Below are positions 1-64,000 of a stretch of DNA of 64,000 bases, piece after piece. The position numbers and the translations under genes were made by a program. Position 1 is the stretch's first letter; the number at the start of each line of letters is the position of its first letter. Under the pieces are notes generated by a model, which did not search any database, was not told where the DNA came from, and was given only the letters and a program-made list of their open reading frames with translations. This stretch comes from Stomorhina lunata (Eukaryota > Arthropoda > Insecta > Diptera > Rhiniidae). Where the stretch lies: assembly GCA_933228675.1 (NCBI GenBank), contig OW121741.1:120986418-121050417 (forward strand), given 5' to 3'.

Positions 1-199
1 AAACTTAGATTTAGAATTATAATTTTATTTTTATAAAAAATTATTTTTTTGTTATATAAAATTCTTGGAATGACTCCATCATTCTTGAAAAGTTGTCCTT
101 TTGTCGAAATCCTAAGAATACATGTAGCAACTGATGTAGAAATGTTTATATTGTAAATCAATTATTTTAACGAGAAACCAAAAATTTCTTTATAGTCGT

Positions 200-1965
200 T
201 TATCGAAAATTTTTCTAAAAAAAATTTGTTTAATGAAAATTTTTCTATTGAAAAATTTTTAATGAAAATTTTTCTATTGAAAAATTTTTAATGAAAATTT
301 TTCTATTGAAAAATTTTTAATGAAAATTTTTCTATTGAAAAATTTTTAATGAAAATTTTTCTATTGAAAAATTTTTAATGAAAATTTTTCTATTGAAAAA
401 TTTTTAATGAAAATTTTTCTATTGAAAAATTTTTAATGAAAATTTTTCTATTGAAAAATTTTTAATGAAAATTTTTCTATTGAAAAATTTTTTTAATGAA
501 AATTTTTCTATAGAAAAATTTTTTTAATGAAAATTTTTCTATAGAAAAATTTTTTAATGAAAATTTTTCTATAGAAAAATTTTTTAATGAAAATTTTTCT
601 ATAGCAAAATTTTTTTAATGAAAATTTTTCTATAGAAAAATTTTTTTAATGAAAATTTTTCTATAGAAAAAATTTTTAATAAAAAATTTGAATGAAAATT
701 TTTCTATAGAAAAAATTTTTAATGAAAATTTTTCTATAGAAAAAATTTTAATGAAAATTTTTCTATAGAAAAAATTTTTAATGAAAATTTTTCTATAAAA
801 AAAATTTTTAATGAAAATTTTTTTCTAGAAAAAATTTTTAATGAAAATTTTTATCTAGAAAAAATTTTTAATGAAAATTTTTTTCTAGAAAAAATTTTTA
901 ATGAAAATTTTTCTATAGAAAAATTTTTTAATGAAAATTTTTCTATAGAAAAATTTTTTAATGAAAATTTTTCTATAGAAAAATTTTTTTATAGAAAAAT
1001 TTTTTAATGAAAATTTTTCTATAGAAAAATTTTTTAATGAAAATTTTTCTATAGAAAAATTTTTTAATGAAAATTTTTCTATAGAAAAATTTTTTAATGA
1101 AAATTTTTCTATAGAAAAAGTTTTTAATGAAAATTTTCCTATAGAAAAATTTTTTAATGAAAATTTTTCTATAGAAAAAATTTTTAATGAAAATTTTTTT
1201 ATAGAAAAAATTTTTAATGAAAATTTTTCTATAGAAAAAATTTTTAATGAAAATTTTTCTATAGAAAAATTTTTTTATCGAAAATTTTTCTATGGAAACA
1301 TTTTTATTTCAAAAATTTTTCTTTAGAAACATTTTTTTATCGAAAATTTTTGTATAGAAAAATGTTTTTATCGAAAATTTTTCTATAGAAAAATTTTTTT
1401 ATCGAAAATGTTTCTATAGAAAATTTTTTTTATCGAAAATTTTTCTATAGAAAAATTTTTTTATCGAAAATTTTTCTAAAGAAAATTTTTTTATCGAAAA
1501 TTTTTCTATAGAAAAATTTTTTAATCGAAATTTTTGTATAGAAAAATTTTTTAATCGAAAATTTTTCTTTAGAAAAATTTTTTTATCGAAAATTTTTCTA
1601 TAGAAAAATTTATTTATCGAAAATTTTTCTATTGAAAAATTTTTTATCGAAAATGTTTCTATAGAAAAATTTTTTTATCGAAAATTTTTTTTATCGAAAA
1701 TTTTGCTAAAGAAAATTTTTTTTATCAAAAATTTTTCTATAGAAAAATTTTTCTATAGAAAATTTTTTTTATCGAAAATTTTTCTATAGAAAAATTTTTT
1801 TATCGAAAATTTTTCTATAGAAAATTTTTTTTATCGAAAATTTTTCTATAGAAAAATTTTTGTATTGAAAATTTTTTTATAGAAACGTGTTTTTATTGAA
1901 AATTTTTCAATGCAAAATTTTTCTATAGAAAATTATTTTTATTGAAATTTTTTCTACAGAAATGT
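200..1965. repeat. AT-rich palindromic satellite array, TTAATG/TTATCG-linker subfamily
   Basis: Tandem units of about 27-30 bp share the core TTTTTCTATAGAAAAA, a perfect 16-bp palindrome. Cores are separated by a short linker that reads TTTAATGAAAA in the first ~1.1 kb and TTTATCGAAAA afterwards. The first units carry ATTG instead of ATAG at the core centre (near 245-485). Neighbouring units are more alike than distant ones, which suggests local homogenisation. No coding potential is seen. Confidence 0.93.
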
Positions 1966-3439
1966 ATATGGTCTATCTTAACATTCCGTTATACGTTTGT
2001 ACTGGTTTTTATTGATTTGTTGTGGTAAAAGTTTTTTTCTGTAATTGAATGAATAAATGGTTTGTTTTGGTTATGATATGCACTTTGTGGTTATGATTTG
2101 AAAAACCACAGCTCAAAATATTTAAATTAAATTTTTATGCAGAAAATTTAAAAACCTATTAATATCTTAATTATATAGAAAAAAATATTTTTCTGTTTTG
2201 TAAGAATACCTCAACAAAAAGTATTTAGAAATTTTCAAAACTTTCAAATTAAACCTTAAAATTATGCCTACCTTTTAAAACTTTTAACTTTTATTTAGCA
2301 ATTTCAACTTTTTAAGTTGTTTGTAATTGTATAATAGGCTTTTTGACTATTTGTATTTAAAATACCACAGTCTCTTTTTAATAGTCATTTAGCAATAAAC
2401 ATTAAGTTTTATGTGTCAAACCAGAGGAAAAACTTTTCAAACGTTGACATTGCATATGGGAAAATATGAAACAAGAAATCCTTTTAGCAGCAAAGAAAAA
2501 AATCATCTCTGTGTCTATAAATGTTTGCCAGAGATAAAACTGCATATTTCCGCTTGTGTAGTTGGGAGTGCAGAAGTAAAATGGTACTAGGGAACTCTTT
2601 AGTTAAAGCGTAAAATGAAAAATTGATATTCGTTTGTTGGAAATAAAAAAGGAAAAATTAAGGAGCTTCGAATGGGTTAAGATATAAAACAGTTGAATGT
2701 TGAAAAGGTGATTAGAGCTAAAATTCTTGTATATTAAAGTTAAATAAAATTTCGTATTTGTTTTTAGTAAAAAATTACTCCTTTAATTTTAATGTTTAAT
2801 TTTTACATTTATTTCAATTTATATCTTACTTTCTCTGAGTATCAGGGGTATAATTTATTTATTACAATTTTCCATCATTGCACAGTTCATTTTCAATGAA
2901 TTGCATTGAGACTAGAATAACTGCCATAACTATCAAGTCAAAATATTTTTGAGGATTTTCATAAAAAAAAACAATCAAATCAATGATAAATCAATACCCA
3001 TACCCAGAATTTATGCATTTTTTATTTGATTTTTTTTTTATATTCAAATGACTGAATGTCTGAAAATCATTAAATTTGTATTGTCTAAATTTTTTTGTTT
3101 GTTTTTCACTAAAAGGCCATGACCCAAATATTTTAATTCAAATGAAAAAATAAATAGAACAGAAAACGAGAGTTGATAAGAACCTTTTTTTTTGAAATAC
3201 AGAAATTAAAATATTGAAAGACCCGGACCTTTTTTGGATTAGAATAGTTTTACCCCAAAAAATAAAAAGATTGTATCATAAATCAATCAAAAATTTCAAC
3301 ACTTTTTTGTTAATGCAGAAAATTTTACAAGTCTCTAAAAGTGCAGCAATAATCTTTCTAACCGATCTCGTTTTTAAAAGAAGTTACTCACAGGAAGATA
3401 CTGCCTATACATTTTCATTATAAGTTTTTTGCTATATTC
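1966..3439. other. Non-repetitive AT-rich intergenic DNA
   Basis: About 1.5 kb between two satellite arrays. I see no conserved open reading frame, RNA gene or transposon end. A 69-codon open frame near 3214 has AT-driven composition and no recognisable motif, so I do not treat it as a gene. Confidence 0.6.
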
Positions 3440-5320
3440 AAGATAAAATTTTTTCTACACAAAAATTGTCATTGCAAAATTTTTTTTATAGCAAAATTTT
3501 GATTATAATATTTTTCTATTAAAAACTTTTCATTATAAATTTTTCTACAGAAAATTTTTTTTATAGAATTTTTATATAGAAAAATTTTCATTATAAAACT
3601 ATTTCTATAGAAACATTTTCATTATAAAATTTTTCTATAGGAAAAATTTTCATTATAAAATTTTTCTATAGAAAAATTATCATTATAACATTTTTTTCTA
3701 TATACAAATTTTTATTATAAAATTTTTTCTGTAGAAAATATTTCAATATAAAATTTTATATTAAAAATAGAAAAATTTAATATTGAAAATTTTTCTAAAG
3801 AAAAAATTACATAAAAAAAATTCTAAAGAAAAAATTTCATAATGAAAATTTTTCTATAGAAAAATTTACATTATAAAATTTTTCTATAGAAAAATTTTCA
3901 TTATAAAATTTTTCTATAGAAAAATTTTCATTATAAAATTTTTCTATAGAAAAATTTTCATTATAAAATTTTTCTATAGAAAAATTTTCATTATAAAATT
4001 TTTCTATAGAAAAATTTTCATTATAAAATTTTTCTATAGAAAAATTTTCATTATAAAATTTTTCTATAGAAAAATTTTCATTATAAAACTTTTCTATAGA
4101 AAAATTTTCATTATGAAATTTTTTATAGAAAAATTTTCATTATAAAATTTTTCTATAGAAACATTTTCATTAAAAATTTTTTCAATTAATTCATAAGTTT
4201 TTTTTCTATAGAACAATTTTCATTATGAAACTTTTCTATAGAAAAATGTTCATTATGAAATTTTTTATAAAAAAATTTTCATTATAAAATTTTTCTATAG
4301 AAACATTTTCATTAAACATTTTTTCAATTAATTCATAAGTTTTTTTTCTATAGAACAATTTTCATTATAAAATTTTTTCTATAGCAAAAATTTATTACTA
4401 AGTTTTTTCTATAAAAAAATTTTCATTATGAAATTTTTTCTATGGAAAAATTTTCATTGTAATTTTTTTTTTCATTTTAAAATTTTTTTCTGTAGAAAAT
4501 TTTCATTTAAAATTTTTTCTATATTAAAATTTTCATTATAAAATTTTTTCATAATAAAATTTTTCTATAGAAAAAATTTTTTAAAGAAATATTTTCATTA
4601 TAAAATTTTTTTATAGAAAAATTTTCAATATGAATTTTTTCTATAGAAAAATTCCATTATAAATTTTCAATTATAAAATTTTTCTATAGAAAAATTTTTA
4701 TTATAAAGTTTTTTCTATAGAAAAATTTTTCTACAGAAAATCTTCCATTATAAATTTTTTTCTATAAAAACATTTTCATTATAAAATTTTTCTATAGAAA
4801 AATTTTCATTATAAATAGAATCAATTTTATTACAAAATTTTTCGATAGAAAAATTTATATTAAAAATTTTTCCAATTAATTCATACATTTTTTTCTATAG
4901 AAAAATTTTCGTTATAAAATTTTCATTTTAAAATTTTTTCTATAGCAAAAATTTCATTATTAAATTTTTTTTATAGAAAAATTTTCATTACAAAATTTTT
5001 CTACAGAAAAATTTTAATTTTAAATTTTTTCCATAAAAACATTTTCATTTTAAATTTTTTTCTATAAAAAAAATTTCATTTTAAATTTTTTTCTGCAGAA
5101 AATTTTCATTTAAACTTTTTGCTATAGTAAAACTTTCATTATACATACAACTTTTTCTTCAGAAAAATTTTCATAATAAAAATTTTTGCTATAGAAATTT
5201 ACAATTTATTTTTAAAAAGAAATTTAAAAGTTTTATTTTTTATAGAAATATTTGATGTAAAATTTTTTCTTTAGAAAAATTTTTAATATTAAAATTTTTG
5301 ATATAAAATTTTTTTAATAA
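3440..5320. repeat. AT-rich palindromic satellite array, CATTATAA-linker subfamily
   Basis: Units of about 28 bp combine the palindromic core with the linker TTTTCATTATAAAA. The section 3860..4130 is almost perfectly periodic; the edges are degenerate. A longer motif containing CAATTAATTCATAAG occurs near 4183 and again near 4325, with a diverged form near 4872, so segments longer than one unit have also been duplicated. Confidence 0.93.
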
Positions 5321-6600
5321 AAAAATCGGCACACATCCATAAGTTTATCCAACAAAGAGCTCTACTGATTTTGGTTGAAATCCGTTGACATCTTGGGGGT
5401 ACCTGCTTTGGACCCTCATTTGTTCACTTTTCCTTCTTGTCAATTCTTAACATAAATTGATGAAATTCTATTAGTTGACCCAAAAAAGAGCTCTACTAAT
5501 TTTCGTTAAAATCCGTCGACTCCTAGTGGTACCTGCTTTGGACTTACACTTTAATGTAATTTTATTAAAAAGTTACGCCTAAACGACTGCAACACTTTTT
5601 ACTTAAATTATGCGTAACAATTAATGCGACTTTTTTCAGAAAATTTTGAACTTTGTTCTACGATTGGTAAATTTGGGTGATTTTTTTTCGCTCAATCTAA
5701 AGAAGATACCTTCGCCTTTCCCGTGGTTATGGTAGGACCACCGAGCAAAACAGAGCCAACTTAGTTTCTGTCCTAATATCTACTAAACTACAACATATAC
5801 GAGATTGGGTTATTTTCTTCTGTAAACTAAAATAAAGGTTTTGTATCTTAATTAAATCAACATCAAGCTAACGATATAACACTTCAAAATCTGACTCTTC
5901 ACTTCTGTATTTGTTTTATTCATCAAAAAACAAAAGAAACACTTATAACTCATGCATAATTTACCACTGACTGACTGACCATGTGTTCCATCATTCACGT
6001 ACATCAAATTCAATTTCTCCTCATCTTTGTTAAAACAAAATAGAAATAATTATTCTAGGAGTGAGTTATTACATTTAGTCTAAATCTAAATGAACATGTA
6101 CGAATATTTTAGCCTAAAGTTAGTGCCAATGTTCCATCTCCATCAGAAAAACAATGCAAATTTATGCCATTTCATTTGTATATTTATAAAATAATAAAAA
6201 ACACAAATCACGTTGCTCTGTTGGTATCCTTTTGCTTTGTATCCTTTTTGTTTACCAAATATTTTCGAGTCGGTTGTTTTTTGTTTAAGCTACATGTCTA
6301 GTTCTTTTTTTTTACAAGTATGTGTAAATTATGGTCAAAAGGTATTCAACATTTAGGCTTAAAGATAGAAACGTGTCGGTTGTCTAAAAAACTATAAATT
6401 ATTCTTTTTTTGGGGTTATTTTTAGTAGTTTTTTTATTCATTTTTTGTTTCTGTTGTTTAATCAAGAGCATGTGTACAAAAACTCTTATATTATGGTTAA
6501 ACATATGTGAACATTTAAATATTCACCGAGAATTTTATTTTTTTAAGGACTTTTTTTGAGATTGTTACTAAAATTACCAGGAAAACCGAAAAGATTTGTA
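5321..6600. other. Intergenic DNA with a short two-copy 131-bp repeat
   Basis: Two diverged direct copies start at 5354 and 5485 (shared AAAGAGCTCTACT, then AATCCGT and GGTACCTGCTTTGGAC), a period of 131 bp. The less AT-rich composition contrasts with the surrounding satellite and suggests a transposon-derived tail. Nothing else is recognisable up to the start of the 12-bp minisatellite. Confidence 0.6.
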
Positions 6601-6601
6601 A

Positions 6602-7602
6602 ATACACTTAACAGACTAAGCCAAAGACTAAAACATAGAATAAGGCATAGACTAAGACATAGACTAAGGCATAGACTTAGATATAGAATAAGACATAGAC
6701 TAAGACATAGACTAAGACATAGACTAAGGCATAGACTTAGATATAGAATAAGACATAGACTAAGCCATAGACTAAGACATAGACTAAAACATAGACTAAG
6801 ACATAGACTAAGACATAGACTAAGACATAGACTAAGACATAGACTAAGACATAGACTAAGACATAGACTAAGACATAGACTAAGACATAGACTAAGACAT
6901 AGACTAAGACATAGACTAAGACATAGACTAAGACATAGACTAAGACATAGACTAAGACATAGACTAAGACATAGACTAAGACATAGACTAAGACATAGAC
7001 ATAGACATAGACTAAGACATAGACTAAGACATAGACTAAGACATAGACTAAGACATAGACTAAGACATATACTAAGACATAGACTAAGACATAGACTAAG
7101 ACATAGACTAAGACATAGACTAAGACATAGACTAAGACATAGACTAAGACGTAGACTAAGACATAGACTAAGATATAGACTAAGACATAGACTAAGACAT
7201 AGACTAAGACATAGACTAAGACATAGACTAAGACATAGACTAAGACATAGACTAAGACATAGACTAAGACATAGACTAAGACATAGACTAAGACATAGAC
7301 TAAGACATAGACTAAGACATAGACTAAGACATAGACTAAGACATAGACTAAGACATAGACTAAGACAAGGACTAAGACATAGACTAAGACATAGACTAAG
7401 ACATAGACTAAGACATAGACTAAGACATAGACTAAGACAAGGACTAAGACATAGACTAAGACATAGACTAAGACATAGACTAAGACATAGACTAAGACTA
7501 AGACTAAGACATAGACTAAGACATAGACTAAGACATAGACTTAGACATATACTAAGACATAGACTAAGATATAGACAAAGATTTACACTAAGAAATAGAC
7601 AA
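6602..7602 (+). repeat. 12-bp minisatellite array 1 (ACATAGACTAAG, direct orientation)
   Basis: About 80 tandem copies of ACATAGACTAAG, mostly perfect, with variants concentrated at both ends (for example ATATAGAATAAG near 6680 and 6740, and an 18-bp-phase slip ACATAGACATAGACATAG near 6990). One frame on this strand and two on the other lack stop codons, so long artefactual open frames (His-Arg-Leu-Arg and Leu-Ser-Leu-Cys repeats) run through it. I do not consider them proteins. Confidence 0.97.
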
Positions 7603-7680
7603 CGACAGAACGAAAATTTAAAATTTAATGACAATAAGTCTTTACCTACGTGTAGGGTATCATGTGGAGGGACTTGAATG

Positions 7681-7702
7681 ACTATAGACTATAGTCTATA
7701 GT
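7681..7702. repeat. 22-bp perfect palindrome beside minisatellite array 1
   Basis: ACTATAGACTA followed directly by its exact reverse complement TAGTCTATAGT. It lies 80 bp beyond the edge of array 1 and resembles the minisatellite words (TAGACTA/TAGTCTA) arranged head to head. Confidence 0.85.
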
Positions 7703-8937
7703 TCTTGGTATTTTTTTTTTGTTATATTACATTTTTGGCTTACGATAGTCGTAAACGATATTTAAGTGTTTAAATGACTTTTTACATTTGTGTATTTTTG
7801 GTTGTGAGTATGAGTTTGTGTTGAGTTGTGTTGGAACACTGGTCAACGTGATAAAAGACATATGTCGTACAAATGTTAGTTTTCGAGTTTATTTGTATTG
7901 GTCAGGTTTCATCAAATTCTGAGGATACGAAGAAGTATAAAAAACGTTTTATGTATGCATGAATACATGTGTGTATCTATGCTAGAGATAGTTTTTGTCT
8001 CCACATATGTTAACAGAAATCATACATGTGTTAAATTCTAATATATATTTGGAAATTTTGAGGGACATAATAAAAAATAGCTTAACTTAGATAAAGAATT
8101 ATTTGATAGAAAATGTAAATTAAAGCTGAAAATAAGATATTTTAGTAAAAATATTTTTGTAACTTTTCCTTTATTTTTAGTAGTAATTTCATCTAGGAGG
8201 TATTATTCATTCAAGGGAATTTATTTTTAATTTAAATCCTCTCTACCACATGCCGTTTTCACAGAAAAGATAACAACCTTTGAAACATGCACTCAAATCA
8301 ATGTAAGGCTTTCGATTTTGCAATTAAAAGCAAAAATCTGTTACAGAAAAAATACTGCATACTAATGACCTTTAATTGATTTTTTCTACTTGTATTTCTA
8401 TTGCAAAAAAATCCTTAATCGTAATTAAACTTGAAATAATAACAAAATCTACAATGAACATGTTTATTTAAATTTGCACATTTGCTAAAAAGTACAAGTG
8501 TATGAGTTTAAACAAATGTATGAGTTTGAATAAATGTTTGAGTTTAAGCCTGCATGCTTTTAATGAGAGACATGGCTGTCAGGCCATGACACACACACGC
8601 CGCTCAACAAATGTCTTTGCCAATGTCAATTACAAAAATTTGCCTACGACTGTCTAATGTCATCGACTAGGAAAGGCTGACATTTGCACAAAAGAAACAT
8701 ACATTGGCTATAAGGTAACAATCATTCAAATTATATCGAATATATCCTTTAAGAGTGGGTGGAAGGAAGGCTTTTTAAAATCAAGATAAAATATTGTTCA
8801 CACTGAAGGTATTCATAATTGATGACGTGATATTTATTGTAAATATTTTGAATTAGTTTTACATATTGGAAAATGAGGACCTATGCTCCACTGGGAGTCA
8901 AGGATAACAGAAGAAGATTGGAAAATTCACTCATTAA
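7703..8937. other. Intergenic DNA between inverted minisatellite arrays
   Basis: About 1.2 kb of single-copy-looking AT-rich DNA that would form the loop between array 1 and the oppositely oriented array 2. A small hairpin-capable word (CATGGC..GCCATG) lies near 8574. No gene is recognised. Confidence 0.55.
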
Positions 8938-11593
8938 TGTTTTAGTCTATGTCTTAGTCTATGTCTTAGTCTATGTCTTAGTCTATGTCTTAGTCTATGT
9001 CTTAGTCTATGTCTTAGTCTATGTCTTAGTCTATGTCTTAGTCTATGTCTTAGTCTATGTCTTAGTCTATGTCTTAGTCTATGTCTTAGTCTATATCTTA
9101 GTCTATGTCTTAGTCTATGTCTTAGTCTATGTCTTAGTCTATGTCTTAGTCTATGTCTTAGTCTATGTCTTAGTCTATGTCTTAGTCTATGTCTTAGCCT
9201 ATGTCTTAGTCTATGTCTTAGTCTATGTCTTAGGTATGTCTTAGGCTATGTTTTAGTCTATGTCTTAGTCTTTGTCTTAGTCTATGTCTTAGTCTATGTC
9301 TTAGTCTATATCTTAGTCTATATCTTAGTCTAGGTCTTAGTCTATTTCTATGTCTAAGTCTATGTCTTAGTGTTTGTCTTAGTCTATGTCTTAGTCTATG
9401 TCTTAGTCTATATCTTGATCCATGTCTTATTCTATGTCATAGTCTATGTCTTATTCTATGTTTTAATCTAAGTCTTCGTCTATGTCTTAGTCTATGTCTT
9501 AGTCTATGTCTTAGTCTATGTCTTAGTCTATGTCTTAGTCTATGTCTTAGTCTATGTCTTAGTCTATGTCTTAGTCTATGTCTTAGTCTATGTCTTAGTC
9601 TATGTCTTAGTCTATGTCTTAGTCTATGTCTTAGTCTATGTCTTAGTCTATGTCTTAGTCTATGTCTTAGTCTATGTCTTAGTCTATGTCTTAGTCTATG
9701 TCTTAGTCTATGTCTTAGTCTATGTCTTAGTCTATGTCTTAGTCTATGTCTTAGTCTATGTCTTAGTCTATGTCTTAGTCTATGTCTTAGTCTATGTCTT
9801 AGTCTATGTCTTAGTCTATGTCTTAGTCTATGTCTTAGTCTATGTCTTAGTCTATGTCTTAGTCTATGTCTTAGTCTATGTCTTAGTCTATGTCTTAGTC
9901 TATGTCTTAGTCTATGTCTTAGTCTATGTCTTAGTCTATGTCTTAGTCTATGTCTTAGTCTATGTCTTAGTCTATGTCTTAGTCTATGTCTTAGTCTATG
10001 TCTTAGTCTATGTCTTAGTCTATGTCTTAGTCTATGTCTTAGTCTATGTCTTAGTCTATGTCTTAGTCTATGTCTTAGTCTATGTCTTAGTCTATGTCTT
10101 AGTCTATGTCTTAGTCTATGTCTTAGTCTATGTCTTAGTCTATGTCTTAGTCTATGTCTTAGTCTATGTCTATGTCTTAGTCTATGTCTTAGTCTATGTC
10201 TTAGTCTATGTCTTAGTCTATGTCTTAGTCTATGTCTTAGTCTATGTCTATGTCTTAGTCTATGTCTTAGTCTATGTCTTAGTCGATGTCTTAGTCTATG
10301 TCTTAGTCTATGTCTTAGTCTATGTCTTAGTCTATGTCTTAGTCTATGTCTTAGTCTATGTCTTAGTCTATGTCTTAGTCTATGTCTTAGTCTAAGTCTT
10401 AGTCTATGTCTTAGTCTATGTCTTAGTCTATGTCTTAGTCTATGTCTTAGTCTATGTCTTAGTCTATGTCTTAGTCTATGTCTTAGTCTATATCTTGATC
10501 CATGTCTTATTCTATGTCATAGTCTATGTCTTATTCTATGCTTTAATCTAAGTCTTCGTCTATGTCTTAGTCTATGTCTTAGTCTATGTCTTAGTCTATG
10601 TCTTAGTCTATGCCTTAGTCTATGTTTTAGTCTATGTCTTAGTCTATGTCTTAGTCTATGTTTTAGTCTATGTCGTAGTCTATGTCTTAGTCTATGTCTT
10701 AGTCTAAGTCTTAGTCTATGTCTTAGTCTATGTCTTATTCTATGTCTTAGTCTATGTCTTAGTCTATGTCTTAGTCTATGTCTTAGTCTATGTCTTAGTC
10801 TATGTCTTAGTCTATGTCTTAGTCTATGTCTTAGTCTATGTCTTAGTCTATGTCTTAGCCTATGTCTTAGTCTATGTCTTAGTCTATGTCTTAGGTATGT
10901 CTTAGGCTATGTTTTAGTCTATGTCTTAGTCTATGTCTTAGTCTATGTCTTAGTCTATGTCTTAGTCTATGTCTTAGTCTATGTCTTAGTCTATATCTTA
11001 GTCTATATCTTAGTCTAGGTCTTAGTCTATTTCTATGTCTAAGTCTATGTCTTAGTGTTTGTCTTAGTCTATGTCTTAGTCTATGTCTTAGTCTATATCT
11101 TGATCCATGTCTTATTCTATGTCATAGTCTATGTCTTATTCTATGTTTTAATCTAAGTCTTCGTCTATGTCTTAGTCAATGTCTTAGTCTATGTCTTAGT
11201 CTATGTCTTAGTCTATGTCTTAGTCTATGTCTTAGTCTATGTTTTAGTCTATGTCTTAGTCTATGTCTTAGTCTATGTTTTAGTCTATGTCATAGTCTAT
11301 GTCTTAGTCTATGTCTTAGTCTATGTCTTAGTCTAAGTCTTAGTCTATGTCTTAGTCTATGTCTTAGTCTATGTCTTAGTCTATGTCTTAGTCTATGTCT
11401 TAGTCTATGTCTTAGTCTATGTCTTAGTCTATGTCTTAGTCTATGTCTTAGTCTATGTCTTAGTCTATGTCTTAGTCTATGTCTTAGTCTATGTCTTAGT
11501 CTATGTTTTGGTTTATGACTAACTCTATATTTTAGTCTATGTTTTTGGCTATGTCTTAGTCTGTGTGGTTAGTTTATGTCTATGTCTTAGTCT
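8938..11593 (-). repeat. 12-bp minisatellite array 2 (inverted orientation, CTTAGTCTATGT)
   Basis: About 2.65 kb (roughly 220 units) of the same 12-bp repeat on the opposite strand to arrays 1, 3 and 4. The middle (about 9480..10480) is almost perfect. Variant-unit blocks recur as higher-order copies: a string beginning TATCTTGATCCATGTC occurs near 9411, 10491 and 11095, and TTAGGTATGTCTTAGGC occurs near 9231 and 10891. Open frames through it (Leu-Val-Tyr-Val repeats) are artefacts of the stop-free unit. Confidence 0.97.
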
Positions 11594-12728
11594 ATCCGTT
11601 CTTTTTTACCTTAATTTATTTTATAGATTTAACAAGGATGTTAAACTTCTTGATTTAAATTCAGTTTATGTAAAAATTGTATGAATATTAATAAAAAAAG
11701 ACTTTAATTTGAATCTCAAAGTGAGGTATTTTTAAAGTATGCATATAAAATTATTACAGAAAATTTTTGTAAGAATTTTATTTAAAACAATTTTAAAGAG
11801 TCCACTTATATTTTTAAATTTCACACCCTCAATATCTTTTCCATCCTTCTGTTTAAATATTTAACTAAATTTGTTGTATTATATTTTTTTAACATTTGAC
11901 TTTGAATATTACCTTGATCATAAAACACAAGTGAAAAACATGAATGCCAATGAAAAAGGACAGTTTAAACAAGTTAATAAGGACAACAATGACAAATTAT
12001 TTTAATGAAGGTGAAATTGGGGAGAAAAGGAAAACAAAAATTTGCTACTTGAAAAGGCCTTTTTACCCCACGTGTTATCCTTAATTTTGTTGCCGTTTCG
12101 CAAAAAGGTCAACAAAACTTGAAAACTCATTTGTGTTAATGGAATATTTAATTATTTATAATCAGTTTAAAAATTAATTACTTTTTTACAAAAAATTTAA
12201 AAATTTTCAAAAGTTGCAGTGAAATCTTAATTGATTGTTGTCCATCTTTTTTTAGTGGAAGTGAGGGGGGAGGCAAAGTTTTTGACACTGCAATTACTTA
12301 AATCAACACAAGCATCAGAGACAAACACGGAGAAAACAAGACAGACAAATGTTAGTTTTCCTCATTTTGGCAAGTTTTTTGTAAAATTTATTTTATGTTT
12401 TTTTTCTATTAACAAGAAAAACGTTTTTCAAAAACTAAAAATCTGCTGCAATCAACTCCCTTGTGACAATTGTAGAATTTAATTAATGTTCAAATATTGT
12501 AACTAAAAAGTTTTCCCTTATTTTTCTGCTTTTTTATATATATTTTACTTAAATGTACTCAAATATACATTTGTTTAAGTTAGTATGGCTCGATTTTACC
12601 TGAAGCCCATATAATTATTAAGTTAATTTAAATTATAAACTTTTGCAAAAAGAATAATGTAAGATTTTTAATAGAATTTATTTTAATTTTGTTCAGTTTC
12701 TGATAGATATAGACTAATGAGAAGCAAA

Positions 12729-12730
<2 letters not shown>
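11594..12730. other. AT-rich intergenic DNA
   Basis: About 1.1 kb without recognisable genes. An 83-codon open frame near 12231 has no motif and lies in low-complexity DNA, so I do not call it. Confidence 0.55.

Positions 12731-12785
<55 letters not shown>
12731..12785. repeat. (AT)n microsatellite
   Basis: About 27 uninterrupted AT dinucleotides immediately before minisatellite array 3. Confidence 0.98.
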
Positions 12786-12789
<4 letters not shown>

Positions 12790-12798
12790 GACTAATAT

Positions 12799-13179
12799 TT
12801 AGGCTAAGGCATTTACTAAGCCATAGACTAAAACATAGACTAAGGCATAGACTAAGGCATAGACTAAGACATAGACTAAGACATATTTAGACTAAGACAT
12901 AGACTAAGACATAGACTAAGACATAGACTAAGACATAGACTAAGACATAGACTAAGACATAGACTAAGACATAGACTAAGACATAGACTAAGACATAGAC
13001 TAAGACATAGACTAAGACATAGACTAAGACATAGACTAAGACATAGACTAAGACATAAACTAAGACATAGACTAAGACATATACTAAGACATAGACTAAG
13101 ACACAGACTAAGATATAGACTAAGACATAGACTAAGACATAGACTAAGATATAGACTAAGATATAGACCAATAAATAGA
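12799..13179 (+). repeat. 12-bp minisatellite array 3 (left part of the split array)
   Basis: ACATAGACTAAG units in direct orientation, degenerate at the left edge and regular from about 12890. The array stops abruptly at the retrotransposon 5' end and resumes at 18384. It is the left portion of a single original array of about 2.5 kb. Confidence 0.96.
13166..13179. repeat. Target-site duplication, left copy
   Basis: GACCAATAAATAGA, identical to 18384..18397. It is a variant of the 12-bp repeat (compare GACTAAGACATAGA) and flanks the retrotransposon. The preceding A also matches but belongs to the A-tail on the right side. Confidence 0.93.
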
Positions 13180-13917
13180 TATGGGACTTTCTTTAGAGGG
13201 GCACATGGTGCGGAAAGTTTCTGATTGTCACTCACTTGGGAGCGTCCAGAAACAATTCCTCTACAAGACTGTCCAAGCAGCTCACTACTTCCGATCCTAG
13301 ATCAAGTATGTCCCGGGCAATGGCTTCATCGGTCCCCTCCGATAGCTAGCTAGAGTGAGAAGGCAAACAGTTGGTGCAACCTGAATGGCTTTTAATAGCG
13401 TCTCAGGCATCTAGGCAATTAGACATAATTTGCTGAAGCACGACTGAAAATCTCGCCGAAAGGCATTAAGACCAAGACCAGCACGGTCTTAATTATGGTA
13501 TTTCTGGAAACTAGATATGATTTAGAATGAACCCTGGGCTGACGTTTGTAGTATTCTGGAACCTGAATATGTAGAAGTGAAATTCTACAGAAATGGCTTT
13601 CAGGCTAATGCTACACACGCCTCCGTCCCATTAAAACTTGGCAAATCTTAGAGCACGTTCAAAAATTGTCACCATTTAGTTGGCGGTGTAGGTTCGGATG
13701 ACTCTTCCCGATTAGCACGGATCTGGCTCTGACATAGCGCCCCATGAAGGCAATATGCCAACCCTAGCATGGCCTCCCTGCATGCATAGATAACCATGGG
13801 ATATAGACATAAATATACCATGGCCTCTCTGCATGTATAGATAACCATGGGATTTATACGTAACTATACAACAATTCGAGATAGCGACTCTAAGTTGGGA
13901 CCCACTTATATAGAAAC
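13180..13917 (+). promoter_or_regulatory. Retrotransposon 5' UTR (probable internal promoter region)
   Basis: This 738-bp leader is clearly less AT-rich than the flanks. It contains two adjacent ~50-bp direct copies (13769..13818 and 13819..13868; CATGGCCTC[C/T]CTGCATG and AACCATGGGAT shared). Non-LTR elements of this type usually carry their promoter internally, so this leader is the likely place for it. No specific promoter motif is proven here. Confidence 0.6.
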
Positions 13918-15198
13918 ATGAGCACTACACAAACACATAAACAGAATAACGGAGTAGAGACGGAATCTCCGATTAGCGCCTTAAACCCATTTAAGAAAAG
14001 CGGCGTAACGCCAAGAACACCAGAGGAGAAAAAGGATGAAATTAGCGAGAGGCCGACGGCAGTAAATTCATCCGCTGCCATGAATAGACTCGGTGATCTC
14101 ATTTCAACCCTAATGAGTTTTGTCAAAACCAAAAATAATGTTCACCACACTATTAAGGAGCAGGTTCGTGCAATAAAGGTAACCTACAATACCGCAATGG
14201 AGGAACTTCAAACTATGGTTGATAACCCAAAAAAAGTTGACAAGGAGGCACAAACATCGCCGGCTATTCAAAAAAAGCCAGAGGAGATAATGAAAAGATC
14301 GAGAGAACAGAGTGAAGAGTCACCAACAAAGGTACCTCAAAAAAAAATGAGGAAACAATCACAACATGCAAGGGAAGAGGAAACCCCTTCAACCTCCTCT
14401 CGTGCAAGGGAAAATTCCGCCCCATCAACGGAATGGAAAACCGTAACGCGAAAAAAAAGTAGTAGAGAAAAGAAAGCTCGGCCAAACGCGATGATAATTT
14501 CTGCAAAAGGCGAAAGCACATATGCGGATATTCTGCGTAAGATAAAGGCAGACCCAAACCTACATGAGTTTGGAAAAAGTGTTAAGACAGTCCGCAGAAC
14601 GCAAAAAGGTGAACTATTGCTGGAAATAAACAGTATAAATAAGGAGGAAGTGAACAATTTCAACGAACTCGTTGGAAAATCACTACAGGGATCAGCCGAA
14701 ATAAAAAGCAAGATAAGCGAGACCCTAATAGAATGTAAAGACCTCGATGAGATAACAACAGTAACAGATATCTGCACTGCTTTGGAGGAACAACTGGGAA
14801 TCTCAGGCCTTGGCGCTAATGTTGTTAAAAATTTACGCAAAGCATATGGTGGTACGCAAATAGCAAAAATTTGTTTACCAAACACAGTTGCACAAAAAGC
14901 CTTGAAAATAGGTAAGCTCAAAATTGGTTGGTCAATTTGTAGAGTGCGCAAGTGCATTACACTTAAACGATGTTTTAGATGTCTCGAGTTTGGACATATA
15001 TCTAGTACTTGCAAAAGTAGCTTTGATCGTTCAAATCTGTGCAGAAAATGTGGCGAGCCTAATCACATAGCAAAAAACTGTATCCTGGAACCAAGATGCA
15101 TGTTCTGTGTGGCCAACAAAGAGCCAGAAATTAAACACACTGCTGGCAGTAGCAAATGCCCAGTATTCAAAAAGGCGCTCAGTTTACGTAATAAATGA
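13918..15198 (+). CDS. Retrotransposon ORF1 protein (gag-like, CCHC zinc knuckles)
   Basis: This 426-residue protein is predicted to bind element RNA and form the cytoplasmic ribonucleoprotein. The N-terminal half is polar and rich in Lys, Glu, Ser and Thr, including a basic/acidic low-complexity stretch at about residues 100-200. A conserved central region (about 190-350) resembles the RRM-like region of R1/LOA ORF1 proteins. The C-terminus carries two CX2CX4HX4C knuckles (C352, C355, H360, C365 and C375, C378, H383, C388) and a third variant finger (C394, C397, H407, C414). The ATG at 13918 follows the leader and is the first in frame. The stop overlaps the ORF2 start by ATGA (15195..15198), which suggests termination-coupled reinitiation for ORF2. 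There are no frameshifts or internal stops. Confidence 0.93.
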   Translation: MSTTQTHKQNNGVETESPISALNPFKKSGVTPRTPEEKKDEISERPTAVNSSAAMNRLGDLISTLMSFVKTKNNVHHTIKEQVRAIKVTYNTAMEELQTMVDNPKKVDKEAQTSPAIQKKPEEIMKRSREQSEESPTKVPQKKMRKQSQHAREEETPSTSSRARENSAPSTEWKTVTRKKSSREKKARPNAMIISAKGESTYADILRKIKADPNLHEFGKSVKTVRRTQKGELLLEINSINKEEVNNFNELVGKSLQGSAEIKSKISETLIECKDLDEITTVTDICTALEEQLGISGLGANVVKNLRKAYGGTQIAKICLPNTVAQKALKIGKLKIGWSICRVRKCITLKRCFRCLEFGHISSTCKSSFDRSNLCRKCGEPNHIAKNCILEPRCMFCVANKEPEIKHTAGSSKCPVFKKALSLRNK

Positions 15199-18173
15199 AA
15201 ATATTACAATTAAATCTGAACCACTGCGCAGCGGCTCAAGACCTTCTTAGCCAAACAACTAGAGAAATGGATATTGACGTTGCAATAATAAGTGAGCAGT
15301 ATAAAAATCTCTTTAGCGGTATATGGCAAAAAGACAATTTAGGAAAAGCAGCAATATGGACGTGTGGCAAGCTCCCATTTCAAGAAACAATGAAGTACCC
15401 ATCAGACGGCTTTGTTAGAGTAATGATTAAAGGAGTACATATATATAGCTGCTACATTTCCCCAAATGCTGCACAAAGTGAATTTGAAAACTTTATAGAT
15501 AGGCTCGTGTCAGACGCTACGAAATTCAATCCAAAAATTATTGCTGGCGACTTTAATGCTTGGGCAGTGGACTGGGGGTCACCCTTCACAAATGCCAGAG
15601 GTCGTAAACTCCTTGAAGCTTTCTCACAATTAGACCTGGTATTGTCTAACACTGGAAGCATTCAAACATTTAGAAGAGGTGCAACTGGTTCTATTGTTGA
15701 CATCACGTTCACTAGCCCATCTCTGGCAAGAAATATAAATTGGAAAGTAAGTGAGCACTATACACATAGCGACCACCAGGCTATATTATATAACATCGAA
15801 GAAATCAACCCCTCTAAATCAAAAAATCGTTCCCAAACGATAGGCTGGGCCCAAGAGAAATTTGATACAGAATCTTTCTTGGCCGAATTCTCATCCAGGT
15901 TAACACCCGGAGCTACACACGATGTAACAAGAAAACAAATAACTGAAGCTCTAAAAAAAGCATGTGATGCATCAATGCCTAGAAAAGTACAAGCAAATCG
16001 CAGGAAACCAAATTATTGGTGGAACTCCGAAATTGCTGAACTAAGAAGAGCCTGTCTTAAAGCAAGACGTATATTCCAAAGGGGGCAGTCACGACAAGAT
16101 TCCGAGAGTAAACGTCAACTATACATACAAACTAGGCGTAACTTTCAAAAGGCTATAAGGAAAAGCAAACAGGAAAGTTTTAAACTGCTTTGCAATGAAG
16201 TTGATTCCAATCCATGGGGAAATGCATATCGCATAGTTATGACAAGGTTAAGAACCCAAAGAACCCCAGAAGTAACATGCCCATACCTCCTTAGAAAAAT
16301 AATAGAAGTATTGTTTCCAAAAGGGCAGCCGACGCAGAGTATGCCGATATATCCTATAGCCGATATAGAAGAAGTGACAGAAGAAGAAGTTCTCCAAACC
16401 TGCTCCCATATTGGTGACAAGAAAGCCCCTGGTTTAGATAGAATTCCGAACAAAGCACTTAAAACTGCGCTTAAGGCTAATCCACAAGTATTTGCAGATG
16501 TCTTTAACTCCTGCCTTCGCACTGGAGAATTTCCAGAAGTATGGAAAAAGCAAAAACTGGTCTTAATTCCAAAGCCCAACAAACGCCTAGGCGAGCCGTC
16601 ATCGTACCGACCAATATGTCTATTGGATACTCTAGGTAAAGTCCTAGAAAGAGTGATTTATAATAGACTGCTAGAAGCTGTGGAAAGTGTAAATGGACTC
16701 TCGGTCAGACAGTATGGTTTTCGTAAATCAAGATCGACGATAGATGCGATAAATCAAGTGAAAACAATTGCAGAAAATGCGATAAAGGGTAAAGGAGCGA
16801 ATAAAAAGTACTGTGTGGTTGTTACTTTAGATATTAAAAATGCTTTTAATAGCGCTGGCTGGAATTTTATTATGTCAACACTAAGAAACCTAGATGTCCC
16901 AAATTACATTATTAGAATTGTAGGAGACTATTTCAACAACAGAACACTCTGGTATAATACGGATGATGGTATGAAATCATATGAAACCTCAGCAGGAGTA
17001 CCCCAGGGCTCAGTACTTGGGCCATTACTATGGAATGTAATGTATAACGGAGTGCTGGAGTTGAATATCCCTGAAGAGGCGAATATTATAGGATTCGCAG
17101 ACGATATAGCTATAGTCGTATGTGCACGATTCCTAGATGAAGTTCAAATGTATACCAACGAGACAATTAGTATTGTGAAATCATGGCTAGATAAAGCCGG
17201 TTTAGAACTAGCAGAACATAAAACAGAAGCAGTTTTAATTAGTAACCGTAGGAAAAAAGAAACATTAAATATCCAAGTAGGTGAGACTATTATAACGTCA
17301 TCCCCTTCTCTGAAGTACCTAGGAGTTATGATTGATGATAAACTAAACTTTAAGGCGCATATGGAATACGCATATAAAAAAGCCGCAGCAGTTAGTAATG
17401 CTCTCAGCAGAATTATGCCAAATGTTGGAGGGCCAAGACAAAGCCGTAGAATCTTATTAACTAGAGTAACAATGTCGATCTTACTGTATGGAGCTCCTAT
17501 TTGGGCCAGGTCCATTAAAAACACGACACGTAAAAACATAATCTCACTATTCCGTCAGAGTTGCCTCCGAGTCTGTAGCGGATACAGAACAATATCTCTT
17601 GAAGCTTCAGCGATAATTGCTGGTATGATCCCTATTGACTTGTCTTCCTTTGAGGCACATAGCATTTATGTAGCCAAGGAAAACAATAGAGAAGAAAACC
17701 CCCGCGAGAGAAAACAAATTGAAAGAGATGATACTATTGTGAAATGGCAAAGAAGGTGGGAAAATACAGAAAAAGGTCGATGGACCTACAAACTGATTCC
17801 AAACATTAGTAAATGGATAACACGTAAACATGGTGATGTTAATTACTACTTAACACAATTCTTAAGCGGCCATGGAGGGTACAGAGGATATCTATTCAAG
17901 TATGGTCTAGATAATTCTCCAAACTGTCCAATGTGTTCAATAACTGAAGATGCAGAGCATGTAGTTTTTAACTGTCCAAGATTCCAAGTACAGAGAAACT
18001 TGATAATGAGCGAAGTGGGAGACCCTATAAATCCCAACAATATAGTAGATTTAATGCTACAATCTAAAGAAAAATGGGCTCTAGTGTCAAATTTTATATG
18101 TGAAATACACCTTCAACTAAGGAATGAAGAAGACATTCGCAAAGAAAATAACAGAGCTGTATCAAATATGTAG
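15195..18173 (+). CDS. Retrotransposon ORF2 polyprotein: APE-type endonuclease and reverse transcriptase
   Basis: This 992-residue enzyme nicks target DNA and copies element RNA onto it (target-primed reverse transcription). Residues 1-205 form an exonuclease-endonuclease-phosphatase domain: LNLNH at the N-terminus, SEQ near 33-35, GDFNAW with D119 and N121, and SDH with D193 and H194. The reverse transcriptase lies at about 400-720: KAPGLD, YRPICLL, QYGFRKSRST, motif A with D546, motif B AGVPQGSVLGP, motif C FADD (D636, D637), then LKYLGVMID. A C-terminal CX2CX7HX4C finger (C911, C914, H922, C927) is typical of R1/LOA-type elements. I see no obvious RNase H domain. All recognised catalytic residues are intact and the frame is open throughout, so the element may be active or only recently silent. 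Confidence 0.95.
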   Translation: MKILQLNLNHCAAAQDLLSQTTREMDIDVAIISEQYKNLFSGIWQKDNLGKAAIWTCGKLPFQETMKYPSDGFVRVMIKGVHIYSCYISPNAAQSEFENFIDRLVSDATKFNPKIIAGDFNAWAVDWGSPFTNARGRKLLEAFSQLDLVLSNTGSIQTFRRGATGSIVDITFTSPSLARNINWKVSEHYTHSDHQAILYNIEEINPSKSKNRSQTIGWAQEKFDTESFLAEFSSRLTPGATHDVTRKQITEALKKACDASMPRKVQANRRKPNYWWNSEIAELRRACLKARRIFQRGQSRQDSESKRQLYIQTRRNFQKAIRKSKQESFKLLCNEVDSNPWGNAYRIVMTRLRTQRTPEVTCPYLLRKIIEVLFPKGQPTQSMPIYPIADIEEVTEEEVLQTCSHIGDKKAPGLDRIPNKALKTALKANPQVFADVFNSCLRTGEFPEVWKKQKLVLIPKPNKRLGEPSSYRPICLLDTLGKVLERVIYNRLLEAVESVNGLSVRQYGFRKSRSTIDAINQVKTIAENAIKGKGANKKYCVVVTLDIKNAFNSAGWNFIMSTLRNLDVPNYIIRIVGDYFNNRTLWYNTDDGMKSYETSAGVPQGSVLGPLLWNVMYNGVLELNIPEEANIIGFADDIAIVVCARFLDEVQMYTNETISIVKSWLDKAGLELAEHKTEAVLISNRRKKETLNIQVGETIITSSPSLKYLGVMIDDKLNFKAHMEYAYKKAAAVSNALSRIMPNVGGPRQSRRILLTRVTMSILLYGAPIWARSIKNTTRKNIISLFRQSCLRVCSGYRTISLEASAIIAGMIPIDLSSFEAHSIYVAKENNREENPRERKQIERDDTIVKWQRRWENTEKGRWTYKLIPNISKWITRKHGDVNYYLTQFLSGHGGYRGYLFKYGLDNSPNCPMCSITEDAEHVVFNCPRFQVQRNLIMSEVGDPINPNNIVDLMLQSKEKWALVSNFICEIHLQLRNEEDIRKENNRAVSNM

Positions 18174-18383
18174 ATAGCCGTAGCGCTAACCAGCCCCGCG
18201 AAGTAATACCTAACAGCAGTGCCGCGGGGAGAGTGGTCGATGCATGGGAATATGGTTTAGTGAGTATGGACGTAGTTCGAGTCTCACATAGTAGATTGCT
18301 GTTCATATCCGTAAGCCATGAATATGAATGCCAATTTGCATCCGTAAACAGGATTCCGAAACCCATACCAAAAAAAAAAAAAA
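18174..18383 (+). other. Retrotransposon 3' UTR, terminal hairpin and A-tail
   Basis: About 195 bp of relatively GC-rich UTR followed by a pure A run ending at 18383. CCCCGCG (18194..18200) and CGCGGGG (18223..18229) form a perfect 7-bp stem with a 22-nt loop. By analogy with other LINEs, such 3' structures can be recognised by the element's own reverse transcriptase; this is inference. Confidence 0.75.
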
Positions 18384-20565
18384 GACCAATAAATAGACTA
18401 AAACATAGCCTAAGACATAGACTAAGACATAGACTAAGACATAGACTAAGACATAGACTAAGACATAGACTAAGACATAGACTAATACATAGACTAAGAT
18501 ATAGACTAAAACATAGACTAAGACATATACTAAGACATAAACTAAGACTTAGACTAAGTGATAGACTAAGACATAGACTAAGACATAGACTAAGACATAG
18601 ATTAAGACATAGTTTAAGACATAGACTAAGACATAGACTAAGACATAGACTAAGACATAGACTAAGACATAGACTAAGACATAGACTAAGACATAGACTA
18701 AGACATAGACTAAGACATAGACTAAGACATAGACTAAGACATAGACTAAGACATAGACTAAGACATAGACTAAGACATAGACTAAGACATAGACTAAGAC
18801 ATAGACTAAGACATAGACTAAGACATAGACTAAGATATAGACTAAGATATTGACTAAGACATAGACTAAGACATAGACTAAGATATAGACTAAGCAATAG
18901 ACTGAGACATAGACTAAGACAAAGCCTAAGACATAGACTAAGACATAGACTAAGACATAGACTAAGACATAGACTAAGACATAGACTAAGACATAGACTA
19001 AGACATAGACTAAGACATAGACTAAGACATAGACTAAGACATAGACTAAGACATAGACTAAGATATAGACTAAGACATAGACTAAGATAAATACTAAGAT
19101 ATAGACTAAGACATAGACTAAGACATAGACTAAGACATAGACTAAGACATAAACTAAGACATAGACTAAGACATAGACTAAGACATAGACTAAGACATAG
19201 ACTAAGACATAGACTAAGACATAGACTAAGACATAGACTAAGACATTGACTAAGGCATAGACTAAGACATAGACTATGACATAGACTAAGACATAGACTA
19301 AGACATAGACTAAGACATAGACTAAGACATAGACTAAGACATAGACTAAGACATAGACTAAGATATAGACTAAGATATAGACTAAGACATAGACTAAGAC
19401 ATAGAATATGACATAGACTAAGACATAGACTAAGACATAGACTAAGACACAGACTAAGACATAGACTAAGACATAGACTAAGACATAGACTAAGACATAG
19501 ACTAAGACATAGACTAAGACATAGACTAAGACATAGACTAAGACATAGACTAAGACATAGACTAAGACATAGACTAAGACATAGACTAAGACATAGACTA
19601 GGACATAGACTAAGACATAGACTAAGACATAGACTAAGACATAGACTAAGACATAGACTAAGACATAGACTAAGACATAGACTAAGACATAGACTAAGAC
19701 ATAGACTAAGACATAGACTAAGACATAGACTAAGACATAGACTAAGACATAGACTAAGACATAGACTAAGACATAGACTAAGACATAGACTAAGACATAT
19801 ATTAAGACATAGACTAAGACATAAACTAAGATATAGACTAAGACATATACTTAGACATAGACTAAGACATAGACTAAGACATAGACTAAGATATAGACTA
19901 AGACATAGACTAAGACATAGACTAAGATATAGACTAAGATATAGACTAAGAAATAGACTAAAACATAGCCTAAGACATAGACTAAGACATAGACTAAGAC
20001 ATAGACTAAGACATAGACTAATACATAGACTAAGATATAGACTTAAACATAGACTAAGACATATACTAAGACATATACTAAGACATAGACTGAGACATAG
20101 ACTAAGACATAGACTAAGACATAGACTAAGACATAAACTAAGACATAGTCTAAGACATAGACTAAGACATAGACAAAGACATAGACTAAGACATAGACTA
20201 AGACATAGACTAAGGCATAGACTAAGACATAGAGTAAGACATAGACTTAGACATAGACTAAGACATAGACTAAGACATAGACTAAGACATAGACTAAAAC
20301 ATAGATTAAGACATAGACTAAGATATAGACTAAGATATAGACTAAGACATAGACTAAGACATAGACTAAAACATAGCCTAAGACATAGACTAAGACATAT
20401 ACTAATACATAGACTAAGATATAGACTAAAACATAGACTAAGACATATACTAAGACATAGACTTAGACATAGACTTAGACATAGACTAAGACATAGACTA
20501 AGACATAGACTAAGACATAGACTAATACATAGACTAAGACATATATTTAGACATGGACTAAAACA
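18384..20565 (+). repeat. 12-bp minisatellite array 4 (right part of the split array)
   Basis: About 180 units of ACATAGACTAAG continuing array 3 after the retrotransposon; 18384..18397 is the right target-site duplication. Variant strings repeat as higher-order blocks: TAAAACATAGCCTAAGAC followed by a TAATACATAG unit and a TATACTAAGAC unit occurs near 18399, 19957 and 20366. The 832-codon minus-strand frame through it (Leu-Ser-Leu-Cys repeats) is an artefact. Confidence 0.97.
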
Positions 20566-20589
20566 AAGTGAAAAAGATGTATATAAAAT

Positions 20590-21360
20590 CATGACAAAAA
20601 AAATTTCTTTGATTTAATGTCAACTAAAAAATTTCTATTGAAAATTATGACATACAAACTTTTTATAGAAAATTGTGATGACGAATTCACTATAGATTTT
20701 CAATAAAGAATTTTTAGCTACAAATTTTCTAGAAAAAATTGTGACCTTAAAATTTTCTATAGAAAATTGTGATCTATAAGTTGTTTATAGAAAATTGTGA
20801 GTTATAATTTTTTATAGAAAATTGTGGCTTATAAATTTTCTATAGAAATTTTTGGCATAAAAGATTTTGAACTAAAAATATTTTATAGAAATTTGTAACC
20901 AAGAAATGTTCTATAGAGAATGTTTAAACACAAGTTTTCTTTAGAAAATTGTGATCAATAAATATAAAATTTCTAAACAATATTGCGACCAAAACTTTTT
21001 TCTATATAAAACATTGACAAACTAATTGAGAAAAAAATTCTATAAAAATTCGGAGCAAATTTTTTTCATGGAAAGTTTATATATTGTTTTGGTACTAGAA
21101 TTGAAGCCTAAAAAATTTAACAAAAATAAAATAAATTTTAAAAAATTGTACGACAAAACAAAATTCTTTGTAATATTTTACAAAAAAAAAACTTTTTATT
21201 GTAGAAAATTTAACTGCCTAAAAAAAATCAAAAGATTTTATAACCAGAACAGTTTTTGCAAAAATTTCAACATCTTAATTTTTTTGAACTGTTTCAGAAG
21301 AAATTTTCCTACAAAAACTTATGTTCCCAAATATTTTCTATAGGAAATTGTATCACAGAC
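20590..21360. repeat. Degenerate AT satellite, GTGAYY-linker variant
   Basis: Loose tandem units of TTTTCTATAGAAAATTGTGAC type, about 30 bp each, strongly diverged. It is related to the palindromic-core satellites but with a GTGAC/GTGATC linker and shortened T/A runs, probably an old array. Open frames near 21026 and 21256 are composition artefacts. Confidence 0.75.
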
Positions 21361-21999
21361 ATTTTTTGTGAACAGAAACTTGTGTTTTCAGAAAATTGGA
21401 TGTTTCTTTATCTTTCTTTATCTGTTATCTTACTTTACATAAATCGCTTATATTAGTTTTTGCTTCTTTAGTCTGTGGACAGACGACGATCATCCATGGG
21501 CTATAGTTATTTGATAACGTGATTGCCTAAGAAAAAGCAACCAGGACTTTCAAACTTATTTTCACAAATTTCGATGATATTTTTTACACACTTTGATTTA
21601 AGTAAATTTTATGATATTAAACTGATTCTCGTTCGTACTATTTTCGAAGTATGACTGAGAGCTATTTTGAAAAATTACAATTTTCCTTTTTTTTGCAAAA
21701 TTAAATTACTTCGAAAATTAACAGTTCTCCCATCTACATTTTTTTACTAATGCCCTTTTCAATTTTCATTCTGAAAAAGTAAAATTTTTTCAACAAAACA
21801 ATAAACCAACATTCCAGGTAGATTATAGCAATTGTATTAGATTTTTTGTTTAATCTAAAAATTTTGTTTTAAAAAAAAATCTCTAACAGAGGTTCTCGTT
21901 TTACTTGAAATTTCGAGGAAATAACTTAACTTAATTTAAACTCAAGGCAAATACATACACTTACATATGATTTTATATCGTAACATTTTCTATATTGTA
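21361..21999. other. Intergenic DNA; left copy of an array-flanking direct repeat
   Basis: From about 21751 to 21985 the sequence matches 23548..23765 (shared AATAAACCAACATTCCAGGTA, imperfect elsewhere; offset 1797 bp). The two copies bracket the satellite array at 22.0-23.55 kb. No gene is recognised. Confidence 0.65.
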
Positions 22000-23547
22000 T
22001 TAAAACTTTTTTATACAAACAATTTTATATTGAAAAAATTTCGTTTCAAAAAAAAATTTTTTTCTAAAAAAAATTTATTTATAAAATTTTTCTTTAAAAA
22101 AATTTGTATATCTACAATTTTTCTATAAAAAAATTATATAAAGAAATTTTCTATAAAAAAAATTCATATCAAAAATTTTTCTATAGAAAAATTTTATATC
22201 GAAAATTTTTTTGAAATTTGTTTTTGAAAAATTTTATAGAAAATATTTTCTTTAGAAAATATTTCATATCAAGAATATTTATATAGGAAAAATCGAATGT
22301 CAACAATTTTTATAGAAAAAATTATATATCGAAAATTTTTCTATGGAAACAAATTTATATCAAAAATTATTTTATAAAAAAAAATTTATATCAAAAATTT
22401 TTATATAGAAAAAATTTTATATCAAAAATTATTCTAATGAAAAAATTTAATAACGAAAAATTTTATATAGAAAATTTTTCTTTAGAAAAATTTTATATTT
22501 TTTCTATAAAATAATTTTATAGAAAAAAATTTATCGAAAAGTGTTCTATAGAAAACACTTTATATCGAACACTTTTAAATAGGAAAAATTTAATATCAAC
22601 AATTTTTATAGAAAAAATTATATATCGAAAATTTTTTTATAGAAAAAATTCAAAAATTTTTGCATAGAAAAAAATTTATATCGAAAATTTTTATATAGAA
22701 AAATTTTTTTATAGATAAAAATTTATAGAAAAAATTGTATATCGAAATTTTTTCTATCGAAAAAATGTTATATAGAAAATTTTTCTAAAGAAAATATTGA
22801 ATATTGTAAATTTTTCTATAGAAAAATTTTACATTGAAACTTTTTCTTTAAAAAAAAATTATATTGAAAATTTTTCTATTGAAAAATTTCATATTGAAAA
22901 TTTTTCTAGAAAAAAATTTTATATTGAAAATTTTTCTACAGAAAAATTTTATATTGAATATTTTTCTATAGAAAAATTTAATACTGAATATTTTTCTATC
23001 GAAAAAAATTTATATTGAAAATTTTTCTATACAAAAAATTTTATATTGAAAATTTTTCTATACAAAAAATTTTACATTGAAAATTTTTATATAACAAAAA
23101 AAAATATATTAAAAATTTTTCTATTGAAAAATTTCATATTGAAAATTTTTCTATAGAAAAATTTTATATTGAAAATTTTTCTATAAACAAATTTAATATA
23201 AAAAATTTTATATTGAAATTTTTCTCTAGAAAAATTTTATAGAAAAAAATTTATCGAAAAGTTTTCTATAGAAAACATTTTATATCGAGAACTTTTATAT
23301 AGGAAAAATTTTATATCAACAATTTTTATAGAAAAAATTATTATAGAAAACAATTTATATTGAAAATTTTTCTATAGAAAAAAATTTAAAATAGAAAATT
23401 TATCTACAGAAAAAATTTTATATCGAACATTTTTCTAAATAAATAATTTTATATAAAGAATTTTTCTATATAAAAAATTTTATATCAAAAATTTTTCTAT
23501 ATAAAAAAATTTAGATCAAAAATTTTTCTATAGAAAAAATTTTATAT
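22000..23547. repeat. AT-rich palindromic satellite array, TATATYG/TATATTGAAA-linker subfamily
   Basis: Units with the palindromic CTATAG core and linkers TTTTATATCGAAAA or TTTTATATTGAAAA. It is moderately degenerate, with several internal deletions. Diverged direct repeats flank it on both sides. Confidence 0.9.
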
Positions 23548-25259
23548 CCCTATTTCAATTTTTATTCTGAAAAAAGTAAGATTTTTTTTACAAATCAATA
23601 AACCAACATTCCAGGTAAATTATAGCAATCGTGTTATATTTTTTTTGTTTAATCTAAAAATTGTCTAACAGAAGTTTCTCGTTTTACTTAAAATTTTGAG
23701 GAAAGAACTTAATTTAAACTCAAGGTAAAAACACACACTTATATACGATGACAAACATTTTCACACTTAAATTTTGCATAGACAGATGCAAAAATGTGTG
23801 TAAGTATTACTTGAAGGAAATAACTTAACTGAAAGTTAAATTGTTTAAAATTTGTTTGATAGAGCTTTCGAGATGCTTATGTCATGTCTATTTATTGATA
23901 CAGTGGGGGATAAAATAAAAAGTATTGATAAAAATTTAGAAAAATATTTTTAATTTAAGTTAAAAGGAAATATATCTTTTTTGTTTTATTAAAAATTTGT
24001 ATGGAGTTCTTATGATCCTGCTCAAACTGATTCATTTAAAACCATATTTCATGTATAAAAATTCCTTTTACTGTATTTTAAAATTGATAAACATGCATGC
24101 CTGAACATGTTTTGTTTGTAAGTAAATGAAAGAGAATACATTTTCAATTTTAGCAAAATGTTTTTTCTGTTGTTGTTTCTGTTAAGCCACGTGAAAAGTG
24201 CAAGTGCTTTGAAACTTAATGTTCATCATATCCAAGTGGTTCTTATTAAAAAGTTACAATTTTCTCTATTTTTCCAAAAGGTTTTGTAAAAACTTTTTTT
24301 TTGTAATTTTGTTTGGAATAAATTGTATTTATTCCCTTTAAACAAGTTTTGTTCTTGTCTCCTGTAGATTTTCCTGTTATGGAAATGATGGTATAATTTG
24401 TTGTTTGTTTGATGTTGGCTTTAGGTTGTTACCAAGGGTTTTCTTTTCCTGCAGTTTTCCATTGAATTGTATGCGTGTGTGTGTTGGTTTGTTTGATAGT
24501 TTTCATAAAATCTCATGCATGTGGAAAATGCTATAAATGCAGGAGGCATAAAATAAACTTTAAAGGCAAATTTGTTCATTTAGCAGTTACTTTTACTTAC
24601 TCCACTTGGAGTGACATGAAAAGACTAGATTTATTTAAACGTTTATCAAAAAGGAAATTATACTTACATGACTCCAGGGTTCTTTGGCAAACTTTGATTG
24701 CTCATGTTGATAGAATTTAATGCCTTTATTTTATGACATTATTTTATGTTTTCGGATTATGGTTTTACCATTAGAGTTTTACGTTTATTTGAAAAAAAGA
24801 TTATTTATTAAGTGATGCTGCAGTTTTGGCTATAAATTGAACCTTACGTGTTAATTTTCTCAGCTGGGGCATTATGTGAAATCTTTGTCTTAATAGCTTT
24901 TGTTAGTTTGTGTGGGACTTAAATAATTTATTAATACCTGTAAATAACAAGAAGCGGCTCGAATGGATATTTTCCACATTTCACCCTATAAAAATGAATT
25001 TTGAAGAAAATGATTGTATGAGACTTTGAAATCAGCAAAAGTTGATTTTATGGAGGAGACTAACAATAGATTTCAATTTATAAATACATAGAATAACGGG
25101 TCATTCATGTACCATTTACATTTTTTATGAACCATTTGACGACATGTCTATTTTTCTACGAATCTGGCTCATAAATCAGGCCTATTTATTATTCTCAACG
25201 AAAATAATAAAATCCACAACAAAAACTGATTTTTACATATATCAACATTTTTTAACCAA
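23548..25259. other. Intergenic DNA; right copy of the array-flanking repeat
   Basis: 23548..23765 is the second copy of the flanking repeat. The remainder is AT-rich single-copy-looking DNA. An 81-codon open frame at 24475..24720 contains some cysteines (CGKCYKC) but shows no recognisable domain, and I do not support it as a gene. Confidence 0.55.
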
Positions 25260-27830
25260 CATTTTTTATAGAAGAAAAAATTATTTGTAGAGAAAATGTT
25301 TGCTATTGTTTACCATTTTCTTAAAATTTTTAATAGAAAAAATTTATACCGATATTTTCCTGAAATATTTTATAAAACAATTTGATCTTAAAATATTCTA
25401 TAGAAAAAATTTGTACCTAAATTTTTCAATAGTAAAAACTTGTACCGAAATTTATCGAAAAAATTTTGTACAGAAATTTTTCTTTTAACAAAGTTTGTAC
25501 CTAAATTTTTCTATAGAAAAAATTTGTACCGAAATTTTTCTAAACAAAAAATTTGTACTGAAATTTTTATTTCTATAAAAAGTTTCAATAAAAAAATGTC
25601 TATAAAAAATTTTTTATGGAAATATTTTTATAGAAAATTTTCTATAAAAAAATTTTAGTCAAAAAATATCTTTAGACTAATTTTAATCAAAAATTTTTTA
25701 TAGAAAAATTTGTATCAAATATTTTATATAAAAAATTTTTTTTTTCATTTCATTTGCATCAACAATTTTCTTTAACAAAAAATTTTCATCAAAAGTTTTC
25801 TATAGAAATATTTCTATGAAAAATTTTCTATAAAAAAAAGAAATTTTTTGAATTATTTTTATCAAAAATTTTTTATTGAAAAATGTGTATCAAATGTTCT
25901 CTATAGAAAATTTTTTTTCAAATGTTTTTGGTAGAAAAATTTTCATCAAAAATTTTTTATAGAAAAATTTTCATCAAAAATTTTCCTCAGAAATTTCTAT
26001 GGAAAATTTTTCATAAAAAAATTGTCTAAAAATAACAAAAATTGTACGGATGTAAATATTTTCGTCAAAAATTTTCATCAAAAATTTTCTATAGAAAAAT
26101 CTTCATTATAAATTGTCTATAAAAAAATTGGGATTCTTAGTGCAATACACTACAGTAAAACTTTTTAGTTAAAAAGTTTTCATCAAAAACTTTCTATAGA
26201 ATTTTTTTTTATAGAAAAATAACATCAACAGCTTTTTATAAAAAAATTTTCATCAAAAAATTTCATAGAAAATTTTCTATAGAAAGATTTTCATCAAAAA
26301 TTTGATATAAAATGTTTTTTTGTCAAAAATTATTATAAAATTCAAAATGTTTTTTATTTAAAAAAATTTTCCTTTCAAATTTTCTTAAGAAAAATTTTTA
26401 TCAAAAATTTTCTTTAAAAGAAAATTCAATCACAAACTTTCTATAGAAAAATTTTTATCAAAAATTTATCTAGAGCAAATTTTCATCAAAAATTTGCTAT
26501 CGATATATTTTCATCAAAAATTTGCTATCGATACATTTTCATCAAAAATTTTCTATGGATACATTTTCATCAAAAATGTTCTATAGAAAAATTTTCATCA
26601 AAAATGTTCTATAGAAAATTTTTCATCAAAAATTTTCTATAGAAAAATTTTCATCAAAAATTTTCTATAGAAAAATTTTCATCAAAAATTTTCTATAGAA
26701 AAATTTTCATCAAAAATTTTCTATAGAAAAATTTTCATCAAAAATTTTCTATAGAAAAATTTTCATCAAAAATTTTCTATAGAAAAATTTTCATCAAAAA
26801 TTTTCTATAGAAAAATTTTCATCAAAAATTTTCTATAGAAAAAATTTTATCAAAAATTTTCTATAGAAAAAATTTCATCAAAAATTTTTTATTGAAAAAT
26901 TTTCATCACAAATTTTTTATTGAATAATTTTTATCAAAAATTTTTTATAGCAAAATTTTTATCAAACATTTTTTTCAGATAAATTTTCATAAAAAATTTT
27001 CTATAGAAAAATTTTCATCAAAACTTTTCTATAGAAAAATTTTCATCAAAAATTTTCATCAAAAATTTTCTATAGAAAAATTTTCATCAAAAATTTTCCA
27101 TAGAAAAATGTTCATCAAAAGTTTTCTATAAAAAAATTTCATAAAAAATTTTCTATAAAAAAATTTCATCATATATTTTTTATAGAAAAATTTTCTTCAA
27201 AAATTTTCTATAAAAAACTTTTCATCAAAAGTTTTTATAGAAAAATTTTCATCAAAAATTTGGTATTGAAAAATTTTTATCAAAAATTTTCTATAGAAAA
27301 ATTTTCATCAAAAATTTTCTATAGAAAAATTTTCATCAAAAATTTTCTATAGAAAAACTTTTATCAAAAATTTTCACCAAAAATTTTCTATAGGAAAAAT
27401 TTTATCAAAAATTTTTGATAGAAAAAATTTCATCAAAAATTTTTTATTGAAAAATTTTTATCAAAAATATTTTATAAAAAAATTTTTATCAAAAATTTTC
27501 TATAGAAAAATTTTCATCAAAAATTTTCTATTGAAAAATTTTCATCAAAAATTTTCTATTGAAAAATTTTCATCAAACATTTTCTATTGAAAAATTTTCA
27601 TCAAACATTTTCTATTGAAAAATTTTCATCAAAAATTTTCTATAGAAATATTTTTATCAAAAATTTTCTATAGAAACATTTTCATCAAAAATTTTCTATA
27701 GAAAAATGTTCATCAAACATTTTTAATAGAAAAATTTTCATCAATAATTGCTATAAAAAAATGTTCATTTAAAATATTCTATAGAAAAAGTTTTATCAAA
27801 AATTTTCTATAAACAATTTATTTAAAAATT
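25260..27830. repeat. AT-rich palindromic satellite array, CATCAAAAA-linker subfamily (copy 1)
   Basis: About 2.6 kb of units TTTTCATCAAAAATTTTCTATAGAAAAA (about 28 bp), very regular between 26580 and 26870. The left end (25260-25700) has a TTTGTACC/CGAAATT linker. A foreign block at 26127..26166 (TGGGATTCTTAG ... CACTACAGTAAAAC) matches the sequence just downstream of the hammerhead motif at 32553..32592. The right flank, TTTGACCTTCAATCATACAA, is shared with the array ending at 32250. Confidence 0.93.
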
Positions 27831-27882
27831 TTATTTGACCTTCAATCATACAATTAATATAATGATATTTATAATAACTGCC

Positions 27883-28818
27883 AAAAATTTCCAATACATA
27901 GAACTTTCTTAGTCTAACAGAAGAATTGTATTTAGGGATTTTCTAAATATGAACAACATGAATTTGTGAATTAGTTTAAGAATTAATGTCTGTTTATGAT
28001 TCTCTTTTGTTAGGATTTGTACGTGTTTATTTCGATGTTGAAGCCTATTTGTGTTGACTTGGCAGAAAACCGCAAATAATGATTAATTTAGCCAGAAATC
28101 AAATGTTTAATGAACTGAAACTGGAATTTCCTTAAACATTTGTAACAGAACATTAAGTGACAAAATAAGAGGGCGGCTGAACAAATTTTGTAACATTTGA
28201 TCTTTCGTTAACCAAATGAAGATTATTCATTGTGTTTGCAAAAGTTTGGCTTTAAATAGTAAATACGGGGGAATATGAGATTTCTGAGTGAGTAGAAAAG
28301 TGACTTAAGTCCAATTTTTTTTATTACATAAAAAATTGTTCTATTATTTTAATAAGAAATTCCCATTCGGTCTAAAATTTAAAAATTTGTTAAAGACTTT
28401 AAAATTTTTTTAATTTTACTTAAGTCAGTTTAGAGGTATGTATTATAAACATATTTTATTATTTGGGAACAATTTAGATTTTATCTTAATTTGTTTGACT
28501 TTCTTATTTAGAGAATCATTAAATTATATAAATTGTATTAATTTAATCCTTGTGCCACATAATTGCTTTAATTAAATACATATTTTCTTTAATATTTAAA
28601 ATTGTGTGAATAAATGTCCCCCAACTTCTGAATTTCCTTGTAATCAAAACCATTAATTTAACTTATTTTATCATTGACACAATTTCAACTATTTGTCAAA
28701 TTATGCTAAAACCCCTTAGTAAAAAGACTTTAAACTGTCTAGTCATGTTTACACTTCAATTTAATATTCATTTGAGTAAATTCAATATAATCTTTCGTTT
28801 ATTGAATGCTAATCTTTA
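27883..28818. repeat. 936-bp tandem duplication, copy 1
   Basis: Appears identical base for base to 28819..29754 by eye. It contains no recognisable gene. The breakpoint shows a short A-rich microhomology (AAAA). Confidence 0.93.
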
Positions 28819-29754
28819 AAAAATTTCCAATACATAGAACTTTCTTAGTCTAACAGAAGAATTGTATTTAGGGATTTTCTAAATATGAACAACATGAATT
28901 TGTGAATTAGTTTAAGAATTAATGTCTGTTTATGATTCTCTTTTGTTAGGATTTGTACGTGTTTATTTCGATGTTGAAGCCTATTTGTGTTGACTTGGCA
29001 GAAAACCGCAAATAATGATTAATTTAGCCAGAAATCAAATGTTTAATGAACTGAAACTGGAATTTCCTTAAACATTTGTAACAGAACATTAAGTGACAAA
29101 ATAAGAGGGCGGCTGAACAAATTTTGTAACATTTGATCTTTCGTTAACCAAATGAAGATTATTCATTGTGTTTGCAAAAGTTTGGCTTTAAATAGTAAAT
29201 ACGGGGGAATATGAGATTTCTGAGTGAGTAGAAAAGTGACTTAAGTCCAATTTTTTTTATTACATAAAAAATTGTTCTATTATTTTAATAAGAAATTCCC
29301 ATTCGGTCTAAAATTTAAAAATTTGTTAAAGACTTTAAAATTTTTTTAATTTTACTTAAGTCAGTTTAGAGGTATGTATTATAAACATATTTTATTATTT
29401 GGGAACAATTTAGATTTTATCTTAATTTGTTTGACTTTCTTATTTAGAGAATCATTAAATTATATAAATTGTATTAATTTAATCCTTGTGCCACATAATT
29501 GCTTTAATTAAATACATATTTTCTTTAATATTTAAAATTGTGTGAATAAATGTCCCCCAACTTCTGAATTTCCTTGTAATCAAAACCATTAATTTAACTT
29601 ATTTTATCATTGACACAATTTCAACTATTTGTCAAATTATGCTAAAACCCCTTAGTAAAAAGACTTTAAACTGTCTAGTCATGTTTACACTTCAATTTAA
29701 TATTCATTTGAGTAAATTCAATATAATCTTTCGTTTATTGAATGCTAATCTTTA
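28819..29754. repeat. 936-bp tandem duplication, copy 2
   Basis: Direct, apparently identical copy of 27883..28818. Lack of divergence in AT-rich noncoding DNA means a very recent duplication, or two haplotypes or read errors collapsed into the assembly. Confidence 0.93.
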
Positions 29755-31309
29755 AAATGACAACAAAATCTTAAAATCTATGAGAAATTATATCTGTATT
29801 GTAGAGACGAATATCCTTATACTTGAACTCGTTATTGCCAAAAGAAAAACAGCCATAAATATGAAACAAATTCAAAGAAGAAAAGAACAATTATTTTCCC
29901 TCACAAGAAACTTTCTATTTCCAAATCCTTGGCAGTAAAATCGTTAACATTTAGAAAAAAAAAAGAAAAACTCAACAAGAGGCAATCAATAATGTTTGAA
30001 AGACAGGCGGACAGACACACAGACATACGAACTGCCAGTTGGTTTGGTCCTGCCTTAACTGTTTCGTTTTGTAGTTTCTTCGTTTCTTTTTAAATGCTTT
30101 AGGGATTTAAGCATAAATGTCAAACAGTAGGACAATGCAAATACTAATAAGAGTTAAATTTTTAAAATTTAATTTCTGAATTCTTAAGGTTAGAGTTAGA
30201 TTCACTTAGTCTATGAAGTTCATTGTGTTACTATAAACTATTCAGAATCATGTACTTGATTAATACCGTTGAAAAAGTTTGATACTAAGGGGGATAGAAT
30301 ACCGCTTTGTGGGGTCCCAACAAATCTATTTAAGTCTGACGACCCTAATTGAGACTTAATATGTCTTTAATTTTTTTTCCAAAATATTTTTAAAAAGATT
30401 GTATTATTTTTTGTAAAATTATTTTTTTTTTTATAAATATACGCCCACTGTCCTCTTTAAAAATTCTACATTTTCCTTTACCGAAATTGAATTGCTCACA
30501 CATTCATACGTTTTTTTTTTAAATTCACACATTCATACAATTAGTTACATATTAGTTATTGATTACAATAATAAGTTCTTATAATGTCAATAAAAAATGA
30601 AAACGATTTTCAATGTCAAATTTATAAGACAGATTTTGGGAAATATCTAAAAAACACTCATTAGAGACGAGAAATTTGAAATTGAAGAAAAAGTCAATTG
30701 GGAATTATATAAAGAAGCCTAGAAAGAAAGTATTTCATTTTAAAATTACAACTTAAAATAAGATTTAAATTATCTGATAAAAAAGTATTTTATTCAGTCA
30801 AAGCTGAAAACTGAAGCTGAACGTAGACCGAATACCTATACTTTTAAATGGTTTTTATTGATAAAGAAATTTTACGTTGGTTTAAGTCATTTTTGAAGTA
30901 ATATTGGTCAAATTTGAATCAATTATCATGGGCTTTATTGTGTGTTTATATTGAACTTTTTTGAGACATTTTTCATCAAATCAAATATATAAAATGGAAT
31001 ACCTTTATTTTAAAAGTGGATTAATTCAATTTTTTTAAATTGATTGATTGAATTGGTTTCGCGTTTTAGTGTTTTTAAAAATTTGATTAAATTTTTAATT
31101 TTAATCTGAACCTATAAAATTTATTTTTTCATAAAAATAAATTTACGGAAACCATTTTGGAAATGGGGTTTTCAGGAGATTAAATGAACTTATACCACTT
31201 TAAAAAAAAAATTTAAAATATTTATTTTTTTAATTGAAAAGTAGATGGGACTTAAACTGTTTTTAAAACAATTAAAATGTGGGAAATAAAGAAATGATTG
31301 AAAAGTGTT
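29755..31309. other. Intergenic AT-rich DNA
   Basis: About 1.5 kb without a gene, apart from the small reverse-transcriptase relic at 30238..30354. The rest is low-complexity, single-copy-looking sequence. Confidence 0.55.
30238..30354 (-). pseudogene. Relic of a LINE reverse transcriptase (motif B region)
   Basis: The minus strand encodes about 38 residues including SSDLNRFVGTPQSGILSPL. This matches the conserved GxPQGGxLSPLL motif-B region of non-LTR reverse transcriptases, with the usual second Gly replaced by Ser. An in-frame stop follows at 30238. No other reverse-transcriptase motif is legible around it, so this is an old, heavily decayed fragment. The clade cannot be assigned. Confidence 0.6.
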
Positions 31310-32250
31310 TTAAATAATTTTCTATATACAACTTTTTATCAAAAATTTTCTAAAGAACAATTTTTATCAAAAATTTTCTTAAGAAAAATTTTTATCAAAT
31401 ATTTTCTATAGAAAATTTTTTTTTTTAAATTTTCTATAGAAAAATTTTCATCAAAAATATTTTATAGAAAAATTTCATCAAAATTTTTGTCAAAAGTTTT
31501 TTTAAAAAAAATTTTCATCAAAAGTTTTCTATAGAAAAATTTTCATCATAAATTTTGTATAGAAAAATGTTCATCAAATAAATTCTACAGGCAAATTTTT
31601 ATCAAATATTTTTTATAGTCAAATTTTTATTAAAAATTTTCTATAGAAAAATTTTCATCAAAAATTTTCTATAGAAAATTTTTAATGAAAAATTTTCTAT
31701 GCAAAAATTTTCATCAAAAATTTTCTATAGAAAATTTTTAATGAAAAATTTTCTATGCAAAAATTTTCATCAAAAATTTTCTATACAAAAATTTTCATCA
31801 AAAATTTTCTATACAAAAATTTTCATCAAATTTTTTCTATACAAAAATTTTCATCAAAAATTTTCTATACAAAAATTTTCATCAAAAATTTTCTATACAA
31901 AAATTTTCATCAAAAATTTTCTATAGAAAAATTTTCATCAAAAATTTTCTATAGAAAAATTTTCATCTAAAATTTTCTATAGAAAAATTTTCATCAAAAA
32001 TTTTCTATAGAAAAATTTTCATCAAAAATTTTCTATAGAAAAATTTTCATCAAAAATTTTCAATAAAAAAATTTCATCATAAATTTTTTTTTAGAAAAAT
32101 TTTCATGAAAAATTTTCTATAGAAACATTTTCATCCAAAATTTTCTATAAAAAAATTTCATCATAAATTTTTTATAGAAAAATTTTCCTCAAAAATTTTC
32201 TATAAAAACATTTTTTACAAATATTTTCTATAAAAAATTCATTTCGAAAT
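31310..32250. repeat. AT-rich palindromic satellite array, CATCAAAAA-linker subfamily (copy 2)
   Basis: Same subfamily as 25260..27830. It includes a run of about seven units with CTATACA instead of CTATAGA (31695..31920), a local variant amplified in tandem. It ends in the shared flank TTTGACCTTCAATCATACAA (about 32254), about 180 bp before the hammerhead motif. Confidence 0.93.
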
Positions 32251-32433
32251 TTTGTTTGACCTTCAATCATACAATTAATGTTATTTTTAATAAAACTGAA
32301 AAATGTTTGTGTGTTTCTGTTCGGATGATAATCTTCGCTTTATATTAATATTTGTTGGACACAATAATAATAATTCATATTTATTCAGTTCCTCAAATTA
32401 TACATAATGTGTGGTTTTCGCTCTGTCTAGAAT

Positions 32434-32500
32434 TAGGGATAAGTCTTCTGATGAGATGGCCTGACCAACCATCGAAACGCGTCGAGGAAAGGTTTCCCCA
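32434..32500 (+). ncRNA. Candidate type I hammerhead ribozyme
   Basis: All core elements of a hammerhead are present in order. CTGATGA lies at 32448..32454. Stem II is GATGG (32455..32459) pairing perfectly with CCATC (32469..32473) around a 9-nt loop. GAAA is at 32474..32477, then the minimal stem III CGCG with GTC at 32481..32483, the expected cleavage site. Stem I forms from TCTT (32444..32447) with GAGG (32484..32487, two G-U pairs) and, beyond an internal loop, GGGA (32436..32439) with TCCC (32495..32498). The short stem III (GAAACGCGTC) matches type I hammerheads known from Penelope-like elements and retrozyme-like repeats. It would self-cleave a plus-strand transcript. No Penelope-type protein is visible nearby. 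Confidence 0.82.
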
Positions 32501-32552
32501 CCAACATTTTTTGGTTTTATTAAAAAACTATTTATAATAAATAATTGTAATA

Positions 32553-32592
32553 AATTGGGATTCTTAGTTCAATTCACTACAGTAAAACTTTT
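32553..32592 (+). repeat. Hammerhead-associated flank repeat
   Basis: AATTGGGATTCTTAG followed by a CACTACAGTAAAAC word; recurs with few differences at 26127..26166 inside the other CATCA-linker array. It marks a shared repeat unit linking the ribozyme and the satellite. Confidence 0.8.
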
Positions 32593-32887
32593 ATATTAAA
32601 TGTTTGATGTCCCAAAATTTTGATAAGCCTTTTAAATTTAGATTAAAATTTTTGGTTTTGTCTGAAATTTTTTTTACTTCTGAATCTACTTCTAATCTAA
32701 AAACAAATAAAATAAAAAAATTTCTTTCTAAAAATGTTGCCAAATATTTTTCATATTAAGATTAAAAAGAATCAGTAATTCGTTATTTTTTGAGATAAAG
32801 ACTATCCAGTAGTAAATATTTATCAATGTTTTTTAAGTCTGCTAATATTTTACTTTTTTCTTAGTATTTTAATTAAAAGAGTGGACT
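32593..32887. other. AT-rich intergenic DNA
   Basis: A short interval between the hammerhead-associated repeat and the inverted-repeat element. Nothing is recognised. Confidence 0.5.
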
Positions 32888-34019
32888 TTACGGTGACAAT
32901 AAAATTTTTTTTCTTTGATTTCAAATGTTTTTCTTCGGAATATTGTGACACTAGGTCTAAAAGCATAGATTTAAAAATTTCAGTCAAATCGGACAATGTT
33001 CTATGGGCGCGCATCAGGACCAACGTTTAAGAGGGCATTAGTATAGGGAAAAATGTGTTATTTTTTTGTTTTTGCAAAATTTAGACCAAAAGTAAACAAT
33101 TTTTAAAAGAAAACATAATAGCATATTAAAGAAAACTAATACAGCTTTATTTCAAATCATAAAGTACAAATATCCATGAAGTAGTTTAAAAGTTATTGCA
33201 GTTTTCCCTCAAAAATGCATGTCCTTGAAAACGCGCCTAAGGATATGCACCAAAAATTGTATGTTGTAAATAAAGAAATTCCTAAGTTAGACATGGTTTA
33301 TCATTTAATGGCTTTCTTCTAGTAAATAGCTCAGTTTTGCTTAAATAAAATCAAATTTACTTAGTTTTTTTCTTGTTGGAAAATGGTACCTTTTTCTCAG
33401 GTCGGTTTCAAAAATCATTTTTTAATTTTTTGAAAATTTGTTTCAACAAATATTACAAATTTAGAATTTGCTCTCCAGTATGTTTAAACAGATAAATATG
33501 AAAATGAAGCCCAAAAAAATTAGGTCGATATCTTGAACCTTTTCGCCATACCTGCGATTTCAAATTGAAGAATTTCGAGAAAATTTAAATTTTTGGGCTA
33601 AATTCGAGTAAATGCTCAATAAATTTTACTTGTATTAAATTTTAACATAAAAAAAGAAATAATTAATATTATTGCCTAGCTTATCGAAAATCTATGCTGA
33701 AAGGTTTTTTAGTATTGGACTAGATTAACCCTTTCTTCACCGATGGTCAAATGTCAAAATTTGGATTTCCTTAAAATTTTAATAGCGAGATGACGAAATA
33801 TCAAGTAATAATTAGCGAATTTTAATAAAAAAAGCATGAAAAAGCATTGTTTTTGGCAAGAATAAACTTTGGACCCGATGCGGGCCCATAAAACGTTGTC
33901 CGATTTGACTCAATTTTTCAGAACTAAACTTTTAGACCTATTGTTACAATATTTTGTTGTTGAAAAAGTTATAAAATTCGAAAAAAAAATTTCTTTCATA
34001 CAAAAAATTGTCACCGTAA
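32888..34019. mobile_element. Element with long inverted repeats (foldback or MITE-like)
   Basis: The arms 32888..33029 and 33863..34019 are imperfect inverted repeats of roughly 140-155 bp. TTACGGTGACAAT at the left outer edge corresponds to ATTGTCACCGTAA at the right outer edge, and the GTCAAATCGGACAATGTT and AACGTTGTCCGATTTGAC segments pair inside. The 830-bp centre has no transposase or long frame, so it would be non-autonomous. A target duplication outside the arms is not evident, so the true ends may differ. The arms have diverged by point changes and small indels. Confidence 0.7.
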
Positions 34020-34397
34020 TATATATACTATTATTCTTAAGAGATTTCTACTCCATAAAAAGAACCAAAAAATTCAGTAAAATAGATTAACAGGGGTTTT
34101 GGTGAAGGAGGGGTTTATTTTAAAATATTGTAAAATTTTAATAAAATCCAGTAAAAAAAAATATATAATAGCTTCCTGAATAATGAAATACTAATTAATT
34201 AAAATATGTTAAAGGTCTTGGATTCAAGTCGGGCTTAGGTTCATGTCATATATTATTTTTGAATTTATGATTTTTAAATTAAATGTGTAATTAGTATGAA
34301 TATATACTAATATTGGAAGGACTATATGACATATATTAGTGTAGAATACTTTTTTGTTCTGCTAAGGACTTCGTCAGCATAATGTGTCACCCACTGT
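34020..34397. other. AT-rich intergenic DNA
   Basis: No gene is recognised between the inverted-repeat element and the LINE fragment. Confidence 0.5.
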
Positions 34398-34778
34398 TGG
34401 ATGTGCCTTGGTTTTCTAAGACGGTGCAAGATATACTCCATTTCATCGGATATTCTTACTATTTACACCACCTACCGACCGAATGGAATGGAATACAACT
34501 CTCATGTAGGGACATGTGCTTCAAAGTCTATTTTGAAGCTTATTGATCGAGTGCAGAAGAGGGCGAAAGTGCTCATGGGTGACAGTAGGGTATCTATTGA
34601 TTCACTAGAGCACCGTCGCAATGTGGGTTGGGGTTGTGGCACACTGTTCTTTCGTAACTACGTAGAAATGTGCCTTAACGAAATCAGGGAACTTGTTCCC
34701 GAAATTCCGACTTTTTTACGCAATACACGTAATTCTGCTAGAGTTTATTCCTTTGTGGTCAATTGGCCTTTGGTATAA
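34398..34778 (+). pseudogene. LINE ORF2 C-terminal fragment (reverse-transcriptase thumb and connection region)
   Basis: About 120 residues contain GFLRRCKIYS..DILTIYTTYRP, MEYNSHVG, LIDRVQKRAKVL and SIDSLEHRRNVG, then NEIRELVP. This is the region downstream of the reverse-transcriptase catalytic core in Jockey/CR1-group LINEs (typically MEYxSHVW, LDxVQKRA, LxHRRxV). The catalytic motifs are missing upstream, the usual Trp after SHV is lost, and the frame ends at NWPLV before the normal C-terminus. This is therefore a 5'-truncated, degenerate copy. Its second half is repeated at 35648 by the 1084-bp tandem duplication. Confidence 0.8.
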
Positions 34779-35647
34779 GTAGTTTCTATGTATACAACTA
34801 CTTCCCTAGTGATAGCAGGGACTATGGATGAGTGTGAACTAGTGTCTACTACCGAAGCTTTAGCAAACTTAAAGTAATAAGCCTCTTTTCCATTGCATAT
34901 ATAATTCTATCGACCATATTGTGTGAAACTCTAAAACTCAAAGTTAACGAAATAATTGGGACCTAGCAATGTGACAAATCTGCCTGGAGATCCTGGAGAA
35001 GACCAAGATAAATAATTATACACATATCTCCAATGAAGGTGCGTATTTCACTTTAAAAAATAACAGTTCATTTGTTGAGCTTGAGAAGGATTTATATCAA
35101 TAGCTCTATTTCTATTACAAATTTATTATTCCATATATTTCACCAGTGCGTATGATTGATATTCAAACATTTTTTTCTTAAATAACACTCAGTACTTGGT
35201 AGACCGAGCCTTGCTCGGAGCTTTATGATAAGCATTTTGAGGAAAATTTTAATGTTTTTATATATTTTATATTATAAAGTGCTAAAATAAATTTAGAGGA
35301 AAGACATTGTAGAAATATTCAGTTAATTTTGAATTATTTGATTTATTTTGTCCGACCAACACATAGTTTGCATAGTTTACAGTTTAACTCATTTTGAATA
35401 ATTTTGGAAATTATTCATATCAACAGAAACCTCTGTCGACTCATGCGCAACAACTTTGCTAAAGATTATAGTCTGATCAAATGCACAGTTTACGATTTAA
35501 TTCATTTTGAGTAGTTTTCTGTGGCGCCACCTGTCGGACTTTGCTTATTCCAATTCATAAACCTTCTTCGGCTTATCCGTAACAACTTTGCTGAAGATTA
35601 TAGCATGATTAAATTGACTTTGAGTAAATTTCAGTAGCGCCACCTGT
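34564..35647. repeat. 1084-bp tandem duplication, copy 1
   Basis: Apparently identical to 35648..36731. It starts inside the LINE fragment at CGAAAGTGCTCATGG and ends within a CGCCACCTGTCG word. The pentamer CGAAA occurs at 34564, 35648 and 36732, consistent with a microhomology-mediated or slippage breakpoint. Confidence 0.95.
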
Positions 35648-36731
35648 CGAAAGTGCTCATGGGTGACAGTAGGGTATCTATTGATTCACTAGAGCACCGT
35701 CGCAATGTGGGTTGGGGTTGTGGCACACTGTTCTTTCGTAACTACGTAGAAATGTGCCTTAACGAAATCAGGGAACTTGTTCCCGAAATTCCGACTTTTT
35801 TACGCAATACACGTAATTCTGCTAGAGTTTATTCCTTTGTGGTCAATTGGCCTTTGGTATAAGTAGTTTCTATGTATACAACTACTTCCCTAGTGATAGC
35901 AGGGACTATGGATGAGTGTGAACTAGTGTCTACTACCGAAGCTTTAGCAAACTTAAAGTAATAAGCCTCTTTTCCATTGCATATATAATTCTATCGACCA
36001 TATTGTGTGAAACTCTAAAACTCAAAGTTAACGAAATAATTGGGACCTAGCAATGTGACAAATCTGCCTGGAGATCCTGGAGAAGACCAAGATAAATAAT
36101 TATACACATATCTCCAATGAAGGTGCGTATTTCACTTTAAAAAATAACAGTTCATTTGTTGAGCTTGAGAAGGATTTATATCAATAGCTCTATTTCTATT
36201 ACAAATTTATTATTCCATATATTTCACCAGTGCGTATGATTGATATTCAAACATTTTTTTCTTAAATAACACTCAGTACTTGGTAGACCGAGCCTTGCTC
36301 GGAGCTTTATGATAAGCATTTTGAGGAAAATTTTAATGTTTTTATATATTTTATATTATAAAGTGCTAAAATAAATTTAGAGGAAAGACATTGTAGAAAT
36401 ATTCAGTTAATTTTGAATTATTTGATTTATTTTGTCCGACCAACACATAGTTTGCATAGTTTACAGTTTAACTCATTTTGAATAATTTTGGAAATTATTC
36501 ATATCAACAGAAACCTCTGTCGACTCATGCGCAACAACTTTGCTAAAGATTATAGTCTGATCAAATGCACAGTTTACGATTTAATTCATTTTGAGTAGTT
36601 TTCTGTGGCGCCACCTGTCGGACTTTGCTTATTCCAATTCATAAACCTTCTTCGGCTTATCCGTAACAACTTTGCTGAAGATTATAGCATGATTAAATTG
36701 ACTTTGAGTAAATTTCAGTAGCGCCACCTGT
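35648..36731. repeat. 1084-bp tandem duplication, copy 2
   Basis: Direct copy of 34564..35647. It includes a partial second copy of the LINE fragment (35648..35862, starting at KVLMGDS and open to the same stop) and the left part of the ~125-bp tandem repeats. Confidence 0.95.
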
Positions 36732-37090
36732 CGAAATTTCTTCATACCAACTAAGAAACCTCCGTCGGCTCATGTGCAACAACTTTGCTTAAGATTGTAG
36801 CATGATTAAATGTACAAATTACGATTAAATTGACTTTGAGTAAGTTTCTGTAGCGCCACCTGCCGAAATTATTCATACCAACTAAAAAGCCTTCGTCGGC
36901 TCATGCGCTACAACTTTGCTAAAGATCATAGCATGATCAAATCTACAGTTTACGATTTAATTAATTTTTAGTAATTTTCAGTAGCGCCATCTGTCGGAAA
37001 TTAGTCTTATCAACTTTAAAACCTTCGCCGGCTTATCCGCAACATCTTCGCTAAAGAGCATAACACAATCAAATTCACAGTTTACTATTC
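36490..37090. repeat. ~125-bp tandem repeat (CGCCACCTGTCGG units)
   Basis: Five diverged units, each with a CCTYYGTCGGCTCATGCG-like word, CAACAACTTTGCTAAAGATTATAG, a GATTTAATTCATTTTGAGTA-like word and TAGCGCCACCTGTCGG. Units begin near 36511, 36639, 36760, 36888 and 37020. Two further units are present in duplication copy 1 at about 35427..35647. It is less AT-rich than its surroundings and is probably transposon-derived. Confidence 0.85.
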
Positions 37091-37139
37091 TATAAAGAAC
37101 ATACATACAGACAAACATTCATTTGTTTAAAATAATACT

Positions 37140-37726
37140 AATTTTTCCCCCTTCTTATTCCCTAATTTCTAAAAGTTCCATATGTATATTTGATACTTTT
37201 TTGGTGCCAATTGAATTCGGTACATTTTTTTAAAACGCATTTAACATAATGTATAATGTTCCTATTCATATTACTTTGGAGATGTTAAGTTATCATTTTA
37301 TCCCTTTTTTACCCATTTTGGCTCCAAAATCAAAAAAGTACCAAATACGTGTTTCATGTTTTTTTTTACATCTATTGATTGCAGTACCAAGTTTCTTTCT
37401 ATATTCTTTAGTTTAAAATATAAGAGTGGGTTAGAAAGGTGTCAAAAAAACTATTTTCACCCTTTTTTACCCCCTATCGGACATAGTTTCAAAAAAGTAC
37501 CAAACACCTGTCCGCTTATTTTCAAAGCTGTTTAAAATGTAATTTTAATTTTGTTTCTATACCTATTACTTTAGGAGACATAGCGTTTTCGATTTTTTCC
37601 CCTTTTTACCCGTTTTTACCCTAGAGGTAAAAGTTCCAAAAGTCCCTTCTTCTTCGACCTATACATCAAAAAAGATACCCACTGTCCAAATTTTATCAAA
37701 ATCGTTAGAGCCGTTTTCGAGATAGC

Positions 37727-37731
<5 letters not shown>
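37140..37731. repeat. Imperfect ~150-bp repeats ending in a transposon-tail-like motif
   Basis: Three diverged units carry CCCTTTTTTACCC and AAAAAAGTACCAAA(C/T)AC words. The stretch ends with a TTTTATCAAAATCG, GAGCCGTTTTCGAGAT motif directly followed by (AT)n. Such motifs commonly precede the simple-repeat tail of insect LINEs, so this may be a LINE 3' end. No coding sequence is seen. Confidence 0.55.

Positions 37732-37779
<48 letters not shown>
37732..37779. repeat. (TA)n microsatellite
   Basis: About 24 TA dinucleotides, possibly the tail of the preceding transposon-like segment. Confidence 0.97.
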
Positions 37780-37783
<4 letters not shown>

Positions 37784-38829
37784 TATTGCTCGTTTAAGAA
37801 TATAAGGGCGTATCTTAGCCCAGTGACTATACCGAATTGGTATTTTAAAAACAGTGAACATTTTAATATTTTTGTAAAATATTATTTTTTTGGTGTTGCA
37901 CAAAATTCTTGTTTTTAAAGGCATATAAAAAAATTAAATAAAAATTCGTCATTTTAGTCTAAAATGCACCACGGTGCATAATATGAACCTTTGGAGAAAA
38001 AATGGTATTTGCACCTAAACGTTATTGAACTGGACATACCAATCCATTTGTACTTTATGCAAGTCTTTAATAATTCATTCGATTTGTTAAGATAAATAAA
38101 TGTAAGATAGAAATAATTGAAAGTTATTTGAGTCTAAACAAAAAAAAAAAAAAATTGTAAAGAAACCTGATACAAGGAATGTGTCCTACTTAGACAATGC
38201 ATTGTGATGTAACTAGAAAATGTATTATGAAAAAGAGAATAGAACCAGCAAAACTTTGGTAATGGCAAGTACTTTGGTAACTGGTTACCTTGTAATGACT
38301 ACAACATACCCTCCGAATAACTAGTAAGTTATTACAGAAGTACTTATTTGTAATTAAGATGGTAACTTAAAATTAATGGCCCCGGTTCGAATCCTACCAA
38401 GACCAACAATTTTTTTTTAACTTTTTTTTTTATTAAAAGAGTTTTTAAATGACTTTTGAATTTTAAGAACTTAAATATTACCTTCTGTAATACAAATTTT
38501 AGAAAACTAACTCACAGTAATGAAAAAATACAATCATGAGTTAATTTTAAATATGTAGGGGATGTTGGATACCAAACACAGTTCTGATGGTCTTAACTTG
38601 GTAAGCCCAACTTATCTGGGCCATCCTTCATCTCAACTGCGGATGAGGTAACATGTACCGAGAGTTGTCACATAAGTTCGATAAAAATGGGTTAGGACGA
38701 CAGGCTAGTAACCCTCTCTTGGAAAAAATAATTACTATGGAGAGGATAAAATTAGAATTAAAATGTTCCACCACCTAATGCTAGAAGAGGGCGTCCGAAA
38801 ATTCCATAGAAAGACCAAGTAGGTGAACA
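37780..38829. other. Intergenic DNA with a B-box-like word
   Basis: GGTTCGAATCC at 38384..38394 is a perfect tRNA B-box consensus, and a T run follows at about 38410. I cannot build a tRNA around it. The interval 38560..38829 is less AT-rich and may be transposon-derived. No gene is recognised. Confidence 0.5.
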
Positions 38830-39002
38830 TTTATTTATTTATTTATTTATTGTCTATAGAACACAGTTCCTTACAGACTAAAATGTGTACATAAATTTGT
38901 ACTTTGAAAGAAAAAAAAAAAAAAATAAACTTAGCTTACAAATTAACATTCAAATTAGAAATATATATGTAATTTAAATATCACTAATCCTTAAGTTATA
39001 GT

Positions 39003-40739
39003 TAGCAATATATCAAAAACGGCTTTTTGCGAAAAAGAACTTTTTTATTGTAGAAAATGAATCTCTGGAATTATAAAAATAATGTTTATTTTACAACTTT
39101 TTTGTTTCTAAATCCTGTTAAAAGATGGCGCTAATTTCAGGTTACATATGAAAATCGCATTTTTAATAATTAAAAGTTAAAAATTTGGTTTGACAATGTT
39201 CCGCGACTTTGTTCAGGAGTATTTGGTCTAACTTTTTTCTGAATGTACCAACATCGAAAAAGATCCAAATAATATGTATTTGATACATTTGTAAGAAACA
39301 TGTCAATACCGCCGCCTTGCGGCAGTCTTTTGTAGCATTTTTAAAAACACAAAAATAGATGCTTTCAAAAGCTATCAAAAGAGATATCTGCGATGAAATT
39401 CCGACAAAAAATAAGAATTCTAGGGGCAAAAGTAGTTAACAGTATACCAATTCTGATACTTTTTTGAACGATTGTTTTAAAATTTTGTGTAAAATTTAGT
39501 CACTGTTTACAATATTAGAAGTAAAAATAATGTTTTTGTAATAAGAAGGGGTATGGCTTAAATTCCATATAAAAGTGAAAGTTTTTAACTTTTCTTTAAC
39601 TTCAGCATCCATATGCAAAAATCTTGTTAGCCAGATTTTTTTATCGCGAAATTGGTTAGTTTCTCAATATGTTAATTTGTTTTATAAGTCCATTTCATTT
39701 TCCATCTCTACTTTTAAAAAATATAATCGCTGTAAATCGGTGAGGTATTAAATACATTTTTTTGGTCGGAATTGTTTTTGGTGGCAAGTTTCCATGTTAC
39801 TAAATATTTAATTTTTAGATTCCTAGAACACAAAATGATCAGAAGCCACTGTTGTCTTGTTACATTTTACATATTTAAGAGATTCAATGTAGGCTGTATA
39901 CACACTTTAAGATGTAGAAGAAAATCAATGGTCGCGATTTAATAGCGTATTATTTTTGCTTCACTGTAGGCCTCAGGATATATGTTCGTGAATTTGAGCA
40001 ATATACCTTTAAGTACCACATTGCTATCATACATCAATGTGTCTTTCGAAGGTGAACAAGTGAAAAATGACACAAATAGGCTTGCTTGTTTTTTAAATGG
40101 CACAAAAATGGCTATATATTTTTCTCGCAAAATTTGCACACATATTAAGAACATGTTTATCTAAAATTTTGATATGGCGCTTCTCGATGCGTTTGTTAGT
40201 TAATGAGTTATAGGAAGACAAATATTAAAAATGCAGAATTTTGACCCTTTTTTCATTTTTTTTGTTAGTTTTTCTCAATTTGTCGAAGAACCAAACATTT
40301 AATCGGGAAGCGCCATATCAAATTTTTAGATATCGATAGTAGCTATCTGTACGTAAAATTTGGTCTCAAAATCTTTATCCGCTTTTGTGCCATTTTAAAT
40401 GCAAATTTTATACTTTTTTCACTCCTGCATTATCTTTTATACATATCTTTTCTCTAAGTGTACTGATGTTTTTTTTATGGTGATGAAATCTTTTACACTT
40501 ATCTAACTATACAAATTTAAAAAAGTATAATTTATGACCTATTAAGAAAGTTACAGCGCAAAATTTGCTTCTAGTTTAAAAGCCAAAATTATAGAAAACA
40601 CCCTGTATTTCAGGAACCAAAATAGCTTGGGCCATTTTATGTAGCACCAAGGATAGCTAAATATGTGTCTGAAAAAATGTATATAAATTCATGTGATTAT
40701 CTTGAAATTTAAAAACCTACTTATTTTGATATATTGCTA
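39003..40739. mobile_element. Non-autonomous DNA transposon, 16-bp TIRs, 8-bp target duplication
   Basis: TAGCAATATATCAAAA at 39003..39018 is perfectly inverted at 40724..40739. Both ends are flanked by GTTATAGT (38995..39002 and 40740..40747), an 8-bp target-site duplication. An 8-bp duplication and a TAG-type terminus are compatible with the hAT superfamily (other 8-bp-duplicating families are possible). No transposase is recognisable in the 1.74-kb interior; short frames at 39163..39429 and 39939..40154 show no motif. It sits inside the coding region of the minus-strand LINE. Confidence 0.88.
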
Positions 40740-41879
40740 GTTATAGTATAAAAATATTTTAAAATTTTCTTTTGAGTTATTAAATTCAAACAAAACATTA
40801 GGGGACAACTTATTAAACAAAGTTATTGCCCTAACAAGAGGACTATTTAAAGCAAAATCTGTTCGATGAATTTCTAAATAAAATAAATTATGATGTCGAA
40901 GGTTTCTACGTGGAATATTCAAGTAAATTTTTGAAAGCAATTCAGGAGAATCTACAATGTTATTAACTAAATCATAAACAAATGACATAGATTGAACTTT
41001 ACGACGACGTTCAAGAGTTTCAAGACCTAACAGTAAGCTACGATCTTCATAAGATGGCAAAGGTTCTGAAAAGTGAATGCTTTTTAAGGCAAACTTAATA
41101 AATCTTTTTTGAATTTTTTCAATACGTTCAATATGAATGTTAGCATAAGGACTCCATATAAAAGAGCCATATTCCAACTTTGATCTAACAAAAGATGTGT
41201 ATAAGACCTTGATAGTACACGAGTCATTAAAATCACGCGTGTTACGTTTGATGAAAGCAAGCATCGCAAATCCCTTAGGTACAATGGACTCAAAGTGAGC
41301 AATAAAGTTTAATTTACAGTCAAAAATTATTCCTAAATCATTAACTTCATTAACAGTATTTAAATTGTAGACCCCAAGACTAAATGTTATATTTAATGGA
41401 TGACGAGAGTGAGAGTAGGATATGTGAACACACTTTTGCAAGTTAAATTTAATGTTATTTTTCAAGCACCATAAATATAAACGGTCCAAGTCCGATTGAA
41501 GTTTAGCAGCATCAGCCAACGAATTTACTTTAAGAAATACTTTTAAATCATCCGCATATAACAAAAATCTAGCAAATTCAAAACATAAGGATATATCATT
41601 TATAAAAATATTAAAAAGTAAAGGTCCTAGGACGCTACCTTGGGGTACTCCTGAAGTTTGTTTGTAAGGTTTAGATTTATATCCTTCAATTATTACAACA
41701 CAAGTTCTATTTAGTATATAAGAAGATATCCAGGAAAGCAAGCTTGAATGAATACCGATTTCAATTAATTTTTTAAAGCTTGGCCTATAAAATTGGAGAA
41801 TATTCGTACAAGATCGAAGTCCATGGAATTCAAAAATATGCTCAGACTTTGACCTTAACAGGTTGTAACTATAGGCCAT
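40737..41879 (-). pseudogene. LINE reverse-transcriptase fragment lacking motif A
   Basis: A 380-codon open frame with reverse-transcriptase motifs: TSGVPQGSVLGPLLF (residues about 75-89, motif B), LLYADDLKVF (YADD at 108-111, motif C), VNDLGIIFDCKLNF, then the LEYGSFIWSPY and IEKIQKRFIKFA thumb region. The segment that should carry motif A (first catalytic Asp, xDxxxAFD) between NILQF (about 30) and SFKKL (about 34) is absent, an in-frame loss of roughly 30-40 codons, so the enzyme cannot be functional. The ATG at 41879 is preceded directly by an in-frame TAA and is not a natural start. The stop at 40737 is supplied by the terminal repeat of the inserted DNA transposon. Confidence 0.85.
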
Positions 41880-41880
41880 T

Positions 41881-43412
41881 TAAGTAAGTAAGAGTCAATG
41901 TGATATAACCAAAAATGAAGATTTAAACTATTTAAGTTTTAAAATAATTAAAAAAAACTTTTTTATTTTTTATTAAATGCATTAAACATTTACAAAAAAT
42001 CGTATAGAAATATTTTTCTAAAAATAAAAATTGTATATATTAATTATAAGCTGCTAAGTTTTCAACATATGAAGTAGCTCAGTGGAAGAGTCTCCGCCTA
42101 GCAGTTGTAGGCATCTGGGTTCGAGCCCCCATGGGGTCATAAAAAAAAATTTAGTATTTCGTTTAAAAATATATATTTTTTTTTAATAAAACAGCAACAA
42201 AAAAAGTTGTTGTTGTTGTTTTCCAATTGCTTACCCAAAGCATTACTTTTCTGCAATTGGTAAGTACTTGCCTCCAATGACACTCCCATGTTAATGTAAT
42301 GACTTAAACAGTGAATGTGTAAGTAGTTCGTGTTCAATAGTTTAGCTGTTTAACTCATTACTTGGTAATGAAAAGTTTAGATGGGGAGTTAAATTTTTTG
42401 ACACAAAAATTGTTTATAACTTTGTATAATAAAAATTTCTTTTGTTATCAAGGATTTCAAATCATTTTGTCTTGAATACCTGATTTATTATGAAAATATT
42501 CTTATTTTTTATTTTTAACTACTTACCTTTTTTAGCTTTTGCTCTTAAGGATTATGCCACTTTACTTACTTACTTCGGCAGATACTTCAATAAACTTTCA
42601 AAAATCTTTCATTTTTAATATATTTTAATTTGTTTATTTTATTTAGTTTTTCCACTTTTTTAATTTTTTTAATATCCATTTTATTTCAGAATTACTAACA
42701 CATCTTAAAAGTTAACACAAGTTTTTTTTAAACATTTATTTTTAAAAATTTTATTTATCTCAATTTTTCTAATCGTCATTTTAGTAATTTCATTTTAGTA
42801 CTTTTTACTAAAACCCATTAAAACTTATTATTTATAGAAAACTAAAAGTAATGAAAAATATCTGGGTTTTTACTAAATTTTGATTTCTTAAAATTTTAGT
42901 ATAAAGTATCTAAAAATATTGCTTAGCTAATACAGTTTTTTATACATTCATTTTATTTTATTATTTTTTTAATTCTATTTGGCTAATTTTATTTAAACAG
43001 TTTTTGTTTCAAGTTTAGAGGGTGGGTTTTGTTTATTTTTTTGGCTTCTAAGAAAAACTAAAAGTGTGATAAAAATTTGGAAAGTAAAGTTTTCCAATTT
43101 TGGTGTTTTTATGGGAAAACTCTATGAAGCCACGGAAAAAAGCAATTGTATGAGTTTGGAAGTTTGCTTGTGTGTGTGTGAGTTTAAAAAGTGCAATAAA
43201 AATAGTAGTATTTCTAGGTTTAGTTTAAAAAAAGCTATAATTAATTGATAATGATAATAAATTAGTTGTATCACAAGTTTAGGAGGAAAAGGAAGTTTTG
43301 ATTATTTTGATGAAGGATGTTTTTTCCTAAGTAAAATGAAAGAAAATGAGTTTGAGTGATGATAATAAATACAGTTTTTATATGCCAAATGCTATTAAAT
43401 TAATTTTGACTT
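41881..43412. other. Intergenic AT-rich DNA with a tRNA-like sequence
   Basis: Contains the tRNA-like sequence at 42068..42139 and a short GTT repeat at about 42205. Otherwise AT-rich without genes. The 60-66-codon frames here are not convincing. Confidence 0.55.
42068..42139 (+). pseudogene. tRNA-Ala(AGC)-like sequence: degenerate tRNA or SINE head
   Basis: An A-box (TAGCTCAGTGG, 42075..42085) and a near-perfect B-box (GGTTCGAGCCC, 42118..42128) have tRNA spacing. The loop CTAGCAG would hold anticodon AGC after the invariant T33. However, the acceptor ends do not pair, the anticodon stem pairs at only about three of five positions, and the T stem at only three of five. An A-run (42141..42149) follows directly, as in a tRNA-derived SINE or a retroposed copy. 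It is probably not a functional tRNA. Confidence 0.5.
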
Positions 43413-45110
43413 ACTAGAACTGAACTAGAAATGAACTAGAACTGAACTAGAACTGAACTAGAACTGAACTAGAACTGAACTAGAACTGAACTAGAACTGA
43501 ACTAGAACTGAACTAGAACTGAACTAGAACTGAACTAGAACTGAACTAGAACTGAACTAGAACTGAACTAGAACTGAAGTAGAACTGAACTAGAACTGAA
43601 CTAGAACTGAACTAGAACTGAACTAGAACTGAACTAGAACTGAACTAGAACTGAACTAGAACTGAACTAGAACTGAACTAGAACTGAACTAGAACTGAAC
43701 TAGAACTGAACTAGAACTGAACTAGAACTGAACTAGAACTGAACTAGAACTGAACTAGAACTGAACTAGAACTGAACTAGAACTGAACTAGAACTGAACT
43801 AGAACTGAACTAGAACTGAACTAGAACTGAACTAGAACTGAACTAGAACTGAACTAGAACTGAACTAGAACTGAACTAGAACTGAACTAGAACTGAACTA
43901 GAACTGAACTAGAACTGAACTAGAACTGAACTAGAACTGAACTAGAACTGAACTAGAACTGAACTAGAACTGAACTAGAACTGAACTAGAACTGAACTAG
44001 AACTGAACTAGAACTGAACTAGAACTGAACTAGAACTGAACTAGAACTGAACTAGAACTGAACTAGAACTGAACTAGAACTGAACTAGAACTGAACTAGA
44101 ACTGAACTAGAACTGAACTAGAACTGAACTAGAACTGAACTAGAACTGAACTAGAACTGAACTAGAACTGAACTAGAACTGAACTAGAACTGAACTAGAA
44201 CTGAACTAGAACTGAACTAGAACTGAACTAGAACTGAACTAGAACTGAACTAGAACTGAACTAGAACTGAACTAGAACTGAACTAGAACTGAACTAGAAC
44301 TGAACTAGAACTGAACTAGAACTGAACTAGAACTGAACTAGAACTGAACTAGAACTGAACTAGAACTGAACTAGAACTGAACTAGAACTGAACTAGAACT
44401 GAACTAGAACTGAACTAGAACTGAACTAGAACTGAACTAGAACTGAACTAGAACTGAACTAGAACTGAACTAGAACTGAACTAGAACTGAACTAGAACTG
44501 AACTAGAACTGAACTAGAACTGAACTAGAACTGAACTAGAACTGAACTAGAACTGAACTAGAACTGAACTAGAACTGAACTAGAACTGAACTAGAACTGA
44601 ACTAGAACTGAACTAGAACTGAACTAGAACTGAACTAGAACTGAACTAGAACTGAACTAGAACTGAACTAGAACTGAACTAGAACTGAACTAGAACTGAA
44701 CTAGAACTGAACTAGAACTGAACTAGAACTGAACTAGAACTGAACTAGAACTGAACTAGAACTGAACTAGAACTGAACTAGAACTGAACTAGAACTGAAC
44801 TAGAACTGAACTAGAACTGAACTAGAACTGAACTAGAACTGAACTAGAACTGAACTAGAACTGAACTAGAACTGAACTAGAACTGAACTAGAACTGAACT
44901 AGAACTGAACTAGAACTGAACTAGAACTGAACTAGAACTGAACTAGAACTGAACTAGAACTGAACTAGAACTGAACTAGAACTGAACTAGAACTGAACTA
45001 GAACTGAACTAGAACTGAACTAGAACTGAACTAGAACTGAACTAGAACTGAACTAGAACTGAACTAGAACTGAACTAGAACTGAACTAGAACTGAACTAG
45101 AATTGAACTA
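43413..45110. repeat. 11-bp satellite array (GAACTAGAACT)
   Basis: About 154 head-to-tail copies of an 11-bp unit over 1.7 kb. Almost every copy is identical; exceptions are GAAATGAACTAG near 43427, GAAGTAG near 43576 and the last unit at 45100. The unit resembles no other repeat in the window. Such homogeneity means recent amplification or strong homogenisation. Confidence 0.98.
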
Positions 45111-46010
45111 AAATGACCTTGATAAAATGTTTTGTTGGTTTTTCATCTGGAATTAAACACAACATTAATTCTTAATGATGTTATGAAAATGGTGGAATAA
45201 ATGGAAAAATCATGAAAAAGGAAAGTTGTTGATGAAGCAAATAATTTGGGAAACAACAATGAAATTATTTCTTGTTATTTTTTCTGAGTTATTAAATCTA
45301 CAATTTACACTGAAAATAGTCCATTGAGTAATAATTCCATGAAAAAAGTATTCATTTATTTGCTTACAAATTTGTTGTTTCAAAGGATGCAAAGTAATAT
45401 TTTCCATTTTTCGCTTCCTTTATGATTTCAGTTCAATAAAATTTTATTTGGGTTAAACATTTTGGGTTTTTTGTATTAGGGAATTTTTTTGTTTTGATTA
45501 AACAGTTGACTAATTTTGTGATTTCTTAAAGGTTTTGTTAGAAATTATTGCTTATTTTTCATAATTTTCTATTTGTCTTTCAAATAATTGCTTGTGGTTT
45601 AGGTTGGGTTTTTAATTCGGTCTGTTAGTCATTTTCTGAAGATTTTCTACTTTTATAATGATTGACTTAAATCGCTTTCTTTTTAGGTCTATAATTTTGT
45701 TTTCTTTTAATTTGTCATGTATTTTTTTTTCATTTGTCTTTTCTGTTTTTATCTACTTAAAACTAAATAAAATGTTTTCTACTTAAATTTAATGAAATGT
45801 TATTAATGATGTTTTCGTTTATTCTTAAATTTATTTTAAAAAATTATGTTAGCTTTGAGCATTTATATTTTTGTTTTTTCTAGTTTGTTCCTAGATTGGT
45901 CAATTGGTTTTTGTGATTTATTTAAAGGTGTTATGATTTGGTACAGAGAGAATTATATATTTAAAATAAAATGTGATAAAAACAAGAAAGGAATGGTTTT
46001 AATATTTTGC
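45111..46010. other. Intergenic AT-rich DNA downstream of GABA-B-R2
   Basis: About 0.9 kb with no recognised gene, between the 11-bp satellite and an AT array. Confidence 0.55.
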
Positions 46011-47525
46011 TATTAGAAAAGTTTTCTATCTAAAAAATTTTCAAATTGAAATTTTTCTATAGCAAACATATTTATATTAATATTTTTCTATAGAAAAAAT
46101 TTTCATATCAACGTTTAATATGGCAAAAATTTTCGTATTAAAATTTTTCTACAGACAAAATATTCACATTAAAATTTTTCTATAAAACAAATTTTTATTT
46201 CAAAATTTTTCTATAGAAAAAATTTTCATATCAAAATTTTTTTATAGAAAAACATTTCATATCAAAATATTTCTATAAAAAAAATTCCATATCAAAATTT
46301 TTCTATACAAGAAACTTCATATCAAAATTTTTTTATAGAAAAAATTTCACATCAAAATTTTTGTATAGAAAAAATTTCATAGCAACATTTTTCTAAAGAA
46401 AAAAAATTTATAACAAAATTTTTTTATAAAAAAATAATATATCAAAATTTTTCCTTTGAAAAAAATTCTCAAATTAAAATTTTTATATAAAACCTTTTTT
46501 GTAGAAAAAATTTTCATATCAAAATTTTTCTATGGCAAAATAATTTTATATTAAAATTTTTCTATAGAAAAAATTTTTCATGAAAATTTTTCTATAGAAA
46601 AATTTTCATATTAATTTTTCTGCATAAAAAATTTTCATATCAAAATTTTTCTTTAGAAAAATGTTCATATCGAAATTTTTCTACAGAAAAATTTTAATAT
46701 TAAAATTTTTCTATACAAAAAAATTTTCATATCAAAACTTTTCTATAGAAAAACTTTCAAAACTTAATTTTTCTATAGCACGCATTTTTGTATAAAAATT
46801 TTTCTATAGAAAATATTCTCATTTTAAAGCTTTTCTATAGAAACAATTTTCATATCAAAATTTTTCTATAGAAAAGAAAAAATTATAAAATTTTTTTTAT
46901 AGAAAAAATTTTCATATCAAAATTTTTCTATTGAAAAATTTTTCATACCAAAATTTTTTTGTAAAAAAAATTTTTATATCAAAATTTTTTTCGATTTAGT
47001 TTTGAAATTTTTTTCGATTAAAAAGTTTTGATATGAAAATTTTTTCTTTAGAAAAATTTTTCTACAAAAACATTTTCATATCAAAATTTTTCTATAGAAA
47101 AAATTTTTATATCAAAATTTTTCTATAGAAAAAATTTTCATATCAAAATTTTTCTATTGAAAAAAATTTCATATCAAAATTTTTCTATAGAAAAAATTTT
47201 CATATCAAAACTTTTTTATCGAAAAAAATTTCAAAACCAAATATTTCGATAGCAAACATTTTTATATTAAAATTTTTTTATAAAAAAATATTTTCATATT
47301 AAAATTTTTCTATACAACAAATTTACATATCAAAATTTTTCTATAGATAAAAAAGAATTTATTAAAATTTTTTTTATAGAAAAAATTTTCATAACAAAAT
47401 TTTTCTATGGAAAACTTTTTCATATCAAAATTTTTCAATAGAAAAAATTTTTATATCAAAATTTTTCTATACAAACAATTTTTTTTATATCAAAACTTTT
47501 TTATAGAAAAAATTTTCGTATCAAA
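46011..47525 (+). repeat. AT palindromic satellite, CATATCAAAA-linker subfamily, direct orientation
   Basis: Units TTTTCATATCAAAATTTTTCTATAGAAAAA of about 30 bp, just downstream of the GABA-B-R2 stop codon. A small piece near 47020..47060 is in the opposite orientation (GATATGAAAA). Orientation can be read only from the asymmetric linker because the core is a palindrome. Confidence 0.92.
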
Positions 47526-47673
47526 TTTTAAAATTTGACTATCTGTCTATAAGAAAATTGCACAACATTTTAAAATTATTTTTCTAAAATAAATGTTTAA
47601 AAATTTAAATAATTTAAAAATTCTGTTGGAGGCTCCTAAAATTATGCTAAACATTTGTAAAGCCTAAAATATC
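47526..47673 (-). other. Probable GABA-B-R2 3' UTR start
   Basis: Sequence following the stop codon on the minus strand. I find no AATAAA or ATTAAA within these bases, so the polyadenylation site is not located; it may lie within or beyond the adjoining satellite. Confidence 0.45.
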
Positions 47674-48762
47674 CTAATCATCATTGGCATGCGTTATCTC
47701 TACCGTTATAATATCCTCTTTTCCCTTATTATTAATTTCTACAGTTATATTTTCCGTTATACAAACATCGTCCTTAGAATCTGTTAAAGAAAATCTTGTG
47801 CCCGATGAAACCTCCATTGACTTCCAGTTACCCACTACAGAGGCCCGTTTCAAAGACATTCTACCCTTCGGTGCCACTGGATCATTTGTTTCCTCTAAAG
47901 CACTTAAACTACTGGCAATTGGCAAAACCCGGTGGGGAAATCTGGGAGATCCCTTAACCCTCTCCCTTAAAGAGGGATGAACTTGAGCTATTGAAGGTCT
48001 ACGATTGGCGGGTAATTGAAAATTTACTTTAGTCTCAGGTTCTAAAATATATTTTTTCTCCACCTCTATGATGGGAACATTAAAGGTAGACTGAGTGTGT
48101 TGTATCAGGGGAGGCGGATGATGATGAGCTATATCTATAGTCTCGGCTGATATGGTGGGTATGGGTAGAAAAGTGGGATCTATGGGTGTTACATCTAAAT
48201 GAGTGCCACTTTTGGCCAAAGACTTACGTTTGAGGGGCTTTAAATAGTTTTCGCCCGTCTGCTGTAAGTCTGCTTCAGACTTACGTTCGCTATAGATGGC
48301 ATTGCAGGAGGCAGTCTGCGATGAAGGTATGAGACGAGTAAAGAGACCCATATGAGTTTTGAGGGCGGCCTTAATACCCTTTTGATCCGCCAGACTGGCT
48401 ATGGAACCTTTGTTACTGGATTGAGTGCGGGTAAATATACCTCTTAGTCTATTGATTATCCCCGTTTTAGCTTCGGTGGCATGCTGGTGGGCTAAACGCA
48501 AATTAAGTAGATCCTGGGCAGGTAAACATGCTTCGGCTATTGTGCGATCTTCCAGATGCGGTTGAGAGGCAAATGTCACAGATTTTCTCATGGGTATTTG
48601 CATATACTCAGCCGAAGGCCAGCTGGCACGGGGTATAACGGGCGGCAGGACTGAGAGCAGAAGATTTGGTAATATGCCCGATATACTCGGAGTTCGCGAC
48701 TTACTGCCATGACTAGGTGCAGGCAGGTGGGTGAAAGTATCGCTGGTAATGGTAACCTCGGG
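47674..48762 (-). CDS. GABA-B-R2: GABA-B receptor subunit 2, terminal coding exon (cytoplasmic tail)
   Basis: This exon encodes 362 residues and the stop codon (TAG at 47676..47674). It starts after a TTTTACTAG acceptor (exon base 48762) in phase 0, continuing from the exon at 51164. It is the long intracellular C-terminal tail of insect GABA-B-R2, beginning PEVTITSDTF, with conserved blocks SRTPSISGILPNLLLSVLPP, SVTFASQP, ACLPAQDLLNLRLAHQ and KGSIASLADQKG. The tail is Ser/Thr-rich with basic phospho-site-like words (RKSVTF, RRPSIA), plausible kinase targets by analogy with vertebrate GABA-B2 but unproven. An internal ATG at 48603 is not a start. Compared with what I recall of Drosophila, the tail appears shorter in its distal part. 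Confidence 0.92.
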   Translation of the reverse strand, partial: PEVTITSDTFTHLPAPSHGSKSRTPSISGILPNLLLSVLPPVIPRASWPSAEYMQIPMRKSVTFASQPHLEDRTIAEACLPAQDLLNLRLAHQHATEAKTGIINRLRGIFTRTQSSNKGSIASLADQKGIKAALKTHMGLFTRLIPSSQTASCNAIYSERKSEADLQQTGENYLKPLKRKSLAKSGTHLDVTPIDPTFLPIPTISAETIDIAHHHPPPLIQHTQSTFNVPIIEVEKKYILEPETKVNFQLPANRRPSIAQVHPSLRERVKGSPRFPHRVLPIASSLSALEETNDPVAPKGRMSLKRASVVGNWKSMEVSSGTRFSLTDSKDDVCITENITVEINNKGKEDIITVEITHANDD

Positions 48763-51163
48763 CTAGTAAAATATATTTAAAACATGAAAAAAAGGAAATT
48801 TAAATTTTAAATATAAATGGAAATTTTTTGAAGAGAATTTGAAATCAATTTTTGATATAAATTAAAATTTTTGGTAAAAGTTCAAAATTTGGATAAAAAA
48901 TTATATCTTAAATTTAAATTTTTCATGGAAGTTAAAATTTTTTATAAAAATTTAAATTTTTAGTGAAAATTTAAATTTAAAGTGAAAATTTAAATATTTA
49001 AATAAAATTTATATTTTTAATGAAAATTTAAATTATTAGCTAAAATTTAAATTTTTAATAAAAATTTAAATTTGAAAATATTTATTTTTCTATGCAAAAA
49101 TTTTCTAATGAAATTTTTTCTATAGTAAAATTTTGATATGAAATTTTTTGTATAAAAAAATTTTGATTTAAAATTTTTTGTATAGAAATATTTTATATGA
49201 AATTTTTTATACAGAAAAATCTTAATATGAAATTTTTTTTTATAGAAAAATTTGGATATGAAAATTTTTTCTATAGAAAAATTTGAAAATGTTTGTCATA
49301 GAAAATTTGGATATGAAATTTTTTGTCATAGAAACATTTTGATATGAAATTTTTTCTACAGAAATATTTTAAAATTAAATTTTTCTATAGAGAAATTTTA
49401 ATATGAAATTTTTTTATAGAAAAATTTTAATATGAAAATTTTATAAAAAAAATTCATATCAAAATTTTTTTATAGAAAAAATTGTATATGAAAATTGTTT
49501 AATTAAAAAATTTTGCATCAAAATTTTTCTTTAGAAAAACTTTCAAAACAAAATTTTGTACAGAAGAAATAAAATCCAAATTTTTTTTTATAGAAAATAT
49601 TTCATACCAAAACTTTTCTAAAACATTTATTAAAATTTTTGTAAAGAAAAAATTTTCATATCAACATTTTTTTATGGAAACATTTTTCTATAGAAAAAAT
49701 TTCGTATCAAAATTTTTCTTTAGAAAAAATTTCATATCAAAATTTTTCAATAAACAAAATTTCATACCAAATTTTTTTCTAGAAAAAAATTTTAATTTGA
49801 AAATTTCTTCTATAGAAAAATTTTGATATGAAAATTTTTTCTATAGAAAAATTTGGAAATTAAATTTTTTTCTATACAAAAATTTGGAAATAAAATTTTT
49901 TGTATAGCAAAATTCTTCTTTCTATAGAGAAATTTTAATATGAAAATTTTTTCTTAAAAAAAAAATTTTAATATAAAATTTTTTGACATAGAAAAATTTT
50001 GATATAAATTTTTTCTATAGAAAAATTTTAATATGAAATTTTTCTTTAGAAAAATTTTAATATAAAATCATATAAAATTTTTTGTCATAAAAAAAGTTTT
50101 ATATGAAATTTTTTCTATAGAAAAATTTTGAAATGAAAATTTTTTCTATAGAAAAATTTTAAAATTTTAATATGAAATTTTTCTATAGAAAAATTTAAAT
50201 ATGAAATTTTTCTATAGAAAAATTTTGATATAAAATTTTTCTATCGAAAAATTTTCATATGAAATTCTTTTTTTTTATAGAAAAATTTTGATATGAAAAT
50301 TTTTTCTATAGAAAAATTTTGATATGAAATTTTTTGTCATGGAAAAATTTTGATATAAATTTTTTCTATAGAAAAATTTTGAAATTAATTTTTTTCTATA
50401 AAAAATTTTTAATATGAAATTTTTCTTTAGAAAAATTTTAATATGAAATTTTTTTATAGAAAATTTTTGATATGAAAATTTTTATATGAAAATTTTTATA
50501 TGAAATTTTTTCTATAGAATAATTTTAATATGAAAATTTTTTCGTTAGAAAAATTGTAATATGAAAATATTTTTATAGAAAAATTTTGGTATGAAAATTT
50601 TTTCTATAGATACATTTTGATTATTTAAGTTTTTTATAAAAATTTTTTTAATGAAAATGTTAGTTTTTAATGAAAATTTTAATCTTTAATGAAAATTTTA
50701 ATTTTTAATTAAAATATAAATTTTTTTTATGAAAATTTTTAAATTTTAATAAAAATTTAAATTTTTAATATAAATTTTAAATGGTAAAAAAAATTATTTT
50801 TTTTTTTTAAATTTAAAAATTAATTGAAAATTTGTATATCTTAAATAAATTTAAATTTTTAATAAAAATTTAAATTTTCAATGAAAATTTAAATTTTTAA
50901 TGAAAATTTAATGTTTTAGTGAAAATTTAAATTTTTAATGAAAATTTGAATTTTTAATGAAAAATTCAACATAATTTTTTTCAAATAAAAAGTTAAATTT
51001 TTGAGAAAAATTTTGATGAAAATGGATTTTTTATAAAAAAATTACTATTTTTAATAAAAATTTTAATTTAAAAATTAAATTTCAAAAAAATTATATTTCA
51101 TTTTAAAATTCTAATTCTGATAACAATTTAATTTTTAACAAAAAATTCAAATTATTTTTTTAC
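48763..51163 (-). other. GABA-B-R2 intron filled with AT satellite
   Basis: GT..AG intron of about 2.4 kb on the minus strand. 48780..49075 and 50640..51140 hold a separate ~19-bp AT repeat (TGAAAATTTAAATTTTTAA). 49076..50640 is the palindromic-core satellite, mainly GATATGAAA-linker (inverted relative to the 46-kb array), with a block of opposite orientation at about 49440..49790. Confidence 0.85.
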
Positions 51164-51399
51164 CTTAAATGCTCCAAATATTGATGTCGACGACGAGGTT
51201 GTCGTTGAAGCTGTACCCGACTCCAACATTCGCTCTAGCTTTTTAATTTCTGCATCCAAACTGGCAATTTCTTTTTTATATACACGATTTTGGACCTCCA
51301 CACGATATTGCAACTCTCGCCGATCATCCAAAACAAATCTACGAGTATTGCACTCCATTTTCAAGCCCATGCTATGAATAACCGGGTCGATAACATCAT
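51164..51399 (-). CDS. GABA-B-R2: GABA-B receptor subunit 2, coiled-coil exon
   Basis: A 236-nt exon. The acceptor is GCTAAG before 51399 and the donor is AAG|GTAAAA after 51164. It begins with the last two bases of an Asn codon shared with the upstream exon, then DVIDPVIHSMGLKMECNTRRF. The stretch DDRRELQYRVEVQNRVYKKEI and the following leucine/charge heptads to LERMLES form the coiled coil that in GABA-B receptors pairs subunit 2 with subunit 1 and allows surface delivery of the heterodimer. A Ser/Thr run (SGTASTTTSSSTS) follows. It ends in phase 0, matching the terminal exon. Confidence 0.93.
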
Positions 51400-51533
51400 C
51401 TTAGCAAAAAATAAAAAAAAACACAAATTTTTATATTTTATATATATAAAACTTGTCCCTAATATAAAATTTTCAAATTCTTTAAAAAAAAAACTAACAA
51501 GAGTGATGAGCTATGAAAGTTAATGGCACTTAC

Positions 51534-51852
51534 TTCTTGCCCATATATCGTGTAGTTTGGGTATGAAGAGCAAACATAAAGTGGCTGTTGTTGAGGTTAG
51601 GATTAGAGCTGTTATCGTTATAAAAGCCAATGTAACACGTTCAGATATAAGATTTGCCAAAACCACTACAATGCCACTTGTTATGACAACGCTATACACA
51701 GACACTCCAATGTATTGTGAATCGTTGAGAGCTGGTATTTTCACGTGACGTGTTTCCCAGGCCATATAAACACCAACCACGAGCAGAAGACCCTTGTAGC
51801 TGTACAGAGCTCCCAGCCAGGTTTGTGTGTGCTGTGAACGACAGACTTCGAC
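51534..51852 (-). CDS. GABA-B-R2: GABA-B receptor subunit 2, TM5-TM7 exon
   Basis: This 319-nt exon encodes 106 codons plus one base. The acceptor is CTTACCAG before 51852; the donor is GAA|GTAAGT after 51534, phase 1. It begins VEVCRSQHTQTW, where the Cys is the conserved extracellular-loop-2 disulphide residue of class C receptors. TM5 is about residues 11-32 (WLGALYSYKGLLLVVGVYMA), followed by intracellular loop 3 AWETRHVKIPALNDSQYIG, a hallmark shared with vertebrate GABA-B2 rather than GABA-B1. TM6 is about 48-68 and TM7 about 73-98, ending in the class C FIPKL motif. Subunit 2 is the G-protein (Gi/o) coupling subunit of the neuronal slow-inhibition receptor. It appears intact and strongly conserved. 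Confidence 0.95.
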
Positions 51853-54800
51853 CTGGTAAGAAAAAGGAAAATTTTGCAAAAAGAATAAAGAAAATGTATA
51901 AAAGATGATGAAGAAAAAATTGTATATGAATTAGCAAAAGGAAACGGAAACTAAGTGTAAGTGTGAATGTATATTTTTTTAGGTTTCACTTGCTTAGATT
52001 AAAGAGGTTGAAATTTCAAACAAAAATTTAAGAAAATTGTAAGATACGAACGATGGCATGGAAACAGAATTATTTGATGCATGTTGTCTACGTTTTGATG
52101 TTAATTAAGGCTCATAGCCAGATTACTGACATAACCAACTAAAGACTCACATGGATCCATTTAATCGCCTCATACATTCTTTATATGTACATAAACTCTT
52201 ATAATAATATCCAAGATAAACGCAATCAATTAATAATAGGAAAATAAGGCAAATTTTCCGATAGAAAAATACGCAAATATTGAAATTTTTTCTATAGAAA
52301 AATTTTTCTATAGAAATATTTTTATCTGAAAATTTTTTCTGCGGAAAACTTTTAATATGAAAATTTTTTGTACAAAAAAAGTTCGATATAAAGTTTTTTT
52401 CTATATAAAAAATTTTATTCTATAGAAAAAATTTGATATGAAATTTTTTTCTGTAGACAAATTTTGATATGAAAATTTTTTCTATAGAAAAATTTTAATA
52501 TGAAAATTTTTTCTATTGAACAATTTTAATATGAACATTTTTCCAATAGAAAAATTTGAATATGAAACTTTTTTCAATAATTTTGATATATTCTATAATA
52601 AATTTTAGTATGAAATTATTTCTATAAAAAAAATGTGGGAGTATAATTTTTTTATGAAATTTTTTCTACAGAAAATTTTGATCTGAAATTTTTTCAATAA
52701 AAAAAATTTTGATATGAAATTTTTTCTGAAAAAAATTTTGATATGAAAATTTTTTCTATAGTAAAATTTAAATATGAACATTTTTTCTATAGAAAAATTT
52801 TAATATGAACATTTTTTTAATAGTAAATTTTAAATATGATTTATTTTTTTCAATAATTTTGATATATTCTATAGAAAAATTTTGGTATGAAATTATTTCT
52901 ATAAAATAAATTTGGGAGTATATTTTTTTCTATGCAAACATTTTGATTTGAAATCTGTTCTATGGAAAAATTTTGATCTGAGATTTTTTCAATAAAAAAT
53001 TTTGATATTAAAATTTTTTTTTATAAACAAATTTTGATATTAAAATTTTTTCTATAGAAAAATTTTGATATAAAATTGTTTCTTTAGAAAAATTTTGATA
53101 TGAACATATATTTTATAGAAAAGTTTTAACATGAAAATTTTTTCTAAAACAAAATTTTTAAACAAATTGATATACAAATTTTTTCTATGCAAAATTTTTA
53201 TCTGAAATTTTTTCAATAAAAAAATTTTGATATGTAATTTTTTTTTATAAAAAAATTTTGATATGAAAATTTTTTCTATAGAAAAATTTTGGTATGAAAT
53301 TGTTTCCATAGAAAAATTTTTGATATGAAAATTTTTCTATAGAAAAATATTGATATGAAATTTTTTTTATAGAAAAATATTGATATGAAATTTTTTTTAT
53401 AGAAAAATTTTTATATAAAAATGTTTGCATTACAGAAATTTTGCTTTGAAGGTTTCTTCAATAGAATTCAATAGATTTTGATATATTATATTGAAAAATT
53501 TTAGATTAATATTTTTTCTAAAAACAGATTTTTGGAATCTATTTTTTTCTGTACAAAAATTTTGTTATGAAATTTTTTCTATAGAAAAGTTTTGATGGGA
53601 TGTATTTTCTTTAAATAATTTTGGTGTGAAATTTTTTTATAGAACTATTTTGATATGTAATTTTTTCTATAGCTACATTTTGATGTAAAATTTTTTTTTA
53701 CAAAATGTTGATATAAAATGTTTTCTATAGAAAAATTTTGGTATGAAATTTTTTCTATAAAAAAATGTTGATATTAAAACTTTTGATAAAAAAAATTTCA
53801 TATCAAAATTTTTCTATAGAAAAAATTTCATACCAAAATTTTTCTATAGAAAAAATTTTATGTCAACATTTTGAAAAGAAAAAATTTTACATCAAAATTT
53901 TTCTATAGAAAAATTTCATATCAAAATTTTTCTATAGAAAAAATTTCATATCAAAATTTTTCTATAGAAAAAATTTCATTTTAAAATATTTCTATAGAAA
54001 AAATTTCATATCAAATTTTTTTTTAGAAAAAATTTCATATCAAAATTTTTTTTAGAAAAAATTTCATATCAAAATTTTTCTATAATAAAAATTTCATATC
54101 AAAATATTTCTATAAAAAAGATTTCTTTAGAAAACATTTCATACTAAAATTTTTTTATTAAACATTTTTTTCTATAGAAAAACTACTCAGATTTGAATAG
54201 AACTAAATTCTTTTTAATTTTAAAAAATCTTCTATAAATTTCTTTCTCCCCCTCCAGTTGTTGGGCCAATTATAGCTAATTGAAACTTAAACAATAAATG
54301 ATTAAGCCATAAAAAATTCAACGTTTCACAATAAAATTATACAAGAGAACAAAGCCCATAAAATTTAAATTTCCATTAAATATTTTAGCCTCAAAACACC
54401 CTTTGTCTTCATTTGACAAACAAATTGATAAGTCAACAGCCAAAGGAGAGCAAATAAACAAATGCAAATGAAAAAAAAAGAAATTCAAGTATAAAAATAT
54501 CAACACAAATAGAAATTCAATAAAAAATCCAAAACTAAGACATTCCCAAATGGTTAAGGACCAAACACCAAGACAACGAAATGGAAGTGAGATAGAGAGA
54601 GAAGAGAAAACAAACAAAGTCATTTACAAATTTATAAACCAATAAACCAGGACCCCAAAGATTTCCTTATTTCCCAACTTTTAACAAACGGAATTGACAT
54701 TTATGTAAACCAACACAAACACCAAACACTTGACATATATCAGTTAAGCAAAGGACCTTTTTGGTGAGATTGTCTAAAAAACCCTGATATTTGTAAGTGC

Positions 54801-54854
54801 TTAAGTGAAGGTATTTGTTTGGGTGTGTGTGTAAATATCATTTTCTTAGCTTAC
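51853..54854 (-). other. GABA-B-R2 intron with AT satellite of both orientations
   Basis: A 3.0-kb GT..AG intron. 52260..53765 is the palindromic satellite in the GATATGAAA orientation. At about 53770 it flips to CATATCAAAA, which continues to 54185. 54190..54850 is non-repetitive. Open frames on the minus strand near 53052..53430 and 54318..54623 are composition artefacts. Confidence 0.85.
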
Positions 54855-55130
54855 CTGTGGCTGGTAGACAACACTTCGATCTATATTACTGATTTCCAAT
54901 GTTAAATTATGCAAATGTCGTTCCATGGGATCCGTGACAACCCATAAGGTGACAACAAGACCATCGACCAGCAACAGGCCGCAAACGAGTAAAATAAGTT
55001 GAATATCCTGCAGCATTTTATCCTTGAAAACGCTGCCGGTGCGTGTGAAAATGCGATGAACACGATATGTTTTGGCAAACATTGAACCGAAGGCCAATGA
55101 AAAGCCAGCTGACAAAAGATATACTCGTGC
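54855..55130 (-). CDS. GABA-B-R2: GABA-B receptor subunit 2, TM3-TM4 exon
   Basis: This exon of exactly 276 nt (92 codons) is phase 0 at both ends. The acceptor is CTTCTTGCAG before 55130; the donor is CACAG|GTAAGC after 54855. It encodes ARVYLLSAGFSLAFGSMFAK (TM3), intracellular loop 2 with TYRVHRIFTRTGSVFKDKM, TM4 (about 45-66, LILLVCGLLLVDGLVVTLW) and the start of extracellular loop 2 (TDPMERHLHNLTLE, with an NLT glycosylation sequon). FGSMFAKTYRVH is the class C signature. An upstream ATG at 55166 is intronic and not a start. Upstream exons (ligand-fold ectodomain, TM1-2) are not found up to 64000. Confidence 0.95.
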
Positions 55131-55560
55131 CTGCAAGAAGACATTAAAAATAACCAGAAAGGACAAATAAATAAAAATATATAAACTAAATGTTACAAAA
55201 GGACTATATAAAAATACAATATTTTTTTTAAGATAAATTCAGTTTTTTTGTTTGGCAAAACTTAAAAAAAAGACAAGTAAAGAAAAGTAAATAACAATTT
55301 GGCTTTCAATTTTTTAGGGTTTAACTTTTATTTGACAAAACTTTTTCTTAAGGTTAAACAAAAGAACTTAAGGTAAAATGACAGAAAAAATATATAATAT
55401 AAAAATTTTCGAAATAAATAATAACTGTCAATTTAAGGCTAATTCTTATATATCCCAAAATTGTCAGTGTTAAATTTAAAAATATTTCTATTAGATATTA
55501 GACTAAAACCATTAAATTCAGGTTAACTATGACAGACACCAGGAATTAATGATGCTAAGA
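55131..55560 (-). other. GABA-B-R2 intron, non-repetitive part
   Basis: AT-rich intron sequence upstream of the TM3 exon. The intron extends past the window end. No further exon is recognised. Confidence 0.6.
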
Positions 55561-56690
55561 GGACTGTAAAAATTATTTCTATAAAAAATATTGATATACA
55601 AATTTTTTCTTCAGAAAATTTTTTCTATGAAAAAAATAGAAAAAAACTTCATATCAAAATTTATCTATAGATAAAATTTCATATTACAATTTTTTTATAG
55701 GAAAAATTTTCATATCAAAATTTTTTATAGAAAAAATTTTCATATCAAAATTTTTCTATAGAAAAAATTTTCATATCAAAATTTTTTATAGAAAAAATTT
55801 TCATATCAAAATTTTTTATAGAAAAAATTTTCATATCAGAATTTTTCTATAGAAAAAATTTTCATATCAAAATTTTTCTATAGGAAAAATTTTCATATCA
55901 AAATTTTTCTATAGGAAAAATTTTCATATCAAAATTTTTCTATAGGAAAAATTTTCATATAAAAATTTTTCTATAGGAAAAATTTTCATATAAAAATTTT
56001 TCTATAGGAAAAATTTTCATATCAAAATTTTTCTATAGGAAAAATTTTCATATCAAATTTTTTGTATAGAAAAAATTTTCATGTCAAAATTTTTCTATAT
56101 AAAAAATGTTCATATCAAAATATTTCTATAGAAAAAATTTTCTATCAAAATTTTCCTTTGAAAAAATTTTCATATCAAAATTTTTCTAAGAAAAAATTTT
56201 CATATCAAAATTTTTCTGTAGAAAAAATTTTCATATCAAAATTTTTCTATAGAAAAAATTTTCATATCAAAATTTTTCTATAGAAAAAAAATTCATATCA
56301 AAATTTTTCTGTAGAAAAAATTTTCATATCAAAATTTTTCTATAGAAAAAAATTTCATACCAAAATATTTCTATGGAAAAAGATTTTGATATCAAAATTT
56401 TTCTATAGAAAAAATTTTCATACCAAAATTTTCCTATAGAGAAAATTTTTATATCAAAATTTTTCTATAGAAAAAATTTTCATATTAAAATTTTTCTATA
56501 GAAAAAATTTTCATATCAAATTTTTCTATAAAAAATATTTTCTTATCAAAAGTTTTCTATAGAAAACATTTTCATATCAAAATTTTTCTATAGAAATAAT
56601 TTTCATAGCAAAATATTTTTATAGAAAAAAAAATTTTTGTAAAGAAAAAATTTTCATAATTTTTCAAATTTTTCAAAAATTAAAAAAAAA
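55561..56690 (+). repeat. AT palindromic satellite, CATATCAAAA linker, direct orientation
   Basis: A highly regular block (55690..56620) of ~31-bp units. A local variant TATAGGAAAAA is amplified in tandem at about 55875..56045. Confidence 0.93.
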
Positions 56691-58400
56691 TTTCTCTAGA
56701 AAAAATTTTATATGAAAATTTTTTCCATAGAAAAATTTCATTCATTTTTTCTATAAAATATTGATATACAATTTTTTCTACATTAAGATTTTGATATAAA
56801 AGTTTTTTCTATAGAAAAATTTTGATATGAAAAAATTTTCTATACAGAAAAAATTTTGATATGAGAATTTTTTTCTATAACAAATTTTGATATAAATAAT
56901 TTTTTTGGAAATTTTTTACATAGAAAAATTTTGACATGAATATTTTTTCTATAAAAACATTTTGATACACAATTTGGATATACAAGTTTTTTCTATAGAA
57001 CAATTTTGATATAAAATGAAAAATTTTGATATAAAAATTTTTTTATAGAAAAATTCTGATATAAAATTTTTTTCCATGGAAAAAAATATTTTCTATACAA
57101 AAATTTTGATATGACATTTTTTCTATAGAAAAGTTTTGTTGTGATATTTTTTCTATAAAAAAATTTTGACATGAAATTTTTTTCTGTACAAAAATTTTAA
57201 TATGAAAGTTTTTCTATAGAATAATTTTAACAAATAATTTTTTCCATAGAAAATTTTTGATATAAAATTTTTTCATAAAATAATTTTGATGTGATATTTT
57301 TTTTTTGTAGAAGAATCTGTAGAAAAATTTTGATACTACATATTTTCTATAAAAAATTTTTATTTTTTATATAGAAAAATTTTGACATGAATATTTTTTC
57401 TATAAAAACATTTTGATACACAATTTGGATATACAAGTTTTTTATATAGAACAATTTTGATATAAAATGAAAAATTTTGATATGAAAATTTTTTTATAGA
57501 AAAATTCTGATATAAAATTTTTTTCTATGGAAAAAAATATTTTCTATACAAAAATTTTGATATGACATTTTTCTATGGAAAAGTTTTGTTGTGATATTTT
57601 TTCTATAAAAAAATTTTGACATGAAATTTTTTTCTGTACAAAAATTTTAATATGAAATTTTTTCTATAGAATAATTTTAACAAATAATTTTTTCCATAGA
57701 AAATTTTTGATATAAAATTTTTCCATAAAATAATTTTGATGTGATATTTTTTCTGTAGAAGAATCTGTAGAAAAATTTTGATACTACATATTTTCTATAA
57801 AAAATTTTGATTTTTTATATAGAAAAATTTTGACATGAATATTTTTTCTATAAAAACATTTTGATACACAATTTGAATATACAAGTTTTTTCTATAGAAC
57901 AATTTTGATATAAAATGAAAAATTTTGATATGAAAATTTTTTTATAGAAAAATTCTGATATAAAATTTTTTTCTATGGAAAAAAATATTTTCTATACAAA
58001 AATTTTGATATGACATTTTTTCTATATAAAAGTTTTGTTGTGATATTTTTTCTATAAAAAAATTTTGACATGAAATTTTTTTCTGTACAAAAATTTTAAT
58101 ATGAAATTTTTTCTATAGAATAATTTTAACAAATAATTTTTTCCATAGAAAATTTTTGATATAAAATTTTTCCATAAAATAATTTTGATGTGATATTTTT
58201 TCTGTAGAAGAATCTGTAGAAAAATTTTGATACTACATATTTTCTATAAAAAATTTTGATTTGAAATTTTTCTATAGAAAAATTTTGATATTAAATTTTG
58301 TCTATAGAAAAATTTTAATAAGAAAATTTTAACTATAGAAAAATTTTGATATGAAAATTTTTTCTATTGAAAAATTTTGATACAAAATGTTTTTTTATAG
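56691..58400 (-). repeat. AT palindromic satellite, inverted orientation, with a 3-copy ~450-bp higher-order repeat
   Basis: The linker switches to GATATGAAA/GATATAAAA, the reverse complement of the preceding block. Three long copies with the same irregular order of variants begin near 56919, 57368 and 57816 (landmark GACATGAATATTTTTTC at 56933, 57384, 57832). Periods are 451 and 448 bp, and the last copy ends about 58262. Confidence 0.9.
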
Positions 58401-59215
58401 AAAAAATTTGGTATTAACATTTTTTCTATAAAAAAATTTGAGATTAAAATTTTTTCTATAGAAAAAAAATTGATATTAAAATGTTTTCTATAAAAAATAT
58501 TTTATATCAGAATTTTTTTCTATATAAAATAATTGATATTAAAATTTTTTCTATAAAAAAATGTTGATATTTAATTTTTTTTCATAGTTTCAAAGTTTTT
58601 CTATAGTAAACTTAGGTATGAATAAATTTTGAATATTTGTTTTTATAGAAAAATTTTGATATTAATAGTTTTTGAATAGAAAGATTTTGATATGAAAATT
58701 TTTTTTCTATTAAAAAATTTTGATATTAAAATTTTTTCTATTGAAAAATTTTGATATTAAAATTTTTTCTATAGAAAAATTTTGATATTATAATTGTGAT
58801 ACTAAAATTTTTTCTATAGAAAAATTTTGATATGCAAATTTTTTCTATAGACAAATTTTGATACTAAAAGTTTTTCTATAGAAAAATTTTGATATGAAAA
58901 TTTTTTCTATAGAAAAATTTCTATAGAAAAATTTTTTCTATAGAAAAATTTTGGTGTTCAATTTTTTCAATTGGAAAATTTTCATGTTAAATTTTTTTCC
59001 ATAGAAAAATTTTGATATTAAAATTTTTTCAATAGAAAAAATATGTATTTTGATATTAGAATTATCTCTATAGATAAAGTTTGATATTAAAATTTTTTCT
59101 TTAGAAAATTTTTGATACTAAAATTTTTTTTTATAAAAAATTTTTGGTATAAATTTTTTTTTATAGGAAAATTTTTGGTATAAAATTTTTTTTATAGAAA
59201 AATTTTAATATGAAA
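58401..59215. repeat. AT palindromic satellite, GATATTAAAA linker
   Basis: Units TTTTGATATTAAAATTTTTTCTATAGAAAAA of about 31 bp, moderately degenerate; the same subfamily as 60.9-64 kb. Confidence 0.9.
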
Positions 59216-60559
59216 ATTAACAAAAAATATTCTATTACTAAATTAGGTTCCTTTAAGTTTCCTTAGTTTTTCTCTTTCTTAAATTTGCTTTTGTCCCAAA
59301 AAACTAAAAACAACTTTCTCCACTTATTTTGAAAATGACACAATAAAAGAATCCTTAAGAAGAAATTAATATTTTTTTCCAAATTGATGTCTCAACACAT
59401 CAATTTGGAAGGTTTTTATTTATATGAAGATATTTTTTTTATCGACAAAAAGATAATTTATGCTTAATTTATGGAAATAAACAAAGAAGACACAAGAAAA
59501 ATTAAACTACAATTTTATGTTTCTTTCCTTAATAACTTGATTTGCTTTGAAAGTCTATTTAAAGGAATAAAAAAAAGATGTTTCCTTTTTCAAACACTTG
59601 TTGAAGTGTAAAACTACATTTCCTGTAAACTCTCACACTTGCCAACATATACACACACCAAACTCCTGCTTCCTCTTAGATACAGACATTTTAAAAAGTC
59701 CTGGTAATAAAGCAAAATTCTCTAATACTCGTACTCCTGTCTTACATTGAGGCAGGCCGATATTGGGGTGTGGGTAATATGTTGATTTTCTTTTTTTAAA
59801 GTTTTTTCTTGTTACATTTTCAAGGTTTCCCCTGGTGAGACATAAATTTTACGTTTTCTTTTTATTTACTCATTTTCTTTAGTTCTTCCAGTTTTTGTTG
59901 TTGCTTTGGTAATCGGGTGTTGTAAAAATGTGTTGTCTGGCATTTTATTTTACTCAATCATTTAATACTTTTGTAGTTAAGGTGGTTTTATGGTATTATT
60001 AGGAAAAATATCTGTGTTCGTGTTTAGAATAAATTTTTGGTATTGTCCCTCTTTCCATTAGTCATTTTTGCCTTCTGCCCTTCCCTGCTTTTTTCATACA
60101 ATCCAATATGCTTCTTTCTATGTTGGTTTGTTTGAAAAGGAAGCGATTTCTGATGCCTGAACTGTAAATTGATGATGTGATTTTTATTTCGAATGTTTTC
60201 CTATTTCCGCTTCCCTTTTTGTTGTTTGCCTAGTGTCCATCTGTTGGTTTGTTTGTATCTATATTTAATGTTTGAAATTAAGTTATTTCATGTTTCTGGT
60301 TGTATTTCGTTTGTTATTTGCCAACCACTTAAGCGTAATTAATTTATTGTTTTTATGGTTTTGTATTTATAATGACCAAAAAGGATACATATGTTATAAG
60401 GATATATATAAGTATGTTGTGTAAAATGTAATTAGGATTTCAAGCACGAGTCATTTTATTTAAATTAAGAAGCTAATTTTTCTTTATTCAATATTTATTG
60501 TGTGATTGAAAATTTAATCAATAAAAATTGCTTAAATAATGTCTAAAACAAAAAAATTA
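59216..60559. other. Non-repetitive intronic or intergenic DNA
   Basis: About 1.35 kb of AT-rich unique-looking DNA between satellite blocks, probably inside the large upstream intron of GABA-B-R2. No exon, RNA gene or transposon end is recognised on either strand. Confidence 0.55.
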
Positions 60560-62465
60560 TTATGTATATCAAGAAATTTTCGAATAAAATTTTTATATCA
60601 GAAAATTTTCTATACAAAAATTTTGCTTATTTTTCATCAGAAAATTTTAAAAAGAAAATTTTTTTGTCAAATGATTTTATTGTAGAATTTTTTATCAAAA
60701 ATTCTTTAGAATAAAACTTTGTTACAAAAAAAATTTTAAAGAAAAATTTTATGTAAGAAAATTTTCTAAAGAAAAAATTTCAAATCATAAAAATTTCTAT
60801 AAAAACTGTTTTATCACAAAATATTATATACAATATTTTTACAAGAAAATTTTCTATAGAACAAATTAACACATTAAAATTGTGTAACCGAAAATTTTCT
60901 AAACAAAAATTTTTTATAAAACAATTTTATATTGAAACATTTTCATATAAAAAATTTTTTCTATAGAAATAATTTGATATTAAAATTTCTTCTACAGAAA
61001 AATCTTTATATGAAATAGATATACACATTTTTCCTATAGAAAGATTTTTAAATACAAGTTTTTCTGCAAAAAAATTTTACTATACAAAATTTTTCTGTAG
61101 AGAAATTTTAATATGAAAATGTTCTCTATATACAAATTTTGATGCTAAAATTTTTCTATAGAAAAATTTGATATTGAAATATTTTTTATAGAAAAATTTT
61201 GAAGTTAAAATTTTTTCTATGGAAAATTTTGATATTAAAATTATTTCTATAGAAAAATTTTGATATTAAAATTTTTTTTTAGAAAAATTTTGATATTAAA
61301 TATTTTCCTATAGAAAATTTTTGATATAAAATTTTTTTTATAGAAATATTTTGATATTAAAATTTTTCTACTAAAATTTTTTCTGCAGAAAAATTTTAAG
61401 ATTAAAATTTTTTCTGTAGACAAATTTTGTTATTAAAAATTTTCCTATAGAAAAATTTTGATATTTAAATTATTTCTATAGAAAAGTTTTTATATTAAAA
61501 ATTTTTTTATAGAAAAATTTTGATATTAAAATTTTTTCTATAGAAAAATTTTGATATTAACATTTTGTCTATAGAAAAATTTTGATATTAAAGTTTTTTC
61601 TATATAAAAGTTTTAATACTTAAATTTTTCTATAGAAAAATTTTGATATTAAAATTTTTTCTATAGAAAAATTTTAATATTATAAAATTTTTTTCTATAG
61701 AAACATTTTCGAATCAAAAACTTTGATATAAAATTTTTGTCTATAGAAAAATTTTGATATTAAAGTTTTTTCTATAGAAAAATTTTGATATTAAAGTTTT
61801 TTCTATATAAAAGTTTTAATACTTAAATTTTTCTATAGAAAAATTTTGATATTAAAATTTTTTCTATAGAAAAATTTTAATATTATAAAATTTTTTTTCT
61901 ATAGAAACATTTTCGAATCAAAAACTTTGATATAAAATTTTTGTCTATAGAAAAATTTTGATATTAAAGTTTTTTCTATAGAAAAATTTTGAAATTAAAA
62001 TTTTTTCTATAGAAAATTTTGATATAAAAATTTTGTCTATAGAAAAATTTTGATATTAAAATTTTTTCTATAGAAAAATTTTGATATTAAAATTTTTTCT
62101 ATAAAAAAATTTTGATATTAAAATTTTTTTTTATAGAAAAATTTTGATATTAAAATTTTTTCTATAGAAAAATTTTGATATTAAAATTTTTTCTATAGAA
62201 AAATTTTGATATTAAAATTTTTTCTATAGAAAAATTTTGATATTAAAATTTTTTCTATAGAAAAATTTTTATATTAACATTTTGTTTATAGAAAAATTTT
62301 GATATTAAAATTTTTTCTATAGAAAAATTTTAATATTAAAATTTTTTCTATAGAAAAATTTTGTTATTAAAATTTTTGTATAGAACAATTTTGATATTAA
62401 AATTTTTTCTATAGAAAAATATTGATATCAAAATTTTTTTCTGTAGATCAATTTTGATATTAAAA
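60560..62465. repeat. AT palindromic satellite, GATATTAAAA linker, with a 202-bp internal duplication
   Basis: Degenerate to about 60950, then regular. A segment starting AAGTTTTTTCTATATAAAAG at 61591 recurs at 61793 (offset 202 bp) with the same irregular TATAAAATTTTTTTCTATAG and TTTTCGAATCAAAAAC variants. Confidence 0.92.
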
Positions 62466-62611
62466 TTAAAAAAATAACAAATGCTTGTTTGAAGGAAGAT
62501 AAAAACTGAAAATTGTTTGTGTTTTGTTCAGTCGATGATCTACGCTTTTACTTATGGTTTATGAACATAATTCTAAAACATTTTGTTTGTAAAATAAGTA
62601 ATAATGCAAGG

Positions 62612-62680
62612 TTTTCGATTTGTTTAAATTGGGGATAATCCTCCTGAAGAGGGAGAATTTTGATTTCTCCGCAAACAATT
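62612..62680 (+). ncRNA. Degenerate hammerhead-like motif (second copy)
   Basis: Homologous to the 32.43-kb hammerhead: a shared upstream ATAATG...GGTTTTCG, then AATTGGGGATAA versus AATTAGGGATAA. The core is altered: CTGAAGA (62644..62650) for CTGATGA, and GCAAA for GAAA (62671..62675). Stem II is preserved as GGAGAA (62652..62657) with TTCTCC (62665..62670). The cleavage-site region is not recognisable, so it is probably inactive. It sits between two GATATTAAAA satellite blocks. Confidence 0.6.
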
Positions 62681-62765
62681 TTTGGCTTTTTATCAATAAA
62701 TTTGTCTGTTACATTAATAAATAAATGTAACAGATTTGGGATCAAATGCAAATAGTCATTCTTTT

Positions 62766-64000
62766 TGTATTTTAAAATTTTTTCTATAGAATAATTTTGA
62801 TATTAAAATTTTTTTCTGTAGAAAAATTTTGATATAAAAATGTTTTCTTTAGACAAATTTTAATATAAAATTTCTTCTATAGAAAAATTTTGTTATTAAA
62901 ATTTTTTCTATAGAAAAATTTTGATATTAACATTTTCTCTATAAAAAAATTTTGATATTAAAATTCTTTCTATAGAAAAATTGTTTCTGTAGAAAAATTT
63001 TGATAATAAAATTTTTGCTATAGAAAATTTTGATATTAAAATTTTTTCTATAGAATAATTTCATATTAATTTTTTTCTATAGAAAAATTTTGATATAAAA
63101 GTTTTGTCTATAGAAAGATTTTGATATTGAAGTTTTTTCTATAGAAAAATTTTTATTTTAAATTTTTTTTTGTAGAAAAATTTTGATATTAAAATTTTTT
63201 CTAAAGAAAAATTTTGATTTTTAAATTTTTCTATAGAAAAATTTTGATATTAAAATTATTTCTATAGAAAAATTTTAATATTATATTTTTTTCTATAGAA
63301 AATTTTGATACTAAAATTTTTTCTATAGAAAAATTTTGATATTAAAATTTTTTCTAAAGAAAAATTTTGATTTTAAAATTTTTCTATAGAAAAATTTTGA
63401 TATAAAAATTTTTTCTACAGAAAAATGTTGATATTAAAATTGTGATACTAAAATTTTTACTATAGAAAAATTTTGATACTAAAATTTTTTCTATAGAAAA
63501 ATTTTGATACTAAACTTTTTTCTATAGTAAAATTTTGATATTAAAATGTTTTCTATAGAAAAATTTTGATATTAAAATTTTTTCTATAGAAAAATTTTGA
63601 TATTAAAATATTTTCTAGAGAAAAATTTTGACATTAAAATTTTTTCTAGAGAAAAATTTTGATGTTAAAATTTTTTCTAGAAAAAATTTGAATGTTAAAA
63701 TTTTTTCTAGAAAAAAATTTTGATATTAAAATTTTTTCTATAGACAAATTTTGGTTTTAAGAATTTTTCTATAGACAAATTTTGATATTAATTTTTTTTT
63801 ATAGAAAAATTTTGATATACATTTTTTTCCCATAGAAAAATATTTGTATTAAAATTTTTTTATAGAAAAATTTATCAGAGAACTTTCTAAAGAAAAATTT
63901 TGTATCAGAAAATTTTCTATAAAAATATTTTATATCAGAAAATTTTCGAAGAAAAAAATTTATATCAAAAAATTTTCTATAGAAAAATTTTATATCAGAA
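62766..64000. repeat. AT palindromic satellite, GATATTAAAA linker, running off the window
   Basis: Regular ~31-bp units continuing past the window end; the last ~150 bp change to a TATATCAGAAAATTTTC variant. Confidence 0.92.

Follow-up and report, generated by a model that had tools for sequence, protein, structure and literature searches.

The window, the whole 64,000-nucleotide stretch of DNA analysed here, contains a type I hammerhead ribozyme motif embedded in a dispersed non-coding repeat. This copy of the repeat is probably an old copy of a non-LTR retrozyme that was moved in trans by the enzymes of Penelope-like elements (PLEs). The repeat resembles a PLE in the way it seems to have been inserted and a non-LTR retrozyme in its build; having no ORF, it is not itself a PLE. 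Self-cleavage, expression, circle formation, binding by a PLE protein and trans-mobilisation are what we infer from the anatomy of the copies.

All the pieces of a hammerhead are present at 32434-32500, where the first-pass annotation had placed them, and are laid out as distal stem I, internal loop, proximal stem I, core, stem II and a loopless stem III:

32436-32498, plus strand: type I hammerhead (sequence, written-out structure and 1313 genomic places with the core pattern)
32448-32454, plus strand: core strand CTGATGA, C3 to A9 (sequence and genome pattern count)
32455-32473, plus strand: stem II, GATGG/CCATC (arms 32455-32459 and 32469-32473), with a 9-nt loop (sequence)
32477-32482, plus strand: stem III strand ACGCGT, a 6-nt palindrome (sequence and self-duplex energy)
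32483-32484, plus strand: predicted cleavage between C17 (32483) and G (32484), inferred from the hammerhead core

The core from CTGATGA through stem II to GAAACGCGTC spans 32448-32483, with GAA (32474-32476) directly after stem II. Stem III comprises the pairs A15.1-U16.1, C-G and G-C with no loop, and its palindrome could also permit pairing between two molecules. The cut site after C17 is followed by GAGG. Stem I of the window copy is weak near the cut (UCUU/GAGG, with two G-U pairs) and continues through an internal loop (UAAG/AAAGGUU) into GGGA/UCCC (32436-32439/32495-32498). The intact unit of the repeat can be drawn with UCCUC/GAGGA and GGGA/UCCC as stem I, containing a UAA/AAGGUU internal loop, a stem II of 5 bp and a stem III of 3 bp. 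The unit thus has the three stems, open at stem I, of a type I hammerhead, and the invariant core (CUGANGA ... GAA, A15.1-U16.1 and H17), the core-position labels being those we take to apply; stem I is weaker in the window copy. GC content is 46% at 32400-32499, against 25% at 32300-32399, 18% at 32500-32599 and 25% in the window as a whole. An ATG in stem II was rejected as an ORF start, as a stop follows after two codons.

The pattern CTGATGAN{4,40}GAAACGCGTC occurs at 1313 places in the 728-Mb assembly (659 forward and 654 reverse), against none for its reversed control in the same assembly. We regard this contrast as decisive: judged by the pattern, the motif is a real hammerhead signature and not a product of chance. 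A loose descriptor (4-bp stem II, 2-bp stem III, 4-bp stem I, wide loops) is expected to match 0.034 times per two-strand window, a rate taken from 1.47 Gb of first-order Markov sequence, and it matches once in the window. Exact-core scans of viral contigs and prokaryote genomes gave no matches. Requiring outer anchors on both sides of the core leaves 992 places (495 + 497; control 0). In the first 100 of these the inner string is identical in 49, carries substitutions in 44 and indels in 7; by our own count the core bases are kept in 86, the core being broken in 11 rows with core substitutions and in 3 of the 7 indel rows (H17 changes to A or U were not scored as breaks). These places give no sign of selection on the core, with 1.0 distinct changes per core position versus 1.17 elsewhere. 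We count this against our reading; such similar rates are as expected of copies decaying neutrally after landing.

A covariance check of the motif with Rfam, as suggested in the first-pass annotation, returned nothing at the gathering score. No Rfam hammerhead family matches at E<=10 in 3.5 kb. Within 141 bp the only match is to a type III family (14.3 bits, E 1.4) in a different register, and two unit copies in locus L010 reach 15.6 bits to RF00008, whose cut-off is 48.5. The short loopless stem III is probably part of the reason that Rfam misses the motif, so the missing match is weak evidence against a ribozyme. Folded alone, the window motif does no better than shuffles (z +0.60; 142 of 200 fold as well) and its minimum free energy (MFE) structure is not the hammerhead. 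The hammerhead fold lies above the MFE both in the unit (-13.9 vs -18.4 kcal/mol) and in the window copy (-8.5 vs -15.2 kcal/mol), which we also count against our reading. In a 350-nt context of the intact unit, stem I pairs with a probability of about 0.06 (about 6%), compared with 0.92-0.98 for stem II, under an energy model that ignores tertiary contacts. The ACGCGU self-duplex, at -7.5 kcal/mol compared with -1.7 (ACGU) and +1.6 (AUAU) for the forms found in PLEs of this genome, suits cleavage as a dimer.

Twenty places read at length share a non-coding unit of 485-489 bp, whole in head-to-tail copies, with one type I hammerhead per unit; the copies are tandem and 5'-truncated. L012 provides an example of a natural two-unit copy. 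When the unit is tripled, no stretch free of stops exceeds 85 codons, and no coding ORF is present. As a small non-coding repeat that occurs in tandem and has a single type I hammerhead, the unit agrees with non-LTR retrozymes; their usual size is about 150-450 bp, against 485-489 bp here, and a derivative array of 185-bp units exists. The first-pass annotation had anticipated related copies elsewhere in the genome, a type I hammerhead with a short loopless stem III, and a non-autonomous ribozyme-bearing repeat: the first is borne out by the 1313 places, the second is supported by the genome pattern and the reading of multiple loci, and the third by the shared non-coding, multicopy unit. The derivative array, which has at least nine units of about 185 bp, lies at L123:153-1801 (G000:C1:9582300-9584100). 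In the units read there, part of the hammerhead 3' half (ACGCGTTTCGATGGTTGG or a sequence very close to it) is also present in inverted orientation, so RNA made from them would pair strongly with itself.

In a numbering based on a 488-bp unit whose position 1 is the first base of CTGATGA, the window holds the following pieces of the repeat:

32290-32637, plus strand: 5'-truncated copy, unit 331 to 488 and then 1 to 195 (92.7% over 354 aligned columns)
26122-26173, plus strand: 52-bp 3' fragment, unit 108-159 (96.2% identity, E 1e-18)
62492-62742, plus strand: old decayed copy in pieces, unit 323-382, 436-8 and 46-120 (78-82% identity)

In this numbering the predicted cut falls between unit positions 36 and 37. 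The 52-bp fragment stops at the first of two 3' ends of the repeat (end 1) and sits inside another AT array. Among 63 copies, drawn from the 3'-end instances described below that end at or beyond unit 140 and have at least 120 bp upstream, median identity to one unit over a 260-bp core is 98.8%, with 23 at 99% or above and 11 below 97%; the copies appear mostly young. The copy carrying the hammerhead in the window, at 94.1% over this core, is eighth from the bottom of the ranking and seems to be an old, decayed landing with a weak stem I.

An AT-rich array adjoins this copy:

31316-32239, no strand assigned: AT-rich 28-bp tandem array beside the copy (tandem-repeat listing)

The array is likely to be part of the landing site and not of the element; its right border recurs at 27809-27888, with no copy of the repeat there. 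The first-pass annotation took this satellite neighbour to be meaningful, but proximity seems mostly coincidental: TCTATAGA occurs within one substitution in 31 of 85 copy 3' flanks (60 bp), against backgrounds of 0.31 of window stretches and 0.22 in the far ends of 20 loci. Any link between satellite and copies is weak, and TCTATAGA arrays are common in the genome. The satellite as a preferred target, suggested by a count by eye, was rejected on the full flank count, which shows at most a weak excess. Also rejected were MITE-like terminal inverted repeats at 32270-32311 and 32499-32549, the right arm of which lies inside the repeat and both of which are AT-rich, and a larger element sharing flanks with the 25.6-27.8 kb array, where 26122-26173 is the repeat fragment and 27809-27888 the array border.

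Several other features of the window were recorded. Exact tandem duplications, 100% identical, occupy 27883-28821 and 28819-29757 (939 bp) and 34564-35652 and 35648-36736 (1089 bp), and are either very recent or assembly artefacts. Four 12-bp-repeat arrays (AGACTAAGACAT; 6613-7600, 8937-11581, 12789-13179 and 18393-20565) flank two long ORFs at 13894-18170 with zinc-knuckle, endonuclease and reverse-transcriptase domains, which on our reading form a LINE. An 11-bp array (ACTAGAACTGA) at 43413-45110 has 154 copies with 99% matches. Shortly past the repeat copy, two stretches of about 126 bp in inverted orientation (32904-33029 and 33863-33990; 83.5% over 91 bp) perhaps mark the ends of another element. 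Two 7tm_3 exons lie on the minus strand (51523-51930 and 54849-55238) with AT arrays between them; the former best matches GABA-B receptor subunit 2, then subtype 1, and these GABA-B-receptor-like exons would fit an animal host but nothing narrower.

The way in which copies of the repeat end points to PLE machinery. The 3' ends of 98 distinct instances were placed on the unit, using loci L001-L028 and L064-L122 and the window and dropping instances with less than 230 bp of downstream sequence; every instance had been selected for containing the hammerhead, which we count against the result. Forty-five end at unit 145-167 and 40 at 185-201, with none at 168-184; of the remainder, 8 run into the next unit and 5 stop short of unit 140. 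The two clusters are about 38 bp apart and one motif recurs at both, as AAAACTTTTTAAT and AAACCTTTTTAAT. The repeat carries the optional 3' tail of about 30-40 bp that is characteristic of PLEs. It also shares with PLEs head-to-head inverted copies and partial tandems. The first 100 of the 1313 places all fall within the initial 59.5 Mb of one contig; of the 99 gaps between neighbours there, 18 are below 2 kb, where 0.36 would be expected in all if placement were random. Ten of these close pairs are on the same strand (9 at 485-489 bp and 1 at 1080 bp) and 8 are head-to-head, while none of the 18 is tail-to-tail. A copy that includes the hammerhead and starts upstream of it requires a template that was either circular or had not been cut. 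Across 19 loci there is a weak excess of target duplications (about 8-10 bp would be expected of a PLE), the observed mean being reached in 6 of 400 permutations. We count this weakness against our reading; one clear duplication, of 9-12 bp, is present in L010.

The predicted folding energy of unit 37-205 is -33.1 kcal/mol, where its shuffles average -22.7 (z -3.09; 1 of 300). The arms of the hairpin predicted in the intact unit correspond to the following positions in the window:

32555-32560, plus strand: hairpin 5' arm, TTGGGA
32610-32615, plus strand: hairpin 3' arm, TCCCAA, inside the tail

In the intact unit, five of the six TTGGGA/TCCCAA pairs have predicted probabilities of 0.89-0.98 and the sixth 0.38; ATCAAAA/TTTTGAT pairs at 0.65-0.93, and outer GGTTT/AAACC pairs are not predicted (0.01-0.04). 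The hairpin would enclose end 1 in its loop and leave end 2 just beyond its base. It is absent from the MFE structure of the window copy.

The genome also encodes candidate partners. A generic PLE reverse transcriptase, used as the query, gave 131 matches (E to 1.7e-84), many of them in open frames, up to 864 aa. Once these are merged into 112 copies, the pairs with gaps below 4 kb number 15 head-to-head, 0 tail-to-tail and 6 same-strand, and those with gaps below 2 kb number 11, 0 and 2, respectively; a count on 85 of the 131 rows gave 13, 0 and 2. Thirty-two of the 131 matches were read as loci, 20 of them with only 1.1-1.4 kb downstream, and since some repeat or overlap one insertion (L033 and L034, for one) locus counts are not independent.

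An intact minimal hammerhead lies downstream of the reverse-transcriptase match in 20 of the 32 PLE loci. Their ending is GAAACGTH or GAAATATH, with a loopless ACGU or AUAU; stem II, preceded by one extra base, occurs in seven different but paired versions by our own reading. The GAAACGCGTC end, which the first-pass annotation regarded as a PLE form, is not that of the PLEs read in this genome. In a further nine loci the form is a degenerate CTTGAAAA. Of the last three, L049 has an altered core, L052 lacks a hammerhead, and at L040 nothing but an adjacent copy of the repeat is seen. In the degenerate loci (L032-L036, L057 and L059-L061) CTTGAAAA replaces CTGANGA, while GAAATAT is kept and stem II is mostly pairable; the ribozyme has apparently been lost or altered in these groups, several of them beside long open frames.

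Judged by eye, two 3' ends are present in 7 of the 10 PLE groups with at least two loci, and in L032-L063 the first 3' end of the PLE groups lies within a hairpin whose letters vary between groups. Of 8 tail-bearing PLE sequences, 7 have GACC ahead of end 1 opposite GGTC in the tail, and the eighth has GGCC opposite GGCC (both by eye); the corresponding helix appears in the MFE structure of all four PLE sequences folded. Counted against this, it is the best helix in only 4 of 8 PLEs, and a helix across end 1 beats shuffles in none of nine sequences (47-222 of 400 as good). The layout of the 3'-end hairpin is the same in PLEs and the repeat, but the letters differ (TTGGGA..TCCCAA in the unit).

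Homology of the unit to PLE terminal repeats was not found in the 32 loci read from the 131 matches, where similarity is confined to AT-rich stretches of 33-34 bp (L042 and L056); matches to the unit at L039 and L040 are taken for nearby old copies of the repeat. No ORF with PLE reverse transcriptase and GIY-YIG is present in the unit or beside its copies in the window and L001-L031. Pfam places GIY-YIG at only 2 places in the genome, one SLX1-like and one PLE-like by our own reading, and this low count is uninformative because the PLE loci read have GIY-YIG ends that are missing from the Pfam list.

The unit might instead be the pLTR (pseudo-LTR) of an extinct or unsampled autonomous PLE, spread as coding-less derivatives, in which case its hammerhead would be of the PLE kind with stem III lengthened, and there would be no independent retrozyme. 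We consider this unlikely. The structural hallmarks are those of PLEs, just 32 loci of the 131 matches were read, and pLTRs alone can carry foreign DNA and suffice to insert a foreign gene, according to the available text of PMC3846280. However, the unit has no homology to the ends of the PLE groups read, its hammerhead differs in build from the PLE forms with their extra base before stem II and ACGU or AUAU, and the four C1 PLE matches in the same stretch have, by eye, none of the 100 listed repeat places closer to them than 200 kb.

It is improbable that the repeat is a SINE-like element moved by a LINE such as that at 13894-18170. LINE-type reverse transcriptases are present, and 5' truncation and short target duplications fit LINE machinery, but LINE products do not usually include tandems of exact length, head-to-head pairs or a pair of 3' ends separated by 38 bp. 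In addition, 20 ends inspected by eye have no clear poly-A or simple-repeat tail (AT-rich flanks blur the picture), and ARAGORN found no tRNA in four loci. Spread as a satellite by DNA-level amplification only, with an incidental ribozyme, is very improbable: tandem copies and the array of at least nine 185-bp units exist, but within the first 100 of the 1313 places 81 of the 99 gaps between neighbours reach at least 2 kb, and the copies are dispersed and 5'-truncated with common 3' ends. A chance look-alike, with which the lack of an Rfam match would agree, is refuted by the 1313 places against none in the reversed control.

We therefore favour a non-LTR retrozyme moved by PLE enzymes, for which the following pathway is proposed. 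Multimeric transcripts would cut themselves at the hammerhead, perhaps via pairing of two ACGCGU palindromes, and a host RNA ligase would join the monomers into circles. A PLE protein would then bind the 3' hairpin, nick AT-rich DNA and begin cDNA synthesis at either of the two 3' ends. Tandems would arise where a circle or uncut multimer was copied for more than one round, early stops of copying would give 5' truncation, and a second, inverted copying event would give head-to-head pairs. The window copy would be the decayed landing of such an insertion, its stem I now weak.

A link between retrozymes and PLEs was proposed from their common type I hammerheads and co-occurrence in genomes, as the available text of PMC7761336 has it. 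The copies described here bear marks of PLE insertion and so touch on which enzymes move animal retrozymes; they would supply structural evidence for the link in one genome and make it directly testable, with two defined partners in that genome. No report of PLE tails on a retrozyme was found in the literature searched, in which journal coverage was partial. What is new here is the insertion anatomy of the copies, as read from their sequences: two 3' ends, the orientation pattern and the end-spanning hairpin. More tentatively, and with somewhat less than even confidence, we suggest that animal retrozymes are parasites of PLEs, the 3' hairpin with its two initiation sites imitating the PLE start structure with no shared sequence and borrowing PLE reverse transcriptase and nuclease. 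If so, the copies of this repeat would themselves reveal which partner it uses.

Small dimer-type PLE hammerheads, reportedly described by Lunse and colleagues in 2017, are said to have a diminished stem III with a palindromic strand, as does the repeat. The repeat differs from that form in having three base pairs in stem III (ACGCGU) rather than two, no extra base before stem II, and an internal loop in stem I.

The Penelope/Poseidon PLEs resemble the repeat in several respects in the available text of PMC11167929 and PMC3846280: both lie in AT-rich surroundings, may end in a 3' tail of about 31-40 bp and form partial tandems as well as inverted head-to-head copies, and the PLEs carry a hammerhead in their terminal repeat. 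The same text of PMC11167929 matches the optional 30-40 bp tail to the stretch between two reverse-transcription starts, while that of PMC3846280 describes a rotifer PLE with a 31-bp tail and head-to-head pLTRs, head-to-head being the most frequent inverted arrangement of rotifer PLEs. Unlike PLEs, the repeat has no reverse-transcriptase or GIY-YIG ORF, no similarity to the PLE ends read here and a different hammerhead build.

The non-LTR retrozymes of animals (Cervera and de la Pena 2020, PMC7229834) are likewise non-coding, tandem and of high copy number with one type I hammerhead per unit, and insects are named among their hosts. Against the available text of that report, the repeat differs in size (485-489 bp against 170-400 nt), in its loopless stem III formed by a 6-nt palindrome, and in the PLE-type alternative 3' ends and head-to-head pairs of its copies. 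Hammerheads are similarly found in multicopy interspersed repeats of Aedes aegypti, a dipteran, and other animals (Perreault et al. 2011, PMC3088659), likened here by description, and in the dispersed or tandem non-coding repeats of Schistosoma (Sm-alpha and W elements) and newt satellites (PMC8490949, PMC6155905). In the available text of these sources, no insertion anatomy is seen for the Aedes aegypti repeats and no alternative 3' ends for the Schistosoma and newt hammerheads, both of which are described for the repeat here. Flies, the house fly included, also carry type III hammerheads (PMC7936874, available text), in which the open end is stem III and not, as in the repeat, stem I.
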